64,000 bases of DNA from Aspergillus flavus (taxonomy: Eukaryota > Ascomycota > Eurotiomycetes > Eurotiales > Aspergillaceae), in NCBI RefSeq assembly GCF_009017415.1, contig NC_092406.1, forward strand, positions 1,860,001 to 1,924,000, read 5' to 3'. The position numbers and the translations under genes are program-made. The notes under the pieces were generated by a model. The model was not told where the DNA came from, searched no databases, and saw only the letters and a list, made by a program, of their open reading frames with translations. Position 1 is the stretch's first letter. Every line of letters begins with the position of its first letter. This document shows positions 1 to 64,000 of this stretch, piece after piece.

Positions 1-1108
1 TTTATCTTCTCTCTACCTTTTTCTCCTCACTCCGCTTTGCATATATCTTTATACCTAACCTTTCTCCTCAATTTCGGTGAACGTTGACTTCTTTCGGTTC
101 ATACCCTTTTGATGCCCATTACGGACATGACTTATCAGGATGAGACATGATGTAAGTGTACGCTGGCATTCGTTGCATTTAGGAGGTAGAGTAGTGCTTT
201 TTAATACGACTTTAAGCGGGATTTTGTGTCTAGCATGGCCTGGACTATAGTCTGGAGGCAATATGACTTCTGATGCAACTCAATAAATGGTTTTTGAGTA
301 AAAGGCGAGTCTACAGGAGTAACTAAGGCTGTAGGGTGGTTGTATACACTATTCCGCGTAAAGATATATATTTCCCTCACCTGAAGCCTTTCCCCTAGAA
401 CTCTCTTAATCCTTGTTTCTAAACTTAGTACAACTATTATTTGTAATAGTTTCAACTTTTATTGTTATGTTTCTTATCCTTGTTCTACCCTTGCCTTAAA
501 AGTCTTGGTTATTACTCTGGAATTGTTATGGGGGATGGTAACTCACTCCTCGACCTGTTGCCCTAACTGTAACTGGGAAAGCCCTTTATCTACTCAATAC
601 TTGTACAACAGAAAAGATTTGGTGTAGTATTACTATGCTGTTCATATTTGAAAAGTTTGATCACGTCAATATCTGCTACCTAGCGATATGTTACAAGGTA
701 TATATGGACGTGTTGTGAGATGTGATGCTAGCTTCGCCCATGACTGGCGGTTGCTAGCCGCTAGCTGACCCAGACAACGGGGTCCTAGTGGAGTGGTCAC
801 TGTGTAAGAAGCAGGTATCAGTTAAGACCACCACCGACATTAAGTGTTTACCAGCTCTTTCTGTGCTGCGTGTGATGCACCCGATAAGCTGGTTTCAACC
901 TAGGATGCGAATTTATGTTGCTCTGTAGCCTTGTGACCATGAGAAAATATCATTTCAGAGCACACAGCACATGTTAGAGGAAGTTTAGGGCAATCGCCTG
1001 CAAGTCATCTTGAGCTCATGAGCGAGCTAAATGATGGGTAGCGGCACCGGGAGCACCGCCGATCCACTGTATGGATACAAGCTTTGTGAATATGGGTGAG
1101 TGTTTGCT
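1..1108. other. gene-poor left edge, weak zinc-finger-like ORF
   Basis: No gene can be firmly supported here. The only item worth noting is a 68-codon minus-strand frame (about 261-55) with one C2H2-like pattern, a CNEC pair followed by two histidines in HVRNGH. It overlaps a second short minus frame (455-201) in a different phase, so this could be an eroded gene fragment or chance. The rest is ordinary AT-rich intergenic sequence and the 3' flank of the RNase P subunit gene. Confidence 0.25.
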
Positions 1109-2118
1109 TTAGCTATTGGCTGGCGTTGTCGCACTGTCTTCACCGTCGATCACTCCCAGCCGAGCTTTCTTAGCTCTGCGCTTCATCTCCCGTTTCGACA
1201 GTGGCTTTTCGGTCTCCTCTACAGATGCTTTCCTCTTGAGAGTGTCGCTGTTGCTCTCGGATTGAGGGGTGTCCTTTTGCTTGGAGGCAGCGCCTTTTTG
1301 TTTAGACGCGGGCTTGTCGGTCTTCGGTTTCGGCTTTTCTCCACCGTCAATGACATCGATAATTCCACGCCAGCTGGTGCGCTTCAACTTCGCCAGCGCG
1401 ACTGTTTTTCTCGCTTCCTCGCAGATAGCCTCTTTACCGCGCTCTTGTGACAGGCCCCAGACGCATGCCAGATTAATCACATCCCACGGCGCCCGAACAG
1501 CCAGAGCCTTCCTGGCCTCACTCGAGATAATGATTCCTCTTCCGCGTGTTGCGCGGATCAGCGACATAGCATTGCCGATGAGGTTGCGCCGGGCGTCGGC
1601 GCCGCTTCCCGTGACTCCCGGGCCGTAGCATATTTCAAAGCGAATTCCTCGTGCGATAGCGGCGGAGAGCATTTTAAACTTGAAGTGGTATGGCTGTCGC
1701 ACGGAGAGATCTAAGGAAATCACGTCGCATTCCAGATTGGTGCATGCATTCAACAGGGCCTTTTCATTCGCTGGGCGGATTGCTACTAGATCATACGCTT
1801 GGGTGAGGGTGGTAAGTCGCTGATTCTGCGTGGGGTCGGAGAGTGGTAGGTTCACGCGGGTGAGTATTGTCAGGCCCTTGGGAACATTGGTGGGAACAGG
1901 TGGGGGAGTAGGATTTGGAGGAAGCTTTCCGTTGAGGGTTTGCGAAAGGGCGATCGTTGTGTAACCGACTGAGAGTCAGGTCAGCTTTCTTCCAAGGTGG
2001 TCATCTCCAACATTGGTCGTGTGGTCGGGAAAAATGACATACGTTCTGCAAGAAAGCTTAAAGTTGGATAGAGCTCGGGATCGTCTGGGCCGCACGGCAC
2101 GTTGAGATCGTAAAACAT
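1109..2118 (-). CDS. RPP1: RNase P/MRP protein subunit Rpp1 (p30)
   Basis: Protein subunit of nuclear RNase P and RNase MRP, which process the 5' end of pre-tRNA and pre-rRNA. Two exons: 2118-2043 and 1968-1109, with a 74-bp intron (GTATGT donor, TCAG acceptor). The junction restores a CTC leucine and gives the family-typical AELGYTTIALSQTLNGKLPP. Total 311 aa. The N-terminus MFYDLNVP is the classic Rpp1 start, which fixes the ATG at 2118. The TIM-barrel-like p30 domain covers about residues 1-235, with GIRFEICYGP and RGRGIIISSEA visible. The C-terminal 70 residues are a Lys/Glu/Ser-rich basic tail. It is divergent from CK2 alpha across about 470 bp. Confidence 0.93.
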
Positions 2119-2591
2119 TGTGTCTGTTTAGCTTTAAAAGCTCGAGCCAAGCCGGGTGGTTCGAAATCGTCGTCCAAACGGTGGTTTTTGGTTCCTCTTC
2201 TGGTCCTCGAGAAGTATATCTTGGGAACTGTCCGAGAAAGGAAATCAGAAAATCGCCCCGCGTCAATAGCTTTTCCGAATTCCGATCTAGCCTGATCGAT
2301 AGCACTGCCACGTGACTCGTGAAGGCGGAACGAAACGCTCTTAGCCATTCTGATCATCCACATCTAATATATAGACTCCCTCTGGTTCATCGTTGCTCGG
2401 GGCGATAGCACGGCTGCACTGTTTGGACGGGTACCTTAGCTCCTAGTCTTGCAGCTGTTGTTGTCTGTCCTTCAATTCGGATATTTGGTCGCGACTATTC
2501 CCTCATCACTACACCCCTCTACCCCGCCGCATTTTATCTTCGACATCCGATTGTGCGCAGACCCGAAATCTGCTTGTCAGCCGCCATCACC
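2119..2591. other. divergent intergenic region RPP1 / CK2 alpha
   Basis: About 470 bp containing both 5' flanks. Pyrimidine-rich stretches precede the CK2 start, and a possible TATA-like ATATATAG lies near 2368. Short open frames here are fragments without recognisable content. Confidence 0.5.
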
Positions 2592-3813
2592 ATGGCGCGC
2601 GTTTATGCCGATGTTAACGAGCATATGCCTCGGTCCTACTGGGATTATGACAGTGTAAACATCTCTTGGGGTGTTCTAGAGAACTATGAAGTGGTCCGCA
2701 AGATAGGTAAGGCGCAACAACGGGATCTCTCCGCCGTCGCCTAACTACATCAATATGGTGGTCGTGGGGTCCGGCGGTCAGTGCGTGATTACGATGATTA
2801 ATGTTAACAATCGCTACTATAGGCCGTGGAAAGTACTCGGAAGTCTTCGAGGGCATCAATGTGGTCAACTACCAGAAGTGTGTCATCAAGGTCCTCAAAC
2901 CAGTTAAGAAGAAGAAGATTAAGCGTGAGATCAAGATTCTTCAGAATCTGGCAGGTGGTCCCAACGTGGTAGCTTTGTTGGATGTGGTCCGCGACAGTCA
3001 GAGCAAAACCCCGAGTCTGGTGTTCGAGTATGTGAACAATACCGACTTCCGCACGCTCTATCCGCGATTCTCCGACTACGATGTCCGCTACTATGTCTAT
3101 GAGCTCCTCAAAGCGTTGGACTTCTGCCATAGTAAGGGTATCATGCATCGCGATGTGAAGCCTCACAATGTCATGATCGATCATGAGAAGCGCAAGGTGA
3201 GTCTTGATGGCTGGATTGATGTAAATACATATACTGACCCATCTCCAGCTGCGTCTTATCGATTGGGGTCTTGCGGAATTCTATCACAAGGGCACTGAAT
3301 ATAACGTCCGTGTCGCCTCTAGATACTTCAAGGGCCCTGAGCTGCTCGTCGACTTCCAGGAATACGACTATTCTTTGGATATGTGGTCACTTGGTGCCAT
3401 GTTCGCGTCTATGATCTTCCGCAAGGAACCTTTCTTCCACGGAAACAGCAACTCGGACCAACTGGTGAAGATCGCCAAGGTCCTTGGTACTGAGGAGCTC
3501 TTCGAGTATCTGGATAAATATGAAATTGAGCTGGACCCTCAATATGATGAAATTCTTTCCCGTTTCCCCCGCAAGACCTGGCACTCCTTCGTCAACGCCG
3601 AGAATCAGCGCTTCGTCTCCGACGAGGCCATTGATTTCCTAGACAAACTTCTCAGATACGATCATGCGGTATGGCTCAAATATGCTCTCCTACTTCCGTA
3701 CCATATCACTAACTGTCGTCTAGGAACGTCTTACCGCACAGGAAGCCATGGCTCACCCTTACTTTGATCCTGTCCGTCCAGAAGTGCAAGCTCAGAACAA
3801 TAGGGGATTGTAA
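2592..3813 (+). CDS. CKA1: casein kinase II catalytic alpha subunit
   Basis: Ser/Thr protein kinase CK2 alpha, a constitutively active acidophilic kinase of nucleus and cytoplasm. Four exons: 2592-2706, 2823-3196, 3249-3668 and 3724-3813; all phases join, giving 332 aa. Seen: glycine loop [12 protein letters not shown] interrupted by intron 1, the CK2-specific basic cluster [11 protein letters not shown], catalytic [10 protein letters not shown], and DWG instead of DFG, which is diagnostic for CK2. It continues through YSLDMWSLG to HPYFDPVR. Length matches the usual 330-350 aa. Start chosen at [19 protein letters not shown], the conserved N-terminus. Fungi often have one or two catalytic paralogues, so the exact paralogue name is an inference. 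Confidence 0.95.
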
Positions 3814-5086
3814 ACATAAACAGCAAGCGCGCACCAGAGCCTTATAGCTATTATACATCGAAACTTCGGGTTTACTGCTTAGCGCCCTCCGCGATTATTG
3901 ACAATCTGCTGCTGCTGATAAACATCGATTTGGTTTACATTTTGAGTGCCTTGGTTTGAGACAAGGAGATGGTTTTATTACAAGAAAGAACTACAAACGG
4001 CGGCGTAGCAAATGACTGTTGCGTCGCTCTGGACAAGAGAACACTGAAAGCGCCATGGATGCAATGAGATATGCCATATGGATGGAGACGACGATGATGA
4101 ACAGATGACATACACATAATACGATGGGCCCCCGAGCCCTTCTCAGCTCATTACTCTTGGCGCACCAAGTGAGGGGATTCATCCTATGGTGTTTAGAGTG
4201 GGATTAACGGACTTTGCTCGTAAGCACGGCAATTTCAGTCTTGTGCAGTTTCTACCTTCCCCCCCTTTCCTGGTAACTTTTGGACTGTTGTTGATGGGAA
4301 TTCCTTCTTCGCTATCATTGTTGCATTTCGAACATTGTCACTTCCAACCCTTGATCACATATTCCTGTCTGCAACTCCTTACTTACTGCGTCATTTCAAA
4401 GGCGTGAGGGTCTACATAGTTTGGTGCTTTATGAATCTGGGCTTTCTTTTTTCAGGAGACTATCGAATGCATTGTGGAATAGTTCTGTCCCACTTGATAT
4501 CTTGAGTGCAGAGGCTATATAGATGGCGCCGGGCCTGGGAAGAATCCGGGAGATAATGAACAATCCTCGTCTCGAACGTATTATGACTGGAGTAGTATTC
4601 CTGCCGTATTAGACTCCTGTACTCCTCCCACTCTCCGTCTGCGATGCGTCAACTGGAGTATGTCATCACGTGACGTGACTCATGGGCGATGGCATAAAAA
4701 CGTGAGAAACGATAAGACGGAGAAGAAAAACGAAAGAAGGGAAAGTGGTCAAATCGAGCATGCTTAGGGACTGAACTGCCCAAACCCATGCCTCAGGCTT
4801 AAATACTACAGTGGTACTACTATCACCTCCACTGGAACCAATCGTTCTCCACCGGTGGTGTTTTTTTCTGGGCCCCGCAGTCTTCTTGCAACCTCTGATT
4901 CGTTCCGTTCTTTGCTCTGCGCGCCAGGAAATTTAATTGCCCGCATTCGCACAACGAGCGACCCCTCCCCCTCCTTGTTCTCTATCGCCGTTGGAGTCAC
5001 CGGTGGTCAAGATACTTATCCGACGATTCGTGGCGCGATCGGCGCCTTGGAGATTTCCTCCTCCTATCTATCGATCATTTTCCAGG
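3814..5086. other. intergenic, no gene seen
   Basis: About 1.27 kb between CK2 alpha and valyl-tRNA synthetase. It holds only short frames (up to 110 codons) without family features. The right half is pyrimidine-rich, as expected for the promoter and leader of the tRNA synthetase. Confidence 0.5.
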
Positions 5087-8000
5087 ATGGCCCAGCCTTC
5101 TGCCCCTCAGAATCCCAGTATGTGCTCTTTACTTGGTTCGCCATGACTCATTGCCGGCCCATCTGTGAGCTATGGACTAGAAGCTAATGGGATCGTGTGT
5201 TATGACAGCTGGTGAGCCCGCGGCTCCCGTGGTTGACACTCCCCCCCAGGCCGATGACCAGACGAGAAACCAAAATGCCGATGCGGCAGCTCCTAAGGTG
5301 AAGACCGAGAAAGAATGTATGTTCCTTGTCATCCACGAACCTGGCGCATAACTGCGTCGACTGGGTATGGAAACGTCTGACACCAGTTCTCAATGCATAG
5401 TGGAGCGTGAGCGACGCAAGGCCGAGAAGGCGAAGAAGTTCGCTGAGAAAAAGGCCAAGGCAGCAGCTAAACCCGCCCCTGCCCCCAAGGCCCAGAAGAA
5501 AGAGAAGATCGAGAAGGAGAAAACTACCGATGCGTACGATCCCAAGGTCATCGAAGCCGGCCGTTATGAATGGTGGGAGGAGCGTGATCTTTTCAAGCCC
5601 GAATTTGGCTCCGACGGCAAGGTCAGGCCCGAGGGTTACTTCGTCATTCCTATCCCTCCTCCTAATGTTACCGGATCTCTTCACATGGGTCACGCCCTCA
5701 CCAATGCCCTCCAAGATACTATGATCCGTTGGCAGCGTATGAAGGGCAAGACTACCCTGTGGTTGCCCGGTATGGACCACGCCGGTATCTCCACCCAGAG
5801 CGTTGTGGAGAAGATGCTTTGGAAGAAGGAGAAGAAGACCCGCCACGATTTGGGTCGCGAGGTCTTTACTGACCGCGTGTGGGAATGGAAGCACGAATAC
5901 CATGCCAACATCAAGAATGCCTTGCGCAGAGTTGGTGGTTCCTTTGATTGGTCTCGCGAGGCCTTCACCATGGACCCTAACCTGTCCGCCGCCGTCACCG
6001 AGACTTTCGTTCGCCTGCATGAAGAGGGTATCATTTACCGTGCCAACCGCCTGGTCAACTGGTGTGTGGCTCTGAACACTTCCCTCTCCAACTTGGAAGT
6101 CGAGAACAAAGAAGTTGAAGGACGCACCCTGCTTGATGTGCCCGGCTACGAAAAGAAGGTCGAGTTCGGTGTTTTGACTCACTTCTGCTACGAGATTGAT
6201 GGCACTAAGGAAAGGATTGAGATTGCCACTACTCGTCCCGAGACCATGATTGGTGATACCGGTATCGCCGTTCACCCCGAGGACAAGCGCTACCAACACC
6301 TGATCGGCAAGTTTGCCAAGCACCCCTTCGTGGACCGCTTGCTTCCGATCGTTGCAGACACTGATGTTGATCCTGAGTTCGGTACCGGTGCCGTGAAGAT
6401 TACTCCGGCTCACGATTTCAATGACTTTAACCGCGGAAAGGCCCACAACCTCGAGTTCATTTCCGTGATGAACGACGATGGCACCTTCAACAAGAACGGT
6501 GGTATCTTTGCCGGCATGAAGCGTTTCGATGCTCGTTACAAGGTCATCGAACTTCTGAAGGAGAATGGATTGTACGTCAAGTGGGAGCACAACCCTATGA
6601 AGATCCCTCGATGTGCCAAGTCCAACGATGTTATTGAGCCCATCCTCAAGCCCCAGTGGTGGATGAAGATGGAAAGCCTTGCCAAGCCTGCCATTGAGGC
6701 TGTCGAAAAGGGTGACATTGTCATCAAGCCAGAGTCTGCCGAGAAGAGCTACTTCCGCTGGATGAGGAACATTAACGACTGGTGTCTTTCCAGACAGTTG
6801 TGGTGGGGTCACCAGGCTCCTGCTTACTTTGTTAAGATCGAGGGCGAGGAGAATGACGACAGTGATGGCAACCTCTGGGTCACCGGCCGTACTGAAGAGG
6901 AGGCTCGGAAGAAGGCCGAGGCCAAGTTCCCTGGCAAGAAGTTCGATTTGGTGAGGGATCCTGACGTGCTTGACACCTGGTTCTCCTCTGGATTATGGCC
7001 CTTCTCTACACTGGGTTGGCCCAACAAGACCCATGACTTTGAGAATTTGTATCCTACCTCCGTCCTGGAGACAGGTTGGGATATCCTTTTCTTCTGGGTC
7101 GCCAGAATGATTATGCTGGGTATCAAGTTGACTGGCCAGGTTCCCTTCAGGGAGGTGTACTGCCACTCTTTGATCCGCGACTCCGAAGGCCGTAAGATGT
7201 CCAAGTCTTTGGGTAACGTCATTGACCCCATCGATGTTATGGAGGGTATTCAGCTCCAGACTCTCCATGATAAGCTTCTTCTTGGTAACCTTGCCGAGAA
7301 GGAGGTCGCTACTGCTACCAAGTATCAGAAGAAGGCTTTCCCTAAGGGTATCCCTGAGTGTGGTGCTGATGCTTTGCGTTTTGCCCTTGTGTCTTACACT
7401 ACCGGTGGTATGTAATTCCAAGACTTCCCTACCTTCGAAACGTAATGTCTAACTGTCTACTAGGTGGTGATATTGCATTCGACATTCAGGTTATTCACGG
7501 ATACCGTCGCTTCTGTAACAAGATTTACCAGGCCACCAAATATGTCCTCGGCAAGCTGGGTGACGACTTCAAGCCTCAACCTACCGTCTCGAAGACTGGT
7601 CGTGAGTCCCTTTCCGAGCGCTGGATCTTGCACAAGTTCAACTCTGCTGCCAAGGAGATCAACGAGGCTTTGGAGCAGCGTGAGTTCAACGTTGTCGCTA
7701 CTACTGTGTACCAGTACTGGTATGCCCAGCTCTGTGACGTCTTCATCGAGAACTCCAAGTTCCTTCTCGCTCCTGAGGTGCCGGCCGATGTGCAGGAGTC
7801 GGCTAAGCAGACTCTCTACACTGCTCTCGAGGGCGCTTTGACCTTGATTCATCCTATCATGCCCTTCGTCACGGAGGAGCTCTGGCAGCGTCTGCCTCGC
7901 CGCCCCAATGACAACACTATTTCCATCATGAAGGCCCGGTACCCAGAATACAAGGCTGAGTTCAACGATGTCGAGGCTGAAACTGCCTACGAACTTATCT

Positions 8001-8470
8001 TGAAGACCTCTAGTGCCATCCGTTCGATTCTTGCCCAATATGAAGTCAAGACCAAGGGAGACATCATCATCCAGACCTACGATGCCACCAGCCACAAGAC
8101 CCTCTCGGACGAACTGACCAGCGTCAAGTCCCTGGGTGGCAAGTTCCTGGGCGATCTCAGCATCCAGAGTCCAGAGACTACTACTCGACCATCGGGCTGC
8201 GTGGTGTCTGCTGTTGGCTCTGAGGCAGCTGTCTTCCTCCGCGTGTCCAAGGAGGTCGCTCTTGAACAGGAGGAGAAGGCCAAGGCCAGCCTTGAGAAGG
8301 CTCGTGCCGTGGTGACTCGTCAGACCAACCTCATGAGCAGTGCTGCATGGAAGGAGAAGGCCAAGCCTGAGGTGCGCGAGATGGAGGAGAAGAAGCTCAA
8401 GGATGCTGAGAGTGAGACCGCTCGTTTGGAAGAACAGGTTCGTGAATTCGAGAAGCTGCGGTTAGAGTAA
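5087..8470 (+). CDS. VAS1: valyl-tRNA synthetase
   Basis: Class I aminoacyl-tRNA synthetase charging tRNA-Val, with an editing domain. Four exons: 5087-5117, 5209-5316, 5401-7407 and 7464-8470; joined phases give 1050 aa. The first two junctions produce a charged Lys/Glu-rich N-terminal extension ([18 protein letters not shown]) typical of eukaryotic ValRS. Signature HIGH motif appears as HMGH in [12 protein letters not shown] (about residue 143) and the KMSKS loop as [13 protein letters not shown] (about residue 645). Editing-domain motifs such as [19 protein letters not shown] are present. A C-terminal coiled-coil arm (about 960-1050) is rich in Lys/Glu. In yeast one gene supplies cytosol and mitochondria through alternative starts; I see no clear mitochondrial presequence here. 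Confidence 0.96.
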
Positions 8471-8874
8471 AGAGTAGATGAGCTCTGCATATAGTTGCCC
8501 TATAAAAGGTGAATTTAAGATTGTTCAAATAATTATTTTTTGTCTTTTGTTTTTCTTGTCCTTCCTGGTAGACGAAGTATACACCGTTTCCTGGACGATG
8601 GCGTTCGGCTACTTTACGTACTGTGCTGGCTCTTATCGACCTTTCTGTAGGATGCCAATAGCAAGATACTATAGAAAAGGAATCTTTCGGAAGATTGAAT
8701 ACATAGTGTTAAATGTATGAGGGCTGGGTGGTAATAAGCTTATCGATAAGAGACGCCAAGACCTTTCCGCCAAAACTTTTCGTTCCGCCTTTTTCTAATT
8801 TTTGATCCTCACTAGAGATCAGCCGCTGAGTAGGCACCATCTGGAATTTTTCCACCGAGAGACCATATTACAAG
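8471..8874. other. intergenic region
   Basis: About 400 bp with a T-rich 3' flank of the synthetase and the promoter of the Rpf2 gene. A perfect 12-bp palindrome CTTATCGATAAG occurs near 8739-8750; its role is unknown and it may be chance. Confidence 0.4.
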
Positions 8875-9947
8875 ATGATGCTCAGAGAAGTGTAAGCTCT
8901 GCCATATATCCCTTTAACAGCATGCATATGACGTCGGAAATACTGACCCTTGAAAATCTCTGCGACAGAAAACCTAAGAATCCGCGCACGGCGCGAATTC
9001 TCAAGGCCAAAGAACCCCAGCTCATTGAAGGAGCCAAGCGCACACTGTTACTGCACGGTTCGAAATGCCCGACACCGCTCCACACGGTCCTTAAAACTCT
9101 CCACTCCCTGACCCGGCCAAACTCGATCCTGTTCCACAAGAAGAATGAGAATATCCACCCGTTCGAGAGTGCAGAGAGCCTTGAGTTCTTGGCCGACAAG
9201 AACGACTGCGGTATGGTGGTGTTCGGCAGCAGTAATAAGAAGAGGCCGAATTGCGTGACTATCGCTCGGGTTTTCAATGCCAAGCTGCTCGATATGTGTG
9301 AATTAATGTTGCTTCCCAGTCCGGATGGAGACCAGATTCCTTCGATGAACAACCTTACCATGAATGTTGGAATGGGATTACGGCCGCTGTTGCTTTTCTC
9401 CGGAACCCCCTGGGATGATCCTACGTCGTCGGCGCATGTTATGCTGAAGAGCATGTTTATGGATATGTTCAAGGGCGAAACTACCGATAAGATTGATGTG
9501 GAGGGCTTGCAATATGCGCTCATGGTTGCGGCTGAGGAACCTACCGAGGGCTTGTCGCCTGTTATTCATCTGCGGTGGTACAAGATCAAGACGAAGCGCA
9601 GTGGACATAAGCTCCCGCGAGTGGAGTTGGAGGAGATCGGTCCCAAGTTTGACTTCAAGGTTGGACGTATCCAGGAGGCTCCTCGGGATGTCATGAAGGA
9701 GGCCATGAAGCAAGGCAAGCGGCCTAACGAGGAGATCAAGATGAAGAAGAACATTGGCATGGATTCTATTGGTGATAAGATTGGTCGTGTGCACTTGACC
9801 AAGCAAGATCTGGGCGGATTGCAGACGAGGAAGATGAAGGGTCTGAAGCGGCGTGCCGGCATGGAATCGGATGAGGAGGATGCCGATATGATGGATGTGG
9901 ATGAGGTTTCGGAGGATGAGGGACGGAAGAGGACTAAGACGGCTTAA
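8875..9947 (+). CDS. RPF2: ribosome biogenesis protein Rpf2, Brix domain
   Basis: 60S assembly factor that, with Rrs1, brings the 5S RNP (5S rRNA, Rpl5, Rpl11) into pre-ribosomes in the nucleolus. Two exons: a 17-nt first exon 8875-8891 and 8969-9947, giving 331 aa. The short first exon restores MMLREVKPKNPRTARILKAK, matching the basic N-terminus of the family; without it the frame starts in unrelated sequence. The Brix domain covers about residues 30-240 (LLLHGSKCP, FESAESLEFLADKNDC, WDDPTSSAHVML). The tail is acidic then basic (SDEEDADMMDVDEVSEDEG). Start could equally be the second of the two adjacent ATGs at 8878. Confidence 0.92.
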
Positions 9948-10515
9948 AATGTATTCATTTGATGAAGTTCCCTCTTTTTCTATCACGCACGAGGCGTTAC
10001 CGGCGGATTGGTTTCTCTGTTGACTATGCCAAGCAATATAGCTGCTTCTCTATAAACCCCGTTTGATGTTGTTCATGTGTATAGACCTGCGCTACTGCTC
10101 TCTACAACGAAAAAAAAGTTCGAGTACATACAAGAGTTACCCATCTAGCCCTAATGTCTACTTGCATGTATAAATATATGTATGCCTGACTGCCTGAGGG
10201 CTGCACTGATCAGCCGACCCCCACGTGACCAGTGACGTTTTTGGGGAGATTTCGGCGCGGACTCACATGCCGAGGGATCTTTTGCACTTGCGCGGATGCA
10301 GAAGATGCCCTTAATTGCCGCTCCTCCCCACCTTCCTGTGGTCCTGGCTTTTCAATTACTATATTTATTTTACTCTCTAAGAGAATACTTCCATTCTCCA
10401 TCGTATGACCTCCCCATGATCTGAAACACATTGGGTGATCTCCGTCGGTGAAACTGTTCCATCTCGACCTGCGCTGCTCATCCGATCGGCCTGCCGAGGT
10501 CCCCGACGAGTCACT
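9948..10515. other. intergenic region
   Basis: About 570 bp: 3' flank of the Rpf2 gene and promoter of the PXMP4-like gene. Nothing else recognised. Confidence 0.4.
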
Positions 10516-11476
10516 ATGGATGCCCTCATGGTAGGACGAGACGTTACCTCACTACCCTCCAGTCGCCGGTCATACATTTCTAATCGCTATATAGTCCCGT
10601 TTAGATGCTTTTGTCACGAACCCCGACCTTGCACCTATCCTCGCGCTAGCTAAGGCTGTTCGGAATGGCGCAGTATACGGCGCAAAAGTGCGGTTTCCGC
10701 ATGCTTTGGTGTATGTCGACCGGAGAAGATTCGATTTCACTGGGAACTATAGCTGATATATTGATGTATTTTCTTACAGGATGATCTTTCTCTTTCGCTC
10801 TGGAACGTAAGGGATCCCTTCTCGGTACGACAGTCACACCAGACAGTGTACTGATATACTCTATAGCTTTCGAGAAAAAGCAAAGCTTGTCCTGAAAGCC
10901 ACACGCCAACATGCCCGGAACCTCGCGACCTTCGCTTTCATATACAAGAGCTCTATGCTTGTGTTGCGAAACGTGACCCCCTCGGGAGTCGGAAAGGAGG
11001 GACGATTTGACAGCTTCTTTGCTGGTCTGCTGGGAGGGTATGCCGTGTTCGGCCGGAACAAGACGAGTATTACCCAGCAGGTACGGACTTTAAACACCAT
11101 AGCGTGGATGAACCTGGGCTAATGAAGACCATGATAGATCGTCATTTACATTTTTGCCCGTGTGCTGTTGGCTCTTGCCAAGCTGTCCGTGCAACCGAAC
11201 ATGCACCCCCTATCATCCCTTATAACCCCCGGTACTCGAGCCGACATAGAGAAACACGCATGGCCAGTCTTTGCCAGTGTGAGCTGGGCTATGGTTATGT
11301 ACCTCTTCCGCTGGCACCCGGACGCACTCATGTCGAGCTTGAAGAGTAGCATGGTTTACATGTATGGCTCTTGGTTCTCTTCGTTCCTTTTAGATTGTTC
11401 CTTGCTGACGCTGCTTAGCTATTCCGACTGCGATCACTGGGATTCGTTCCGTAACTTCATGATCCACAACAAATAG
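10516..11476 (+). CDS. PXMP4: peroxisomal membrane protein 4 (PMP24/PXMP4)
   Basis: Integral peroxisomal membrane protein of the Tim17/Tim22/Tim23/PMP24 superfamily; molecular function poorly defined. Six exons: 10516-10530, 10595-10710, 10780-10806, 10867-11080, 11138-11361 and 11419-11476, giving 217 aa. Each junction reproduces family sequence: KVRFPHALVMIFLFRSGTF across exons 2-4 and SMVYIYSDCDHWDSFRNF across exons 5-6. Seen: KAVRNGAVYGAKVRFPHAL, glycine-rich AGLLGGYAVFGRNKT and several hydrophobic helices. The first exon is only 15 nt and adds MDALM followed by SRL before the conserved DAFVTNPDLAP, so the exact N-terminus is the least certain part. Confidence 0.88.
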
Positions 11477-11912
11477 ACGACCTTACATCAGTGTGCGATT
11501 TATTTTGAGCGGCTGGGTCAGCACTTTTACTTCGGCGTATAGATGGCGCTTGTGTTTTCACTTCTTGTTGATTTTTCCTCTGTATCATCTTTACATTTGG
11601 ATGGGATGGACAAAGATATCCTATTTGAACGGTGGCGCTGCCCACGGTGCACAGCCCGAGGAAGCCGCCGAACGACGAAAGCCCTCCCGCAGGCGGATGG
11701 GGGAGTCGATGCTGCTAGGGCGATGGGCTTGATGATTGTAGATAGGCTAGAGCAATAAAGCTATACCAAATCATTGCGGTGTCTTATACCTTATGGTGTA
11801 ACCGTTTGTGGACGTTATGAATATGCATGCTCCTCATACAGTTCCTAGACACTAGGTCTGACAAAACTAACGTGCTTTAGCCTTGAAAAGCTCTCGCTGA
11901 ATGAATCTCGCT
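11477..11912. other. 3' flanks, weak small ORF
   Basis: Tail-to-tail region between PXMP4 and the NLR-like gene. A plus frame at 11493-11732 (79 codons) has one hydrophobic stretch followed by a basic tail. It begins 17 nt after the PXMP4 stop and is most likely 3' UTR. The stretch 11626-11740 is noticeably GC-rich. Confidence 0.3.
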
Positions 11913-14900
11913 TTACTGTATGGCACCCGCAGATTCCAGAAGTTTGACGACTTTTTCATTACCACAATCAGTAGCCCATCGCAGTGGAGTCCGGCCATGG
12001 TGGTCTTTTGCATTGAGATCAGCACCCGCCTCAAGAAGGAGCTCTGTGATATCACGAATCATCCGAGTGGAAGTATATGTTCCTAGATTCACAAGTCCCT
12101 CTTCTTGCTTTTTAGGGAGAACTCGGATAGGAATTTTTTTAGACGAACCCTGAGCAGCCCATGATAGTGGTGTCCGGCCATTTATATCCTTGGATTCGAC
12201 ATTCGCACCCGCCTGAAGTAACATCTTTATGATGTTCATATCATTCTCCCCGTCACTAATCCCGGGATCACCCATGATACTAGTATCATAGAAATCATAG
12301 GCATCGGGCTTGCATCGACCAGCAGCCCACGACAATGGCGTCCGGCCAGCGTCATCCTTGGATTCAATTTCTGCACCCCGTTCGAGTAAGATCCTAATGC
12401 TGTTCTCATTCCTGCTACTCTCAGCAGCCCACGACAATGGTGTCCGGCCAGTATTATCCTTGGCTTCAACCGCTGCACCTTTTTCAAGTAGCATCTTGAT
12501 AATGTTGTCATTTCTCCTCTCAGCAGCTAATGATAATGGTGTCCGACCATTGGAACCGCTCAGATTAACGTCAGCACCATTGTCAATAAGAAGTCTGGCA
12601 ATTGCTTGGTGGAATTGGGTTCTCCAAAAAATTGGACGATATCCCAGCGTTCCGATGCCCACAAATGTGCCCCGTTGATGGTGGTGGACGATGATGAAAG
12701 TTTTATCTTTTTCTAACAGCCGATATAAAGGGGTTCTTTTTTCATTGTCCCGGGAGTTCACATTGACTTTACCGGACATGAGGAGTATTGTAGCGATTGC
12801 AAGACGATTCTGGGAAACAGCAAAGTGTAGCGGTGTTTGACCAACATGATCCTTTCTGTCAGCATCAATCCAGTCGATAGCCAGCAATACCTTCACTATT
12901 CCTTCATGTCCCCACCTAACAGCATGTGCAAGTGGAGTCGAGCCAATTGAATCTTGTGAATTCACTTCAGCGCCGCCCTCAAGAAGCAGCTTACAAACAG
13001 CCTCATGTCCAGTTCTAGCAGCATGCGACAGCGGTGTCAGATTCTGAGTGTCTTTTGGCTCTAATTCAGCGCCGCCCTCAAGAAGCAGCTTACAAACAGC
13101 CTCATATCCATTTCTAGCAGCATGCGACAGCGGTGTCAGATTCTGAGTGTCTTTTGACTCTAATTCAGCGCCGCCCTCAAGAAGCAGCTTACAAACAGCC
13201 TCATATCCATTTCTAGCAGCATGCGACAGCGGTGTCAGATTCTGAGTGTCTTTTGACTCTAATTCAGCGCCGCCCTCAAGAAGCAGCTTACAAACAGCCT
13301 CATGTCCAGTTCTAGCAGCATGCGACAGCGGTGTCAGATTCTGAGTGTCTTTTGACTCTAATTCAGCGCCGTTCTCAATAAGCCACTTCACGACAATCTG
13401 CCAGCCCCTCTTAGCAGCATCTGATAGCAGTGTCCGGCTATGGTGGACTTTTGACCCTGTATGGGTTTGGTCTGATCTAATTAGGAAGACCAGAAGTATC
13501 GCCTCCTCACATTGTTCAAGGAGGTGATAGAGAACCCCGTTTCCTCGTCTAAAGGTAAAGTTACGTCCAAATACAGCCCCTTTATTTTTATCTTCATAAT
13601 ATTGCTTGTAAGCTGTATGGAGTAAAGATACTGGGGGTGATGCTTGCACTTGAGCCGTTAAAAAGGCGCGGACTGCTTCGCCGCTGTATGTAGCCAGCGC
13701 TGCAAATATTGGCGTCCCATGACGCCCCTTCCCCACTTCAAAGCAGCATAGATTTGATGGATGGATGCCAATGAGATTTGCCAAATTATGTTCCGCTAAT
13801 ATATATAGGAGGCTCACATCGGGGGTGTACCGGCACACTTGATGTTCTTCGAACAGATTATAAAGCGGAATCCATCGGTCAAGCTGAAAGGTCTGGATGA
13901 AGCCTAACTGGCTGACCCCACCTCCTTCAGCCGCGTCTCCGTGGTGCAAAACGTTTTGGATGGCGTATTCCAAGAATGGAAATTCTCTATGTACCGACTG
14001 GCGAAGTTGTGTAGCTTCTGGAGATGATGCTATTGGGAGAGAGTGCCCGAGATTTGACCTGGCAGCGATAGTCATTTGCGTGAGGCAACATTGTTTCAAA
14101 CGCTCATGGCTCTGCCCTTGAAAATCTGATCCAAGATCGGAACAAATTTCCATTAATCCGTTCTCTCTCAAAAGAAAGTCATTGACTGACTCGTGGATGA
14201 ATTGGACCGTTTGTGTTTTGCCCTTCGTAACTTCAGCAAGTCCTTTAGAGCAATCAAGAATATATCTATCCATAACGGCTGGTGTTATATCAGGACCCCA
14301 TGCTGACAGAGGTTTAATACCAGAGTGAATGGCAAAGTATAGTTGTTCTCGTCGCAATGGCTCCTTAGCAAAAAGGATCCACTGAATGCATAAAAGTAAT
14401 CGCCCGTTTTCGCGGTTGTCGCGAGTTAAGATGTCACGGAAGAGCTGGTGCAGGTCTCCAGGGATAGCTCGAAGCCGTTCCTTAAGTTCACAGACATTTC
14501 CACTATCATACTCCTTGTTCAGAATTGCTACCACCAACACCACCCACATAAATACCCCAAGTGCCTTGTTCTGAACATCAATGGAGATTTGCTTGGCAAG
14601 ATCAGTGTCTCCAATATTCAATTCAGTATCCAAGTAGTTGGTAATATCTTGACGGTGTCCTTCTTGTCCTTCAAGAACTAGGGTGATACCTTTTCGAATG
14701 GTAATGTGGGGATAGTGTCGGCTTGAAAGACAGACATAGAATTCAATACCAGTCGATGTTGTGTCTGCACTTATGGTTTGAAGGAAGCTTATCATGTCTC
14801 GAATTTCATCCTCGGCGCATTCATCCAAAGCGTCGATAAAACAGATCAAACGATGCTGTCCCAAACGCTGCACAGCTTGTTCGAAAAGTTCTTTAAGTGA

Positions 14901-16517
14901 CTCTAGAACCCATTTGTGAGGTCTTCCAGCCTGTGTTGACATTGCCAGTTCAAGAGATTCAAAAACATCTTGAAGTTCTGGAAGTCTCTGGAGAAGTTGC
15001 AATAACAATGATCGATACATCCCAAGGGTAGACCTTTCCAATTTGTCACCACGTGCGTTGAAGAAGAAGGCTATAATGATATTGTTCTTCCCCTTCAATA
15101 CTCTTCGCGCATTATCCAACGCGAACTTCATCAAGGTCGATTTCCCGGCTCCAGGTTTCCCCTTGATCCATAAGAAGCCGTTATGTTCGATAACCTTGCT
15201 GCGGTCAAGCCAATCACGATATTCAGCCTGTCTGAGCAACCATCTGCAGGTCTTGGCATGAGCCTTCTTAATAGTAAGGTGGCGGGCGTCGAACTGGTGA
15301 AAGTGTAGTGAGTTAAGTAACTCACATTTTTGTTGCTCGTCGAGTGAATGTTTCTCTGCTTCTTTGGGTCGTTGACAAAGGGCACCAGCTCTTCTATCCG
15401 GACTCGCGCTGATTTCTCTATTTTCAACATTGTCACTATGAAGGACTGCGATATAGTCGGCCATTCTTTTTTCGGCCTTGGCTTCGTTCACAGGAATTTT
15501 GGAAAGAAGATCTTTGGCGTATGCAGCTGCTGTCATCGCTGCGTACCCTTGCCACTCCTTATTCTTATGCGTATCTGCATAGTCGCAAATACCCCGAACG
15601 ACCAAGCATGGGAAATGATTCATCAATCCTGCCGCTTCCATTTCAAAACACAGAACATCTTTATTTTCTGCCAATGTGTCTCGAACGGTAGCATCCTTCA
15701 TAACCTGATTTGCGGAAGCAATGAGGCCGTAGTGAATCACTGGATTCTCCTGTCGTTCCGGCCGCTCGACGAGATTAGACAGATCATCACCACAAATAGC
15801 AGCACAGCTTTCCTCTCCATTTGGATGGATAACATGCGCTTTGTGAAGCCTGTCAGTGTTCAAGTTCGGCTGCTTATAGTCTTTCGCTATCCGAGGGTGT
15901 TTCTCCAAGACATCGCTAATTGCTTCTTGAAGACGGTGACCGCTAATCGCATATTTGGTTCTCAATGCTTTGACTGCCGTCTGCAAAAATAATGGTGGCT
16001 GATTCAAGAATCCAGTTGATTGGAAGCTTTGATCTTGGATTCTCTTGCCAAAATCATACTGCCACACACCACCATTCCCATTGTGAGCACTACTCACGAC
16101 AACGTCCCCCAACCGGATATCATGCTTGGGACTTGGTGCACCGCCGCCAATTCCAACCATGACACACGTTCGAATGTTCGGAAAGCTGTGGAGCATGTCC
16201 CTCGCAGCTAATGATGCAGATGTTGTGCCATAATCATTTGGCATGACGGCAATGACAACATTATGTCCTCCGATCCTCCCTAATGTGTAGGTATTGTTAT
16301 CTTTGCTAGACAGACTATCCAGTCCTTCGTGTTCTTCGTCGAGAAAGACTGTCGCAGCGACGTGTTCGGGTTCGACAGCACAAATCCAACCGACGGTGTA
16401 GCTATGATGACTCAGTCTGAGCCAAGGACGGTTGTCGTCATGATTGATCTTTGGTCTTTTCACTGTGTTGAAAACGCGTCTTGGGTATTCCTCGGTGTCA
16501 GGTCCTCTCTTCGGCAT
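11913..16517 (-). CDS. NLR-like protein: PNP domain, NACHT, ankyrin repeats
   Basis: Fungal STAND/NLR-type protein, 1534 aa in one exon. N-terminal purine-nucleoside-phosphorylase-like domain at about residues 35-345 (VGIGGGAPSPKHDIRLGDVV, FEMEAAGLMN, VRGICDYAD). NACHT NTPase follows with Walker A GKPGAGKST at about 452 and Walker B LICFIDALDE at about 556. A linker region leads to about 13 ankyrin repeats from residue 1030 to the C-terminus. Four consecutive repeats are near-identical at DNA level. The start is the ATG of MPKRGPDTEEYPRR; the frame continues 9 codons upstream only to a TTG. Family knowledge: such PNP-NACHT-repeat proteins are proposed non-self recognition or heterokaryon-incompatibility receptors. 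The ligand is unknown. Confidence 0.9.
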   Translation of the reverse strand: MPKRGPDTEEYPRRVFNTVKRPKINHDDNRPWLRLSHHSYTVGWICAVEPEHVAATVFLDEEHEGLDSLSSKDNNTYTLGRIGGHNVVIAVMPNDYGTTSASLAARDMLHSFPNIRTCVMVGIGGGAPSPKHDIRLGDVVVSSAHNGNGGVWQYDFGKRIQDQSFQSTGFLNQPPLFLQTAVKALRTKYAISGHRLQEAISDVLEKHPRIAKDYKQPNLNTDRLHKAHVIHPNGEESCAAICGDDLSNLVERPERQENPVIHYGLIASANQVMKDATVRDTLAENKDVLCFEMEAAGLMNHFPCLVVRGICDYADTHKNKEWQGYAAMTAAAYAKDLLSKIPVNEAKAEKRMADYIAVLHSDNVENREISASPDRRAGALCQRPKEAEKHSLDEQQKCELLNSLHFHQFDARHLTIKKAHAKTCRWLLRQAEYRDWLDRSKVIEHNGFLWIKGKPGAGKSTLMKFALDNARRVLKGKNNIIIAFFFNARGDKLERSTLGMYRSLLLQLLQRLPELQDVFESLELAMSTQAGRPHKWVLESLKELFEQAVQRLGQHRLICFIDALDECAEDEIRDMISFLQTISADTTSTGIEFYVCLSSRHYPHITIRKGITLVLEGQEGHRQDITNYLDTELNIGDTDLAKQISIDVQNKALGVFMWVVLVVAILNKEYDSGNVCELKERLRAIPGDLHQLFRDILTRDNRENGRLLLCIQWILFAKEPLRREQLYFAIHSGIKPLSAWGPDITPAVMDRYILDCSKGLAEVTKGKTQTVQFIHESVNDFLLRENGLMEICSDLGSDFQGQSHERLKQCCLTQMTIAARSNLGHSLPIASSPEATQLRQSVHREFPFLEYAIQNVLHHGDAAEGGGVSQLGFIQTFQLDRWIPLYNLFEEHQVCRYTPDVSLLYILAEHNLANLIGIHPSNLCCFEVGKGRHGTPIFAALATYSGEAVRAFLTAQVQASPPVSLLHTAYKQYYEDKNKGAVFGRNFTFRRGNGVLYHLLEQCEEAILLVFLIRSDQTHTGSKVHHSRTLLSDAAKRGWQIVVKWLIENGAELESKDTQNLTPLSHAARTGHEAVCKLLLEGGAELESKDTQNLTPLSHAARNGYEAVCKLLLEGGAELESKDTQNLTPLSHAARNGYEAVCKLLLEGGAELEPKDTQNLTPLSHAARTGHEAVCKLLLEGGAEVNSQDSIGSTPLAHAVRWGHEGIVKVLLAIDWIDADRKDHVGQTPLHFAVSQNRLAIATILLMSGKVNVNSRDNEKRTPLYRLLEKDKTFIIVHHHQRGTFVGIGTLGYRPIFWRTQFHQAIARLLIDNGADVNLSGSNGRTPLSLAAERRNDNIIKMLLEKGAAVEAKDNTGRTPLSWAAESSRNENSIRILLERGAEIESKDDAGRTPLSWAAGRCKPDAYDFYDTSIMGDPGISDGENDMNIIKMLLQAGANVESKDINGRTPLSWAAQGSSKKIPIRVLPKKQEEGLVNLGTYTSTRMIRDITELLLEAGADLNAKDHHGRTPLRWATDCGNEKVVKLLESAGAIQ
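12969..13366 (-). repeat. four near-identical 99-bp ankyrin-coding repeats
   Basis: Tandem units with exact 99-bp spacing; the same landmark starts at 12971, 13070, 13169 and 13268. Units encode NLTPLSHAARTGHEAVCKLL-type repeats and differ by only a few bases, changing TGH to NGY and Ser to Pro. A fifth, diverged unit begins at about 13367. High internal identity confined to these units indicates recent duplication or gene conversion. Confidence 0.95.
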
Positions 16518-17579
16518 CGTGCAAAAATCTGACAGAGCGATCAAGATATTAAGTATTAGGTATGCATCGCGTTGGTCGAGACGGAGGCTTGGGCACCACG
16601 TTCCTTTTGGTGAGTTACATTAGTTTCAATCGAGTAAATATCTGCGCGTTCGTTAAGGAATCAGGGATAGATACCAGGAGGAGAGTAGCTGGGTGTCTCC
16701 CACAGCTGCCCAACAATTCAAGGCTCCACGCAATTCAGCCTCAGCCTCGGGGAAGCCCCATAGCCTTGCCACGTCAATGTAATCTGATTGGTGAATGATA
16801 TAACCACAACCAGGGTCTATTCGCCTTCAATATGAGATCTCTCATTGCATTTTCGAGTCTCATCAAGTCCTGTTGGGAGGGGAAGTTGGTTGAATTCCTA
16901 TTAAATTGCTTGAGTTACTTGAAGTCGAACGAGCTAGCGTCTTAGAATATGCGAGACCTATTCCCACTGAGCGTATTTAACTGGGCTTAAGGTCTTGGAG
17001 GGCCGAGACACGCTACAATCAATAAGCTCCCTTAGATGATGGGCTTGCAAACGTATGCTGTATATAGAATTCCTGGAGTTAATAATTAATGTGGTTTCTC
17101 AGGCGTTTAGCAACACCATCAATTAATTCAATCAGGAAACTTGGTAAAAGAAGGTGATCTGCCTGCATAGCAATAGTAGGAGTAGAGGTGTTGGCTTCTG
17201 TCTGACTAGTAGAACTGCTCACTGAGATCTCTGCCATATTGATTCGAGCGTTTAGTGGTTGGTTGGTAGGTTGATAGGTAGGTTAGTGGCCCGTTCCGCA
17301 GGCCTAGGCGTCTTAGGGCCTGCAGTATCTGGCTTCCTGGAAGAATATGAGGAAAACAGCTTCTTTAGATTCAAATGATCATTTAGATAACTTCAGAGAT
17401 GATTTCCCGGGCTACCAGGCTCATAATCTATTGAAAGGGGAAGTTGGCTGGATTCCTTGATTAGATTGATTATATTGCTTGAATCTATCGACATAACTGG
17501 GAGGAAGATATCACTTAGGAAGACCAACGGCGCTAGGCCTAATTATATTGTCTACTCCGCAGAACAATCCTTCCACACC
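16518..17579. other. intergenic, degenerate direct repeat
   Basis: About 1.06 kb with no supported gene. Two similar stretches sharing GGGGAAGTTGGYTGRATTCC and a following TTGCTTGA lie at about 16876-16915 and 17438-17485, roughly 560 bp apart. They could be remnants of a small element's ends. Around 17301-17326 there is an imperfect inverted repeat around GCAGGCCTA. Confidence 0.35.
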
Positions 17580-19870
17580 TCACAGCTTGCTCTTAGGCTC
17601 TATCAATCTCTCAACCTCAACAAACTGATAATAAAAGTCCAAGCTCTTCGCATTTAACAGCGTCCCGGAGGGCTTGATCTTCTTCCCCGAAACAATCTGC
17701 TTCACCGGCAACTCAACCTTCTTGAGATTAACCGTCGTCTACACAATCGTTAGTTTACGCTCCTGCTCGCAAACTACTACCTGCAGGAAACAACTTACCG
17801 GAATCTCAGGCGTCTGGAAGACATACTTGGGGACATGTCTCGCACTGAGAGCCTTCCGAATGGCCTCCTTGACCCGTCCCACCAACTCCGTCGTAAATTC
17901 ACGTCCCGGTCGCATGAGCAGGAACAGCATCACCGATTCATCAGTATCTTGGGGTCGGCGCTGTCCCACGCAGATCGAGTCTGCGATCTCATCGGCAAAT
18001 CGTGTGTCGATTACGTTGTAGATCTCGGCGGACCCGAACCGGATTCCGGAGGGGTTTAGGACTCCGTCCGAACGGCCGAGGAAGAAGATTTGTTTGGTAA
18101 TGGGGTGGATGCTGATGAAGTCGCCGTGGGTCCAGACGTCTTTTTCATTGTTAGTATAGTCAAGACAATGTGTAAGAAGGGTGTGAACGCTTACTGTCAA
18201 ACCGGGCAAAGTAGGAGTCGAAATACTTCTGGGGTCCGTCATCTCCGAGGAACTTCACCGGCATGGTTGGGAAAGCAGCCGTGGCGACAATTTCGCCCGG
18301 TTCTCCGTCTGGAACTGGCTTCCCCTTGACACCAGAAGCTCCTTCGTCCGCTTGGTCATATGCTGCGATGGGGAGGCCGAGACTGGGTCCCTGGCAGCCG
18401 CCCACGTACAGAGGTGTCAAGGGGTTTTCGAGACCGAAGCATGCTGCTAGATCGGTTCCTCCGGAGATGTTTGCCAGCTGCGTGTGAGCGGGGAAGCCCT
18501 CATCGTAGAACCATTCAAACAAGGACTCTGACAGGACCATGCCGGTGCTAGTGACAATGGAGAGCTTGGAGAGGTCTGCGATATCCCGTGGCTTGATATT
18601 ATTCTTCCGCAACTCCTGCAGATATCGCGGCGAGGTACCGAAGTGGGTAACTTTGTACTCGCCCAGCAATCGAATGAGGAATTTCACGTCAGGCAGGAAG
18701 GGGCTTCCATCGTATAAGATGGGTTTCCCACCGAACATCAGCCCCGTAATGGCGGACAGATACATGATCCATCCCGTTGTCGTGTACTGTAGCACGACAG
18801 ACTCCGGACCATGAAGCCTATGTAACCGGGCCTCTTTATTACCGTTGAGGATATATCCACCGACACCATGAACAATCGGTTTCGGCTTCCCGGTCGTCCC
18901 AGACGAATAAACAACAAGGAATGGATCACGGAACCCAATGCGAACAAATTCCAACTCATCTGAGCGTGCCTGGGCCAGGAATGTCGCCAGCGACTGCGTC
19001 TTAGGCATACCACTCAGATCAGCTGGCTCCGCAAACCGCGGCACAGCAACCACACCCCGAAACTCCTCGACACCACCCAATCCACCAACAATATCTCGAA
19101 TCTTGGGCCGCAGATCAATCCGCTTCCCATTATAAACCGCAGCATCATCAACAAATACCCACTTTGGCTTGAGCTGCAGCAATCGATCCAGAATTCCCTT
19201 AACACCGGTATCAGTTGAAGCCGACGAGAACAGCGCCCCAAGCGCCGTCGTCGCTAGCAGCACAACCAACGTATCGATACTGTTACTCGCTACCACCGCG
19301 ATTCGATCACCCTTGACAACACCCGCTACCTTCAAGGCCTGGATTAACCGTCCCGTTCGCTGTCGGAGTTCGCGCCAGGTGATGCTAATCGGTGGCTCGG
19401 AGCCACCCTCGCGAATCTGCGTTAGGGCGATCTTGCCGTCTTCTTTGTTTGTGGTTGTTATTTGCCGATCACCGTTGGGGGTTCGTTCACCAGTGAAGAG
19501 CATGTTCTCGGCGAAGTTGAGCCGGATACCCTCGAACCAGGTCGGGATGCTATCTATGCGGGCTGATTCGTCGACGACGGTGGTGTAGCTTCCTTCGTAG
19601 ATGATGGGGAAGTAGTCCCAGCAGAAGGCCCAGAATGCGGCACGGTTGTTGATGGACCATTGGTAGAGGTCGTGAAATGTCTGTTCATGGTTATTAGAGG
19701 GTGTTCAACTGGCGAGTATCATTTTTTTTGGATATGAGAATGTAGAGACATACAGAAAATCGAAGACCCTTCTCAGCTTCTAGTTTCTGTTTAAAGGCCC
19801 ACATCTCCGTAGATTGGGGGTTGGCATGTTCCCATAGTTTGCGGGGAAGGGTGGAGGATGGAGAAGTCAT
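17580..19870 (-). CDS. acetoacetyl-CoA synthetase
   Basis: ATP-dependent ligase activating acetoacetate (ketone-body use, cytosolic). Four exons: 19870-19754, 19680-18195, 18139-17799 and 17738-17580; phases join to 700 aa, the usual length. ANL-superfamily features: N-terminal ACAS_N region with WEHANPQSTEMWAFKQKLE, FPIIYEGSYTTVV and TWFEGIRLNFAENML. The core AMP-binding loop is VYSSGTTGKPKPIVHG. Further downstream are ISGGTDLAACF, the THGDFISIHP motif restored at the exon 2/3 junction, and the C-terminal KKIKPSGTLLNAKSL with the catalytic lysine region. The AACS subgroup assignment rests on the overall match; a related acyl-CoA synthetase is less likely. Confidence 0.88.
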
Positions 19871-20937
19871 AATTGGAGGTCTAGAGGCTGTTTTTGTCTC
19901 AATGGATGTATTTATAAGGTGATATAGTAGATAAATGAAAGAGAACTTGAATATTTGTTAAAAAGAATATCGGTCTGACCAGATGATCACAGTGATACAC
20001 ACCAGTACTATTTATAAGTCGACCTGAAGATACCCCCGATATCGCCTCGGTTATCGATCGGCTTATGCGGAGATGCGGGGGAATTCCCACTGCTTATTTC
20101 TACCGTCTTGAACCCTATTTAGACCAGATTGCAATTCTATTGGATGCTAGTCTTAGAATCTAGAGCTTTCAATGAGCTACTTACCCGAGATAGCTATACT
20201 TATCGGTAATCAGTGTCAGTAACTCCTTGTTAGGGTTAGCTTTTAGGTTCGGTATGTGTTTCTCTCTCACTTAACCGCTGTCTATACCCGCAAAACGGAA
20301 TGAAGGTGGTTATACTGGATAGGAATTATGTGTCCAGGATCTTGAGTTGTATTTGCTTGCTACTCTCGTGTAACTAGGGTGAGGTGAGTTTTCTTGTTTC
20401 ATGTTGGTTATTCTTGTCCTTGTTCTTTGTATTTAATGATGTTCTATCCTGCGATGGTCCGGGGGCGTTTGCTGTTTGGCGTTGATCGAGATAATTAAGG
20501 TAAGCTTAAACATAATACTACACCTATATCATGCTTACTATGATATCATCCCGCTATTCATTATGAGGCTAATACAAAGCTCTGGGAGACAAAGAACCCA
20601 CCAAGCAGTAGGAGTAAGTAAAAAGGTGAAGACACGCCGGTCTTGGCAAATTGGGGATTAGGGCACACTTTCCGCTTTCGGTAATGGATTTGGAGACATC
20701 GTCGACCGGGTTTGTAAGAGCTTCCCCAAGGCTTTTTGATCCTATTCAGGTGCTTTTAGGTGGGTATTAAAATTTTTATTTACTATCTTGAGACGATTTA
20801 CACCTGCAATATTAGATAGAATCTGAATATAGGTTGTATGCACACACGCAAAACAACCAAAACCATATTTGACCCGAACCCATTCCTCACTCACAAACCA
20901 CGCCCACCCCTAACACGCACAAACCCTCAAAGCCACC
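19871..20937. other. divergent intergenic region
   Basis: About 1.07 kb between the divergently transcribed acetoacetyl-CoA synthetase and old yellow enzyme genes. AT-rich, no supported gene. Confidence 0.4.
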
Positions 20938-22044
20938 ATGTCGACGCGTCTTTTCGAACCTCTACGCATCGGCAACATCACCCTAAGCCACCGAGTGGTG
21001 ATGGCACCGCTAACCCGCCTCCGCTCCGACGAACATCATGTCCCCCTCCCAATGTCCACAAACTACTATGAACAGCGCGCCTCAGTCCCCGGGACACTAC
21101 TTATCGCCGAAGCAACTCTCGTCTCCGCAGCAGCAGGAGGCGTCCCCCACGCGCCGGGCCTTTTCACCGAATCGCAGATCCAGGCATGGAAGAAAATCAC
21201 CGACGCCGTGCATGCTAGAGGGAGTTATATCTTCTGCCAATTAATTGCTCTAGGCCGTGCAGCAGACCCATCAACTCTTAGGAAGGAAGGCGGGTTCGAA
21301 GTCTCTGCCCCTAGTTCCATTCCCATGGAGAATGGGGGAGCAGTTCCCCATGCCCTGACCGAGGACGAGATCCATGGGTTCATTCGGGACTTTGCAACCG
21401 CCGCTAAGAATGCAATTGCGGCGGGATTCGACGGCGTCGAAGTCCACGGTGCTAATGGGTATCTGGTGGATCAATTCCTCCAGGATGTCAGTAACCAGCG
21501 GACGGACCAGTGGGGCGGGAGTATTGAGAGTCGGGCCCGGTTCGGGGTGGAAGTTGCCAAGGCGCTCGTTGAGGCCGTTGGTGCGGAACGCGTGGGATTT
21601 AGAATTAGTCCCTGGAATACGTGGCAGGGGATGAAGATGGCGGATCCGGTGCCTCAGTTCTCGTATCTGGTTCGGCGGTTGAGGGATCTTGGATTGGCGT
21701 ATTTGCATGTTATTGAGTCGCGGGTCATCAACAATGTGGATTGTGAGAAGAAGGAGGGCATTGAGCCATTCCTTGATATCTGGGGTCGGACTACTCCCGT
21801 GCTGGTTGCTGGGGGTTATACGCCCGAGAATGTGCGCCAGGCCATTGAGGATGAGTATAGGGATTATAATGTTGCTGTTGTCTTTGGGAGGCATTTTTTG
21901 GCTAATCCGGACTTGCCTTTTCGGTTGCAGCGTGGCATCCCCTTGCAGAAGTATGATCGGGATACGTTTTATACGCCGATGCAGTGTCATGGGTATGCGG
22001 ATTATCCTTTTAGTTCGGAGTTTCAGGCACGTTTGAAGAATTAG
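20938..22044 (+). CDS. old yellow enzyme family NADH:flavin oxidoreductase
   Basis: FMN-dependent ene-reductase of the OYE family, 368 aa, single exon. TIM-barrel sequence throughout: RLFEPLRIGNITLSHRVVMA at the N-terminus, PLTRLRS, then VEVHGANGYLVDQFLQD with the active-site His/Asn pair, QRTDQWGGSIESRARF, and FGRHFLANPDLPFRL near the C-terminus. Physiological substrate is not predictable; activated alkenes such as enones are reduced by the family. The FCQLIALGRAA segment replaces the usual FxQLWHxGR, losing the aromatic-His pair, so it is somewhat diverged. The ATG context gccaccATG is strong. Confidence 0.9.
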   Translation: MSTRLFEPLRIGNITLSHRVVMAPLTRLRSDEHHVPLPMSTNYYEQRASVPGTLLIAEATLVSAAAGGVPHAPGLFTESQIQAWKKITDAVHARGSYIFCQLIALGRAADPSTLRKEGGFEVSAPSSIPMENGGAVPHALTEDEIHGFIRDFATAAKNAIAAGFDGVEVHGANGYLVDQFLQDVSNQRTDQWGGSIESRARFGVEVAKALVEAVGAERVGFRISPWNTWQGMKMADPVPQFSYLVRRLRDLGLAYLHVIESRVINNVDCEKKEGIEPFLDIWGRTTPVLVAGGYTPENVRQAIEDEYRDYNVAVVFGRHFLANPDLPFRLQRGIPLQKYDRDTFYTPMQCHGYADYPFSSEFQARLKN

Positions 22045-23849
22045 GGTTCTTTTTGTGTTGGGATGTGAGATGGGCATAGGCGAGGATAGCAAGCTGGGAT
22101 ATCGTTTGTATTATATAGAATGATATATTGGTACATATATCTGGACGGATCTCGCTTTATGAGAGTGAACGGTATAGTATACTCCGTAGACTGTGCATAG
22201 AAAGGAGGGATGGCTAAATAGGGCAGACCAACAAAAAGAATGATGCGTCGGTCGGTCGACACAGAAGATGTTTTACCGTTAAACTACCGAACGCGAAAAT
22301 ACTTCTAAGTTTGCAAATACAAAACTACTCGTAGTGCTTTCACTCCGGTTTAAGTTCTTTCGCAGAATATCATGTCTTCCCTCTGCCATCTCCCTTTCAC
22401 AGGGTTAGTTTGTATCACGTGGAAAAGGACTTGTCTCGTTCAGCCTGTAAGTGACTATAGTCAATTCTTAGGGTTTGTGAAGGGTCCTGGAGAAAATTAT
22501 ACTTTGATATTCACTAGTCAGGAAAATCACACAGTAGGAATCTTAGTTGCCAAAACTATAAAGACAAGAACAAAAGTTCAGGAAGTAGAGCTTCTTTTCG
22601 CTCTCGCTTGCTTCATCTCTTCTCTCATAGCTTACATCCCATCGTTTCATTCTATCCACTCCCATACTTACATCGTCAAGTTTCCATCGCCTGATATGCG
22701 AAGATGGGGTCTCCAAGCATGACACGATCTGTCCACTTCAAGCACGAGGCATCTTTCAAAGAAGCTGTAAGCTACTCAATAGAGCTACAGCCGCAATGAC
22801 TTCTGGCAGGCATGGCCACTTGGCAGCGCGGGCCTCGAGTCCCCGGCCGCTGTATCTATGGAAAAGAGTCTCACTTGTCCATGTATTGATTCGTTGGAAA
22901 GCATCGATAGTCCAGAAATCACAGTGGCTCAAATCCATGCCAGGCTGTACCATGGAAAGTTTCCATAACCAAAGTCAACCAGAGGGCTAATACTCCCACT
23001 CAGGGTGCCCCTTTATAATAGGCCCCCAGAGCGTTTTTGACCTCGCCCTCAACCATGCGAAAATGGAGTAGAGAGAACCGCCAAACGAACAGTGCGTTGT
23101 GCTATACTCTTGCCCACGTCCAAAGCACCTTCCCGTCCCTTTTCTAGCGTGCCAAGAGACATTACAGCGCTTTGGAGAATTGGTGAGTTGAAAGACGAGA
23201 AGGTGCCGATTTCGATCTTCCTCAAAGGGAAGACATCGATAACGTAGGTCGAGTAGAAGCGATAGTTCACATCATAAATTATAGAGACCATTGCGAATAT
23301 CGAAATTGAAGCAGCGTTTATGTTCACCTCAAGCCTCTGCCTGGCGGCCATGCCCGTGGTAGCATATACACAGTACTGCGCAGTCGGTCCATATGATCAA
23401 ATATATAGGAGCTATTCAAGCCACTCCACGAGCTAGCAAAATACAAGCACTGACTCCTCATTACCGGGTAGCCGTATGCGCTACACCATGACAGTACGCA
23501 GTGTTCATTCCCTTACTGTGAACTCCTCTGATGATATTGTCGTTTACACGAGAAATCAGGGAATCGCAGTCGTTTGCCTCGTTTGGCCAAGCTTAGCCAA
23601 TTCCAGGGGGCACCCCATGTCAACGCAGTGCTCCTTGTCAGGGACTGCGGCCACTAACTCTGGGGCACCGGCACCGCTAAGCTGTAGCACTGTGGCCCCT
23701 TGCCCTAGGTGCTGCGGCCTCAACGTTTACATGGCCACAGGCCTTTTGAGCTGTGTATGGCAACTTTGAAGGGACTTTACAAAAGCTTACTAACAATATG
23801 TAGACGGTGGAGTTTGCAGCATTTATACCTTTTAAACTAAGAAACGAAT
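22045..23849. other. gene-poor region with repeat flank of 5S gene
   Basis: No gene recognised. Short frames on both strands (for example minus 23351-23049, 100 codons, and plus 22372-22722, 116 codons) have no family features. From about 23582 the sequence is homologous to 35124-35410, the 5' flank of a truncated 5S copy. Confidence 0.4.
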
Positions 23850-23910
23850 ACATACGACCATAGGGTGTGGAGAACAGGGCTTCCCGTCCGCTCAGCCGTA
23901 CTTAAGCCAC
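23582..23910 (+). repeat. repeat copy 1: 5S upstream flank plus 5S 5' half
   Basis: About 330 bp alignable by eye with 35124-35475. Shared landmarks include CACTAACTC/ACTAACTC, GGCACCGGCACCG, AAGCTGTAGCAC, AACGTTTACAT and CCTTTTGAG. Copy 1 is the GC-richer copy and leads into a complete 5S gene. Confidence 0.8.
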
Positions 23911-23968
23911 ACGCCGGGAGGTTAGTAGTTGGGTGGGTGACCACCAGCGAATCCCTCCTGTTGTATGT
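23850..23968 (+). rRNA. 5S ribosomal RNA
   Basis: A 119-nt sequence beginning ACATACGACCATAGGGTGTG and ending CCTCCTGTTGTATGT matches the conserved ascomycete 5S rRNA. The ends pair (ACATAC / GTATGT). Internal control region elements are recognisable, including CAGCCGTACTTAAGCC and GGGTGGGTGACCACC. A T-run follows directly (GTTTTTG) as a Pol III terminator. One substitution relative to the usual GAAAACAGGGC (GAGAACAGGGC) is visible. Dispersed single 5S genes are normal in Eurotiales. Confidence 0.93.
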
Positions 23969-24119
23969 GTTTTTGTTTGTCTTTTTGGGTGGAGGTCTGG
24001 AAGATATCATTTTGCTTTCTTGAAGACATGGGCGTGTGTCCTGCCGGAATCCACGTCTGCTCCCACGCGCGAGAAAAGAACTAGAGCTAATGAGGAGGTT
24101 GCGTTGGATGTTTCTGATA

Positions 24120-24420
24120 TAGTTCAATATGACTAGACTTGAGCAAATGATAAGCTGATATGTCATTTCTTTGAGCTTTGACCAGGCGTGTTCGATAGGG
24201 TTAAGATCAAGCGAGTAAGGCAGTCAATCGATCGTAGAAATCCCTATATTCTGGAATTAACGTTTAATCTTGGTGACTGTAGACTGGGTGCGGATTCGTA
24301 TTTTAGTCTAGTGGTGGAATCAACATTTTGGGTGATATACAGGATCCTCCTGTAGCTACCTCTGTCTATATTTATGCGCAGTAGTTCATTATTTAAGGAC
24401 GATTTGGGGCCACGTCAGGG
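24120..24420 (-). mobile_element. Tc1/mariner transposase C-terminal relic
   Basis: On the minus strand the third catalytic region of a DDE transposase is readable: GISTID, a TGA where Trp is expected, then LPYSLDLNPIEHAWSKLKEM. The motif PYSxDLNPIEHxWxxLKE is characteristic of Tc1/mariner. Sequence upstream (24230-24420) is full of stops, so this is a dead fragment. It lies about 150 bp downstream of the 5S gene. Boundaries are approximate; no terminal inverted repeats were identified. Confidence 0.75.
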
Positions 24421-24689
24421 CCTGCGGTGGCCTGGGTGCCTGCTGCATTACATTGTTACCTAAGTTAGTTTGTATCAAAGTTCTACTTACCGGAAGCCTG
24501 AATTAGGGCAGGGAGACGCACGCCCCCTTGCGTGCCCAGGATGCCTAATTAATATTTAACCCCTACAAGAACCAAGAGATCACTCAACCAAATCACTCAA
24601 AAATAATGCTGACATCATTCTAAAAATCAAAGAAAAGGTGAATCATTTACGCACGACTCCAATACTATGATCCAACGTCCCCAACGTGC
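24421..24689. other. promoter region of F-box/ankyrin gene
   Basis: Short AT-rich region upstream of the F-box/ankyrin ORF; nothing specific seen. Confidence 0.3.
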
Positions 24690-25958
24690 ATGAAAGACCT
24701 AAAAATGTCACTTCTCATACTTCCGATAGAATTACTGCGGCTAATAGCTACGTACATCAAGACAGAAAAAGATCTTAATTCTTTATGTCAAACCAATACT
24801 TGGCTCTATTATGTCCTAAACCGATTCTTATATCAACAGAACATAAAGATTTCAGGAGGATCTGCGCTGATTTGGGCAGCTAAATTTGGAAAAGTGGTCA
24901 CAGCTCAAATACTTATTCAAGAAGGAGTTAAAGTTGGGATGCGCGATACGAATGGCATGTCTCCACTGCTATATGCTGCAGCATATGGACACTTGGCAGT
25001 GGCGGAACTACTGGTTCAGGAAGGGGCTGAACTGGAGTCCAAAAACTGGCAGAGTCAGACACCGTTGTCAAGCGCTGCGGCCCATGGACATGAAGCAGTG
25101 GTGAAGCTACTGTTAGAGAAGGGAGCTAACCCAGTCTATAAAAATCGGCATGGTCGAACTCTACTGTCATGGGCTGCAATGCACGGGTATGCCGAAATAG
25201 TGAAGTGGCTGGTTGAGAAGGGGGCCAACCTTGAAACTAAGGACCGGAATGGCTGCACCCCGCTATTATTGGCTGCAGTGAATCAGCATGCAGCAGTGGT
25301 GAAACTCCTGATCGAGAAAGGGGTTAACACAAAATACAAGGATGGCCAGGGTCGGGATCTCCTCTCATGGACTGCAAAGCACGGTTACGAGGGCGTGGTG
25401 AAGGTGCTGATCGAAAAAGGGGCCTATCTTGAGTCGAAGGACCAAAATGGCCAGACACCATTATCATTGGCTGCGAGGCATGGGCAGACGGCAGTAGTCG
25501 GCATACTAACTGAACAAGGGGCGAATCTGAAAAACGGGGACTGGTATGGCAAATTGCCACTATCATGGGCTGCAACATATGGCCATGAGGGAGTGGTAAA
25601 CTTGTTGATCAAGAGGGGAGCTAATCTGAGGTCTAAGGATGGGGATGGCCGAGCACCGTTGTCATATGCTGCAGCGCATGGACACATAGAGGTGGTTAAG
25701 CTACTAGTTGAGAAAGGAGCAGATCTAGACTCGAAGGACTGGGGCCTTCGAACGCCTTTATCATGGGCTGCAAGACATGGACAGATGGCAGTAGTGAGCC
25801 TTTTAATCGAAAAGGGAGCGAGCATTGAGTCTAAGGATCAGAATGGTCAGACATGTTTATCATGGGCATCAAAATATGGGCATGAGGCAGTAGTAGATTT
25901 TCTTGTCGAGAAGGGAGCCAAATGCGGAGCCAAGCGGAATAACTCCTCTATCTTGTAG
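24690..25958 (+). CDS. F-box and ankyrin-repeat protein
   Basis: 422 aa, single exon. An F-box-like segment occupies about residues 5-50 (LLILPIELLRLIATYIKTEK, then SLCQTNTWLYYVLN). It is followed without a gap by about 11 ankyrin repeats to the C-terminus (GQTPLSLAARHGQTAVV, EKGANLESKD types). Family knowledge: F-box proteins recruit targets to SCF ubiquitin ligases, and ankyrins would bind the target; the target is unknown. Fungi carry many such genes in accessory regions. The start could be M1 or M6 (MSLLILPIELL); the second fits the F-box start better. Confidence 0.85.
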   Translation: MKDLKMSLLILPIELLRLIATYIKTEKDLNSLCQTNTWLYYVLNRFLYQQNIKISGGSALIWAAKFGKVVTAQILIQEGVKVGMRDTNGMSPLLYAAAYGHLAVAELLVQEGAELESKNWQSQTPLSSAAAHGHEAVVKLLLEKGANPVYKNRHGRTLLSWAAMHGYAEIVKWLVEKGANLETKDRNGCTPLLLAAVNQHAAVVKLLIEKGVNTKYKDGQGRDLLSWTAKHGYEGVVKVLIEKGAYLESKDQNGQTPLSLAARHGQTAVVGILTEQGANLKNGDWYGKLPLSWAATYGHEGVVNLLIKRGANLRSKDGDGRAPLSYAAAHGHIEVVKLLVEKGADLDSKDWGLRTPLSWAARHGQMAVVSLLIEKGASIESKDQNGQTCLSWASKYGHEAVVDFLVEKGAKCGAKRNNSSIL

Positions 25959-26732
25959 CGATCTTTGTCCCGAAGATGCAAAATAGAGCACCAACTATCT
26001 GGATGAAGCCACCACAGCCTAAACACTAGGATAACTCAGGGATGTTTGTCTTGGGAGGACCACTAGAGTTTTAGCCCAGCATCATTAGCGGTTTTGGGTT
26101 CCGAGTGTTTGAGCTACCTTGGTTACTTAACCCAAGATTAGGGTTTTCTCGCGGGATCAAGACGGATAACCGGCCTAGATCCGTTGCCATCACCTTCTGC
26201 GCGACATATACTATTATGTCTCCCCGTCTTGCATACTACCCGCTTGTGATAATTCGTGACATGATTAGCAGCCGACCACTGACTGTTCCTAGATGACCGA
26301 AGCGGCTGGATGTAGAAAATACCTGACTATAACTGTTAATTAAAATCTACAAATGTTCGGTAATGCCCGAGCTAGACATACCTCGCCAAAACTTGCAGGT
26401 TAGCGTGTTGAGTCCAAACTGAGAGCAGAATTCGGTGGAGCGGTGGGCCATCTATAACCAATATTGGCAGTGTAAGTGTTTTCAGGAGAGAAAAGTAAGT
26501 TACTGAAGCCTATTATCTAAATCTATCTCTAATTACCGATAGCATTTTACTATATCGGAAGAACAACCTGGTAATTTATATACTAGAACTTAGAAGAATA
26601 ATTAATAGAGCGAGATATAGAAGAAAAGATAGCAGAAACAGTATAGATGAAGAATATACCGACGGTATTCGTAGAATATCGATACTAGGGTCCACCCAGT
26701 TATAGATAACGTCTGTTACAGACTTTTTTTTC

Positions 26733-26769
<37 letters not shown>

Positions 26770-27230
26770 AAAAAAAAAAAGGAGACAATGCTATATTTAT
26801 TGTAGATATTCCATCCCCTCAGCCTTGGGAATCCGGACAAAAACCCCACAAATCAAAGCACTGAGCAAAGATACTGCTACTAGGTAGTATTCCGGCATCT
26901 TGGACATCCAGTATAGTCAGCCGGGTGGACCTCTAGTTAAGTGAAGTAAAGAAGGCATCTGATACCGAGTTATTTTATGCTAGGGTGTTGAGGTTGGTCT
27001 TTGCTCTGCATTGCTCTCAATCTTACACTATATTCCAGGACACGCCTCAAAGATGGGTATCCTCTAGATTAATTGGAATTGTGTTTGGCAACCAATGTGC
27101 TTTTCTGTTAGGCATGTCACTGCTATCAAACACTCGCTCTACAGAGAAACAAGACACAAACCATTGCCTGTTATATTGTAGTAAGAAAAATACGCGTTAT
27201 TACAAGAGGAGATAGTAAGTAGCTCTTAAG
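25959..27230. other. AT-rich intergenic region with low-complexity tract
   Basis: No supported gene. Between about 26440 and 26700 the sequence is very AT-rich and TA-dinucleotide rich, as in mutated repeats. A TTTTC microsatellite running into poly-T and poly-A occupies 26724-26780. Confidence 0.4.
26724..26780. repeat. TTTTC microsatellite and T/A homopolymer tract
   Basis: Several TTTTC units followed by a T-run of about 18 and an A-run of about 11. Confidence 0.95.
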
Positions 27231-29109
27231 TTACGCGTCAGTTTTGATGTTATTCGCTGCTCTTTCCGCAACAGCATACACCGTCGACATGATGGTCGCC
27301 GCGGGAATTAGAGGAAAGATACTGGCATCACAGACACGCAGGTTCGTAGTTCCATACACACGCAAATCCTTTTCATCCACCACACCTCCTTTCTCTCGAG
27401 GAAGCATAGCCACCGTTCCACTTGAATGGTAGGTTGTAGTTGGCTGTATCGTGAAGATATCTTTTTGCCGATTTTCGATCTGTAAGAAAAGCATCAGGGT
27501 GGTTGCGTTTTCCGTCGACTAGTAGGTAATCAGAAATAGGCTTTAGACTGTGGAGTCGTTCCACATCTAATAGGTTACGGGCCATGATATCCAAATCCAA
27601 TGAGTTCGAGAAATAGCCAGGATCGATTATCGGGGGCCTGTTAGGGTCCGATGAGGCGATATGCACTGTTCCACGAGAGAAGGGTAGGCTTTGGGAGAGA
27701 CCTAAACTCAGAAAGTTTCCAGGTAGAAGCTCCTGGCCTACGAAGCTCTTGCCCGCTTGATGAAGATTTGCCTGAGCAAGAAACATAAACATAGAGCAGG
27801 TAGGGGTATTCAGCTCCGCGTAGATATCTCGGATCACTTTGTCCCGATCGTCTGGGCCGCTGAGGAAGGTATCCAGATAAGCCCGCTTGGCTTCCTGTTG
27901 CCCGTGATAGTCAATCATAGGCATATAGGCACAAGATTGCACGCCTCCTACAGTCATTGGTCCCGCTTTGTGTTCTGCATAGAGCTTTAACGCAGTCTGA
28001 ATCGCGTCTGGCTCCTGTCGCAGCAGTGGGTCACCGGTCATGACCCCCGGCTTCACCTCGAAACTGATCCCGCTCATAAGATGGTCCTGCAGATTTTCGC
28101 CGACGTTGGGGTTGTCAATCACTACCGGGATATTGAATTGGTCAAGAATAGCTTTATTTCCAATCCCAGATAGCTCAAGCAGTTTCGGGGTGTTAAGTGC
28201 TCCAGCAGTAAGGATAACCTCCTTCTTAGCTTTGATAATCTTTGTTTGTCCTTGGATATTTGCTTCTACCCCGGTAGCTGTAACCCCTAGATCTCCCTGG
28301 GAAAGGATGATTCGATGAGCGACTGCATCTGTAATAATATGGACGCTCGGTCGCTGCATCGCAGGGGAGGCCATACCCGGTAGCCGCATAACTCCGTGTC
28401 TTTGTTTCAGCATCGACAGTTGCTAGATTGGAGTAACCGCCGGTAGACACTCCCGAGAAAGGATCGGCGGTAATTCTGTATCCCATTTCTTGAAAAGTAT
28501 TAACCCAGGCTTTGGAGAGTGGATCTTGTTGTACAGCAGGAAAAGAGACCTTAATAGGACCCGAGTCTCCATTCATATGCGGGTCAACCCAAGTTGCCCG
28601 ATACGGTCGCGGGTGGATTCGTCTGGAAGCTGCAGCGTGAATGCCTTTCTATAGTACGAGGAGAGACTTTCCTAGGTCCAATTGGTGGCGCCTAGTTTCG
28701 CCCAGCCATCAATTCCCGCCTTCGTGGGCGCTACAAAGGCCTGGCCGTTGATGCCGGATGAGCCACCTAGCATCTTGCCCTGAGGCTCCTTGATCACTCG
28801 GTCACCTAGGATAGTCTAATCAAGAAAATTAGCATCCGTGTGTTATCACCTGCTCTGATACAGCAGGCTTGGACAGGCATACCTGAGTGGTTTGGAACTG
28901 CCAATCCGCTTCGGGCCCCATTAGAGTGGTCCAGAGAGCAGGGGTCTGAACTCGAGGATCTTCGACAAGGTTCTTCCCTGCCTCAAGAACGATAACGGAG
29001 CGAGTGGCATCTCCCCCTCGGACAAGCGAGCAGCGAGAACTAGTCCGGACGTTCCCCCTCCGACAATCACATAGTCTGTCTCTGAAGGCATTCCAGGCTG
29101 AGAAGCCAT
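27231..29109 (-). pseudogene. GMC oxidoreductase pseudogene
   Basis: Remnant of an FAD-dependent glucose-methanol-choline (aryl-alcohol/choline dehydrogenase-like) oxidoreductase. Readable pieces in order: FAD-binding DYVIVGGGTSGLVLAARLSE, VIVLEAGKNLVEDPRV, GKMLGGSSGINGQAFV, KEVILTAGALNTPKLLELSG, the GMC body to HPDAFLTD, and C-terminal TTTYHSSGTVAM with NLRVCDASIFPL. Lesions seen: a 1-nt loss in a G-run near 29010-29020; an in-frame TAG at 28672-28674 where NWTW is expected; frame changes near 28610, 28370 and 27440. One intron remains near 28.82-28.88 kb. Conservation between lesions is high, so decay is recent. Confidence 0.87.
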
Positions 29110-29339
29110 CGTTTCCAGTGGGTGAGAGAACCAGGGTCAAGGGAAAAAAAAAAAAAGAATTTAAGTAAGGAAGAAGAAGAATTATTGGGTTCGACCTTTT
29201 GTATAAGGAAGAAGTGTGGATGCTCTGTGATCAAGCGGGCTGTGACTGCGGCATTTATAGGCTGGTGGTGACTGAGGGTTAGCGAGAAGCAAAGACAGAA
29301 ATACAGAAATTGCAGTCCGTACCGTTCAACGGTTGTTAG

Positions 29340-30779
29340 TGCTTACTCAGTAGTATGCTTGACTTTGACTAGTGCAGAATCGACTTCGACAGGGATCATT
29401 AGACTGGTAGTGGCCTCGGATCATCTCTGTGCTCATTTCGCCCCCAGCAACAAGAGTGCCCTGATTTCTATCGTAGATGACAGGTTTTGCATGGTGAGCA
29501 GCAAGCTACCTGCCGAACCTTGGGAAGATTTCGGCACGTTGGAGGTCACAAATATACACGCGTCTTCAAATGACATGTCCGGGCCGAAAGCTACGAGATA
29601 AATCCTGGGAGCGACAGTTCCCAGTACATAGTGTCGGACGTCTGTGGGAGGAAGAAGGCCGGGCCCAAAGCGAATGCAATAATACTGCATATGGGTATGT
29701 AGTGGCCTGAGAGGACATGGAGTGTCTCGGCGACTAGCACTGTAGCCACTGTTCCTGATATGGCAAGGGGTATGAAATAGGGAGCGGTGATGATTGGGGG
29801 TTTGTCTTGAATTTGTAAGAAAGAAGCGAACTGCGTAGAACGAACACGCGCCGTTGAATGCCCTGCAGCCCAGGAAGTATGATATCAGCAGTCATATCAT
29901 GCCTGGTGTTTTCTAGAGTCAGTTGTCGATAAGAAGTCGGGATACCCAGCGTTCCACGAACTAAAAGGCAACAAGGAGCAATACCCCGTCTATGACCAAG
30001 GTATATGTATATGGTGTCCAGTGGGTGGGTGCACCCTGTGTTAGTCCGAAGATGAGCAATCCACACCCGTCCACTGAAACAGCTGCTCCAAGGTAGTCAA
30101 AGTCCTTGAAGACAGTTTTGCTTTACCTGCCAGACCGGACGATGGCGGCAGGGTTGGAACCGCCCAGTATGCAGCGACTGTGCAGGGGGCACACACAATG
30201 GCCGTAGAGCCGAAAACCCAGTGAAGATGTGCGCTGAAGGTACCGCCCTGCAATGCGCCGACACCGAATCCCAGTGGAACCATAGCAGCCATCGAGGAGA
30301 AGACCATTGTCTTTCTCTGACCGGGGCTTATAGATGCGTCCCAGCATGCTCACTGCAGTCGACTGTATCATGCTTACTGAAAGGCCTATCATCGCACGAA
30401 CAACGAAGTGTAACACCATGCGGGAGGGCGTGATGGAGAATATCCCAATCAGGTTCCAGACCGTAGCCAGACCAAGGCACTCACAGTCGAGCCACTTGGG
30501 GTTCGTCAGATCTGCTAATGATCCTGATACCACGACAGAGACACCATTGGCAATACAGAAAGAACCGATTAACCATGGGGATTTCGACCCAGCAAGCCCT
30601 AACGCATCTATCAAAGTAATCTGGTTGACAAGAGTATTTGCCAGAACGATTGCAAAGAGGAGCTGTCCCACTGAACAGGATACTACAAACAAAATTTCTG
30701 CAAATAACGTGGATAGCTCGGGGAGCTTGCCGTGACTTTGGCCTGGTGCTTCGTGTGACACTCTAGACATCGCCGCCAA
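29340..30779 (-). pseudogene. MFS transporter pseudogene
   Basis: Remnant of a 12-14 TM major facilitator protein of the drug/aminotriazole resistance type. The N-terminal frame reads FVVSCSVGQLLFAIVLANTL, SPWLIGSFCIANGVSVVVSG and SRMVLHFVVRAMIGLS up to GRIYKP. An extra C then shifts the frame to GQRKTMVFSSMAAMVPLGFG. A further shift leads to KDFDYLGAAVSVDG and GLTQGAPTHWTPYTYTLVID, then an in-frame TAG before FVERWVSR. The C-terminal piece FGPDMSFEDACIFVTSNVPK lies in another frame at 29690-29433. At least three lesions are present. It is co-oriented with the broken GMC gene, suggesting a lost two-gene unit. Confidence 0.85.
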
Positions 30780-31934
30780 CTGTCTTGCTACGTCGCTTTC
30801 ATTTTCACGGCAGCCGACGTTGTGTGGGAGACGATTTGCCGTTCGAGACGGATCTGAATTAGCCCGGGGAAATTGAGAGCTCCATAGATATGTTAAAAAG
30901 GAAAAAAAAAAAAGGGTCCAAAGCCGCTGTTATTGCTGGCCTGTCTCAATTAGGGTTTGAAAGAGAGGCGCCGTTCTAGACTGTAGCTATTCTCGTTTTC
31001 ACTAACGCATTGCATTGAAAAGTCTAATCAAAACGGAGAGCAAACACAAGTATCGGACTCAAACATTTCCAACATCTTGATTTATAATATGGAGTAGGTG
31101 AGTTTGGAGTCATTATGAAGTTTCGGGGAAGGACATGGAGAAGCTGAAACATTGCAGTATAATGTATTAGGTTTATCACCAGTTCATGGTCTCTGAAGGT
31201 AGGTTTACGAACATGATCTAACTTCTGCTCTGCAATCGCTTAGCTTCCTGGTCAAATAATAGGCTATATAGAAGGAAACGAACATAACATATTGGTATCT
31301 AGCTAATGGACACGAAATACTTCATCCCCAAAATGCCAAGCCTACAATAATCTTATAGTGGAGCCAAACGGCGGGGGCGACGAGGCCTGCCATGTTATTG
31401 AACTTGGAGAGTTCGCTAAAGGTGTGTCCAGTGTAGTCAAACTCAGTAGATCCTAAGAAATCAACTGATACAACGAAATAACTGTTCTATTGCCGATAGG
31501 CTTACGTGTTAGAGCAATGGGGAGTGCCGTGCATCCTTAATGGATTTTCCTCGAAGCTTCTTAAATGATCATCCAGTTTCTGCACAGAAGCATGCGCCGC
31601 GGTATTGTACTAGTAGCCAAGCAGACATTACCCGGATTCGAGTTGCTTGATAATACTTCCGATTCGCAATTTTCCGTATACAGGTAGGGCTTGGCTCTGA
31701 TTGGTCATTTCGAGTTCATCACTCCGTAGGTCGTCGCTGATTGGCTACTTTAAGTACACTGCCAGTGCATGGTTCTAATTGGTTATTCTACGTTTATACG
31801 GAGTATACGTCCTATCTAAATGCTTTATATTGCTGTGTGTGGGTTATTCTCTTTTTCACTGCTCTCCTTGTTATCTCCTCATTTTCTTCACCCCGAGTAA
31901 TTGCAGGACCTTTAAGTGAGGCACTAGGAGAACA
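30780..31934. other. intergenic region
   Basis: About 1.15 kb without a supported gene, AT-rich; an A-run occurs at about 30901-30913. The right end is the promoter of the following transporter gene. Confidence 0.4.
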
Positions 31935-33435
31935 ATGATGCCAAATTCAGAACACGGTTCGTCCCTAGTGGATGTTTCGCATACAATCGATGAAAGGCAG
32001 GAGACGCTAGTCGACAACGAACTCTCTTCTTCCACCAAGGTCACTTATCCAGAGGGTGGTCGTGATGCCTGGTTGGTGGTGCTGGGTGCGTGGTGTGGTT
32101 TAATCGCATCGTTAGGGATCTACAACACAGCCGGTGTGTTCGAGGTCGTTGTCTCCAAAGTACTCTTGCCGGAATACTCACAATCGACCATTGGCTGGAT
32201 ATTCTCCGTCTACGCCTTCGTGAACTGGGTTTGCGGGGTGCAAGTTGGACCGACTTTTGATGCAATGGGCCCGCGTGCTTTAATCATTGCAGGGACGTTT
32301 TGCACACTCATTGGCATTTTCGCACTCAGCGTTTGCACAGGTAAGTTCTGAACTCATACGATTATATGTAGCATTCATCTTGAACTACTCTCTTTAAACT
32401 GGCATTCTCATGAACTACATAAAGATATGTTTCCTTGCTAATAGTGACATAGAATACTATCAGATCTTTCTGTCATTCTCCATTCTGACGGGTATCGGTT
32501 CATCCCTTCTACTCACCCCATCAATGGGCTGCGTCGCTCATTGGTTCATGGAGCGTCGCGGTCTCGCCAGTGGTGTAGCATTTATTGGGGGCAGTTTCGG
32601 TGGCGTTATCTTTCCCCTCATGATCCAATCCCTCCTCTCTCAAGTGGGCTGGGGCTGGTCAATCCGTATTCTCGCATTTATATTGCTCGTACTTTGCACT
32701 ATCAGCGTAACATTCTGCCGAAGCAGAGTTCCGCCGCGCAGAGGAACAAAACCAACGTGGCGGGATACATTGCCAGACCATCGTATCTTCCTGGATGGCA
32801 CAGGAGTCATGGCAGTCACGACTGCGGGACTCGTCTTAACAGACTTAGCATACTTCATACCTATCACATACACGCCAAGCTACTACATCGATCGACAAAA
32901 TCTATCTCAAGAAAAAGCCTTGACGGGATCAGCAGCATTTGCATATCAGCTTCTGGCGATTCTCAATGCTGCTTCGTGTGTTGGACGTTACGTGGCGGGT
33001 GACTTGGCCGATCGATTCGGCCGGTACAATACCATGATTGTCTCGTTGTTCCTCTGCACAGTATCCGTTCTCTGTTTCTGGTTACCGGACATCGTCATAT
33101 CAGATCTAGATAACCCGGCACTCCTAATAGTCTTTATAATACTATTTGGGTTCTGTAGTGGTTCGAACACTAGTCTGACACCGATCTGTCTGGGCCAGCT
33201 TTGCGAAACTCATGACTATGGGCGATACTATGCGAGCTGCTTCACGGTAGTCTCTTTTGGGGTGTTGGCCAGTATCCCTATCGCGGGAAGCCTTCTTAAT
33301 GCGGTGGACGCTACTGGGAAAGCAAAGTACTGGGGAACTGCGCTTTTCGCAGGACTCAGTTATGTGGCCTCTTTGCTATGTTTTCTCTGGGTCAGGATTA
33401 AAGTGAAGGGGTGGGATTGGAGGATTAAGTGGTAG
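31935..33435 (+). CDS. MFS transporter, monocarboxylate (MCH) type
   Basis: 12-TM plasma-membrane transporter of the monocarboxylate/riboflavin-permease-like MFS family. Two exons: 31935-32340 and 32453-33435, giving 462 aa. The acceptor at 32451-32452 is preferred because the earlier TAG acceptor leads directly to a stop. Seen: N-terminal hydrophilic segment ending in YPEGGRDAWLVVLGAW (the family-typical PDGGxGW position), SMGCVAHWFMERRGLASG in TM5, a GGSFGGVIFPL loop, and SCVGRYVAGDLADRFGRYNT between TM7 and TM8. Substrate is not predictable from sequence. No operator-like motif of the downstream catabolic cluster is found upstream. Confidence 0.88.
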
Positions 33436-33725
33436 AGCATTAAACTTATGGGGGTGATACTATTAGACTGTTAGACTTTATAGCGGCGGGAAGGATGGAG
33501 ACCCCGCAAATCAGGGTTAGTAGCCCTAACGACGTACATACGAATAGAAATATAGAACCAGATTCTAGTCCCAAAGCTCGGCATTTAAAATCAAGGTGGT
33601 ACTATAGCCCTACAACCAGATCAAGTATAGCGCTAGTTCATACCCCTCTGTGCTAAGGTCATTCATATCTCACTCAACGTCAACTCCCACTTACCTCCCT
33701 TGCCCACTCTAATTATCCCCTCAAC

Positions 33726-34433
33726 ATGGACACACAATCACCCTCCACCAGTTGTAATTTATTCCAAACCTCTCATTCCCGTTGGCTCGCAGTTACACAC
33801 CGCGCCCCATCATCCCACTCGTCCTTTCTATACGGCGTCAAATCCACAAAAATCTACTGCCGCCCTACCTGTGCCGCGCGCATTGCTCGCAGAGCCAATG
33901 TCGTGTTCTACGACACAGTAGACCAAGCGCGCCGTGATGGCTTCCGGCCGTGCAAGCGATGCAAACCAGATAATGCCAGCTTTCTCGGGGAGAAGGAGGA
34001 AGTTGTCGCAAGAGTCATCACGCTTTTGCGGGTGAACAAGAATGCGGTGGCGATGAAGCGCGGGTTGAAGGAGTTGGCTGGAGAGGTCGGTGTTTCGCAG
34101 AGTTATCTTTGTCGCGCGTTTAAGAAGACGATGGGGATTACGGTTGGGGCGTATATGATGGAGTTTGAGAGGAAGGATAGCCTGGGCGAGATGGAGGGTT
34201 TGATCCAATCTTCTGATATGGTGGATGTGGGGACGGGGCTCTTGACTCCGGCAGTAACAGCGAGGAACTCTCCGGTGCCCCTCAAGGGCCTGGAGGGAGG
34301 TTTGGTAGTAGAGGGTGGTGTGGGAAATGTTGAAGAGAATCTGGACTTGAACTTCAATATCGACGAATGGGTCTGGACGGATGACTTCTTCAATGACAGC
34401 ACCTACGGGTGGCCTATACAAAGTAATTCATAG
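33726..34433 (+). CDS. Ada-type zinc domain plus AraC-like HTH protein
   Basis: 235 aa. Residues about 18-82 match the N-terminal metal-binding domain of E. coli Ada, with the four cysteines at 45, 49, 76 and 79 (YCRPTC, PCKRCK); in Ada the first of these accepts the methyl group from DNA methylphosphotriesters. Residues about 88-150 form an AraC-type helix-turn-helix (LAGEVGVSQSYLCRAFKK). The rest is a low-complexity acidic tail (ENLDLNFNIDEWVWTDDFF) that could act as an activation region. The O6-methylguanine methyltransferase domain of bacterial Ada is absent. Likely a methylation-responsive repair protein or regulator of bacterial ancestry. Confidence 0.85.
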   Translation: MDTQSPSTSCNLFQTSHSRWLAVTHRAPSSHSSFLYGVKSTKIYCRPTCAARIARRANVVFYDTVDQARRDGFRPCKRCKPDNASFLGEKEEVVARVITLLRVNKNAVAMKRGLKELAGEVGVSQSYLCRAFKKTMGITVGAYMMEFERKDSLGEMEGLIQSSDMVDVGTGLLTPAVTARNSPVPLKGLEGGLVVEGGVGNVEENLDLNFNIDEWVWTDDFFNDSTYGWPIQSNS

Positions 34434-34937
34434 GAGTCAGCGGCGGACTTCAGTATTGTAATGGAGCATGTTAGGTGATTCGAGAAGATACCAACTCCCT
34501 GAGTGTTTTTGCCAGGCAAGTATCTAGCCTGGCCATTACTACACTTTCATTGGACCAATTATAGACATCTTTAGTTCAATAATACTGCAATATTTTATGG
34601 CACGGACTATGGTTGGCATCTCCGGGTCAGCAACCTGAACTCCATTTAAATGTGCCTTATAAGATCTACATCCTGTCCGAAGGCCAATATTTAGCCGTTT
34701 ACGAACCAGGAAGTAAGACCGTCAAGCAGACTAAGCTATATAGAGCCAGACAGACATGCAAGGGCCACTAATGCAAATTCTCCCCAAGCGGTATTGTACT
34801 CTCCAGCGAGTGTGAGAACAACGGAAGCGTAGTCCTTATCGCAATGCAAGAGAAGTTGAATGATGGATTACTATCAGAGTCCTGGAGTCCATGGCTTGGT
34901 GTTTTCGGGAAGGTGCGTGGAATTTACTCCAGTTCGA

Positions 34938-34997
34938 CCATGAGGCTGGCCTCATTCCATCGTAAAATACACCAGTCTATGAGAGTACATAGCGTCT
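34938..34997. repeat. 60-bp dispersed repeat, copy A
   Basis: Matches 54366-54427 at most positions: ATGAGGCT, CTCATT, ATCGTA, AATACACCAGTCTATGA and ACATAGCGTC are shared. Element type not identified. Confidence 0.75.
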
Positions 34998-35123
34998 CAC
35001 TATGACGGTACGAGACATGCTGAAGCGAGATGGCTTGTGGCAAAACGGGTCACGGTCCACTTTTGCACCTTGAGGTCGAGGGGACCTGTCATCGTTGCGA
35101 TAGAAGTCGAATACAGCGAAACA

Positions 35124-35475
35124 TGGCCAAAACTGCTCCAGAATAAGGGACCTAGATCGGGAGCACTCCATATCAACGCAATGCTCCTTACTAGAGACTG
35201 CGACTACTAACTCTAAGGCACCGGCACCGGCACCGGCACCGTTAAGCTGTAGCACCGTGGTCCTAAGCCCTAGGTACTGCAGCCTGAACGTTTACATTGT
35301 CGTAAGCCTTTTGAGTTATGTATAGCAGCTTTAAAAGGACTCTATAACATATTTCTAAACAACGTGCAGACGATATAGCTTATAGCATTTATATCTTCTA
35401 GACTAAGAAATGATTACAGATGACCATCGGGTGTGGAGAATAGGGCTTCCCGTCCACTCAGCCGTACTTGAGCCA
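35124..35475 (+). repeat. repeat copy 2: mutated 5S flank with truncated 5S
   Basis: Second copy of the 23.6-kb repeat. Relative to copy 1 the differences are mostly G to A and C to T, and one short GGCACC run is expanded. It ends with about 60 nt of 5S sequence (GGGTGTGGAGAATAGGGCTT, CAGCCGTACTTGAGCCACA) and then diverges at about 35475, so this 5S is a pseudogene lacking its 3' half. Confidence 0.82.
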
Positions 35476-36688
35476 CATATTAAATGCGGCCAGGAACCAG
35501 AGAGCCTTGGATCTTAAAATAGTGTCAGGTTTTGTGTTAGGGTGAGCGCGGGTGATACAGGTAAGAATTCTGGAGACTGGGGTGAGAGACGTGAGAACTG
35601 GGTGAGAGCGGGTAAGAACGAAGTGAGAAGGGGTGAGAATATTCGCTGCGATGTATTACTCTTTACTCATATACAATAGTTGATAATGTAATGGAGCTAA
35701 GGTACAAGCTAGCATTTGTTGAAGAAAAGAAGACCAATTCAATCACTAGTCAGATACAGAGACTGATTCTTGAAGAAAATTCAAGCAATCAGGATTATTC
35801 GAGATTCAGTCTTCTCCTCGCGTGCTCTCTTCGAAGAAGAAGCGGTATAGAATTGGGGCTGAACCACGAAGATCATCAGACTCATCAGAAAGGGAAAGGT
35901 ATACAGTTTGAATGTACGATTTCTTCAGACCCTTTGTCGGGAGTCCTGTGACAACTATCTCCCCTTCTCTTCGAAGTCTGTCCTCAGACGTATTTATAGG
36001 AATTTCAAAGAATTTGTGTCGGAATAATCTTGCGGATGATACGGTCATATCACTGAGCAATAAATAGTACATATCAAGCAGGGATTGAAAAGAGGTAAAA
36101 AGAAGACCATGGAGAAATGGCTTAGTTATGATTACTCGGTTTAGGATGGATACGGCTGTATCAGGACTGGGTTTTCTTATCCACCATGCAAACATGCAAA
36201 GTTGATGAAAGATCTGGTATTATTCAGAAATTTCGGTAACTGGGGATATTGATTCGGGCGGAGACCTACGCAAGTCAGAAAGATAGCCGATGCTGGGTAT
36301 AATATTGGGAAGACTTTTAACCGATGTATACTTTTAAGTGAATGGATAATCTGATGGATTTGAAGTCTGACGAAATCTAATATACAGTATATTCATAAAG
36401 TACTAGTTGCATCTATAGTGAGTTGGTCAGTGCATACAATAGCAAATGACTCGGCCTGCGATATCTCAGTGTTAGTGTACACTACTGCAGTGTTATTTCT
36501 TGTGGTTACTCATGAATTTTTCGAGGACTAAGATCTCGAAAGTGGGAAGGGACTTTTTTAATCTGCTTTTTACGATTTGGAGTACACTATCCATAACATG
36601 CAAAGGTGTAGGCCACTATAGTGTATGAGGTAGGTTTCGCGGTGGTTTTTGCGATCAAAAGCAGCCATGTGGAGAAGCAGTAGCGCCT

Positions 36689-36700
36689 CGGATAGACCCG
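36689..36700. promoter_or_regulatory. CGGA-N4-YCCG site 1 (reductase promoter)
   Basis: CGGATAGACCCG, 265 bp upstream of the oxidoreductase ATG. Member of a six-site set; inferred binding site of the Zn2Cys6 regulator at 45.6-47.9 kb. Confidence 0.6.
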
Positions 36701-36740
36701 TGAATGGTCCATTCCATAAAGTGAACGGGATAGGGCTGCT

Positions 36741-36752
36741 CGGAAATCCCCG
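36741..36752. promoter_or_regulatory. CGGA-N4-YCCG site 2 (reductase promoter)
   Basis: CGGAAATCCCCG, 213 bp upstream of the oxidoreductase ATG and 41 bp from site 1. Confidence 0.6.
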
Positions 36753-36964
36753 TGTATGGCCAGATCTGCCCGAAACCAGCTCCACTCGGTGCGGCCTCTA
36801 CCTTCAGCCCGCAAGGGCTATCTCGATACATGATAGCATATATCCGTCGTAGTTTATTAGTATTTCTGTTTTAGGTGACTGGATTGATCTATGCTATCAT
36901 CTAGTGAAATTTGACATCAACCTCTTGGTAACTTATTCTACACACACGTCGCAAGCCACCAGCC

Positions 36965-37969
36965 ATGAGCATCTCTCTACCGCCGACTATGAAAGGCGTT
37001 CAGATTCGCCAACAGGGTGATCCGGCGAATATGGTCATTGAGACAGGGTTGCCCCTGCCTACCGTCAAAGACACCGATGTGCTTGTCAAACTCCATTATT
37101 CCGGCGTCAACTTTATCGATATCTATCAGCGCACCGGTGTCTATGGCGTACAGGTGCCATTCACTGCTGGCCGTGAAGGTGCCGGAACGATTGTTCAAGT
37201 TGGCGCCAAAGTAACCTCATCGTACGGGTTGAAAGTAGGGGACCGTGTCGCAGTCTTTACACAGGGCGCCTTTGCCGAATATGTGGCCGCCCCGGCGGAG
37301 GGTGTCATGAGACTACCTCCATCAGTGTCCACCAAGATAGGAGCCGCGGTCATGCTTCAGGGTCTCACTGCCTGGACTATGGTCCAGGAATCGCACAAAG
37401 TGAGCAGTGGCCAAATTATTCTTGTGCAAGCTGCAGCCGGTGGGACTGGAGGTCTCCTGGTCCAGATGTGCAAGTATCTTGGTGCTACCGTCATCGGGAC
37501 GGTCTCCAACGTGGAAAAGGCCAAAGTCGCCGAGGAAAACGGATGTGACCACACCATCCTGTACAAAACCACCAACGTGGAAGAGCAAGTTATGCGATTG
37601 ACTGGCAACAAGGGATGTCATGCCGTCTTCAGTGGCGTTGGCCAAAGTACTTTCAACGCGGACCTGGCCTGCACCCGGAGAAAGGGCACCCTAGTTTCAT
37701 ACGGAAATAGTAGCGGCGTGGTGTCCAATTTCTCCATTCTGCTTTTGAGCAAGAAGAATGTAAAGCTGGTCAGGCCAACCTTGGCAAACTACATTGCTGA
37801 GAGAGAGGAGTTTGTGGAGAGAAGCACGCAGCTGTTAAAGTTGCTCGAAGACGGGGCCATCCATATGCGGCTAGGAGGCGAATATGAGCTGGAGGATGTC
37901 CAGAAGGCGCAGGATGCGCTCAGTGGCCAGAAGACAATGGGCAAGTTACTCATCAATTTACAAGCTTGA
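36965..37969 (+). CDS. quinone oxidoreductase-like NADPH reductase (zeta-crystallin type)
   Basis: 334-aa zinc-independent medium-chain reductase. N-terminal GroES-like half (LHYSGVNFIDIYQRTGVYGV, GREGAGTIVQVG), then a Rossmann half with the NADPH loop VQAAAGGTGGLLVQM and GHAVFSGVG-like segment (CHAVFSGVGQSTF). No structural zinc cysteines are seen. Family members reduce quinones or enones/enoyl groups. It is head-to-head-independent but adjacent to the DUF1338 gene and carries two cluster-type operator sites. I infer it may reduce the unsaturated C6 acid (2-aminomuconate or 4-oxalocrotonate) to the 2-oxoadipate level. That role is context-based; general quinone reduction is the default alternative. 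Confidence 0.87.
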   Translation: MSISLPPTMKGVQIRQQGDPANMVIETGLPLPTVKDTDVLVKLHYSGVNFIDIYQRTGVYGVQVPFTAGREGAGTIVQVGAKVTSSYGLKVGDRVAVFTQGAFAEYVAAPAEGVMRLPPSVSTKIGAAVMLQGLTAWTMVQESHKVSSGQIILVQAAAGGTGGLLVQMCKYLGATVIGTVSNVEKAKVAEENGCDHTILYKTTNVEEQVMRLTGNKGCHAVFSGVGQSTFNADLACTRRKGTLVSYGNSSGVVSNFSILLLSKKNVKLVRPTLANYIAEREEFVERSTQLLKLLEDGAIHMRLGGEYELEDVQKAQDALSGQKTMGKLLINLQA

Positions 37970-38056
37970 AAAGGCTCTCTTAGGGTTAGACAATGCCTTT
38001 ATTCCAGAAGGTCAAGGCTTCTTTCAATAGAAGACGATGTAAGCCACAGTCAAATC

Positions 38057-38057
<1 letters not shown>

Positions 38058-38087
<30 letters not shown>

Positions 38088-38089
38088 CA
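38058..38089. repeat. poly-T tract
   Basis: A T-run of about 30 nt in the tail-to-tail gap between the reductase and the DUF1338 gene; likely length-variable. Confidence 0.9.
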
Positions 38090-38186
38090 GAGCCTTAGAT
38101 AGAGAGAATCCGAGCAACTTCCCAGTTTTTGTTTTATTTATTTCGCTTTATCTTATTATGCTTACGAACAAAAAATACGAGCAATT

Positions 38187-39611
38187 CTATAAACCTCCCA
38201 AAGCGTTTTCAACCCAAGCCTTACACTGGTCGATGCTCTCCGCCTGAATTCTCTGATACAGAAGCATCTCATCGGCAACTTCAACCCCGAGAGCCTTCTC
38301 AAAGTCACACTTACTACAGAGGTCACAGGAGTTCAAGTATATAGTTGCGCTATCCCCGTTCTTGTCCAAGTTACTCCGGAAGATGCCGGCCGCGCTTATG
38401 GGGAGAAAGTCTTCGTAGACTATGGGCTCGTAGCGGACTATGTCATCCTCAATCAATTGGCTCAAGTTGAATGGCTTCGGTTCAGGCTGCGCGTGAAGTT
38501 TGTTGGGATTGATGTAGTAGCGGAACCAGGCCAGTCCTAGCTCGCGCATTTCCATCCAAGAGTCTGGGAAACTCGCAAAGACGCGAGAGAACGCAGTCGT
38601 ATCACCGGCTGTGATAGAATCCCTGGTCGCTATTGCCAGAAGCGAATCATACAGTTGACGTCCTTTCACCGTTAGAGCCGCACCTCGCTGTTCAACCTCG
38701 CCGAAGCGTGCCTTGTGTCTGCCTGGGACAAATTGCTTAGTGTTTGCAGATTCTGTTGTTTCCACAGGAAAGCTGATTGGCTCCTCAATCGCTTTAAAAC
38801 TAGTCTGTCGAAGAAGAATAGGACATTTCCGTTTCGGAGGTCCCTCGATGTAATCTTTGACCGGTATGTTCCAGTCTCGCATACTCGATTGGACTGCGTC
38901 AATGTCCAGTACTCGTGGGGTCAAGTGGTTGATGTGCGGCGACTTGAAGGCAACAATGTCGGCCAAGATAGCGCTTTCGGATAACATCTCCTGGTATTCC
39001 ACATAAGATACCGCGGCTGAGTTGTGCCACTGGAAGCTGCTCGTTGCTTCATGGACAAACTCTTCGGCTTCCGCTTCGACAAGGCCCCCGTTGGATTCAT
39101 ATATGGCCAGCAGCGCCAACATCCTTTCGGAGAATATACTCCGGCGGGAAAGAATGCTGGTAACGCGTTGACGAACCTCATCGGACTTGATCAGCTCTGG
39201 GCGAAGCAAGGAGACAAACATGCGAAAAGCATTTTTCGAGAGCTCAGATAGTTCAGGTGCTCGGAAACAAGTCGAATGCACCGGGACATTAGCCGGTGCA
39301 AGGTCATAATACCCAGTAGGCAGCATATTCATGACCTGGAGGACGCGTCGGACCTGGTTCAGCTCGTCCGGCCTGCCGACACGTATGGCTCCGTGGCGCT
39401 CCCAATGGATTCTGTCGAGATTATCAGTAGTACTGAGCTTTTGGCGAAGATTTGGATCGCTCTCAAGTACTCTCTGGTTACTTTGTTGAACCAAACTAAG
39501 CAAATCGCCATATAAAGGGACCTCTTTGGCGTACATGGCTGACATGGCCACCGCAAAGGCTTGTCGGATGTTTGCTGATGGGACATGCTGGCGTAAAGTG
39601 TGGTTTTGCAT
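38187..39611 (-). CDS. 2-oxoadipate dioxygenase/decarboxylase, DUF1338 (HglS/YdcJ family)
   Basis: 474 aa from the ATG at 39611, close to bacterial HglS/YdcJ length. The bacterial enzyme converts 2-oxoadipate with O2 to D-2-hydroxyglutarate and CO2 using a non-haem metal. Seen: AMSAMYAKEVPLYGDLL, WERHGAIRVG (His73), PVHSTCF, SPHINHLTPRVLD (His226/His229) and ARFGEVEQRGAAL with the likely Glu ligand. This His/His/Glu spacing agrees with what I recall for the Pseudomonas enzyme. Near the C-terminus, PIVYEDFLPISAAGIF is conserved. A 45-codon frame starting at an ATG at 39888 could be joined by an intron, but the family needs no such extension. In this cluster it would take over 2-oxoadipate made from aminomuconate. 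Confidence 0.85.
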   Translation of the reverse strand: MQNHTLRQHVPSANIRQAFAVAMSAMYAKEVPLYGDLLSLVQQSNQRVLESDPNLRQKLSTTDNLDRIHWERHGAIRVGRPDELNQVRRVLQVMNMLPTGYYDLAPANVPVHSTCFRAPELSELSKNAFRMFVSLLRPELIKSDEVRQRVTSILSRRSIFSERMLALLAIYESNGGLVEAEAEEFVHEATSSFQWHNSAAVSYVEYQEMLSESAILADIVAFKSPHINHLTPRVLDIDAVQSSMRDWNIPVKDYIEGPPKRKCPILLRQTSFKAIEEPISFPVETTESANTKQFVPGRHKARFGEVEQRGAALTVKGRQLYDSLLAIATRDSITAGDTTAFSRVFASFPDSWMEMRELGLAWFRYYINPNKLHAQPEPKPFNLSQLIEDDIVRYEPIVYEDFLPISAAGIFRSNLDKNGDSATIYLNSCDLCSKCDFEKALGVEVADEMLLYQRIQAESIDQCKAWVENALGGL

Positions 39612-40248
39612 TGTGACGATGTCCGATTTCGGTTGCAGCGGGATTTGAAGACGATAGTCAGTGCCTGTCGAGGTTTCAGCGTTGGCACTTGCCAGAAGCT
39701 AGAGCTGGCTATTAGTTCGTTTACACAATGACACTATTAGTCAGTTGTGATTACCACCGACTCGCCTCGAATCCTTGTGGGCCCAAGAAGCGGAGGTTAA
39801 CTTCCACTTTACAACAACCGTGTCGGGACGCAACCCGTTTCAAGATATGCTCTAAGAATGCCGCCGGAGACAGTTCCGTCTCGGACATTTCCGTGTTAGC
39901 AATCATTACCAGACCATCGAGGGTGTACTAAATCCCTTGGTTTAGTAAGGCTTTGGGCTTTGGCGCGAAGTTGAAACCTGTGCACAGGTCTAGGACTCAT
40001 TGCTGTTGTAATGGCGTTGTGGAACCGCGTGCACTCCACTCTGGTAGATTGTCCACGTAAATCTGTCTCAGCAACTCTCCACAAGAGACAGTGAAGTCTT
40101 GGTTGTGCATGACCATGTGGATGGAGATATGATGAAAATTTACACGACTCATTGGAATCACCAGAATGAAGATTATCATGGGTATTTTTATGTTTTATGA
40201 TAGCTCTATTCGCAAAGATACCTCGTTTGCCCTCCTGCCTGATCACCC
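39612..40248. other. intergenic region with possible upstream exon
   Basis: Promoter of the DUF1338 gene and 3' flank of the RidA gene. Minus frame 39888 to about 39754 (starting MSETELSPAAFLEHILKRVA) is open for 45 codons. A GTAATC donor and an AG at about 39695 would join it in frame to the DUF1338 ORF. The operator-like site overlaps its ATG, which argues that this is promoter rather than coding sequence. Confidence 0.4.
39882..39893. promoter_or_regulatory. CGGA-N4-YCCG site 3 (DUF1338 promoter)
   Basis: CGGACATTTCCG, 271 bp upstream of the DUF1338 ATG at 39611. A second, wider-spaced CGG/CCG pair (CGGAGACAGTTCCG) lies just beside it. Confidence 0.55.
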
Positions 40249-40731
40249 TCACCCCGCGAGCCAGGCAACGCATTTCATCTCCACCAGGATTTCCTCCCGG
40301 GGCAATGCCCTCACTTCCACAGTTGTGCGTGCCGGCGCCGTCGTGCGGTCTGGCCAGACCTTGTTCCACTCTTCATTCATCCCAGCATAATCGTCTTTCA
40401 TGTTCGTAAGGAAAACGGTAACTTCGACCACATTCTGCATCCCAGCCCGGCCCTCCGTGGCGCCGTCTATGATCGCCGCTATGTTCTTCAAGACGGCCGC
40501 TGTCTGGAGACGAATGTCGAGTTTGAGAGAGGGGTTGCCGTTGGGGTCGTGGGCTCTTTCAGCTCCGACAAACGATCCATCGCCGCGGCGCGAAGAAGTT
40601 CCCGAAATATGGATATAAGAAGCTCCATGCCCAGCAGTAACCGTTCGGGCATGCGGATAATTAGCGAGGCCTTGGGCGTTGCCGGCTGGACGGAGATAGG
40701 GGACGCCATTGGGATGCGTGGTGCCTGACAT
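40249..40731 (-). CDS. RidA/YjgF-family deaminase, 2-aminomuconate deaminase candidate
   Basis: 160 aa, single exon. RidA (YER057c/UK114) fold: NYPHARTVTAGHGASYIHIS near the N-terminus, RLQTAAVLKNIAAIIDGA, VVEVTVFLTNMKDDYAGMN, and RTTVEVRALPREEILVEMKC with the conserved Arg that binds the carboxylate. In bacteria a RidA-family enzyme deaminates 2-aminomuconate to 4-oxalocrotonate. Position between the DUF1338 gene and the aldehyde dehydrogenase, plus an upstream operator site, supports that assignment over a general enamine deaminase. Confidence 0.85.
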   Translation of the reverse strand: MSGTTHPNGVPYLRPAGNAQGLANYPHARTVTAGHGASYIHISGTSSRRGDGSFVGAERAHDPNGNPSLKLDIRLQTAAVLKNIAAIIDGATEGRAGMQNVVEVTVFLTNMKDDYAGMNEEWNKVWPDRTTAPARTTVEVRALPREEILVEMKCVAWLAG

Positions 40732-40891
40732 GTTGACTGGGATCGGTAATATAAAACGAAGACGATCAGAATAATACCAGAAGAAATGATGTGATGTCAG
40801 ATGTGAAAACCCAAGGTGTTTACCACAGTATATAACGTTTTTATGAATCGGAGTGAATTCCCTTAGAACTACTACAGAAAAGGTGGGCCCT

Positions 40892-40903
40892 CGGATGCAC
40901 CCG
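40892..40903. promoter_or_regulatory. CGGA-N4-YCCG site 4 (RidA promoter)
   Basis: CGGATGCACCCG, 161 bp upstream of the RidA-like ATG, in the gap after the aldehyde dehydrogenase stop. Confidence 0.6.
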
Positions 40904-40925
40904 CCGGGTCTAACAATGGTGACTT

Positions 40926-42537
40926 CTACCAGGCGGAGGGGACATGAAGCGTCCGCAGGTTGGTAAAAACGTCTCGGCTATGTGCACCACCCTCTCGACC
41001 CACCCCAGATGCCTTGAGCCCTCCGAATGCCGTGCCGAGTTCTCTCACCAGCCAGCAGTTCACCCACACCAGTCCGGCGTCAATCCTTTCGCCAATACGA
41101 CGCATCCTGGCTATATCGTTTGTCATAACAATAGCTGCTAGTCCATTGACATTGTCGTTTGCCAGTGCGATAGCCTCATCTTCTGTGTCAAAAATTGTCA
41201 CGGTGACAACGGGTCCAAAGATTTCGTCCCGGATCACTGGACTGTTGGTGTCAATACCACTCAGAATAACGGGGGGGACCCAGTAGCCGTCCGGTTCCTC
41301 GGACGGAATGCCGCCGATGTGGAACTGTGCGGATTCCACTCGAGCCTGCAGGAGATAGGACCGGATCTTGAGATAATGTTGCAGAGAGGCGACAGGTCCC
41401 ATCGTCTCCCCTAATCGGTAGTTTTTCTCGACATAAGCAACAAATGCGGACATGAAATTGTCGTAGATGCGACGATGAACATAGATACGCGATCCGCAAA
41501 GACAGATCTGGCCGCTATTCTCAAAAGCTGCACGGGCTGCCACAGACACGGCGTTAGGTATATCGACGTCGTCAAAGACCAACACTGGGTTTTTGCCACC
41601 CAGCTCGAGCGATACGTGCTTCCCAATATCTGCAGCCGTGTCCCGTCTAATCTGGACTCCTGTGGCGGGGCCACCAGTAAATGATACGCCACGAACACGA
41701 GTCGAGCGTACCAAGGCAGAACCGACGCCAGGCCCATCACCAAAAACTATGTTCATCACCCCAGCAGGCAGTTCTGCTTTCTTGAAAACCTCGGCCAAAA
41801 CTTCAACCAATTAGTATTTTCACCATGGAACGGACGGAACGGTCACCAAAAACGTACGGAATGCGGTTATACTTGTCACTTCACTTGGCTTCGCAATTCC
41901 TACGCAGCCAAAAGCGAGGCAAGGTGCAATTTTCCAGGTCAAAAGATAGAGCGGCATGTTCCATGGAGTGATGAGTCCGAAAACGCCCACGGGAGATCGG
42001 TGTTCGTATGTCAAGACCGAAGGTGGTCCATCTACATAACGGGCGGCGCTTTCCTCGTGCAGGATGTATGTAGCAAAATAGCTGGATCACTAGTCAGCAA
42101 TGGAGTCCTTGGTCCAAGGAGGGTACTTACTTGAAGTTCTCAATAGCTCTCTCCACTTCCACTCGCGCGCGAGCAAGAGTCTTCCCTTGGTCAATGCTCT
42201 CCCAGACCGCGAAAAGCTCTTTTTCGTCGCTGATAATGCTGGCAATTCTTTGCAGCATCTGAGATCTTGCCTTTCGCGACGTCCGCGACCACGAAGGAAA
42301 CGCCTTCGTGGCTGTCTCGACAGCCACGTCCACGTCCGTAGAGTCGCTTAGAGGAACTTGTACCAAGACTTTGCCATCTCTAGGATTATACGAATTAACC
42401 CATTTATTGGACGTCGCGCAGGGTAGGAATTTGTTGGCCACGAAATTGCGGAGACGGATCGGGTCGCGCTGACTGGCCAAGAATTCATAGGCCTTTTGCT
42501 CAGTGTTGAGCTGCCATAGTGTGGTAAGAGTCTCCAT
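40926..42537 (-). CDS. aldehyde dehydrogenase, 2-aminomuconate semialdehyde dehydrogenase candidate
   Basis: NAD(P)-dependent aldehyde dehydrogenase superfamily, 501 aa. Three exons: 42537-42131, 42081-41858 and 41800-40926; phases match and the joins restore IENFNYFATYILHEE and ITAFLLAEVFKKAELPAGV. Seen: LITPWNMPLYLLTWKIAPC, coenzyme site VSFTGGPATGVQI, catalytic Glu in SLELGGKNPVLV, nucleophile Cys in ENSGQICLCGSRIYV, and EIFGPVVTV. The human/bacterial 2-aminomuconate semialdehyde dehydrogenases belong to this hydroxymuconic-semialdehyde-type clade (ALDH8-like). The substrate is inferred from the flanking ACMS decarboxylase and dioxygenase. No exact operator site was found in its own 390-bp upstream gap. 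Confidence 0.88.
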
Positions 42538-42929
42538 GGGTGCGGTATTTTATAGTTGAGTTGGATTGAAAGAGAAGCCTAATAATCCGTATTGGCATGA
42601 GACAAAGCGCCAATAAATATGACATACTCCAAGTATCTGGACCTCCTACGAAGGAGAGATGGTGCGGTTGGAGCTCCGATTGGCTTCACAGAGTAGACTG
42701 ACCCGCAGCCCTAAACCCGTGGTAGCGTTGACACAATGGGGTCTTTGAAGATACCTGGGAAGTAGCAGTTGTCAACTGAATTGAGTGTTGAATTAAGTCC
42801 AGAGAATAGTTCGGCGAAGCATTCGAAGGTCTTTCTCTATTATTCGCTGATCAACACCTGATACACTCTAAGATGAATGAGTAGTCTATGGCTTTTTGAA
42901 GTTGATCAAATTCAGGCTATGTATGCATT
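42538..42929. other. promoter region of aldehyde dehydrogenase
   Basis: About 390 bp. Contains a wider palindrome CGGTTGGAGCTCCG (8-bp spacing between the CGG and CCG triplets) at about 42664, but no 6-spaced site as in the other cluster promoters. Confidence 0.45.
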
Positions 42930-44262
42930 CTAGGCAGGTATCTTGTCTATGCCCAAGAAATCTAGTACATTTTTCGACATAATGCGCGCTCTACTCGTCG
43001 CGCACAAAAATTTCTGAATCTGCGAATCTGTGGATAGTAGCTCCCCAGGCTGCGGCATCTCCCCCAGCGGAAACGGATAGTCACTGCCCAAGACAATCCT
43101 TCCTACGCCGATTTTCCTGCAGATATACTCCACCAGGTCGGCGTCATGCATCAGGCTATCCAGCCAGATGTTAGACTGGTGCTGCTTAAAGAAGTCTGCT
43201 GGTGAGACGCCCTGCGCGCTATGTGCCACAAGGTCCGGCCGGCAGTTGTAGCCGTGTTGAATGCGACCCAGCAGTGGTAGGTAGCTTCCGCCGGCGTGCG
43301 CAAAGCAGAAACGTAGCCTTGGATGGGTGACTAACACGCCGGAAGAGAGAATTGCATGAATTGCGAGAGCAGTCTCACTTGGCCTAACAGAAGAAGGCAT
43401 CATTAGCTGTCTTTACTTTTGCTGGGAAAACGGACAGATTGAAGAGAATCACGTACATGCCTATCAACCATGCAGACCAATACGGCTTCCACCGGCTCGT
43501 CTTCTCCTTTTCCCACTCGTACCCTAAGGGGTGCACAAAAATAGGAAAATCTAGCTCCTCGCATGCGGTCCAGAATGGTTCGAACTCGGCGCTGTCCAGG
43601 CTCCGCCCGTTGATTTCAGCCCCGATCTCCACGCCATTTAAACACAGGTCCTTTTTTGCACGGTGCAGTTCCGCGATTGAGGCGTCGACATCTTGCAAAG
43701 GAACTGTTGCCAGTCCCATAAACCGCTGAGGATATTCCTGACATACGGAAGCGATATGATCGTTCAGATATCTGGCCATGGAGGCGGCCTGTTTCGCTGG
43801 CTTGTCATAAGAAAACAGAATTGGGACCGTGCTCAGGACTTGCACATCGATTCCAGTCGCGTCCATTTCTTTAATGCGTAACTCAGGGTCGTAGCAATTG
43901 GCTTCCACTGTTCTGAAGAACCGATCACCTACGTACATGTCGACTTTCTTAGGTGTTTTGGGGTTACTGATGCCGTTCGTCTGAGGTTTTTGGTCATTGT
44001 GTGGTCTCAGCGTGATCCATTCGTGGCTCTTATCGCTCGAAACATCCTCATCCAAAGGTGGGAAGCTTGGCAGTTCAGGTGGCATGATGTGGGTGTGGAC
44101 GTCGATGCGCATAGATGGCGACGCAGTTTGGCCATCGACACCACCAAGGTCAGAGTCATGACTCGAGGAGCCACAAAGGCAGCCACAAGAATTCGTCATT
44201 TGGGAATGTTGTGTTTGTTGAATATGAGCGTGGACTAATAGGACCTGCAAAGTAGATCTCAT
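42930..44262 (-). CDS. 2-amino-3-carboxymuconate-6-semialdehyde decarboxylase (ACMSD)
   Basis: Zinc amidohydrolase-superfamily decarboxylase that removes the carboxyl group from ACMS, diverting flux from quinolinate/NAD to complete oxidation. Two exons: 44262-43457 and 43383-42930; the junction completes Met in LIGMPSETALAIHAIL. Total 419 aa from the first ATG or 398 aa from the ATG at 44199. Metal motif HxH in RIDVHTHIMPPELP; later ATGIDVQVLSTVPILFSYD, FPIFVHPLGYEW, RFCFAHAGGSYLPLL and metal-ligand Asp in IVLGSDYPFPLGE. Fungal members usually begin near the HxH; the 50-residue Cys/Ser-rich leader here is unusual. Divergent from the dioxygenase gene across 316 bp. Confidence 0.92.
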
Positions 44263-44323
44263 GACTCTTCTTCCGGGCGTCTTTTTTTGGTTTTTTTTAT
44301 ATCATAGCTTATTCTTTGTCGCA

Positions 44324-44335
44324 CGGAGCGATCCG
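44324..44335. promoter_or_regulatory. CGGA-N4-YCCG site 5 (ACMSD/HAO divergent promoter)
   Basis: CGGAGCGATCCG: arms are exact reverse complements (CGGA / TCCG). 62 bp upstream of the ACMSD ATG. Confidence 0.65.
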
Positions 44336-44399
44336 AAGTAGGTGTACCCGGCCATTGTTGAGCCGGCGAGGTGGCCACAGCTGCAACGACTGGTAATAA

Positions 44400-44411
44400 C
44401 GGATGAATCCG
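44400..44411. promoter_or_regulatory. CGGA-N4-YCCG site 6 (ACMSD/HAO divergent promoter)
   Basis: CGGATGAATCCG: exact reverse-complement arms. 76 bp from site 5, and about 168 bp upstream of the dioxygenase ATG. Confidence 0.65.
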
Positions 44412-44578
44412 TCGAGTGTGGAGGCGTCTTCCGCACCGGCTACATCCATCTTGCAGTCGTATCATATTTGAAGGAAGTCTTCTGAGCATAACTTGACTAC
44501 CTTCGCCTTCCACTGATAGCGTCGCGCCCGCCCGACACGATAGGAAGCTCGTGGAGGTTTGAGTCAGGGACAAAAATT

Positions 44579-45336
44579 ATGAGTACAACTAACGGCCTCC
44601 CCATCCCGGGGCCCCTGCAGTTGACGGCTTGGCTGGAGAAGAACTCTGCGAGTCTGCAGCCACCCGTTAACAACAAATGCCTGTATTCTGGCGAAGACTT
44701 TATATTGATGGCAGTTGGTGGCCCAAACCAAAGAAAAGACTACCATAGTAAGTGACTTAGGGTTTTAGTCTATGCTGAGAAATAGGTCGTCTTACGAGTA
44801 TGAATGCCTACAGTCAACCAAACAGAGGTATGTAGGACTGAGAAACGAATGACGGGCATCATATATTGAATACGATGGATCACAGGAATGGTTCTACCAG
44901 ATAAAAGGCGACATGCTGCTCAAGATAGTAGAAAACGGTGATCAGTTCCGAGATGTCGTGATCAGAGAGGGAGAGATGTTTCTCTTGCCAGGTATGTTTG
45001 CTAGCTATTTATCTGGAATACATAACCGTTCCGTTCTGGTTTTTTTTGGATAAAGACAATATTTAACAAAGCACAGGCAACATTCCGCACTCTCCCCGTC
45101 GCCAAGGGGACACAATAGGCCTGGTGATGGAAAGGCAGCGACCTGTAGGAAGCATCGATCGTCTACGGTGGTACTGCGAGAATGAGAAGGAGCATGGTGA
45201 AACACCTGCCTTGATCCGTGAGGAGCAGTTCTTCTGTGAGGATATGGAAACGCAGCTCAAAGAGGTCATTGAGGATTGGATGAGGAACGAGAGCAGTCGC
45301 GAATGCAAGTTATGTGGCAGTATTGCCGCAGCGTGA
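44579..45336 (+). CDS. 3-hydroxyanthranilate 3,4-dioxygenase
   Basis: Fe(II) cupin ring-cleaving dioxygenase converting 3-hydroxyanthranilate to ACMS. Four exons: 44579-44747, 44814-44827 (14 nt), 44886-44991 and 45077-45336; phases give 182 aa. Metal ligands are visible in family context: His56 in KDYHINQTE, Glu62 at the exon 2/3 junction ([13 protein letters not shown]) and His101 in GNIPHSPRR. The active-site segment GLVMERQRP is present. The C-terminal CKLCGS keeps only one CxxC, like many eukaryotic forms, so the second iron site of bacterial enzymes is probably absent. Start is the first ATG after the divergent promoter. Confidence 0.94.
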
Positions 45337-45567
45337 GACACTACGTTGTGAATACCATTCAACATGGAAGGCCGTGAATATCGCATTTGGCAAGATATTT
45401 AGCCCAGGGTACTCACTCGATATCAATGAATAAGTGTAAAAGAATAATGAATCAACAACTCCCTTCCCATATATAACTGTTGGATGTGAAACAACAGAAC
45501 CAAAATATACCGATACAAAAAAAAAAAAACCTTGATTCGTGGCCGAACTTTATGCCATTATCTGGCA

Positions 45568-47864
45568 TTATTGATTCTCAATTAGATCAAAATCTGTCCA
45601 TAAAAAAGCCATAAAATCATTGCCGGCAGATTCGGCTGACAGTGATCCTGTTCCAGGGCTTAGAATAGGGAGTTGAGAGTTTATCCTAGTGATGGGAAGT
45701 GGATTGTCTTCATCCGCTGCTACACTGGTTCTACCCTGAACCATCGAGGGGCGTTCCATCATCCCCATGTCTACATGAACATCATCTCCTTTCCTGAGCC
45801 TCTTGGCCGCTGGTTCTCCTGTTCCCTCGTGCTGAATTCTGGTCGAAGGCAAGCTGCGTTGGACCGTGGACTCAAAAAGACTGTTATGGCTATGGTTCTG
45901 CTGGCGCAAATGACATCGTGGTAGATCTGTCCCTGATAATGGTAACAAGAGATGTGCATCGAGGTCGGGTAGTCTATCGAGGCACAATGTGATGTTTGAT
46001 GGGCCTTCCCCAAAACGACCCAACGCTTCACTGAGCTTGTCGCGTCTTTCAAACTCGGCCTTTATGGACTTTAGCTCCTCCTGAACCAACGTCTGATACG
46101 TTTCAATCTCTGGCCATTGTATGCTTAGATTGCGAAGCATTCCAACGGCGGCCTCCAAGTCGTTCAGCGCTTTCGCGGTAAAAATAGGGTTCCAAGCCAG
46201 CCGTATACAGTGTAACAAAACCTTGGCGCTGGCGAAGAGCGCACGACCATGTTGAATTAGGAAATGACTTCCTGGTACGGTCGCTATTAAACGAGGCGTA
46301 AGCTTAATGCAGCCGGACGCGGCCTCGGCACATCGAAGGAACATCGCAGGCTCCGCCACTGTGTACTTCTCTAGGAAAACTCGATGGAGGAGGATCAAGC
46401 TAGCGTAATATGAGGATAGGGCAACGGTCTGCAGCGCAATGGCTTCGAAGTCCCGGGGCGACTCTTTTATCCACGGCAGTACCTTTTCTGTGAAATAATT
46501 CCCCAGTTCTGCATCGTGCCGACGAACGTCAGCTTGGATCTTATCCTCCAAATTCGGTGTGGAGTTGCGGGCAGCCTTGCGTATGTAGCGGACGGTTTTG
46601 TAGATCCGACCCATGATGATATGAAAGTCAACAATAACGGAGAACCAAAAGTCCGTTTCTGAATCAGTATCATGCGTTGGGGCTTTGAACTTATCCTCCA
46701 ATCCATATTCTGTGTCATCTATTGCCAGAGGTTTCAGAAGAGCAGTGGATAGAGAGCGATCAAGGACATACAGACACCACCACAGTCCACGCTGCATGTG
46801 TGGATCTTGACTAGGTATAGGATCGTCACTCAGATCCAAGCCCTGATACAGGCGAATGGCGTGGCCTGTAGTCACCCACGCTTCGTACGCTTTGCCTGTC
46901 TCGGCGAGATATAGACTAAGAAGCCCGTGACCAATGATAGAGTTCAGACCGAGTTTTTCTTTTGATTGGAAAAGTAGGATTTCCCTCGTAGCGTTCGAGT
47001 AGAAAAGATGACCAAGATTCGCTAGATCGTACGCTCGCAGACAAGGGTCTTCGGAGGTCGGGTGTGTAGATTTGAGGCCGGAAACCGCCACGGCGAGGAG
47101 CGCATTCATCACGAAGGACAGCTGACTGTTATCATCGTCATGACCCAAACCACTCCTCCGTAGCTGCTCTCTGAAGTCTTTTTCGGGAATAATGGGGAAG
47201 ATGGGATGTATCACTCGGAAGTAATGGCCAACGAGGAGCGTGCGCACTTCGTCAGGAATGGGTTTGAGGTGAGTCAATGAGCGCGCCGATTCCCTGCCGT
47301 CACCTAATTGCCCATCACCTTTGGACACAAACGTTCCGGAGTTGAGCAACCCCTCTTGGTGTTCTGCGGGGGATTCTCGTGCCGGGGCGAGGGAGCCTGT
47401 ATGAAGCGACGCCATGTTTGGGGCGGAGCTCAGAGTCTCCAGGGGAAGGTCTCCTTGGTTCTGGTCTGGCTTTTCTGAATTGGCCATGGTCAACTTCACG
47501 AGGTCAGTTGTGTCCACATTTGCCGGAAGAACTGCTGGATCGTCTGCAGGTTGGTGAACAGGCTCGGATGTCCGCGGCGGACTCGGCGCTCGCAATTGCG
47601 CCTCCATAGAGAGGATTCTGCTCTCGAGGCTCATGATATATCTGTGCCAGACAGTCAGTCCTTTCTTCAGGCCAAGCACTAAAATTTGAGGAGCAACGGG
47701 GCTACGCACTTGGGATCGAAAAGCCTGGCGTTGCCACTAAGATCAGTATAGATGCATTGCGCATTGTTGCGACAGCAGCTTTGGCACGGCTGTTCCCCAT
47801 CGCACTTGATTTTCCTCTTGCGGCATGCCTGGCACGCACGCCAAACTCGCTGACGTTCATACAT
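45568..47864 (-). CDS. Zn2Cys6 transcription factor, putative cluster regulator
   Basis: 742 aa; exons 47864-47710 and 47641-45568, joined as FDPKYIMSLESRILSMEAQL. Binuclear zinc cluster at residues 11-37 (Cys 11, 14, 21, 27, 30, 37: CQACRKRKIKCDGEQPCQSC), then a short coiled coil with LESRILSMEAQL for dimerisation. Fungal_trans middle homology region at about 150-450 (HYFRVIHPIFPIIPEKDF, GHGLLSLYLAETGKAYEAW, GLWWCLYVLDRSLS). Convergent with the dioxygenase gene. Zn2Cys6 dimers bind paired CGG triplets, so the CGG-N6-CCG sites upstream of the catabolic genes are the natural target; that link is inferred. Confidence 0.9.
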
Positions 47865-48752
47865 GGTTGGTCTATGTCGGGATAATGGAGCAGCTAGACT
47901 GATCCAAGAGCGGGTGACACTTAAAAGGTGGGGATGAACTACGTTGGTGGACTAACTCCAAGGAGCGGAAGCTAGTCCTTCGCTAGTGATAGCGATACAA
48001 AGTAATACCCCGTACGTAGTAGAGGTTGCCGCCCCAGGGGGGGTTTCATTGGTGCCTTGGTTCTCGGCCACACTTCTTATCTAATCTCCATTCTGCTTTT
48101 CTTGGATCACGTCGGCGAAATGGCATAGTACCTATAGTTAAACTCCTAGGCTGCGGCACAATTTTGGTTTTGGTCTTTATATGTTCCATAAAACCAGATC
48201 AATTCGGTTTGCGCTCAGTAAAAACTGTAATACAGTTCTTTTGCGATTAGCTGTATTAATATTAGGCTGTGGCATAACCGCGGGTATCCCCTGCCCGTCC
48301 CATCTCCGCTCCGCGTTTGTGGGTGAACATTGAATGGATAATGGCGGATTTGGTATTTTTGGTAATTTGCTATAATAAATTCGGTAATTTTGGAACAAAC
48401 GAAATTACAGGCCTATAATAATGCAAAAAATTGACCCACAACTGGGCATACTGGGTATCCTTGTAACTGCAATGTTGCAAACACACCTTATCAGATATAT
48501 GTAGCTTGGGAATACCGTAGCAAACGCTCCGGTATTATACTCTCTTTTGGCCGAATGATAAACACACAACCCCAGGCAACCTGCTTTACCTGTCACATCC
48601 AATAAATTTATTCATCACCAACACTCGATTTAGCCTAGATTCTACTTTTTTAAAAGTACCTCACATTCGTGGATCAGTCCGTTGTCTGAAAAGAATTCAT
48701 ACCATCCGGCCTCCTTGGCATATATAGACAATATAAGACCCGTGCAGCACTC
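47865..48752. other. intergenic region, possible hAT-type MITE remnant
   Basis: About 890 bp with no supported gene. At 48260-48330 the CCGCGGGTATCCCCTGCCCG stretch and neighbouring C-rich motifs resemble terminal regions of fungal hAT elements, but I could not find a matching second end. The rest is AT-rich. Confidence 0.3.
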
Positions 48753-50360
48753 CTACACACTGGATCCAGAGTTGTCCCTGCAGTCAAAGACCTGGGCGAT
48801 ATCTCCACTGGAAAACGCGTCCTTGATCGAAATAGAGACGGCATACCTAGGTGAATCCATTTTTTTTTAGCTCACATGTAACCTGAGAACAGGCAAGGGA
48901 CACTCACGTTCCACCAACTGTCATGAAAAGCCCAAGAATCACAATTCCCGCATGTAGTCCATACTTTACCTTCTGAATCCTTGGCCCAGATTTATAGTCT
49001 TTATGATCATGAAACCAGAGAAGTGCCGGAAAAATCAGGCTGAAGGGCGCGAAGCACAGTGCGCCGGCCAAAGCAAGTAAATAATCCAAGATCGGGACTG
49101 CCTCTGCCACAACGAAAGCTACAGCACCCAGTATAAAGTTGATACCGAGCCAGGTGAGCCAGTGAACCCAGGTATTTGCCTGCAAATGTTTCGAATCACG
49201 GAGCAACCGGACAAAGGCGTACTTGGCCGCTACATGCTGGTAGATGCCAACACCAATCACAAGCCCTGGCATTGCGATACCATAAGATGTCTGCTTGAAG
49301 AGCTTTCCAGCACTGCCGAAGACAGGAACAGAAAGCCAAACACCACACCAGCGGTATATAACCAGACTAAACGACAAATACATAGCTCCAACTATGAAAC
49401 CGGCCGAGATACAAGCCTTGCGATAATCCTGGGGCCGGCGCATCTCCGAGATAACAGGTAAAAACATGGACGAACCAGCCGTGCTGATGAAGATGTTTTC
49501 TACATTCAGCATACCCACAACAAAGGATGGGTACGCGATGGGTGTCCAGCCGAGATCAAAGTCACCGGTTGGTGGGGCTGCTGGAGGTCGGTCTTGCTGC
49601 GTCACGGCGACCGTGAAGATAAATACTGCAAGAAGGAAGGTGAAGAAGCCAATCCAGGTCAGCCAGCCCAGACGAGAGAACATGCGGATGGACGAGCATA
49701 TGGTAACCAAAATTGTGGATACAAGAGCAAAAGTCACTGTGCATGTCCCATGACTCGACAAAGCGTTGAATCCGGTTGCTGTTGTAACGATTCCACTTGC
49801 GGAAATTAGGATCTGAGCAATTATGACCTGGATTCCGACGAGTTCGCGGCCAATACGTCCCCAGGTGAAGGCCATCATATCTGGCAGCACTTCAGAAAGT
49901 ATTAATCCTGATAGATTTGAAGAATCCTGGGATATAGACTTACTGTGACATTGGGGATATTTATTGCGAAAATCGCCGAGGATAATAGCAGAATCTATAC
50001 GTTGTATGACCAGTAAATATAAAACCTTAATGGCGACTTCGTTTGCAACGACTTCAACCTACATGTATTCAACGTAGTAAATCCGATGATACATAACGAT
50101 CCGCCAACCGAGCCAAGTGCCGCTAAAGCCCCTGGAGTGGCGAGGATGCTCATCGCAAAGCTGATTTTAATGAAGACAACAGTCGCTCGCTGCCAGCTGA
50201 CAGTCCTGAACTCGACGCCGCCCTGGCTCAGTTCGAAGATCTCGCGTGACTCCCCGCGCTCTGTTTCCTCAGTTGAGGCTTCGCCTAACTGAGACCCATC
50301 GAGCGCGATATTACCGGTCTCGGGGCATTTTTTGTTCTCTTGACTAAGAGAAATAGTCAT
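48753..50360 (-). CDS. AAAP-family amino acid transporter
   Basis: Amino acid/auxin permease family membrane protein, 474 aa. Four exons: 50360-50063, 49994-49944 (51 nt), 49889-48908 and 48846-48753. Joins restore [35 protein letters not shown] and [20 protein letters not shown]. About 11 hydrophobic helices, with [20 protein letters not shown] in TM1-2, [16 protein letters not shown], and [20 protein letters not shown]. Fungal members import neutral or aromatic amino acids. Lying next to the regulator, it could bring in tryptophan, kynurenine or anthranilates, but no operator-type site was found in its promoter, so cluster membership is uncertain. Confidence 0.88.
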
Positions 50361-51482
50361 GTTTGGGTTAAACTTATGTCGGGAGAACAGCAATCGTTTT
50401 TAAAAGACTCTTTCACTTACTGATCTACTATAGTTATTTACTGCATTAGACCTAGCCAGTATCTATCAAGCTAGTATTTATCAAGATGCTTTGGGCGCTT
50501 TCGGATCCTTCTTGATACCCGGTGTTGCTTATCCGAAGGGTACTTCGCAAATCATCACCGATATTATTATCATTATCGTTGTTCTTATCTTCGTCCGGCT
50601 TAGATTTAACAATTCTTCGTTATTACTGATTAAATCAAAACCACTCTTTTTAGATTCTTTGCTCTTTCGCTGCGTATTCTCCCGATGAGAGAGATACTTA
50701 TCAATGACATATGTCGATCCTCCGCAATATCGAACTTGGATGTACACATAAACACTATAAGATCCCTGATTGTCTCAAGCTTAAGAGATCCTCGACGATA
50801 ATACCGGACATCTCATAATATACTGCGTAGGGTTTGATTCTAACGTTGCTTGCTGGTTGTGATAGCTTCGGTTATGTACCTGGCCATTCTAGATAACGGA
50901 CCTATCTAGATTAACATCAATTAGCCCTTAGCCGCCGTCGGAGCTGACGTGGGTTATAGCTGTTGCCGCACTGAGCTTGACAGCTTGGAATGTTTTGCTT
51001 TCCAAATTGAGAATTACACCACTGGCGAGAACACGAGTGAGACTGAGCCTTGGTATGCTTAATACTGACATTAAAACCATCTATGCCATCAATTCAATCT
51101 GTACAGCTAGATATAGCAGTTGCAATAATAGGTCTTGTATCACTTTAAGAGACAGGGCTGCTCAACCAGACCTCGGTAAATTATCAAGATCGACATGCAA
51201 CATCAAGTGGGGAGAGGGGGAGATATCAATTCTATGAAGAGCGTGGCCACTTGGTGTCGATCGGGTCCCCTCTATACGTCTTGTGATTGGATCACAGACA
51301 ATACCAACGATGGAAGCTTACAAAAGCATACTCGGACTGTGTCAGGCTTGTTGGAGAGCCTTTGGTTGATATTTAACGACTCCTTTGCTCCAATACCCTA
51401 ATAGATCATTCTTCACTTCTTCAATATCCGCATTCTATACCCCCTCAACACTCATAGTCCACCCCAATCTGCCTTCTACAGA
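50361..51482. other. divergent intergenic region
   Basis: About 1.1 kb between the transporter and the dienelactone hydrolase-like gene. AT-rich with short frames only; no cluster operator motif seen. Confidence 0.4.
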
Positions 51483-52473
51483 ATGGCTTCCAACCCCCCT
51501 GCCGCCTGCTGCGCTACTGGTTTCAAGCATGAGGGCACTCCTGTTGGCGAGGTGAAGAACATAGATGGTGGTGAGTAAAGAAAACTAACAACTGTCGCTG
51601 AAAGTCATCCAATTCCTCGAGAGAAAAATCCACTGGCAGATGCGCTGCACAATGTACCTCCCGAGCTAACATCTAACACACCCTTCTCTTCTCTAGTCAA
51701 CACCTACATCACCTACCCCAAAGACAACAAGACCCCCGAGACGGCCATCGTCTTCTTGACCGACATCTTCGGCATCTTCCACAACTCTCAACTCCTCGCT
51801 GACGAGTTCGCCAAGGCTGGATACTTGACTGTCATCCCGGATCTGTTCCAGGGCGACCAGGTCAACGTCGCTGATATGGAGTCTGGCAAGGCTGATCTAC
51901 CCTCCTGGCTGCCCAAGCACCAGCCCGCCAACGTCGACCCCGTCGTTGAGGCGTCAGTTAGGTACGTCCGCGAGACTTTGGGTGCGAAGAGCGTTGGTGC
52001 TGTTGGTTACTGCTTTGGTGCTAAGGTAAGTTTCTACATGACCTCTGATACAGGCTTATCTCACTGGGTATGAATATGGGTTTCTAATGGGCCATTCTCA
52101 GTACGTTACCCGCCTTCTGATGACCAACAAAGTCGATGTTGGCTTCGCCGCCCACCCCTCCTTCATCACCCACGAGGAATTAGGCGCTATCCAAGGCCCC
52201 TTGTCCATTGCTGCTGCCGGTATGTTCTTTTACCTTCAGCCCAAAAAGCCATAGCACTAAGAGTATCCAGAAATCGACTCCATCTTCACCACCCAACTCC
52301 GTCATGAATCCGAGAACACCCTCATTAAGGCCGGTCACCCCTGGCAAATCAACCTGTTCAGCGGCGTGGCCCACGGCTTTGCAATTCGCGGCGATATGAA
52401 CGTCAGGATTCAGAGGTGGGCTAAGGAGCAGGCTTTTGTCCAGGCCGTTTCTTGGTTCAATCAGTACTTGTAA
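51483..52473 (+). CDS. dienelactone hydrolase family protein
   Basis: Alpha/beta hydrolase of the DLH family, 245 aa. Four exons: 51483-51570, 51697-52025, 52102-52219 and 52271-52473, phases consistent. Seen: N-terminal CCATGFKHEGTPVGEV typical of fungal AIM2-like DLH proteins, LTDIFGIFHNSQLLADEFA, nucleophile Cys in VGAVGYCFGAK and catalytic His in VAHGFAIRGD. The bacterial enzyme hydrolyses dienelactones in chloro-aromatic degradation; most fungal homologues have no known substrate. Its closeness to an aromatic catabolic cluster is suggestive only. Confidence 0.9.
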
Positions 52474-53970
52474 GAATATATGCTGGTTAGATGAATATGG
52501 GAGCTATTGAGGGCATTAGCCTCGTTCATATGGAGCTGGTTTGGCTTCCGCGCAGATGCGGCTTGTGAGCAGAGTTATGTGAAATGAAAACATATCCTTT
52601 TTAAGAAATAGACGTGGAGAAATTTTTGTTGTGATCCATCTTGGGATTCATGGATCCAGGCATACATAATGGGTGCTTTAGGGCTGTACTTACAGAATCG
52701 ACTAGCAGTAGTCATGTTAAATAATTCTCGTAATGAAACATATATTCCATAAAGTGTTATTAATTTTGAGGTTCAGAAAAGGCGTGTGGTCGTTGTTCGA
52801 TTATCACAGGACCGACATTGAACTAAATACTTACTAAGAGGAGAGCGTACGATAGGTTACGGTCGACAGAACCAGGATGAAATTCGCTTTTACTAGCCGA
52901 GCTCTAACATAAACGCCAAATCAGAGTGCCTTCCAGTAGAGAGCCGGATGTCACCTGTCTCCCTCCCTTGCCCGGTATGAACACTGGAAACTTTTCGCCG
53001 GTAACAACCCATGAGTCTAATGTAATGAATAATAGATCCCTGCTTTCCGACCTTTCAAGCATTTCTAAGATCAGACCGGAAAAGTCCCTAATTGGTTATA
53101 TGTGAGCGCAGGTCCACACGACCCACAACTTAAACCCTTGCTGCGAGAGTGGGCATTTCGCAAGCTCGTTTGGAGTGAGTTAGTTTACCGTGTTATAAAA
53201 AAGAATGCATGGAATTAGCTCGTGGAGAGACTGTTGGTGGAGGGGAAAAAGCACGTGTGCGGAAATAGGCTACTTATTAGAGACCAACTACAGAATCAAC
53301 TAGCTTATTTTCTTTTTACCCAGATTCCGCCCCACGGCACTTTTCAAGACGGAATGAGAACGCTTTATTCCATGAGAAGTGCCGTAGGCGGGGTCTTATC
53401 GCCCGTTTCGGAAACAAACTTTCTAGCAAAAGATAGGGTTATGTACTCTAGCGGGGACAAATTCCTAGCAGAATCTCTAATCTACATGAAATTTTTACCG
53501 AGGTGAACCTATGGCTTCTTCTGTATGATGATATCTCATATATTACGCAGAAATATATTACACTCTTTACGAATGGACAAGCTCCATAGCTCACGGAATG
53601 CCTAGTCTTCCTTTTTGAACTCATTTGCTACCGGTACTTTTTTTTTTTGTTTTTTTTTTTTTCTGGATACCAGTTAGTCTACATGCCCGGGCAGAATCCT
53701 GCCCTTCGATTTTCATCCCACTAAAAAGTGCAATTGCAATGAGCCTGACTGTATTTCACCGTGCCGGGTAGTTACATCGAACGCTGTCCTTGTGCAAATG
53801 TACGCTGGTCTAATCGAATAGGTGAGCTAGTGCCAAGCTGCGTTGATGTACGTTCTCAAGGTAGTGATTATAGTAGACTTGTTTGTTTATTCACACATAG
53901 AAAATGGCACTAGAAATACAACATTGGGTGGCTGAGATTTTGATGTGATAATCCTGACCAGCACACGGGT
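52474..53970. other. gene-poor region with inverted repeat and T-tract
   Basis: About 1.5 kb with no supported gene. An imperfect inverted repeat lies at 53327-53345 and 53374-53392 (arms around CACGGCACTTTTC and GAGAAGTGCCGT). A T-rich tract occupies about 53638-53662. Confidence 0.4.
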
Positions 53971-54117
53971 TCATTCGATAGTATAGAACAACTGGTCAAA
54001 TTGCTCGAGATCATTCAGCAGATCCCCACTCAACTGCATATCATCTAAGCCAAACCAATCAGGGACAGTTAAATCGTTTGATGGAAGGATTCTGGGGGAG
54101 TGGGTTTGCTTGAGTTC
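53971..54117 (-). pseudogene. displaced acidic C-terminal tail of the C2H2 regulator
   Basis: A 48-codon open stretch ending in TGA reads ELKQTHSPRILPSNDLTVPD, then WFGLDDMQLSGDLLNDLEQF, ending DQLFYTIE. Acidic and hydrophobic, it looks like the activation tail that ends many fungal regulators. It is in the same orientation as the C2H2 factor but separated from it by about 290 bp containing a dispersed repeat and stop codons. Either it is a cut-off gene end or it is reached by an unrecognised intron (a TAG acceptor lies just before GAACTC). Confidence 0.6.
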
Positions 54118-54365
54118 TATCTATCCTTATCTGTCTCGCCACTGATAAGCTGGGCTATAGACGCAATACCCCGCACGATAAGTGCATACGCCCGAGTTCA
54201 TATGTGCTTTTGATTGAGTTCCCCAGTATCAAAATGACGTTGTATCTAGTATTTGTTGTATGGTTTTGGAGAACTAAAACATTGAGATTTAGAGATATTG
54301 TCTTTGGGGAGATGGATGTATGGTATAGATTTATGAGTATGGCTTAGAGAGTACTTTTTGGTTCA

Positions 54366-54427
54366 CCTATGAGGCTCCTCTCATTCTATCGTAGAATACA
54401 CCAGTCTATGATAACACATAGCGTCCA
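54366..54427. repeat. 60-bp dispersed repeat, copy B
   Basis: Counterpart of 34938-34997. It supplies the last few codons and the stop of the C2H2 regulator frame, indicating that it was inserted into the gene's 3' end. Confidence 0.75.
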
Positions 54428-57125
54428 CTTGCGTATAGCTCCAAGCTATGCCCAATAATATCTATAAAAGGCCATTGGGCATTCCCACGCATGATCCGTG
54501 CCCACAAGTGTACGACGAAAAATGCTAGTCTCTCACAGTTCAGGCCATCGGATGTATTATCCTCACTATCATCAAGAGATGTTCTGCCTTCTTCCACGAT
54601 CCGACGGACCCAGTTCAGCAGCCGCTGCTCATGTTCTGCTCTGGTGTCAGTTTTTGCAGCTACCAATAGATGTACTGAGAATTGCTGGGGCTGAGGCACT
54701 CACCTTCTAATGGTTGCTTCTCTTGTGTTTCGCCTACAGCATGCAACCATTTACTCAGTAAGACTGCGAACTCTACGCCGCAGAGTGCGTGTTGGTTACT
54801 CCATACAAAGGCTTGACTTCGGGATATGTACTCCAGGCCTAGCTTTACTGGGATGCTCAGTGCGTGAGTGGCATGGAGTAGAGCGGGAAGTAGGCGGCGA
54901 CTGCGAATTAGAGGTCCGGAATCAAGCAATGTGGACGCGATCTCTCGGGGATCTCTTGTTATCAATGCTCTACAGGGCCCGAGGTTTAGCTGAAGGCGGG
55001 TATATGCCAATCCAAGCAACGCGGTCGATGTGAAAGGTATAGGGCCGTTAGGGTTCAGGGGATCAAGACTGGATTCGGGTGCGAGTTGCCATGTTGATGT
55101 CCAGCGTCGCAAGGCGTTTCTTTTTAGTCAGCTATTTTCAAACTAGACCATGTAGCAACGGGGTCGGGTACTCTTACTCAAATATGTCCAGCTGATCCGA
55201 CGAAATGACACCTGACAGCGATGCCTGCCTGCTCAGGAGAATGCGATGGAGCAGTCCATGTATTAAGATGATGCTAGCTGACGGGGAAGGGATTGGCTTG
55301 AGGGAGCTCGGGGCATCCTTGCCCGCTAGGAGAAAGGCTAGGGCATCTTGGAAAAGGCTCTGCTCTCGATGAATGTCTCGGCGAAATTGTCTCCAGTTGC
55401 TCTCGTCAACCGCTCTCCATTCCTCGCACGTGCACGGGAGCCGAAGGTTGATTTCATGGCTCAAGAGAATAGGTGGTAGATTATATGCAATGCTTTGCAG
55501 GTTCAGGAAAGCAAATGCAAAGAGTTTAACACGGCGATCCAGCTCCAGGCGTAGCCACGTCCGCCAATCAAGCTCGTCTGAGTCTGGGATGTTCACTTCT
55601 ACCAATCCGCTTTCTCTCAACAGGCGAACAAGTGTGCTTTGAAGACCACAGACACCTTTGACAACCTCGGGGTCTTGCTGCCAGGTTGCGTATATGGCCA
55701 GATTGAGTAGACATCTGATATCATCCGTGATTGTCGGGCTTGGAGAGTAAGGGTCAGGATTTATTATGATTGGCTGCGGTAATAGGTCAGATTTGCACGA
55801 GGTTGCCTCTCTGTGTCGCTGCCGCTCAAGAAAGATTGCTTTTGATGCGTAAAAAAGTAACCGCCCTTTACGGTGCTCATATCGATATTGAGCACCAGAT
55901 GCTGCCATCGATAGAATCAACTCCGGGGAATGGTTCTCCGGCAGGAATGATGGGCCATGCATAAAGGGAAAATGTGGATAAACCCTGTCGAAGTAAGCAT
56001 TTAAGAACCGGGTTAAAGAGTCACGAGATGGCAAGGTGAATCCAGGCAATAAATGTTGGAATGGACCGAGGGCCTGCACCAGGTGTGTCCTCTGTTCCTC
56101 GGTGATCTTTAACTGTGGCATATACACGGCTGCCTGCACCGCTGATTTCCAAGAGTAAGAAGCTCACTGTTAGTGTTCGCGAGTTTAGGAGAAGGATTGA
56201 AGAGTATTTTACCTGCTGGATTCAATGGTATAGGCAATAACGTGGGTGACTGTGCACGGTGAGCGCCCTCGCTTTGCTCCTCGTCGTAGTCTGGCCTTGA
56301 GTTTAGGGAGACACGAGTGTGGTAGTTATCCACTCCATTAGATAATGGTGCATGCTCTAGTGGGACACTCCTCAGATCGATAAGACTCTCTGAGTCAAGA
56401 GCCAGACCCATACTATCGATGAAGCTAGTGAAGTCCACCAAAGGGTCATAGAAACTAGGTGGATCGGGAAATGTGACATCTATCGACCTTTTAGCTACAC
56501 ACACATAGTTCAACGGCAACAGAGAACTTACCTGGTCCTTGAGTAATGGGAAGCACTGTATTACCTGGGCTGATTCCAGCAGGCAGCGTCTTCGGAGTTG
56601 CTTCTACAACTGATTCATTCGCCGATGTGTTATACCCCACGAGGTGGTTTCCGTTCGATGCCGCACGAGAGCTTGTGCCCACTGTGGCATTAAAGCCTGG
56701 AGTAGATGCCGAGAGATATGGCTCCGTCGTATTTGGGGTCTCCACCCGCGAGGTGCGATTATTTGACGGAGAGATAGTATCTGAATGTAGTTCACTAGCT
56801 CGTGAGCGCGCTTCTTTACGCGAGGGTGTCAGATTTTGATCGCCACCATGGGCGATTCGTTGGTGACGCTTTAGAAGATCTTTCCTAGCAAATGTCTGCC
56901 CACAGGCACATACAAAGGGTTTTTCATTTGTATCTTTGAAATATCAGGCTTTTAATTCTCGTAACCTCAAGCGGTATGAATATACTCAGTAGACTTACGG
57001 AGTCTCACATGACGTTGGAGGTGCTCCAAACGTCGAAAGTCCCGCTGACAGTATGTGCAAGTGAAAGACTTTCCTACCCCAGTACTAGATTGACGACCCA
57101 CACTGGAGATGCGAGAAGGTGGCAT
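54406..57125 (-). CDS. C2H2 zinc-finger transcription factor with fungal_trans domain
   Basis: 814 aa; exons 57125-56999, 56933-56532, 56494-56213, 56141-55178, 55119-54704 and 54659-54406, all phases consistent. Two N-terminal C2H2 fingers: CTYCQRDFRRLEHLQRHVRL with the last His completed across intron 1, and CACGQTFARKDLLKRHQRIA (C-x1-C type). Then a Ser/Thr-rich linker and the fungal-specific transcription factor domain from about residue 275 (GFTLPSRDSLTRFLNAYFDR, VYPHFPFMHGPSF, LNLAIYATWQQD). The final codons before the stop come from a dispersed repeat, and the likely native tail lies downstream (53971-54117). It may regulate the neighbouring PKS/NRPS-like locus; that is inferred from position. 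Confidence 0.82.
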
Positions 57126-57337
57126 TGCTTGCTAGCATGCGAGATTCTTGTCTGTCGGTGGGACTTTCTCCAACGATCTGAAGATTTGTTGGAGATGATA
57201 TGCACGTGACGTGATGTCATTTTTTTCAGGTTAGGGCTTGAGGAATGAACAACAGTAGTCAATAACGATAGCTCAAATAAACATACAGATTTATGTGAGT
57301 AATGTTTCAAGTATATAATCTTTCGTCCTCAATCAAC
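57126..57337. other. promoter of C2H2 factor
   Basis: About 210 bp between the C2H2 regulator and the PKS relic; nothing specific. Confidence 0.3.
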
Positions 57338-58960
57338 CTAAAGTCCATTGTGGGTGAGTGAGTTGACTCTCGTCGCCGCCGTTAGATCCACCATCACCAA
57401 CGACGCACCTTTTATAATTTCCATAACCGCTATATCTACCGCAACCTCCTTTCCGATCCAATTACAGAGCTCGACCTCTAGAAGAGAGTCGACACAGAAG
57501 GTATGCAGAGGTGCGTAGGCATCCACCTCCGCATCCTCGGGCATCAGGTGGTATGAATGGACCATCTTGCCAATGACAGCTCGTCTCACAATTTCACGTG
57601 CTTCTCGTAGAGAGGTTGCCTCCTGGAAGAGGTTCTTAAACCTATCTAATTATGGCATTCGCCTTGCAAAACGGAGTCACCGGAGATATTGTCAAGCTCG
57701 AGTCGGCTAAAGAGGGGCGTTTCAACCAGCGTCTTGCGGTCGTCACCACTTCCAGAAATTCTGCATACCAGCTGAGCCGTGTCGGGGCCCAGGATCTGTT
57801 TACTAGTTTTGCAATAATCGTTCAGAATACCATATAATTGCTCTCGTGTGACGGGTACTAGTGACCCGTATGCAGGCACCTTATCAAGAAGCCCAGCAGT
57901 CTCTACCAGTATACCGTCGTCAATCATAGTTCCAATATCCAAGGACACAGCTTTCTGACCGTGAGCGATTCGATAGCGTGCGAGGCCATCCATGTGCGAA
58001 TTCCACACAGCGTAATTAGATTGACCGGTGAGTCCAATAATATTACTAGCAGATGATAGCATGACAAAGAAGTCCAAGTCCTTGGGAAGATTCATTTCCG
58101 GGTTTCATGACCCAAGGGCCTTGTATTCAACAGCCATTCGCCAATCCTCATAGGTCATGTCGCTGATCATTGAATCCCGTAGGACCATGGATCCCTGCAC
58201 GCAACCTTTTACCGGGGGCATTGTCTGCGATATCTTCTGCATAACTTGCCTCACGAATTCCGCGTCTATCACATCGCATGGTGGAGTATGGACATACAAC
58301 CCCTGCGCAGAGAGTTCAACAATGAGTTCGAATATAGCAATGGCCTTGGCTCCCGATCGACCCAGAAGAACCAAATTGCGGGCCCCTCTGTCAACCATCC
58401 ATCATGCTATAGTCCGACCAGCCCACCAAGGCGTCCAGCAATAACGTAGGTCGCGTCAGGTTTGAGCTTGAACAAGACCATGATCTCTAAGATATTAGGG
58501 GCCTTGACCTTTGGAGTCAGATCAATCACCGTTTTACCCATGGCAGTTCTATCCTGCATTGAGTTGAGAATCCTCTCCACAGAACTTGAATCGTCGACCT
58601 TGTAAGGGGACTGACTGAACGCGAAGCTGACTCTCAGCTATAAGCTTCAGGACTGTTTCTATAGCTCCCTTGGCTGTTTCTTGTCTATCACGCATCCACA
58701 TTGCGCTAACAAAGTGGGTAAAAGAGGCTTGTCGGCCTGTCTGTGTTAGCGAAAAGCTGCCGTTCGACAGGCTGTCAATATGAATTAGTTGTCCCGTAAG
58801 ATGCCACACAGTCCCAGGAAGCTTGTAGAATCTCTTCACCCAATATATTTATTACCACATTAAGTCCGTCGCCCTTAGTTATCTTCATCACGCTGCGGGT
58901 AAGCCTGGTATCGCTGCTGTAAAAGATATGATCATTGTTTCTTTTCCCGTGTGCTCACAG
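57338..58960 (-). pseudogene. highly reducing polyketide synthase relic (ER-KR-ACP end)
   Basis: Only the C-terminal end of an iterative type I PKS remains. In order on the minus strand: ER end (GDGLNVVINILGEEILQASW), ETAKGAIETVLKLIAESQLR, KR Rossmann start TYVIAGRLGGL, then MVDRGARNLVLLGRSGAKAI in another frame, KR core DFFVMLSSASNIIGLTGQSN, and ACP with FCVDSLLEVELCNW (normally GVDSL). Lesions: TGA where Trp is expected before NPEMNLPKDLDFF (near 58106); frame changes near 58410 and 57650; further stops in the ER part, which fades near 58960. KS, AT and DH domains are absent. Confidence 0.87.
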
Positions 58961-59396
58961 TAGTATAAACTTCAGCACCGACAAGCTGCTTTGCCTGTAC
59001 CTACTAAGCAAACCCCGAGACTGACCCACTACAATCAAAAAAAAAATTAATAGTATAAAATTAGGTGGTAATGGAGTGAGGTGTGTCAGTGTTACCATAC
59101 TGTAAATCAGCGGAAACAAAGAAAAGAGTGGGGGCCAAGGACACTCTTAACACAGTCATTAAGTACTGTATACATCCATACATACGATGACCGAGGGGAA
59201 CCCTGTTTGAACGACTTAACGGTCATCCTATACCTGGACTTGCCGGCTTTTACTGTCATTGTCATGTCTTATTACCCCCCCACACCTACGTGTACATGGT
59301 CCCTACGGTGCCGCATGTCCCGTGTAGAATATAATCTACTACTGCTGGTCTCCTCATCCTGAAATTTACTACTACCAGACCCAACTTTCCTTCACC
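58961..59396. other. intergenic between PKS relic and NRPS-like gene
   Basis: About 430 bp forming the 5' flank of the NRPS-like gene; the left part may be unreadable PKS remnant. No further feature. Confidence 0.3.
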
Positions 59397-62300
59397 ATGG
59401 CTACCACTAACGCCTCGGCCTTCAATCCTCGCACCCAACTTCTCCCTCACATCGTCGACCATTATGCTAAGGTTAAGCCCGAGGCTATCTACGCCGAATA
59501 CCCGATCTCTCTCATGACCTATGAAGATGGTTATCGGCCAATTACCTTCAGACTCTTTGCCAATGCGATCAATGGCATTGCCTAGTGGTTGACAGAGAAA
59601 CTGGGCCCCGGCAACGGCGAGATTCTGGCATACGTGGGACCCAATGATCTTCGATACCCAGCCTTGGTACTGGGTGCCGTTAAGGCGGGATACCGCGTAA
59701 GTGATTGGTAGGAATAGAGTTACGCCAGTGCAGATAAGATTAACTAGAGAGCTTAGATGTTTCTCACATCCCCGCGGAATAGTGTGGCCGCTCATAGTAG
59801 CCTGTTCACACGCCTCGAGTGCAGTAAGCTGGTCGCCCCGGTGCCTCGACCGCCCCCAGTCAAGGCGATTCTGGAGGCGCAGCCAACACTGGAGATCCTT
59901 GATGTCCCCAGTGTAGATGATTTGACTAGCAAGGACTATCCGCATTTTGAGTTCCTGAAGACCTACTCGGAAGTCGCTGGGGAGACTCTGGCGGTGATGT
60001 AAGTTCTGTGCCATCCCTCCACGAATCTATTGAGAAAGTCGCATGATTGACTTGTTAGCCATACATCCGGTTCCACAGGAATCCCTAAGCCGATCTTCTG
60101 GACCCATGACACCGCCTGCAAGCACATGCATATGACTTTCTTGGATCCTCCAGAGGGTTTCGAGAGTCAAGACAGCTGGTTGTTTGGCAAGAGAATATTT
60201 CTTGTCCCGCCTCCTTTCCACGTAAGCTACTTCCATGCCAACAAACGATATACATGTGGTGTCGAGATCTAATAACCCGATAGGCTGCTGGGCTGGCTTA
60301 TTCGCTTTTCATCAGTATCCCCGTCAGCACGACCATCATCTTTCCTGCGTCTGGAGGCCTTCCTACCGCAGCTGCACTGGTAGAAGCGAGGAAGAAAACC
60401 CCAATCGATATTCTCTTAGGGGTGCCATCAATCGTCCAAGAACTCTCGCAGAGTCCCGAGCTCTTGGACTACTGCAGCAGACACATGAATCGCTTAATAT
60501 ATTGCGGCGGGGATCTACCCCAGCCTATTGGTGATACCGTGGCTGCTAAAATAAAACTGACAAATCTGTATGGAGCCTCGGAAGTGGGAATGATCAGCAC
60601 CATCCACTCCAAGACCGACCGGAATCCACTCAAGGATTGGCGATATCTTCATATCAATCCCCAGATGGGTGCTGAACTACGCCAAGTGACTGATAGAGAA
60701 CACGAGCTTGTCTTGGTCCGTGACCCAGAGTTTAAAGCGCACCAGTTCTCTTTTACTATTTTCCCAGATCGACAGGAATATCATACGAATGACCTGTTTG
60801 TGCGGCATCCCGAAAAGCCAGATCTCTGGCGCTGGAGCTCACGTGCAGATGATGTGATAGTCTTTCTGAATGGTGAAAAGACCAATCCAGTATCGATGGA
60901 ACAGTATGTTGCTGTGTCCAATCCGGAAGTATCTGCGATCCTAGTAGCTGGTGCACGCCGCTTCCAGGCATCTCTTCTGGTTGAGCTTGAACCTGGAAAG
61001 CAGGACCTCAACATAACAGAACGCGCCGCTATGATCGAGAAACTATGGCCCAGTATTGAACAAGCCAACGCTGTGTGTCCAGCTCATGCACGTGTAGCTA
61101 AAACCCATATTCTTTTTACCAAGCCTGGAAAGCCTATGCTTCGCGCCGGAAAGGGAACTATTCAGCGAGCTGGTACACTAGCTCTCTACGCAGCAGAGCT
61201 AGATGCCCTGTATACTGACGCGGATAGATTGTCGCAGGCTGACAATGAACAGCAAGCCAGTACCGGCCGTGTGGATGATCCTCAGCTTCTTGCAGATTAT
61301 ATTCGGCAATCAATGATTTCTGTCACCGGGTGGAACCAGCTTAGCAACACCGAAAATTTCTTTGAACTGGGACTGGACTCTCTGCAGGCGATCACCGTGA
61401 CTCGAATATTCAGGAGGGGCCTTAATTTCCCGACATTTAGCCCTAACCTCATTTACCTCCACCCTTCCGTGAAGGAACTCACCCAGACGGTGCTGCGCCT
61501 CCAGCAACATCATGAGGCCTCCGCAGAGGCCGCAAAGGAAGCCCAGCTACAACAGCGGGATCAGCTGCTACTGGAGCTCAGTGCGCAAATTACCCCCCGC
61601 GCGTCTGAGAAACATATAGTCATGCTTACTGGCTCCACTGGTAGCCTGGGCACATATATCCTTGACACTCTATTGAAAACCCCCTCTGTCGCCCATATAC
61701 ATTGCCTCAACAGGAAAGATAATGCCGTTGATATACAGCGTCAAAAGAGCGAAGCGTACGGGTTGAACCTTGATATGTCTCGCGTTAGCTTCTGGACATC
61801 AGATCTCTCAAAGCCAGGGTTAGGCCTACAATTTGATGTTCTCGACATCCTGCAAACTACTACTCTGGTCATTCATAATGCTTGGGCTGTCAACTTCAAT
61901 CTCTCGCTAGCGTCTTTCAGACCCAATCTAGCCGGTGTGGTAAACTTGATCAATTTCTGTGGAGAGTCTGGCCAAAACCCACATCTGTTCTTTATCTCAT
62001 CTATCAGCTCCACAATGGGCCACCGCACTGATAACGGATTAACACCAGAGACAGTGATCAAGACAACCACACCGGCACCCAATGGCTATGCGGATAGTAA
62101 GTACCTGGCAGAGCAGTTACTGGACCAGGCCGCACGGCAAGACCCTGTGCATGTACATGCCTCGTTTGCCCGCGTGGGTCAGATCGCCGGTCCTGTGCGC
62201 TCACCCGGCCTCTGGAACAAGGCAGAATGGTTCCCGAGCCTCGTCATGAGCTCCCTACATTTGGGTGCTCTGCCCAACACACTCGGGCCGGCCCTGAATC

Positions 62301-62752
62301 GCGTCGACTGGATGCCGATCGATCTCCTGGCTGAAGTACTGGTAGACCTGGCGCTGCGCGACCACGGAGCGACGGCCGGTAGGTCTGTGAAGGTGTATCA
62401 CCCAGTGAACCCTCGCCCTCTCGACTGGGAGGCTGTTCGACCGGTTGTGGCAGAGGCCCTCTCGAAAGCCTCTGGGAAAACAGTGGATACTATTCCCTTC
62501 CAGGACTGGGTGCAGCGTGTTCGTCAGGATATTGAGACTGGGAATAAGTTAAACGACGGTGAGCTGCAGGCGCTCCTCTCCAGGAACCCCGCCGCCAAGC
62601 TACTCGAGTTTTTCGAAGGGATCATGTCTCAAACTGAGCGAGAGAATGTGCTAGATACACGGCTCACGGTACAGCTGAGCGAGAAACTGCAAGCAGTGGA
62701 TGCGGTGAAGCCTGAATGGATCCAGAAGTGGGTTGAAGAATGGCTTCAGTGA
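59397..62752 (+). pseudogene. NRPS-like A-T-R carboxylate reductase with one in-frame stop
   Basis: Four exons (59397-59696, 59757-59998, 60059-60221, 60284-62752) give a 1058-codon frame broken only by TAG at 59583-59585, where Trp is expected (NGIA-stop-WLTEKLGPG). Adenylation domain: TSGSTGIPKPIFWTHD, PPPFHAAGLAYSLF across intron 3, NLYGASEVGM. Thiolation: NFFELGLDSLQAIT at about residue 598. Reductase: IVMLTGSTGSLGTYILDTLL at about 681, then SISSTMGHRTD and GYADSKYLAEQLL. Such enzymes activate a carboxylic acid and release it as aldehyde or alcohol. All other motifs are intact, so inactivation is very recent, tolerated by readthrough, or a sequencing error. Initiation downstream at 60422 would lose the ATP-binding core. 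Confidence 0.85.
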
Positions 62753-63698
62753 TTTTTGACGTGAGCGAAACTTGACATCTTAGTATCCATACACAGTTAC
62801 CAGGGTTATAGCAATGAACAGAAGCACTATGATTATCAGGGTCTCTTAAAATTCAACTACGATGATAGCTGAGAGTTGCCTATTGTAAGTTAGTCAATAC
62901 CATCATTGGACACGGAGCGGAGTACCTGAATTAGCCGTGGTGGAAAGGCCCCGATATGTTGTCCATCAGTTACTAAATTCATGCTGTTATCGCTAAATGC
63001 TGCTTCGCCACTAGGCAGTTACCGTTCCTGTCCACGCCGGTCACACTGCTGTTTTTGTTCAGAAAGACAATATAGATGGTAGGATGATGTACAGCATTAC
63101 TCACGAGACACCTCTCGCGAGCCCTAGAACCTACTAAGTGGCGCACTTGAGTCGTAGCCCCTCACTTCCCCATTATTGAGGTATAAAAAAATAGCATTGA
63201 AAAGGGGATCATTTAATGTTGATTGGGGTAAGTCAAGTGCAATCGGGCTGCTCATATCGTCCTCTGAACAAGAACAGCAATGAAAGGTCGTTGAATCAAC
63301 ATTCCAACTTACATCCAGGGCATGCATGACGCACCCATCTTACCCCTCCATCACAGAGGCTGGCTGAACCTGTCCGATAGTGCGGATTGCTACTAAAGCA
63401 GTAAAGTATAATGTGGAATTGTGGTTTCACACCGCTGCTTCGTGGACTGCGAATGGTGGGGGAAAGATATCCTCGTCGAAGCAGACGCATTGCAGAATTA
63501 ACTTCAGCTGCGGAGAACTAATCCGAATATCACTCGTTCCACGGGTGCTGATGGGGTAGCTGAAAGTTCGGCTCAACGTCTGCTGACCTGGAATATACTA
63601 CTATATAAAAGTCCTCTGAAGACTCTACCCTCTCCACACGATAATATTCCCCAGCTTTCAATATCTCCAAATTATCGTCATTCTCTAGTACAATCACA
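62753..63698. other. intergenic region
   Basis: About 950 bp with short frames only; the right end is the promoter of the CVNH gene, with a possible TATA-like CTATATAAAA at about 63600. Confidence 0.4.
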
Positions 63699-64000
63699 AT
63701 GAGCAACAAACCCTTCAACGAAACCGCCCGGGACCTCAAACTAGACGAGGCCGCCGAAGAAAACGACGACTACATCTTATGTGGCGAGCTCCAGAATGAC
63801 GAGGGTGAATGGGTTGCCGCTGAAATCAATCTAATGAAGTCTTTGGGCTGTCTCAATCGTCTGGTACGTAGCTTGACTCTTACAATATCCCATGCTCCCC
63901 GGTTCTGGACACACCTTAACCGGTCTCTATACAGCCCACGTGGAGTGGGGTGGCAAAGACTTCTCGAAATCAGCGGACTGTGTCGAGTTCAGTGTCAATC
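63699..64000 (+). CDS. cyanovirin-N homology (CVNH) lectin-like protein, partial
   Basis: Runs off the right edge. The first exon starts MSNKPFNETARDLKLDEAAE and contains LCGELQNDEGEWVAAEINL, the CVNH half-repeat pattern (L-x-A-x-L-x-N-x-x-G-x-W). After an intron of about 70 bp (acceptor CAG at about 63929-63931), the next exon reads HVEWGGKDFSKSADCVEFSV, which matches the following FxWGGxNFSxSA segment. The donor is uncertain: GTACGT at 63864 gives the wrong phase, and GTCTGG four to five bases earlier would fit. Fungal CVNH proteins are small sugar-binding lectins of unclear role. Confidence 0.75.
   Translation, partial: MSNKPFNETARDLKLDEAAEENDDYILCGELQNDEGEWVAAEINLMKSLGCLNRLVRSLTLTISHAPRFWTHLNRSLYSPRGVGWQRLLEISGLCRVQCQ

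Follow-up and report, generated by a model that had tools for sequence, protein, structure and literature searches.

In the glutarate branch of mammalian kynurenine catabolism, 3-hydroxyanthranilate (3HAA) is processed by 3-hydroxyanthranilate 3,4-dioxygenase (3HAO), ACMS decarboxylase (ACMSD) and 2-aminomuconate 6-semialdehyde dehydrogenase (AMSDH), followed by a reduction to 2-oxoadipate and its conversion to glutaryl-CoA. Bacterial clusters for 3HAA meta-cleavage, which we take to be of the nba type, share genes for 3HAO, ACMSD, a semialdehyde dehydrogenase and a RidA deaminase with the locus described here. For Ascomycota, Martins et al. (2021; PMC7842363) named a 3HAA catabolic cluster comprising 3HAO, ACMSD and AMSDH. 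According to their text on this cluster, a putative RidA-type aminomuconate deaminase is recurrent and an amino acid transporter syntenic, the Aspergillus terreus version is up-regulated on salicylate, and some aspergilli carry two clusters; the fate of 2-aminomuconate is left undecided between 2-oxoadipate and glutaryl-CoA on the one hand and 4-hydroxy-2-oxopentanoate on the other. Neither a quinone-oxidoreductase-type reductase (QOR) nor hydroxyglutarate synthase (HglS) is named in that text, which includes Figure 5 through its legend, and the passages containing ‘quinone’ or ‘oxidoreductase’ all concern matters other than the 3HAA cluster. Passages of PMC7286885 place HglS itself in the catabolism of lysine by bacteria and plants and ask whether the fungal enzyme, too, serves this amino acid.

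Here we analyzed a 64,000-nucleotide window of Aspergillus flavus contig NC_092406.1, whose numbering is used in the following. An eight-gene locus at 36965–50360 encodes, as spliced gene models, QOR, HglS, a RidA-family protein, an aldehyde dehydrogenase (ALDH), ACMSD, 3HAO, a Zn2Cys6 regulator and an amino-acid transporter. All genes named in an earlier note on this DNA are thus present, with intact frames once spliced and with introns bordered by GT..AG, the borders having been placed by eye, from sequence alone. As in the cluster text of Martins et al. (PMC7842363), 3HAO, ACMSD and AMSDH are adjacent and accompanied by the recurrent YjgF/RidA gene, whereas QOR and HglS, missing from that text, are found here as well. 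The suggestion that no such compact fungal cluster had been described was therefore too strong, because its core of 3HAO, ACMSD, AMSDH, RidA and transporter had already been published; what is new against the cluster text is the QOR and HglS end.

We propose that the locus encodes a dedicated fungal pathway in which 3HAA ends up as 2-hydroxyglutarate and ammonia and whose genes are jointly controlled by the neighboring Zn2Cys6 factor, and assign this reading a probability of roughly two in three. The proposal is based on gene content, family identity, HglS catalytic residues, linkage and a promoter motif; every activity, the induction and the sequence in which the final three reactions follow one another are predictions. 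In this pathway, 3HAA derived from tryptophan/kynurenine or related aromatics would be opened by 3HAO with O2 to ACMS, which ACMSD would decarboxylate before it closes to quinolinate. ALDH would oxidize the resulting semialdehyde to 2-aminomuconate, and RidA would hydrolyze the enamine to 2-oxo-3-hexenedioate (4-oxalocrotonate) and NH3. QOR would then use NADPH to reduce the enone C=C bond, yielding 2-oxoadipate, and HglS, with Fe2+ and O2, would decarboxylate and hydroxylate the latter to 2-hydroxyglutarate, which a dehydrogenase encoded outside the cluster could convert to 2-oxoglutarate.

For five of the six enzymes, QOR being the exception, the top solved homolog is the enzyme that this pathway needs. 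A Pfam scan covered nine proteins, namely the eight cluster genes, with the transporter entered as its longest open frame, and a neighboring dienelactone hydrolase; an NCBIfam scan covered the six enzymes. 3HAO (44579–45336, plus strand, 182 aa; introns 44748–44813, 44828–44885 and 44992–45076; Pfam 3-HAO) has its best solved relative in 1zvf, presumably the yeast 3HAO; it passes the cut-off of NCBIfam TIGR03037 (182 vs 145.95) and scores below that of a second 3HAO model, PRK13264 (199.3 vs 220). ACMSD (42930–44199, minus strand, 398 aa, one intron; Amidohydro_2), for which the scan listed no NCBIfam family, has 13 top solved relatives that are all ACMSD (4ofc/2wm1). The seven top solved relatives of ALDH (40926–42537, minus strand, 501 aa; introns 42082–42130 and 41801–41857; Aldedh) are all AMSDH (7bzv/4u3w), and among the 25 of 41 NCBIfam families listed for it no cut-off is passed. 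The intronless RidA gene (40249–40731, minus strand, 160 aa; Ribonuc_L-PSP) is our candidate for the 2-aminomuconate deaminase. Its top solved relative is the 2-aminomuconate deaminase 6izh at 1.8e-18, with the runner-up at 6.5e-12, so that these scores place it nearer to that enzyme than to other Rid proteins; it also matches three NCBIfam Rid families, all below cut-off and none of them for aminomuconate deamination. With the RidA proteins of six bacterial 3HAO loci it shares 37–40% identity, and an SGTSSRR motif is common to it and RidA from bacterial 3HAO clusters.

At the other end of the proposed pathway, HglS (38187–39611, minus strand, 474 aa, intronless) is predicted to be a 2-oxoadipate dioxygenase/decarboxylase. 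It matches the Pfam family HGLS with an E-value of 3e-143, has hydroxyglutarate synthase 6w1g as its top solved relative, clears the NCBIfam equivalog cut-off NF049974 (572.5 vs 550 bits) and falls below the mycobacterial-type model NF050083 (363.8 vs 600). The metal triad H70/H226/E294 and the substrate arginine Arg74 named in passages of PMC7286885 are retained as H73/H229/E305 and R77; at the position of V402 the cluster protein has Ile, and S403 is retained. The genome also carries an HglS paralog at C1:3.99 Mb. Family, triad and arginine are hence the same as in the enzyme described there, but that enzyme works in lysine catabolism, whereas the fungal gene sits in an aromatic pathway cluster. 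Together, the gene families support the earlier assignment of the locus to 3HAA meta-cleavage, including the terminal HglS and reductase genes.

QOR (36965–37969, plus strand, 334 aa, intronless), an MDR-family protein (ADH_zinc_N/ADH_N), is proposed from its position as the C=C reductase of 2-oxo-3-hexenedioate or 2-aminomuconate, and its substrate, which we infer, is the weakest link of the pathway. Reductases of this type use many substrates, and 3HAA is readily oxidized to quinone-imines. QOR might be a protective quinone or quinone-imine reductase for 3HAA oxidation products, with another enzyme making 2-oxoadipate and the upper pathway and HglS unchanged. In keeping with this, the quinone oxidoreductase 3qwa ranks first among the solved relatives of QOR, which passes no NCBIfam cut-off, the nearest family being NADPH:quinone reductase (217 vs 348 bits). 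We nevertheless consider a protective role unlikely, since the gap in the pathway corresponds to exactly one NADPH-type C=C reduction, QOR is the sole reductase in the cluster, and its linkage to HglS recurs in other fungi. Seventh among the solved relatives of QOR is the 2-haloacrylate reductase 1wly. QOR is only 40–41% identical to the Zta1-like gene of the same genome, and in a tree of 117 sequences, from which four of 120 homologs under 300 aa had been omitted, 15 linked QORs fall inside one 84-member clade (support 0.99) apart from that gene. No site separating this clade from the other tree sequences passed a strict filter; a looser site list serves as a lead only. The literature searched contained no ‘aminomuconate reductase’ and no gene named for the reduction to 2-oxoadipate.

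Linkage was assessed with the best 120 of about 8000 homologs each of QOR, HglS and ACMSD, where equal contig size between the lists was taken as a shared contig and sizes offset by 1–200 as the null; among whole chromosomes, equal size means co-location, not adjacency. In this set, at least two of the three occur together on 20 contigs, against a mean of 0.35 chance coincidences, and all three on four, one of which measures only 11,271 bp. Linked entries number 15 for QOR, 14 for HglS and 15 for ACMSD; the remaining 105, 106 and 105 are not evidence of separation, because many of them lie on short contigs, come from bacteria in the case of HglS or are cluster representatives, and likewise are no evidence for linkage. 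Near-by locus tags are found for QOR and ACMSD in P. mononematosum (009419/009423) and N. moseri (002280/002282), and for HglS and ACMSD in P. psychrofluorescens (6659/6662) and Pestalotiopsis fici (02119/02126); in Xylogone, the listed QOR lies on contig 796255 and HglS and ACMSD on contig 3954366. Co-occurrence of these three genes in other fungi thus exceeds chance, which we take as conserved linkage.

These data also bear on the idea that the upper four genes are the known 3HAA cluster and HglS and QOR a separate neighboring pair, acting for example on lysine-derived 2-oxoadipate. Such a split would suit the lysine role of HglS in bacteria and plants, the question about fungi in PMC7286885 and the absence of both genes from the cluster text of PMC7842363, but it appears very improbable, given that RidA adjoins HglS in the same orientation, that both genes also accompany ACMSD in other fungi, that one promoter motif precedes both gene groups, and that a single reduction would turn the expected product of the upper genes into 2-oxoadipate. 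Even less credible is a swap of the last two steps, in which HglS would turn 2-oxo-3-hexenedioate, which also combines a 2-oxo acid group with a carboxylate at its far end, directly into an unsaturated hydroxy acid for later reduction by QOR or another enzyme, as the residues fitting 2-oxoadipate are retained and the enone would be the simpler substrate for QOR.

The proposed HglS step would set the locus apart from both related systems. In the mammalian branch 2-oxoadipate proceeds to glutaryl-CoA, whereas the fungal HglS would give 2-hydroxyglutarate instead. Of eight 3HAO-bearing loci on bacterial plasmids (from Rhodococcus, Cupriavidus, Polaromonas and Streptomyces, among others), six combine relatives of 3HAO, RidA, ACMSD and the semialdehyde dehydrogenase, and none has an HglS match. 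Genes for 4-oxalocrotonate decarboxylase or of the fumarylacetoacetate hydrolase family are present in four (L110, L111, L114, L115), of which L111, L114 and L115 additionally have acetaldehyde dehydrogenase and 4-hydroxy-2-oxovalerate aldolase. Within 9 kb, L112, L113 and L116 show no gene of these kinds, and L117 carries no annotation. Unlike the nba type, the nine Pfam-scanned proteins include no decarboxylase/hydratase, aldolase or acylating acetaldehyde dehydrogenase of this lower route. Searches of the whole A. flavus genome for two of its enzymes also disfavor this route: acylating acetaldehyde dehydrogenase gave no matches, and the strongest HOA aldolase score was 46 bits against a cut-off of 286. 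No control genome passed either cut-off, so that these searches had no positive control. The same genome has a second 3HAA cluster, located on C4, with 3HAO, ACMSD and ALDH and no RidA, QOR or HglS match in the 30 kb searched; the lower genes are therefore not required beside every such cluster.

The odds seem even that ascomycetes possess a self-contained, CoA-free route from 3HAA to 2-hydroxyglutarate, which would join a bacterial-type upper pathway with RidA deamination to a mammalian-type reduction and an HglS finish. If so, QOR would be the gene for reducing the six-carbon unsaturated acid to 2-oxoadipate, the lower end left undecided in the cluster text of Martins et al. (PMC7842363) would be closed, and fungal HglS would gain a pathway context other than lysine and, with it, a candidate role for the question posed in PMC7286885. 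The reductase, if correctly assigned, would further offer a handle for finding the corresponding animal enzyme, and every proposed step could be assayed with purified enzyme.

The two remaining genes, both on the minus strand, encode an Aa_trans transporter (48753–50360, 474 aa, three introns), for which we propose a role in substrate uptake, and a Zn2Cys6 transcription factor (45568–47864, 742 aa, intron 47642–47709; Zn_clus and Fungal_trans). The latter is the proposed cluster regulator in view of its position and a common CGG-N6-CCG motif, whose copies would be its target sites. The motif lies upstream of five of the six enzyme genes, with six sites in 4,273 promoter bp against 0.45 expected; none of 3000 first-order Markov resamples reached six sites at this spacing, and one of 3000 did so at any spacing of 0–20. 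No exact copy is present in the ALDH, regulator and transporter promoters. Conserved linkage and this motif lend indirect support to the earlier view that the genes form a single pathway, which would be inducible. Two sites occupy the divergent ACMSD/3HAO promoter (44324–44335 and 44400–44411, the second reading CGGAT-NN-ATCCG), one the RidA promoter (40892–40903, centered 166 bp before the ATG), one the HglS promoter (39882–39893, 276 bp) and two the QOR promoter (36741–36752, 219 bp; 36689–36700, 271 bp). The last of these begins at the very coordinate, 36689, from which the earlier note had counted the cluster, 276 bp ahead of the QOR start codon.

Eight complete genes, their introns spliced by eye, occupy 36965-50360 of the window, which corresponds to G000:C1:1860001-1924000 in an own genome (G000) of 37.7 Mb and 8 contigs. 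In order, they encode a quinone-oxidoreductase-type reductase (QOR, +), a 2-oxoadipate dioxygenase/decarboxylase or hydroxyglutarate synthase (HglS, -), a RidA protein (-), an aldehyde dehydrogenase (ALDH, -), an ACMS decarboxylase (ACMSD, -), 3-hydroxyanthranilate 3,4-dioxygenase (3HAO, +), a Zn2Cys6 regulator (-) and an amino-acid transporter (-). The divergently transcribed 3HAO and ACMSD genes share a 379-bp promoter. This is the gene set claimed in the earlier note. The nearest named relatives are from Aspergillus, for instance A. parasiticus HglS (P0122, 96% identity) and ACMSD (P0241, 92%).

For each upper-pathway enzyme, the top solved relative has the function that the pathway requires. 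3HAO has 3-hydroxyanthranilate 3,4-dioxygenase (1zvf, 2.4e-48) as its top solved relative and exceeds the NCBIfam cut-off of TIGR03037, all 13 of the best solved relatives of ACMSD are ACMSDs (top 1.4e-71), and all seven of those of ALDH are 2-aminomuconate 6-semialdehyde dehydrogenases (top 1.1e-100). The top solved relative of RidA is a 2-aminomuconate deaminase (6izh, 1.8e-18; the next Rid protein follows at 6.5e-12), with which it shares the motif SGTSSRR. The same motif occurs in the RidA proteins of five bacterial 3HAO loci, in one of them with one letter changed.

HglS aligns with hydroxyglutarate synthase 6w1g across residues 12-464 (6.3e-124) and exceeds the NCBIfam equivalog cut-off. 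Both the metal triad and the substrate arginine are retained, as named in PMC7286885. There, HglS is described as widespread in Ascomycota and Basidiomycota, with its fungal role left as a question. In our HglS tree, the 16 sequences closest to the window protein form a clade (support 0.91); the named fungal proteins, 39 of the 121 sequences, form no supported joint clade (0.165). A second HglS gene of the same genome, at G000:C1:3987216-3988412, is 41.6% identical to the window copy; its closest listed relatives, Serratia among them, are ~51% identical to it. Since the window protein is 48-51% identical to bacterial HglS, both copies resemble bacterial proteins more closely than they resemble each other. 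As judged from these identities, the two copies may possibly be of separate origin, with weak tree support.

QOR belongs to the MDR family of reductases. Its top solved relative is quinone oxidoreductase 3qwa, which we take to be yeast Zta1; 2-haloacrylate reductase 1wly ranks seventh in the same list. QOR is distinct from the genome's own Zta1-like gene (C3:3274864), with which it shares 40-41% identity.

The single reactions of the 3HAO, ACMSD, 2-aminomuconate 6-semialdehyde dehydrogenase, aminomuconate deaminase and HglS families are established. In part, they are also covered in PMC7842363 and PMC7286885. Combined, they would form a chain of ring opening, decarboxylation, aldehyde oxidation, deamination, reduction of a C=C bond and oxidative decarboxylation to 2-hydroxyglutarate, and we infer that the six window enzymes catalyze these reactions. 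MDR reductases accept enone-type substrates, and QOR, the sole reductase of the cluster, would reduce the enone 2-oxo-3-hexenedioate; this C=C reduction is the least secure step. The cluster itself encodes no 2-hydroxyglutarate dehydrogenase, which we assume to be located elsewhere in the genome.

The earlier note had regarded such a cluster as not known to be fully described, which is too strong for its core. Martins et al. (2021; PMC7842363) described and named a fungal cluster that comprises the four upper genes and a transporter. According to that paper, it occurs in some Aspergillus, Fusarium, Metarhizium and Penicillium species, with two clusters in some aspergilli; 2-oxoadipate or 4-hydroxy-2-oxopentanoate are considered as the next products, and a glutaryl-CoA route could not be verified from RNA-seq. 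The syntenic genes named in its section on the cluster are a ligase, an SDR and a Baeyer-Villiger monooxygenase, QOR and HglS not being among them. Likewise, the literature searched, a scope with most subscription journals and preprints outside it, yielded no HglS or QOR in a fungal 3-hydroxyanthranilate cluster; given this incomplete coverage, the absence of a prior report is not proven. With the core known and the QOR/HglS ending absent from the literature searched, we consider this ending to be the new part.

The ending is linked to the upper pathway in other fungi as well. Among the best 120 of ~8000 homologs each for QOR, HglS and ACMSD, paired by identical size of the longest contig given, at least 20 contigs carry two or more of the three genes and at least four carry all three, compared to 0.35 coincidences on average when contig sizes were offset by 1-200 bases. 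The shared contigs account for 15/120 QOR, 14/120 HglS and 15/120 ACMSD entries. Whole-chromosome matches indicate co-location only; the smallest contig with all three genes among the matches listed measures 11,271 bp, and two more, of 19,244 and 19,557 bp, carry QOR together with HglS. Locus tags place two of the three genes nearly adjacent in Penicillium mononematosum, Neoarthrinium moseri, Penicillium psychrofluorescens and Pestalotiopsis fici. As these fungi belong to Eurotiomycetes and Sordariomycetes, the linkage covers both classes. The A. parasiticus annotation joins RidA and HglS into a single 642-aa protein (P0122), so they are neighbors there at least; since 637 bp separate the two frames in the window (38187-40731), this fusion is probably a merged gene model. 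Xylogone is a counter-example, its listed QOR lying on a different contig from HglS and ACMSD. In a QOR tree of 117 sequences, from which 4 of the 120 homologs (<300 aa) were left out and to which the own Zta1-like protein was added as root, the 15 linked QORs fall inside one clade of 84 sequences (support 0.99). A strict filter for residues distinguishing this clade passed 0 sites, and a looser list, with six basal sequences set aside, comprises 21 tentative sites.

Some bacterial loci share the upper genes. Searching bacteria with an alignment of fungal ACMSD gave 98 relatives, of which 80 loci, mostly from Bacteroidota, were kept; these contain 3HAO in four cases, ALDH in four, RidA in two, and QOR and HglS in none (tblastn, E 1e-8). 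Because this Bacteroidota-heavy sample is poorly suited to the question, we instead took eight plasmid loci with 3HAO, a non-random set hand-picked among 25 listed rows (of 77 records) so as to span diverse taxa (one, L117, is unannotated). Six of the eight also carry relatives of RidA, ALDH and ACMSD, but none carries HglS; the upper route of the fungal cluster thus resembles the bacterial one, whereas its ending differs. Four of the eight have decarboxylase or fumarylacetoacetate-hydrolase-family genes, to which three add acetaldehyde dehydrogenase and 4-hydroxy-2-oxovalerate aldolase. Weak QOR relatives are an NADP-dependent oxidoreductase in Polaromonas (26%) and a threonine dehydrogenase in Mycetohabitans (23%). 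In the A. flavus genome, an aldolase search gave six weak matches (best 46 bits vs a cut-off of 286), with equally weak controls (matches in 14/14, none over the cut-off), and a search for acylating acetaldehyde dehydrogenase gave none, with matches in 2/14 controls, again none over the cut-off. On the megaplasmid of Mycetohabitans endofungorum, a bacterium isolated from Rhizopus, ALDH, RidA, 3HAO and ACMSD are adjacent, and no lower-pathway genes are annotated within the stretch examined.

The A. flavus genome has a second 3HAO-ACMSD-ALDH cluster (G000:C4:4414794-4419556), with an ACMSD 56-58% identical to that of the window and, beside the enzymes, a transporter-like gene (32% identical to the window transporter, in two pieces). 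RidA, QOR and HglS gave no tblastn match in the 30 kb of C4:4401000-4430999. With nearby ligase-like and monooxygenase-like genes, as read by eye, this cluster resembles the A. terreus cluster in PMC7842363. A third, single-frame 3HAO on contig C3 probably serves NAD synthesis.

The window cluster also shares a promoter motif, CGG-N6-CCG, whose spacing is known for some Zn2Cys6 factors of the PPR1/UaY type. Six sites (QOR two, HglS one, RidA one, ACMSD/3HAO two) compare to 0.45 expected, in promoter intervals that were drawn once the first sites had been seen, which favors enrichment; six sites were reached in 0/3000 Markov resamples at this spacing and in 1/3000 at any spacing of 0-20. The sites lie 130-276 bp upstream of the start codons, and the ALDH, regulator and transporter promoters contain no exact site. 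The stretch 36300-44578 holds eight sites, two of them in coding sequence, against an expectation of 0.78 based on 95.7 kb of DNA from elsewhere in the genome, or ~1.4 at the rate of four own-genome 10-kb stretches alone. Given that these four contain seven sites in 40 kb, three of them in the 20 kb of the C4 cluster region, the motif is not peculiar to the window cluster. A dienelactone hydrolase gene (51483-52473) was considered as a cluster member and left out, as the 1.1 kb up to the transporter contain no exact site and the enzyme would have no chemical role.

Elsewhere in the window, an open frame at 33657-34430 (+) combines an Ada metal-binding domain with an AraC-type helix-turn-helix, half of a bacterial-style regulator in a fungus, with no Pfam match to a methyltransferase family. 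A 1568-aa open frame at 11916-16619 (-) encodes an NLR-like protein with PNP_UDP, an NPHP3-type N-terminal domain and many ankyrin repeats, NACHT scoring below the cut-off; a further ankyrin frame lies at 24642-25955. Finally, a single frame at 60284-62749 (+) carries AMP-binding C-terminal, carrier and NAD_binding_4 (reductase) domains and, together with a nearby KR-domain piece at 57649-58104 (-), seems to belong to a secondary-metabolism locus.
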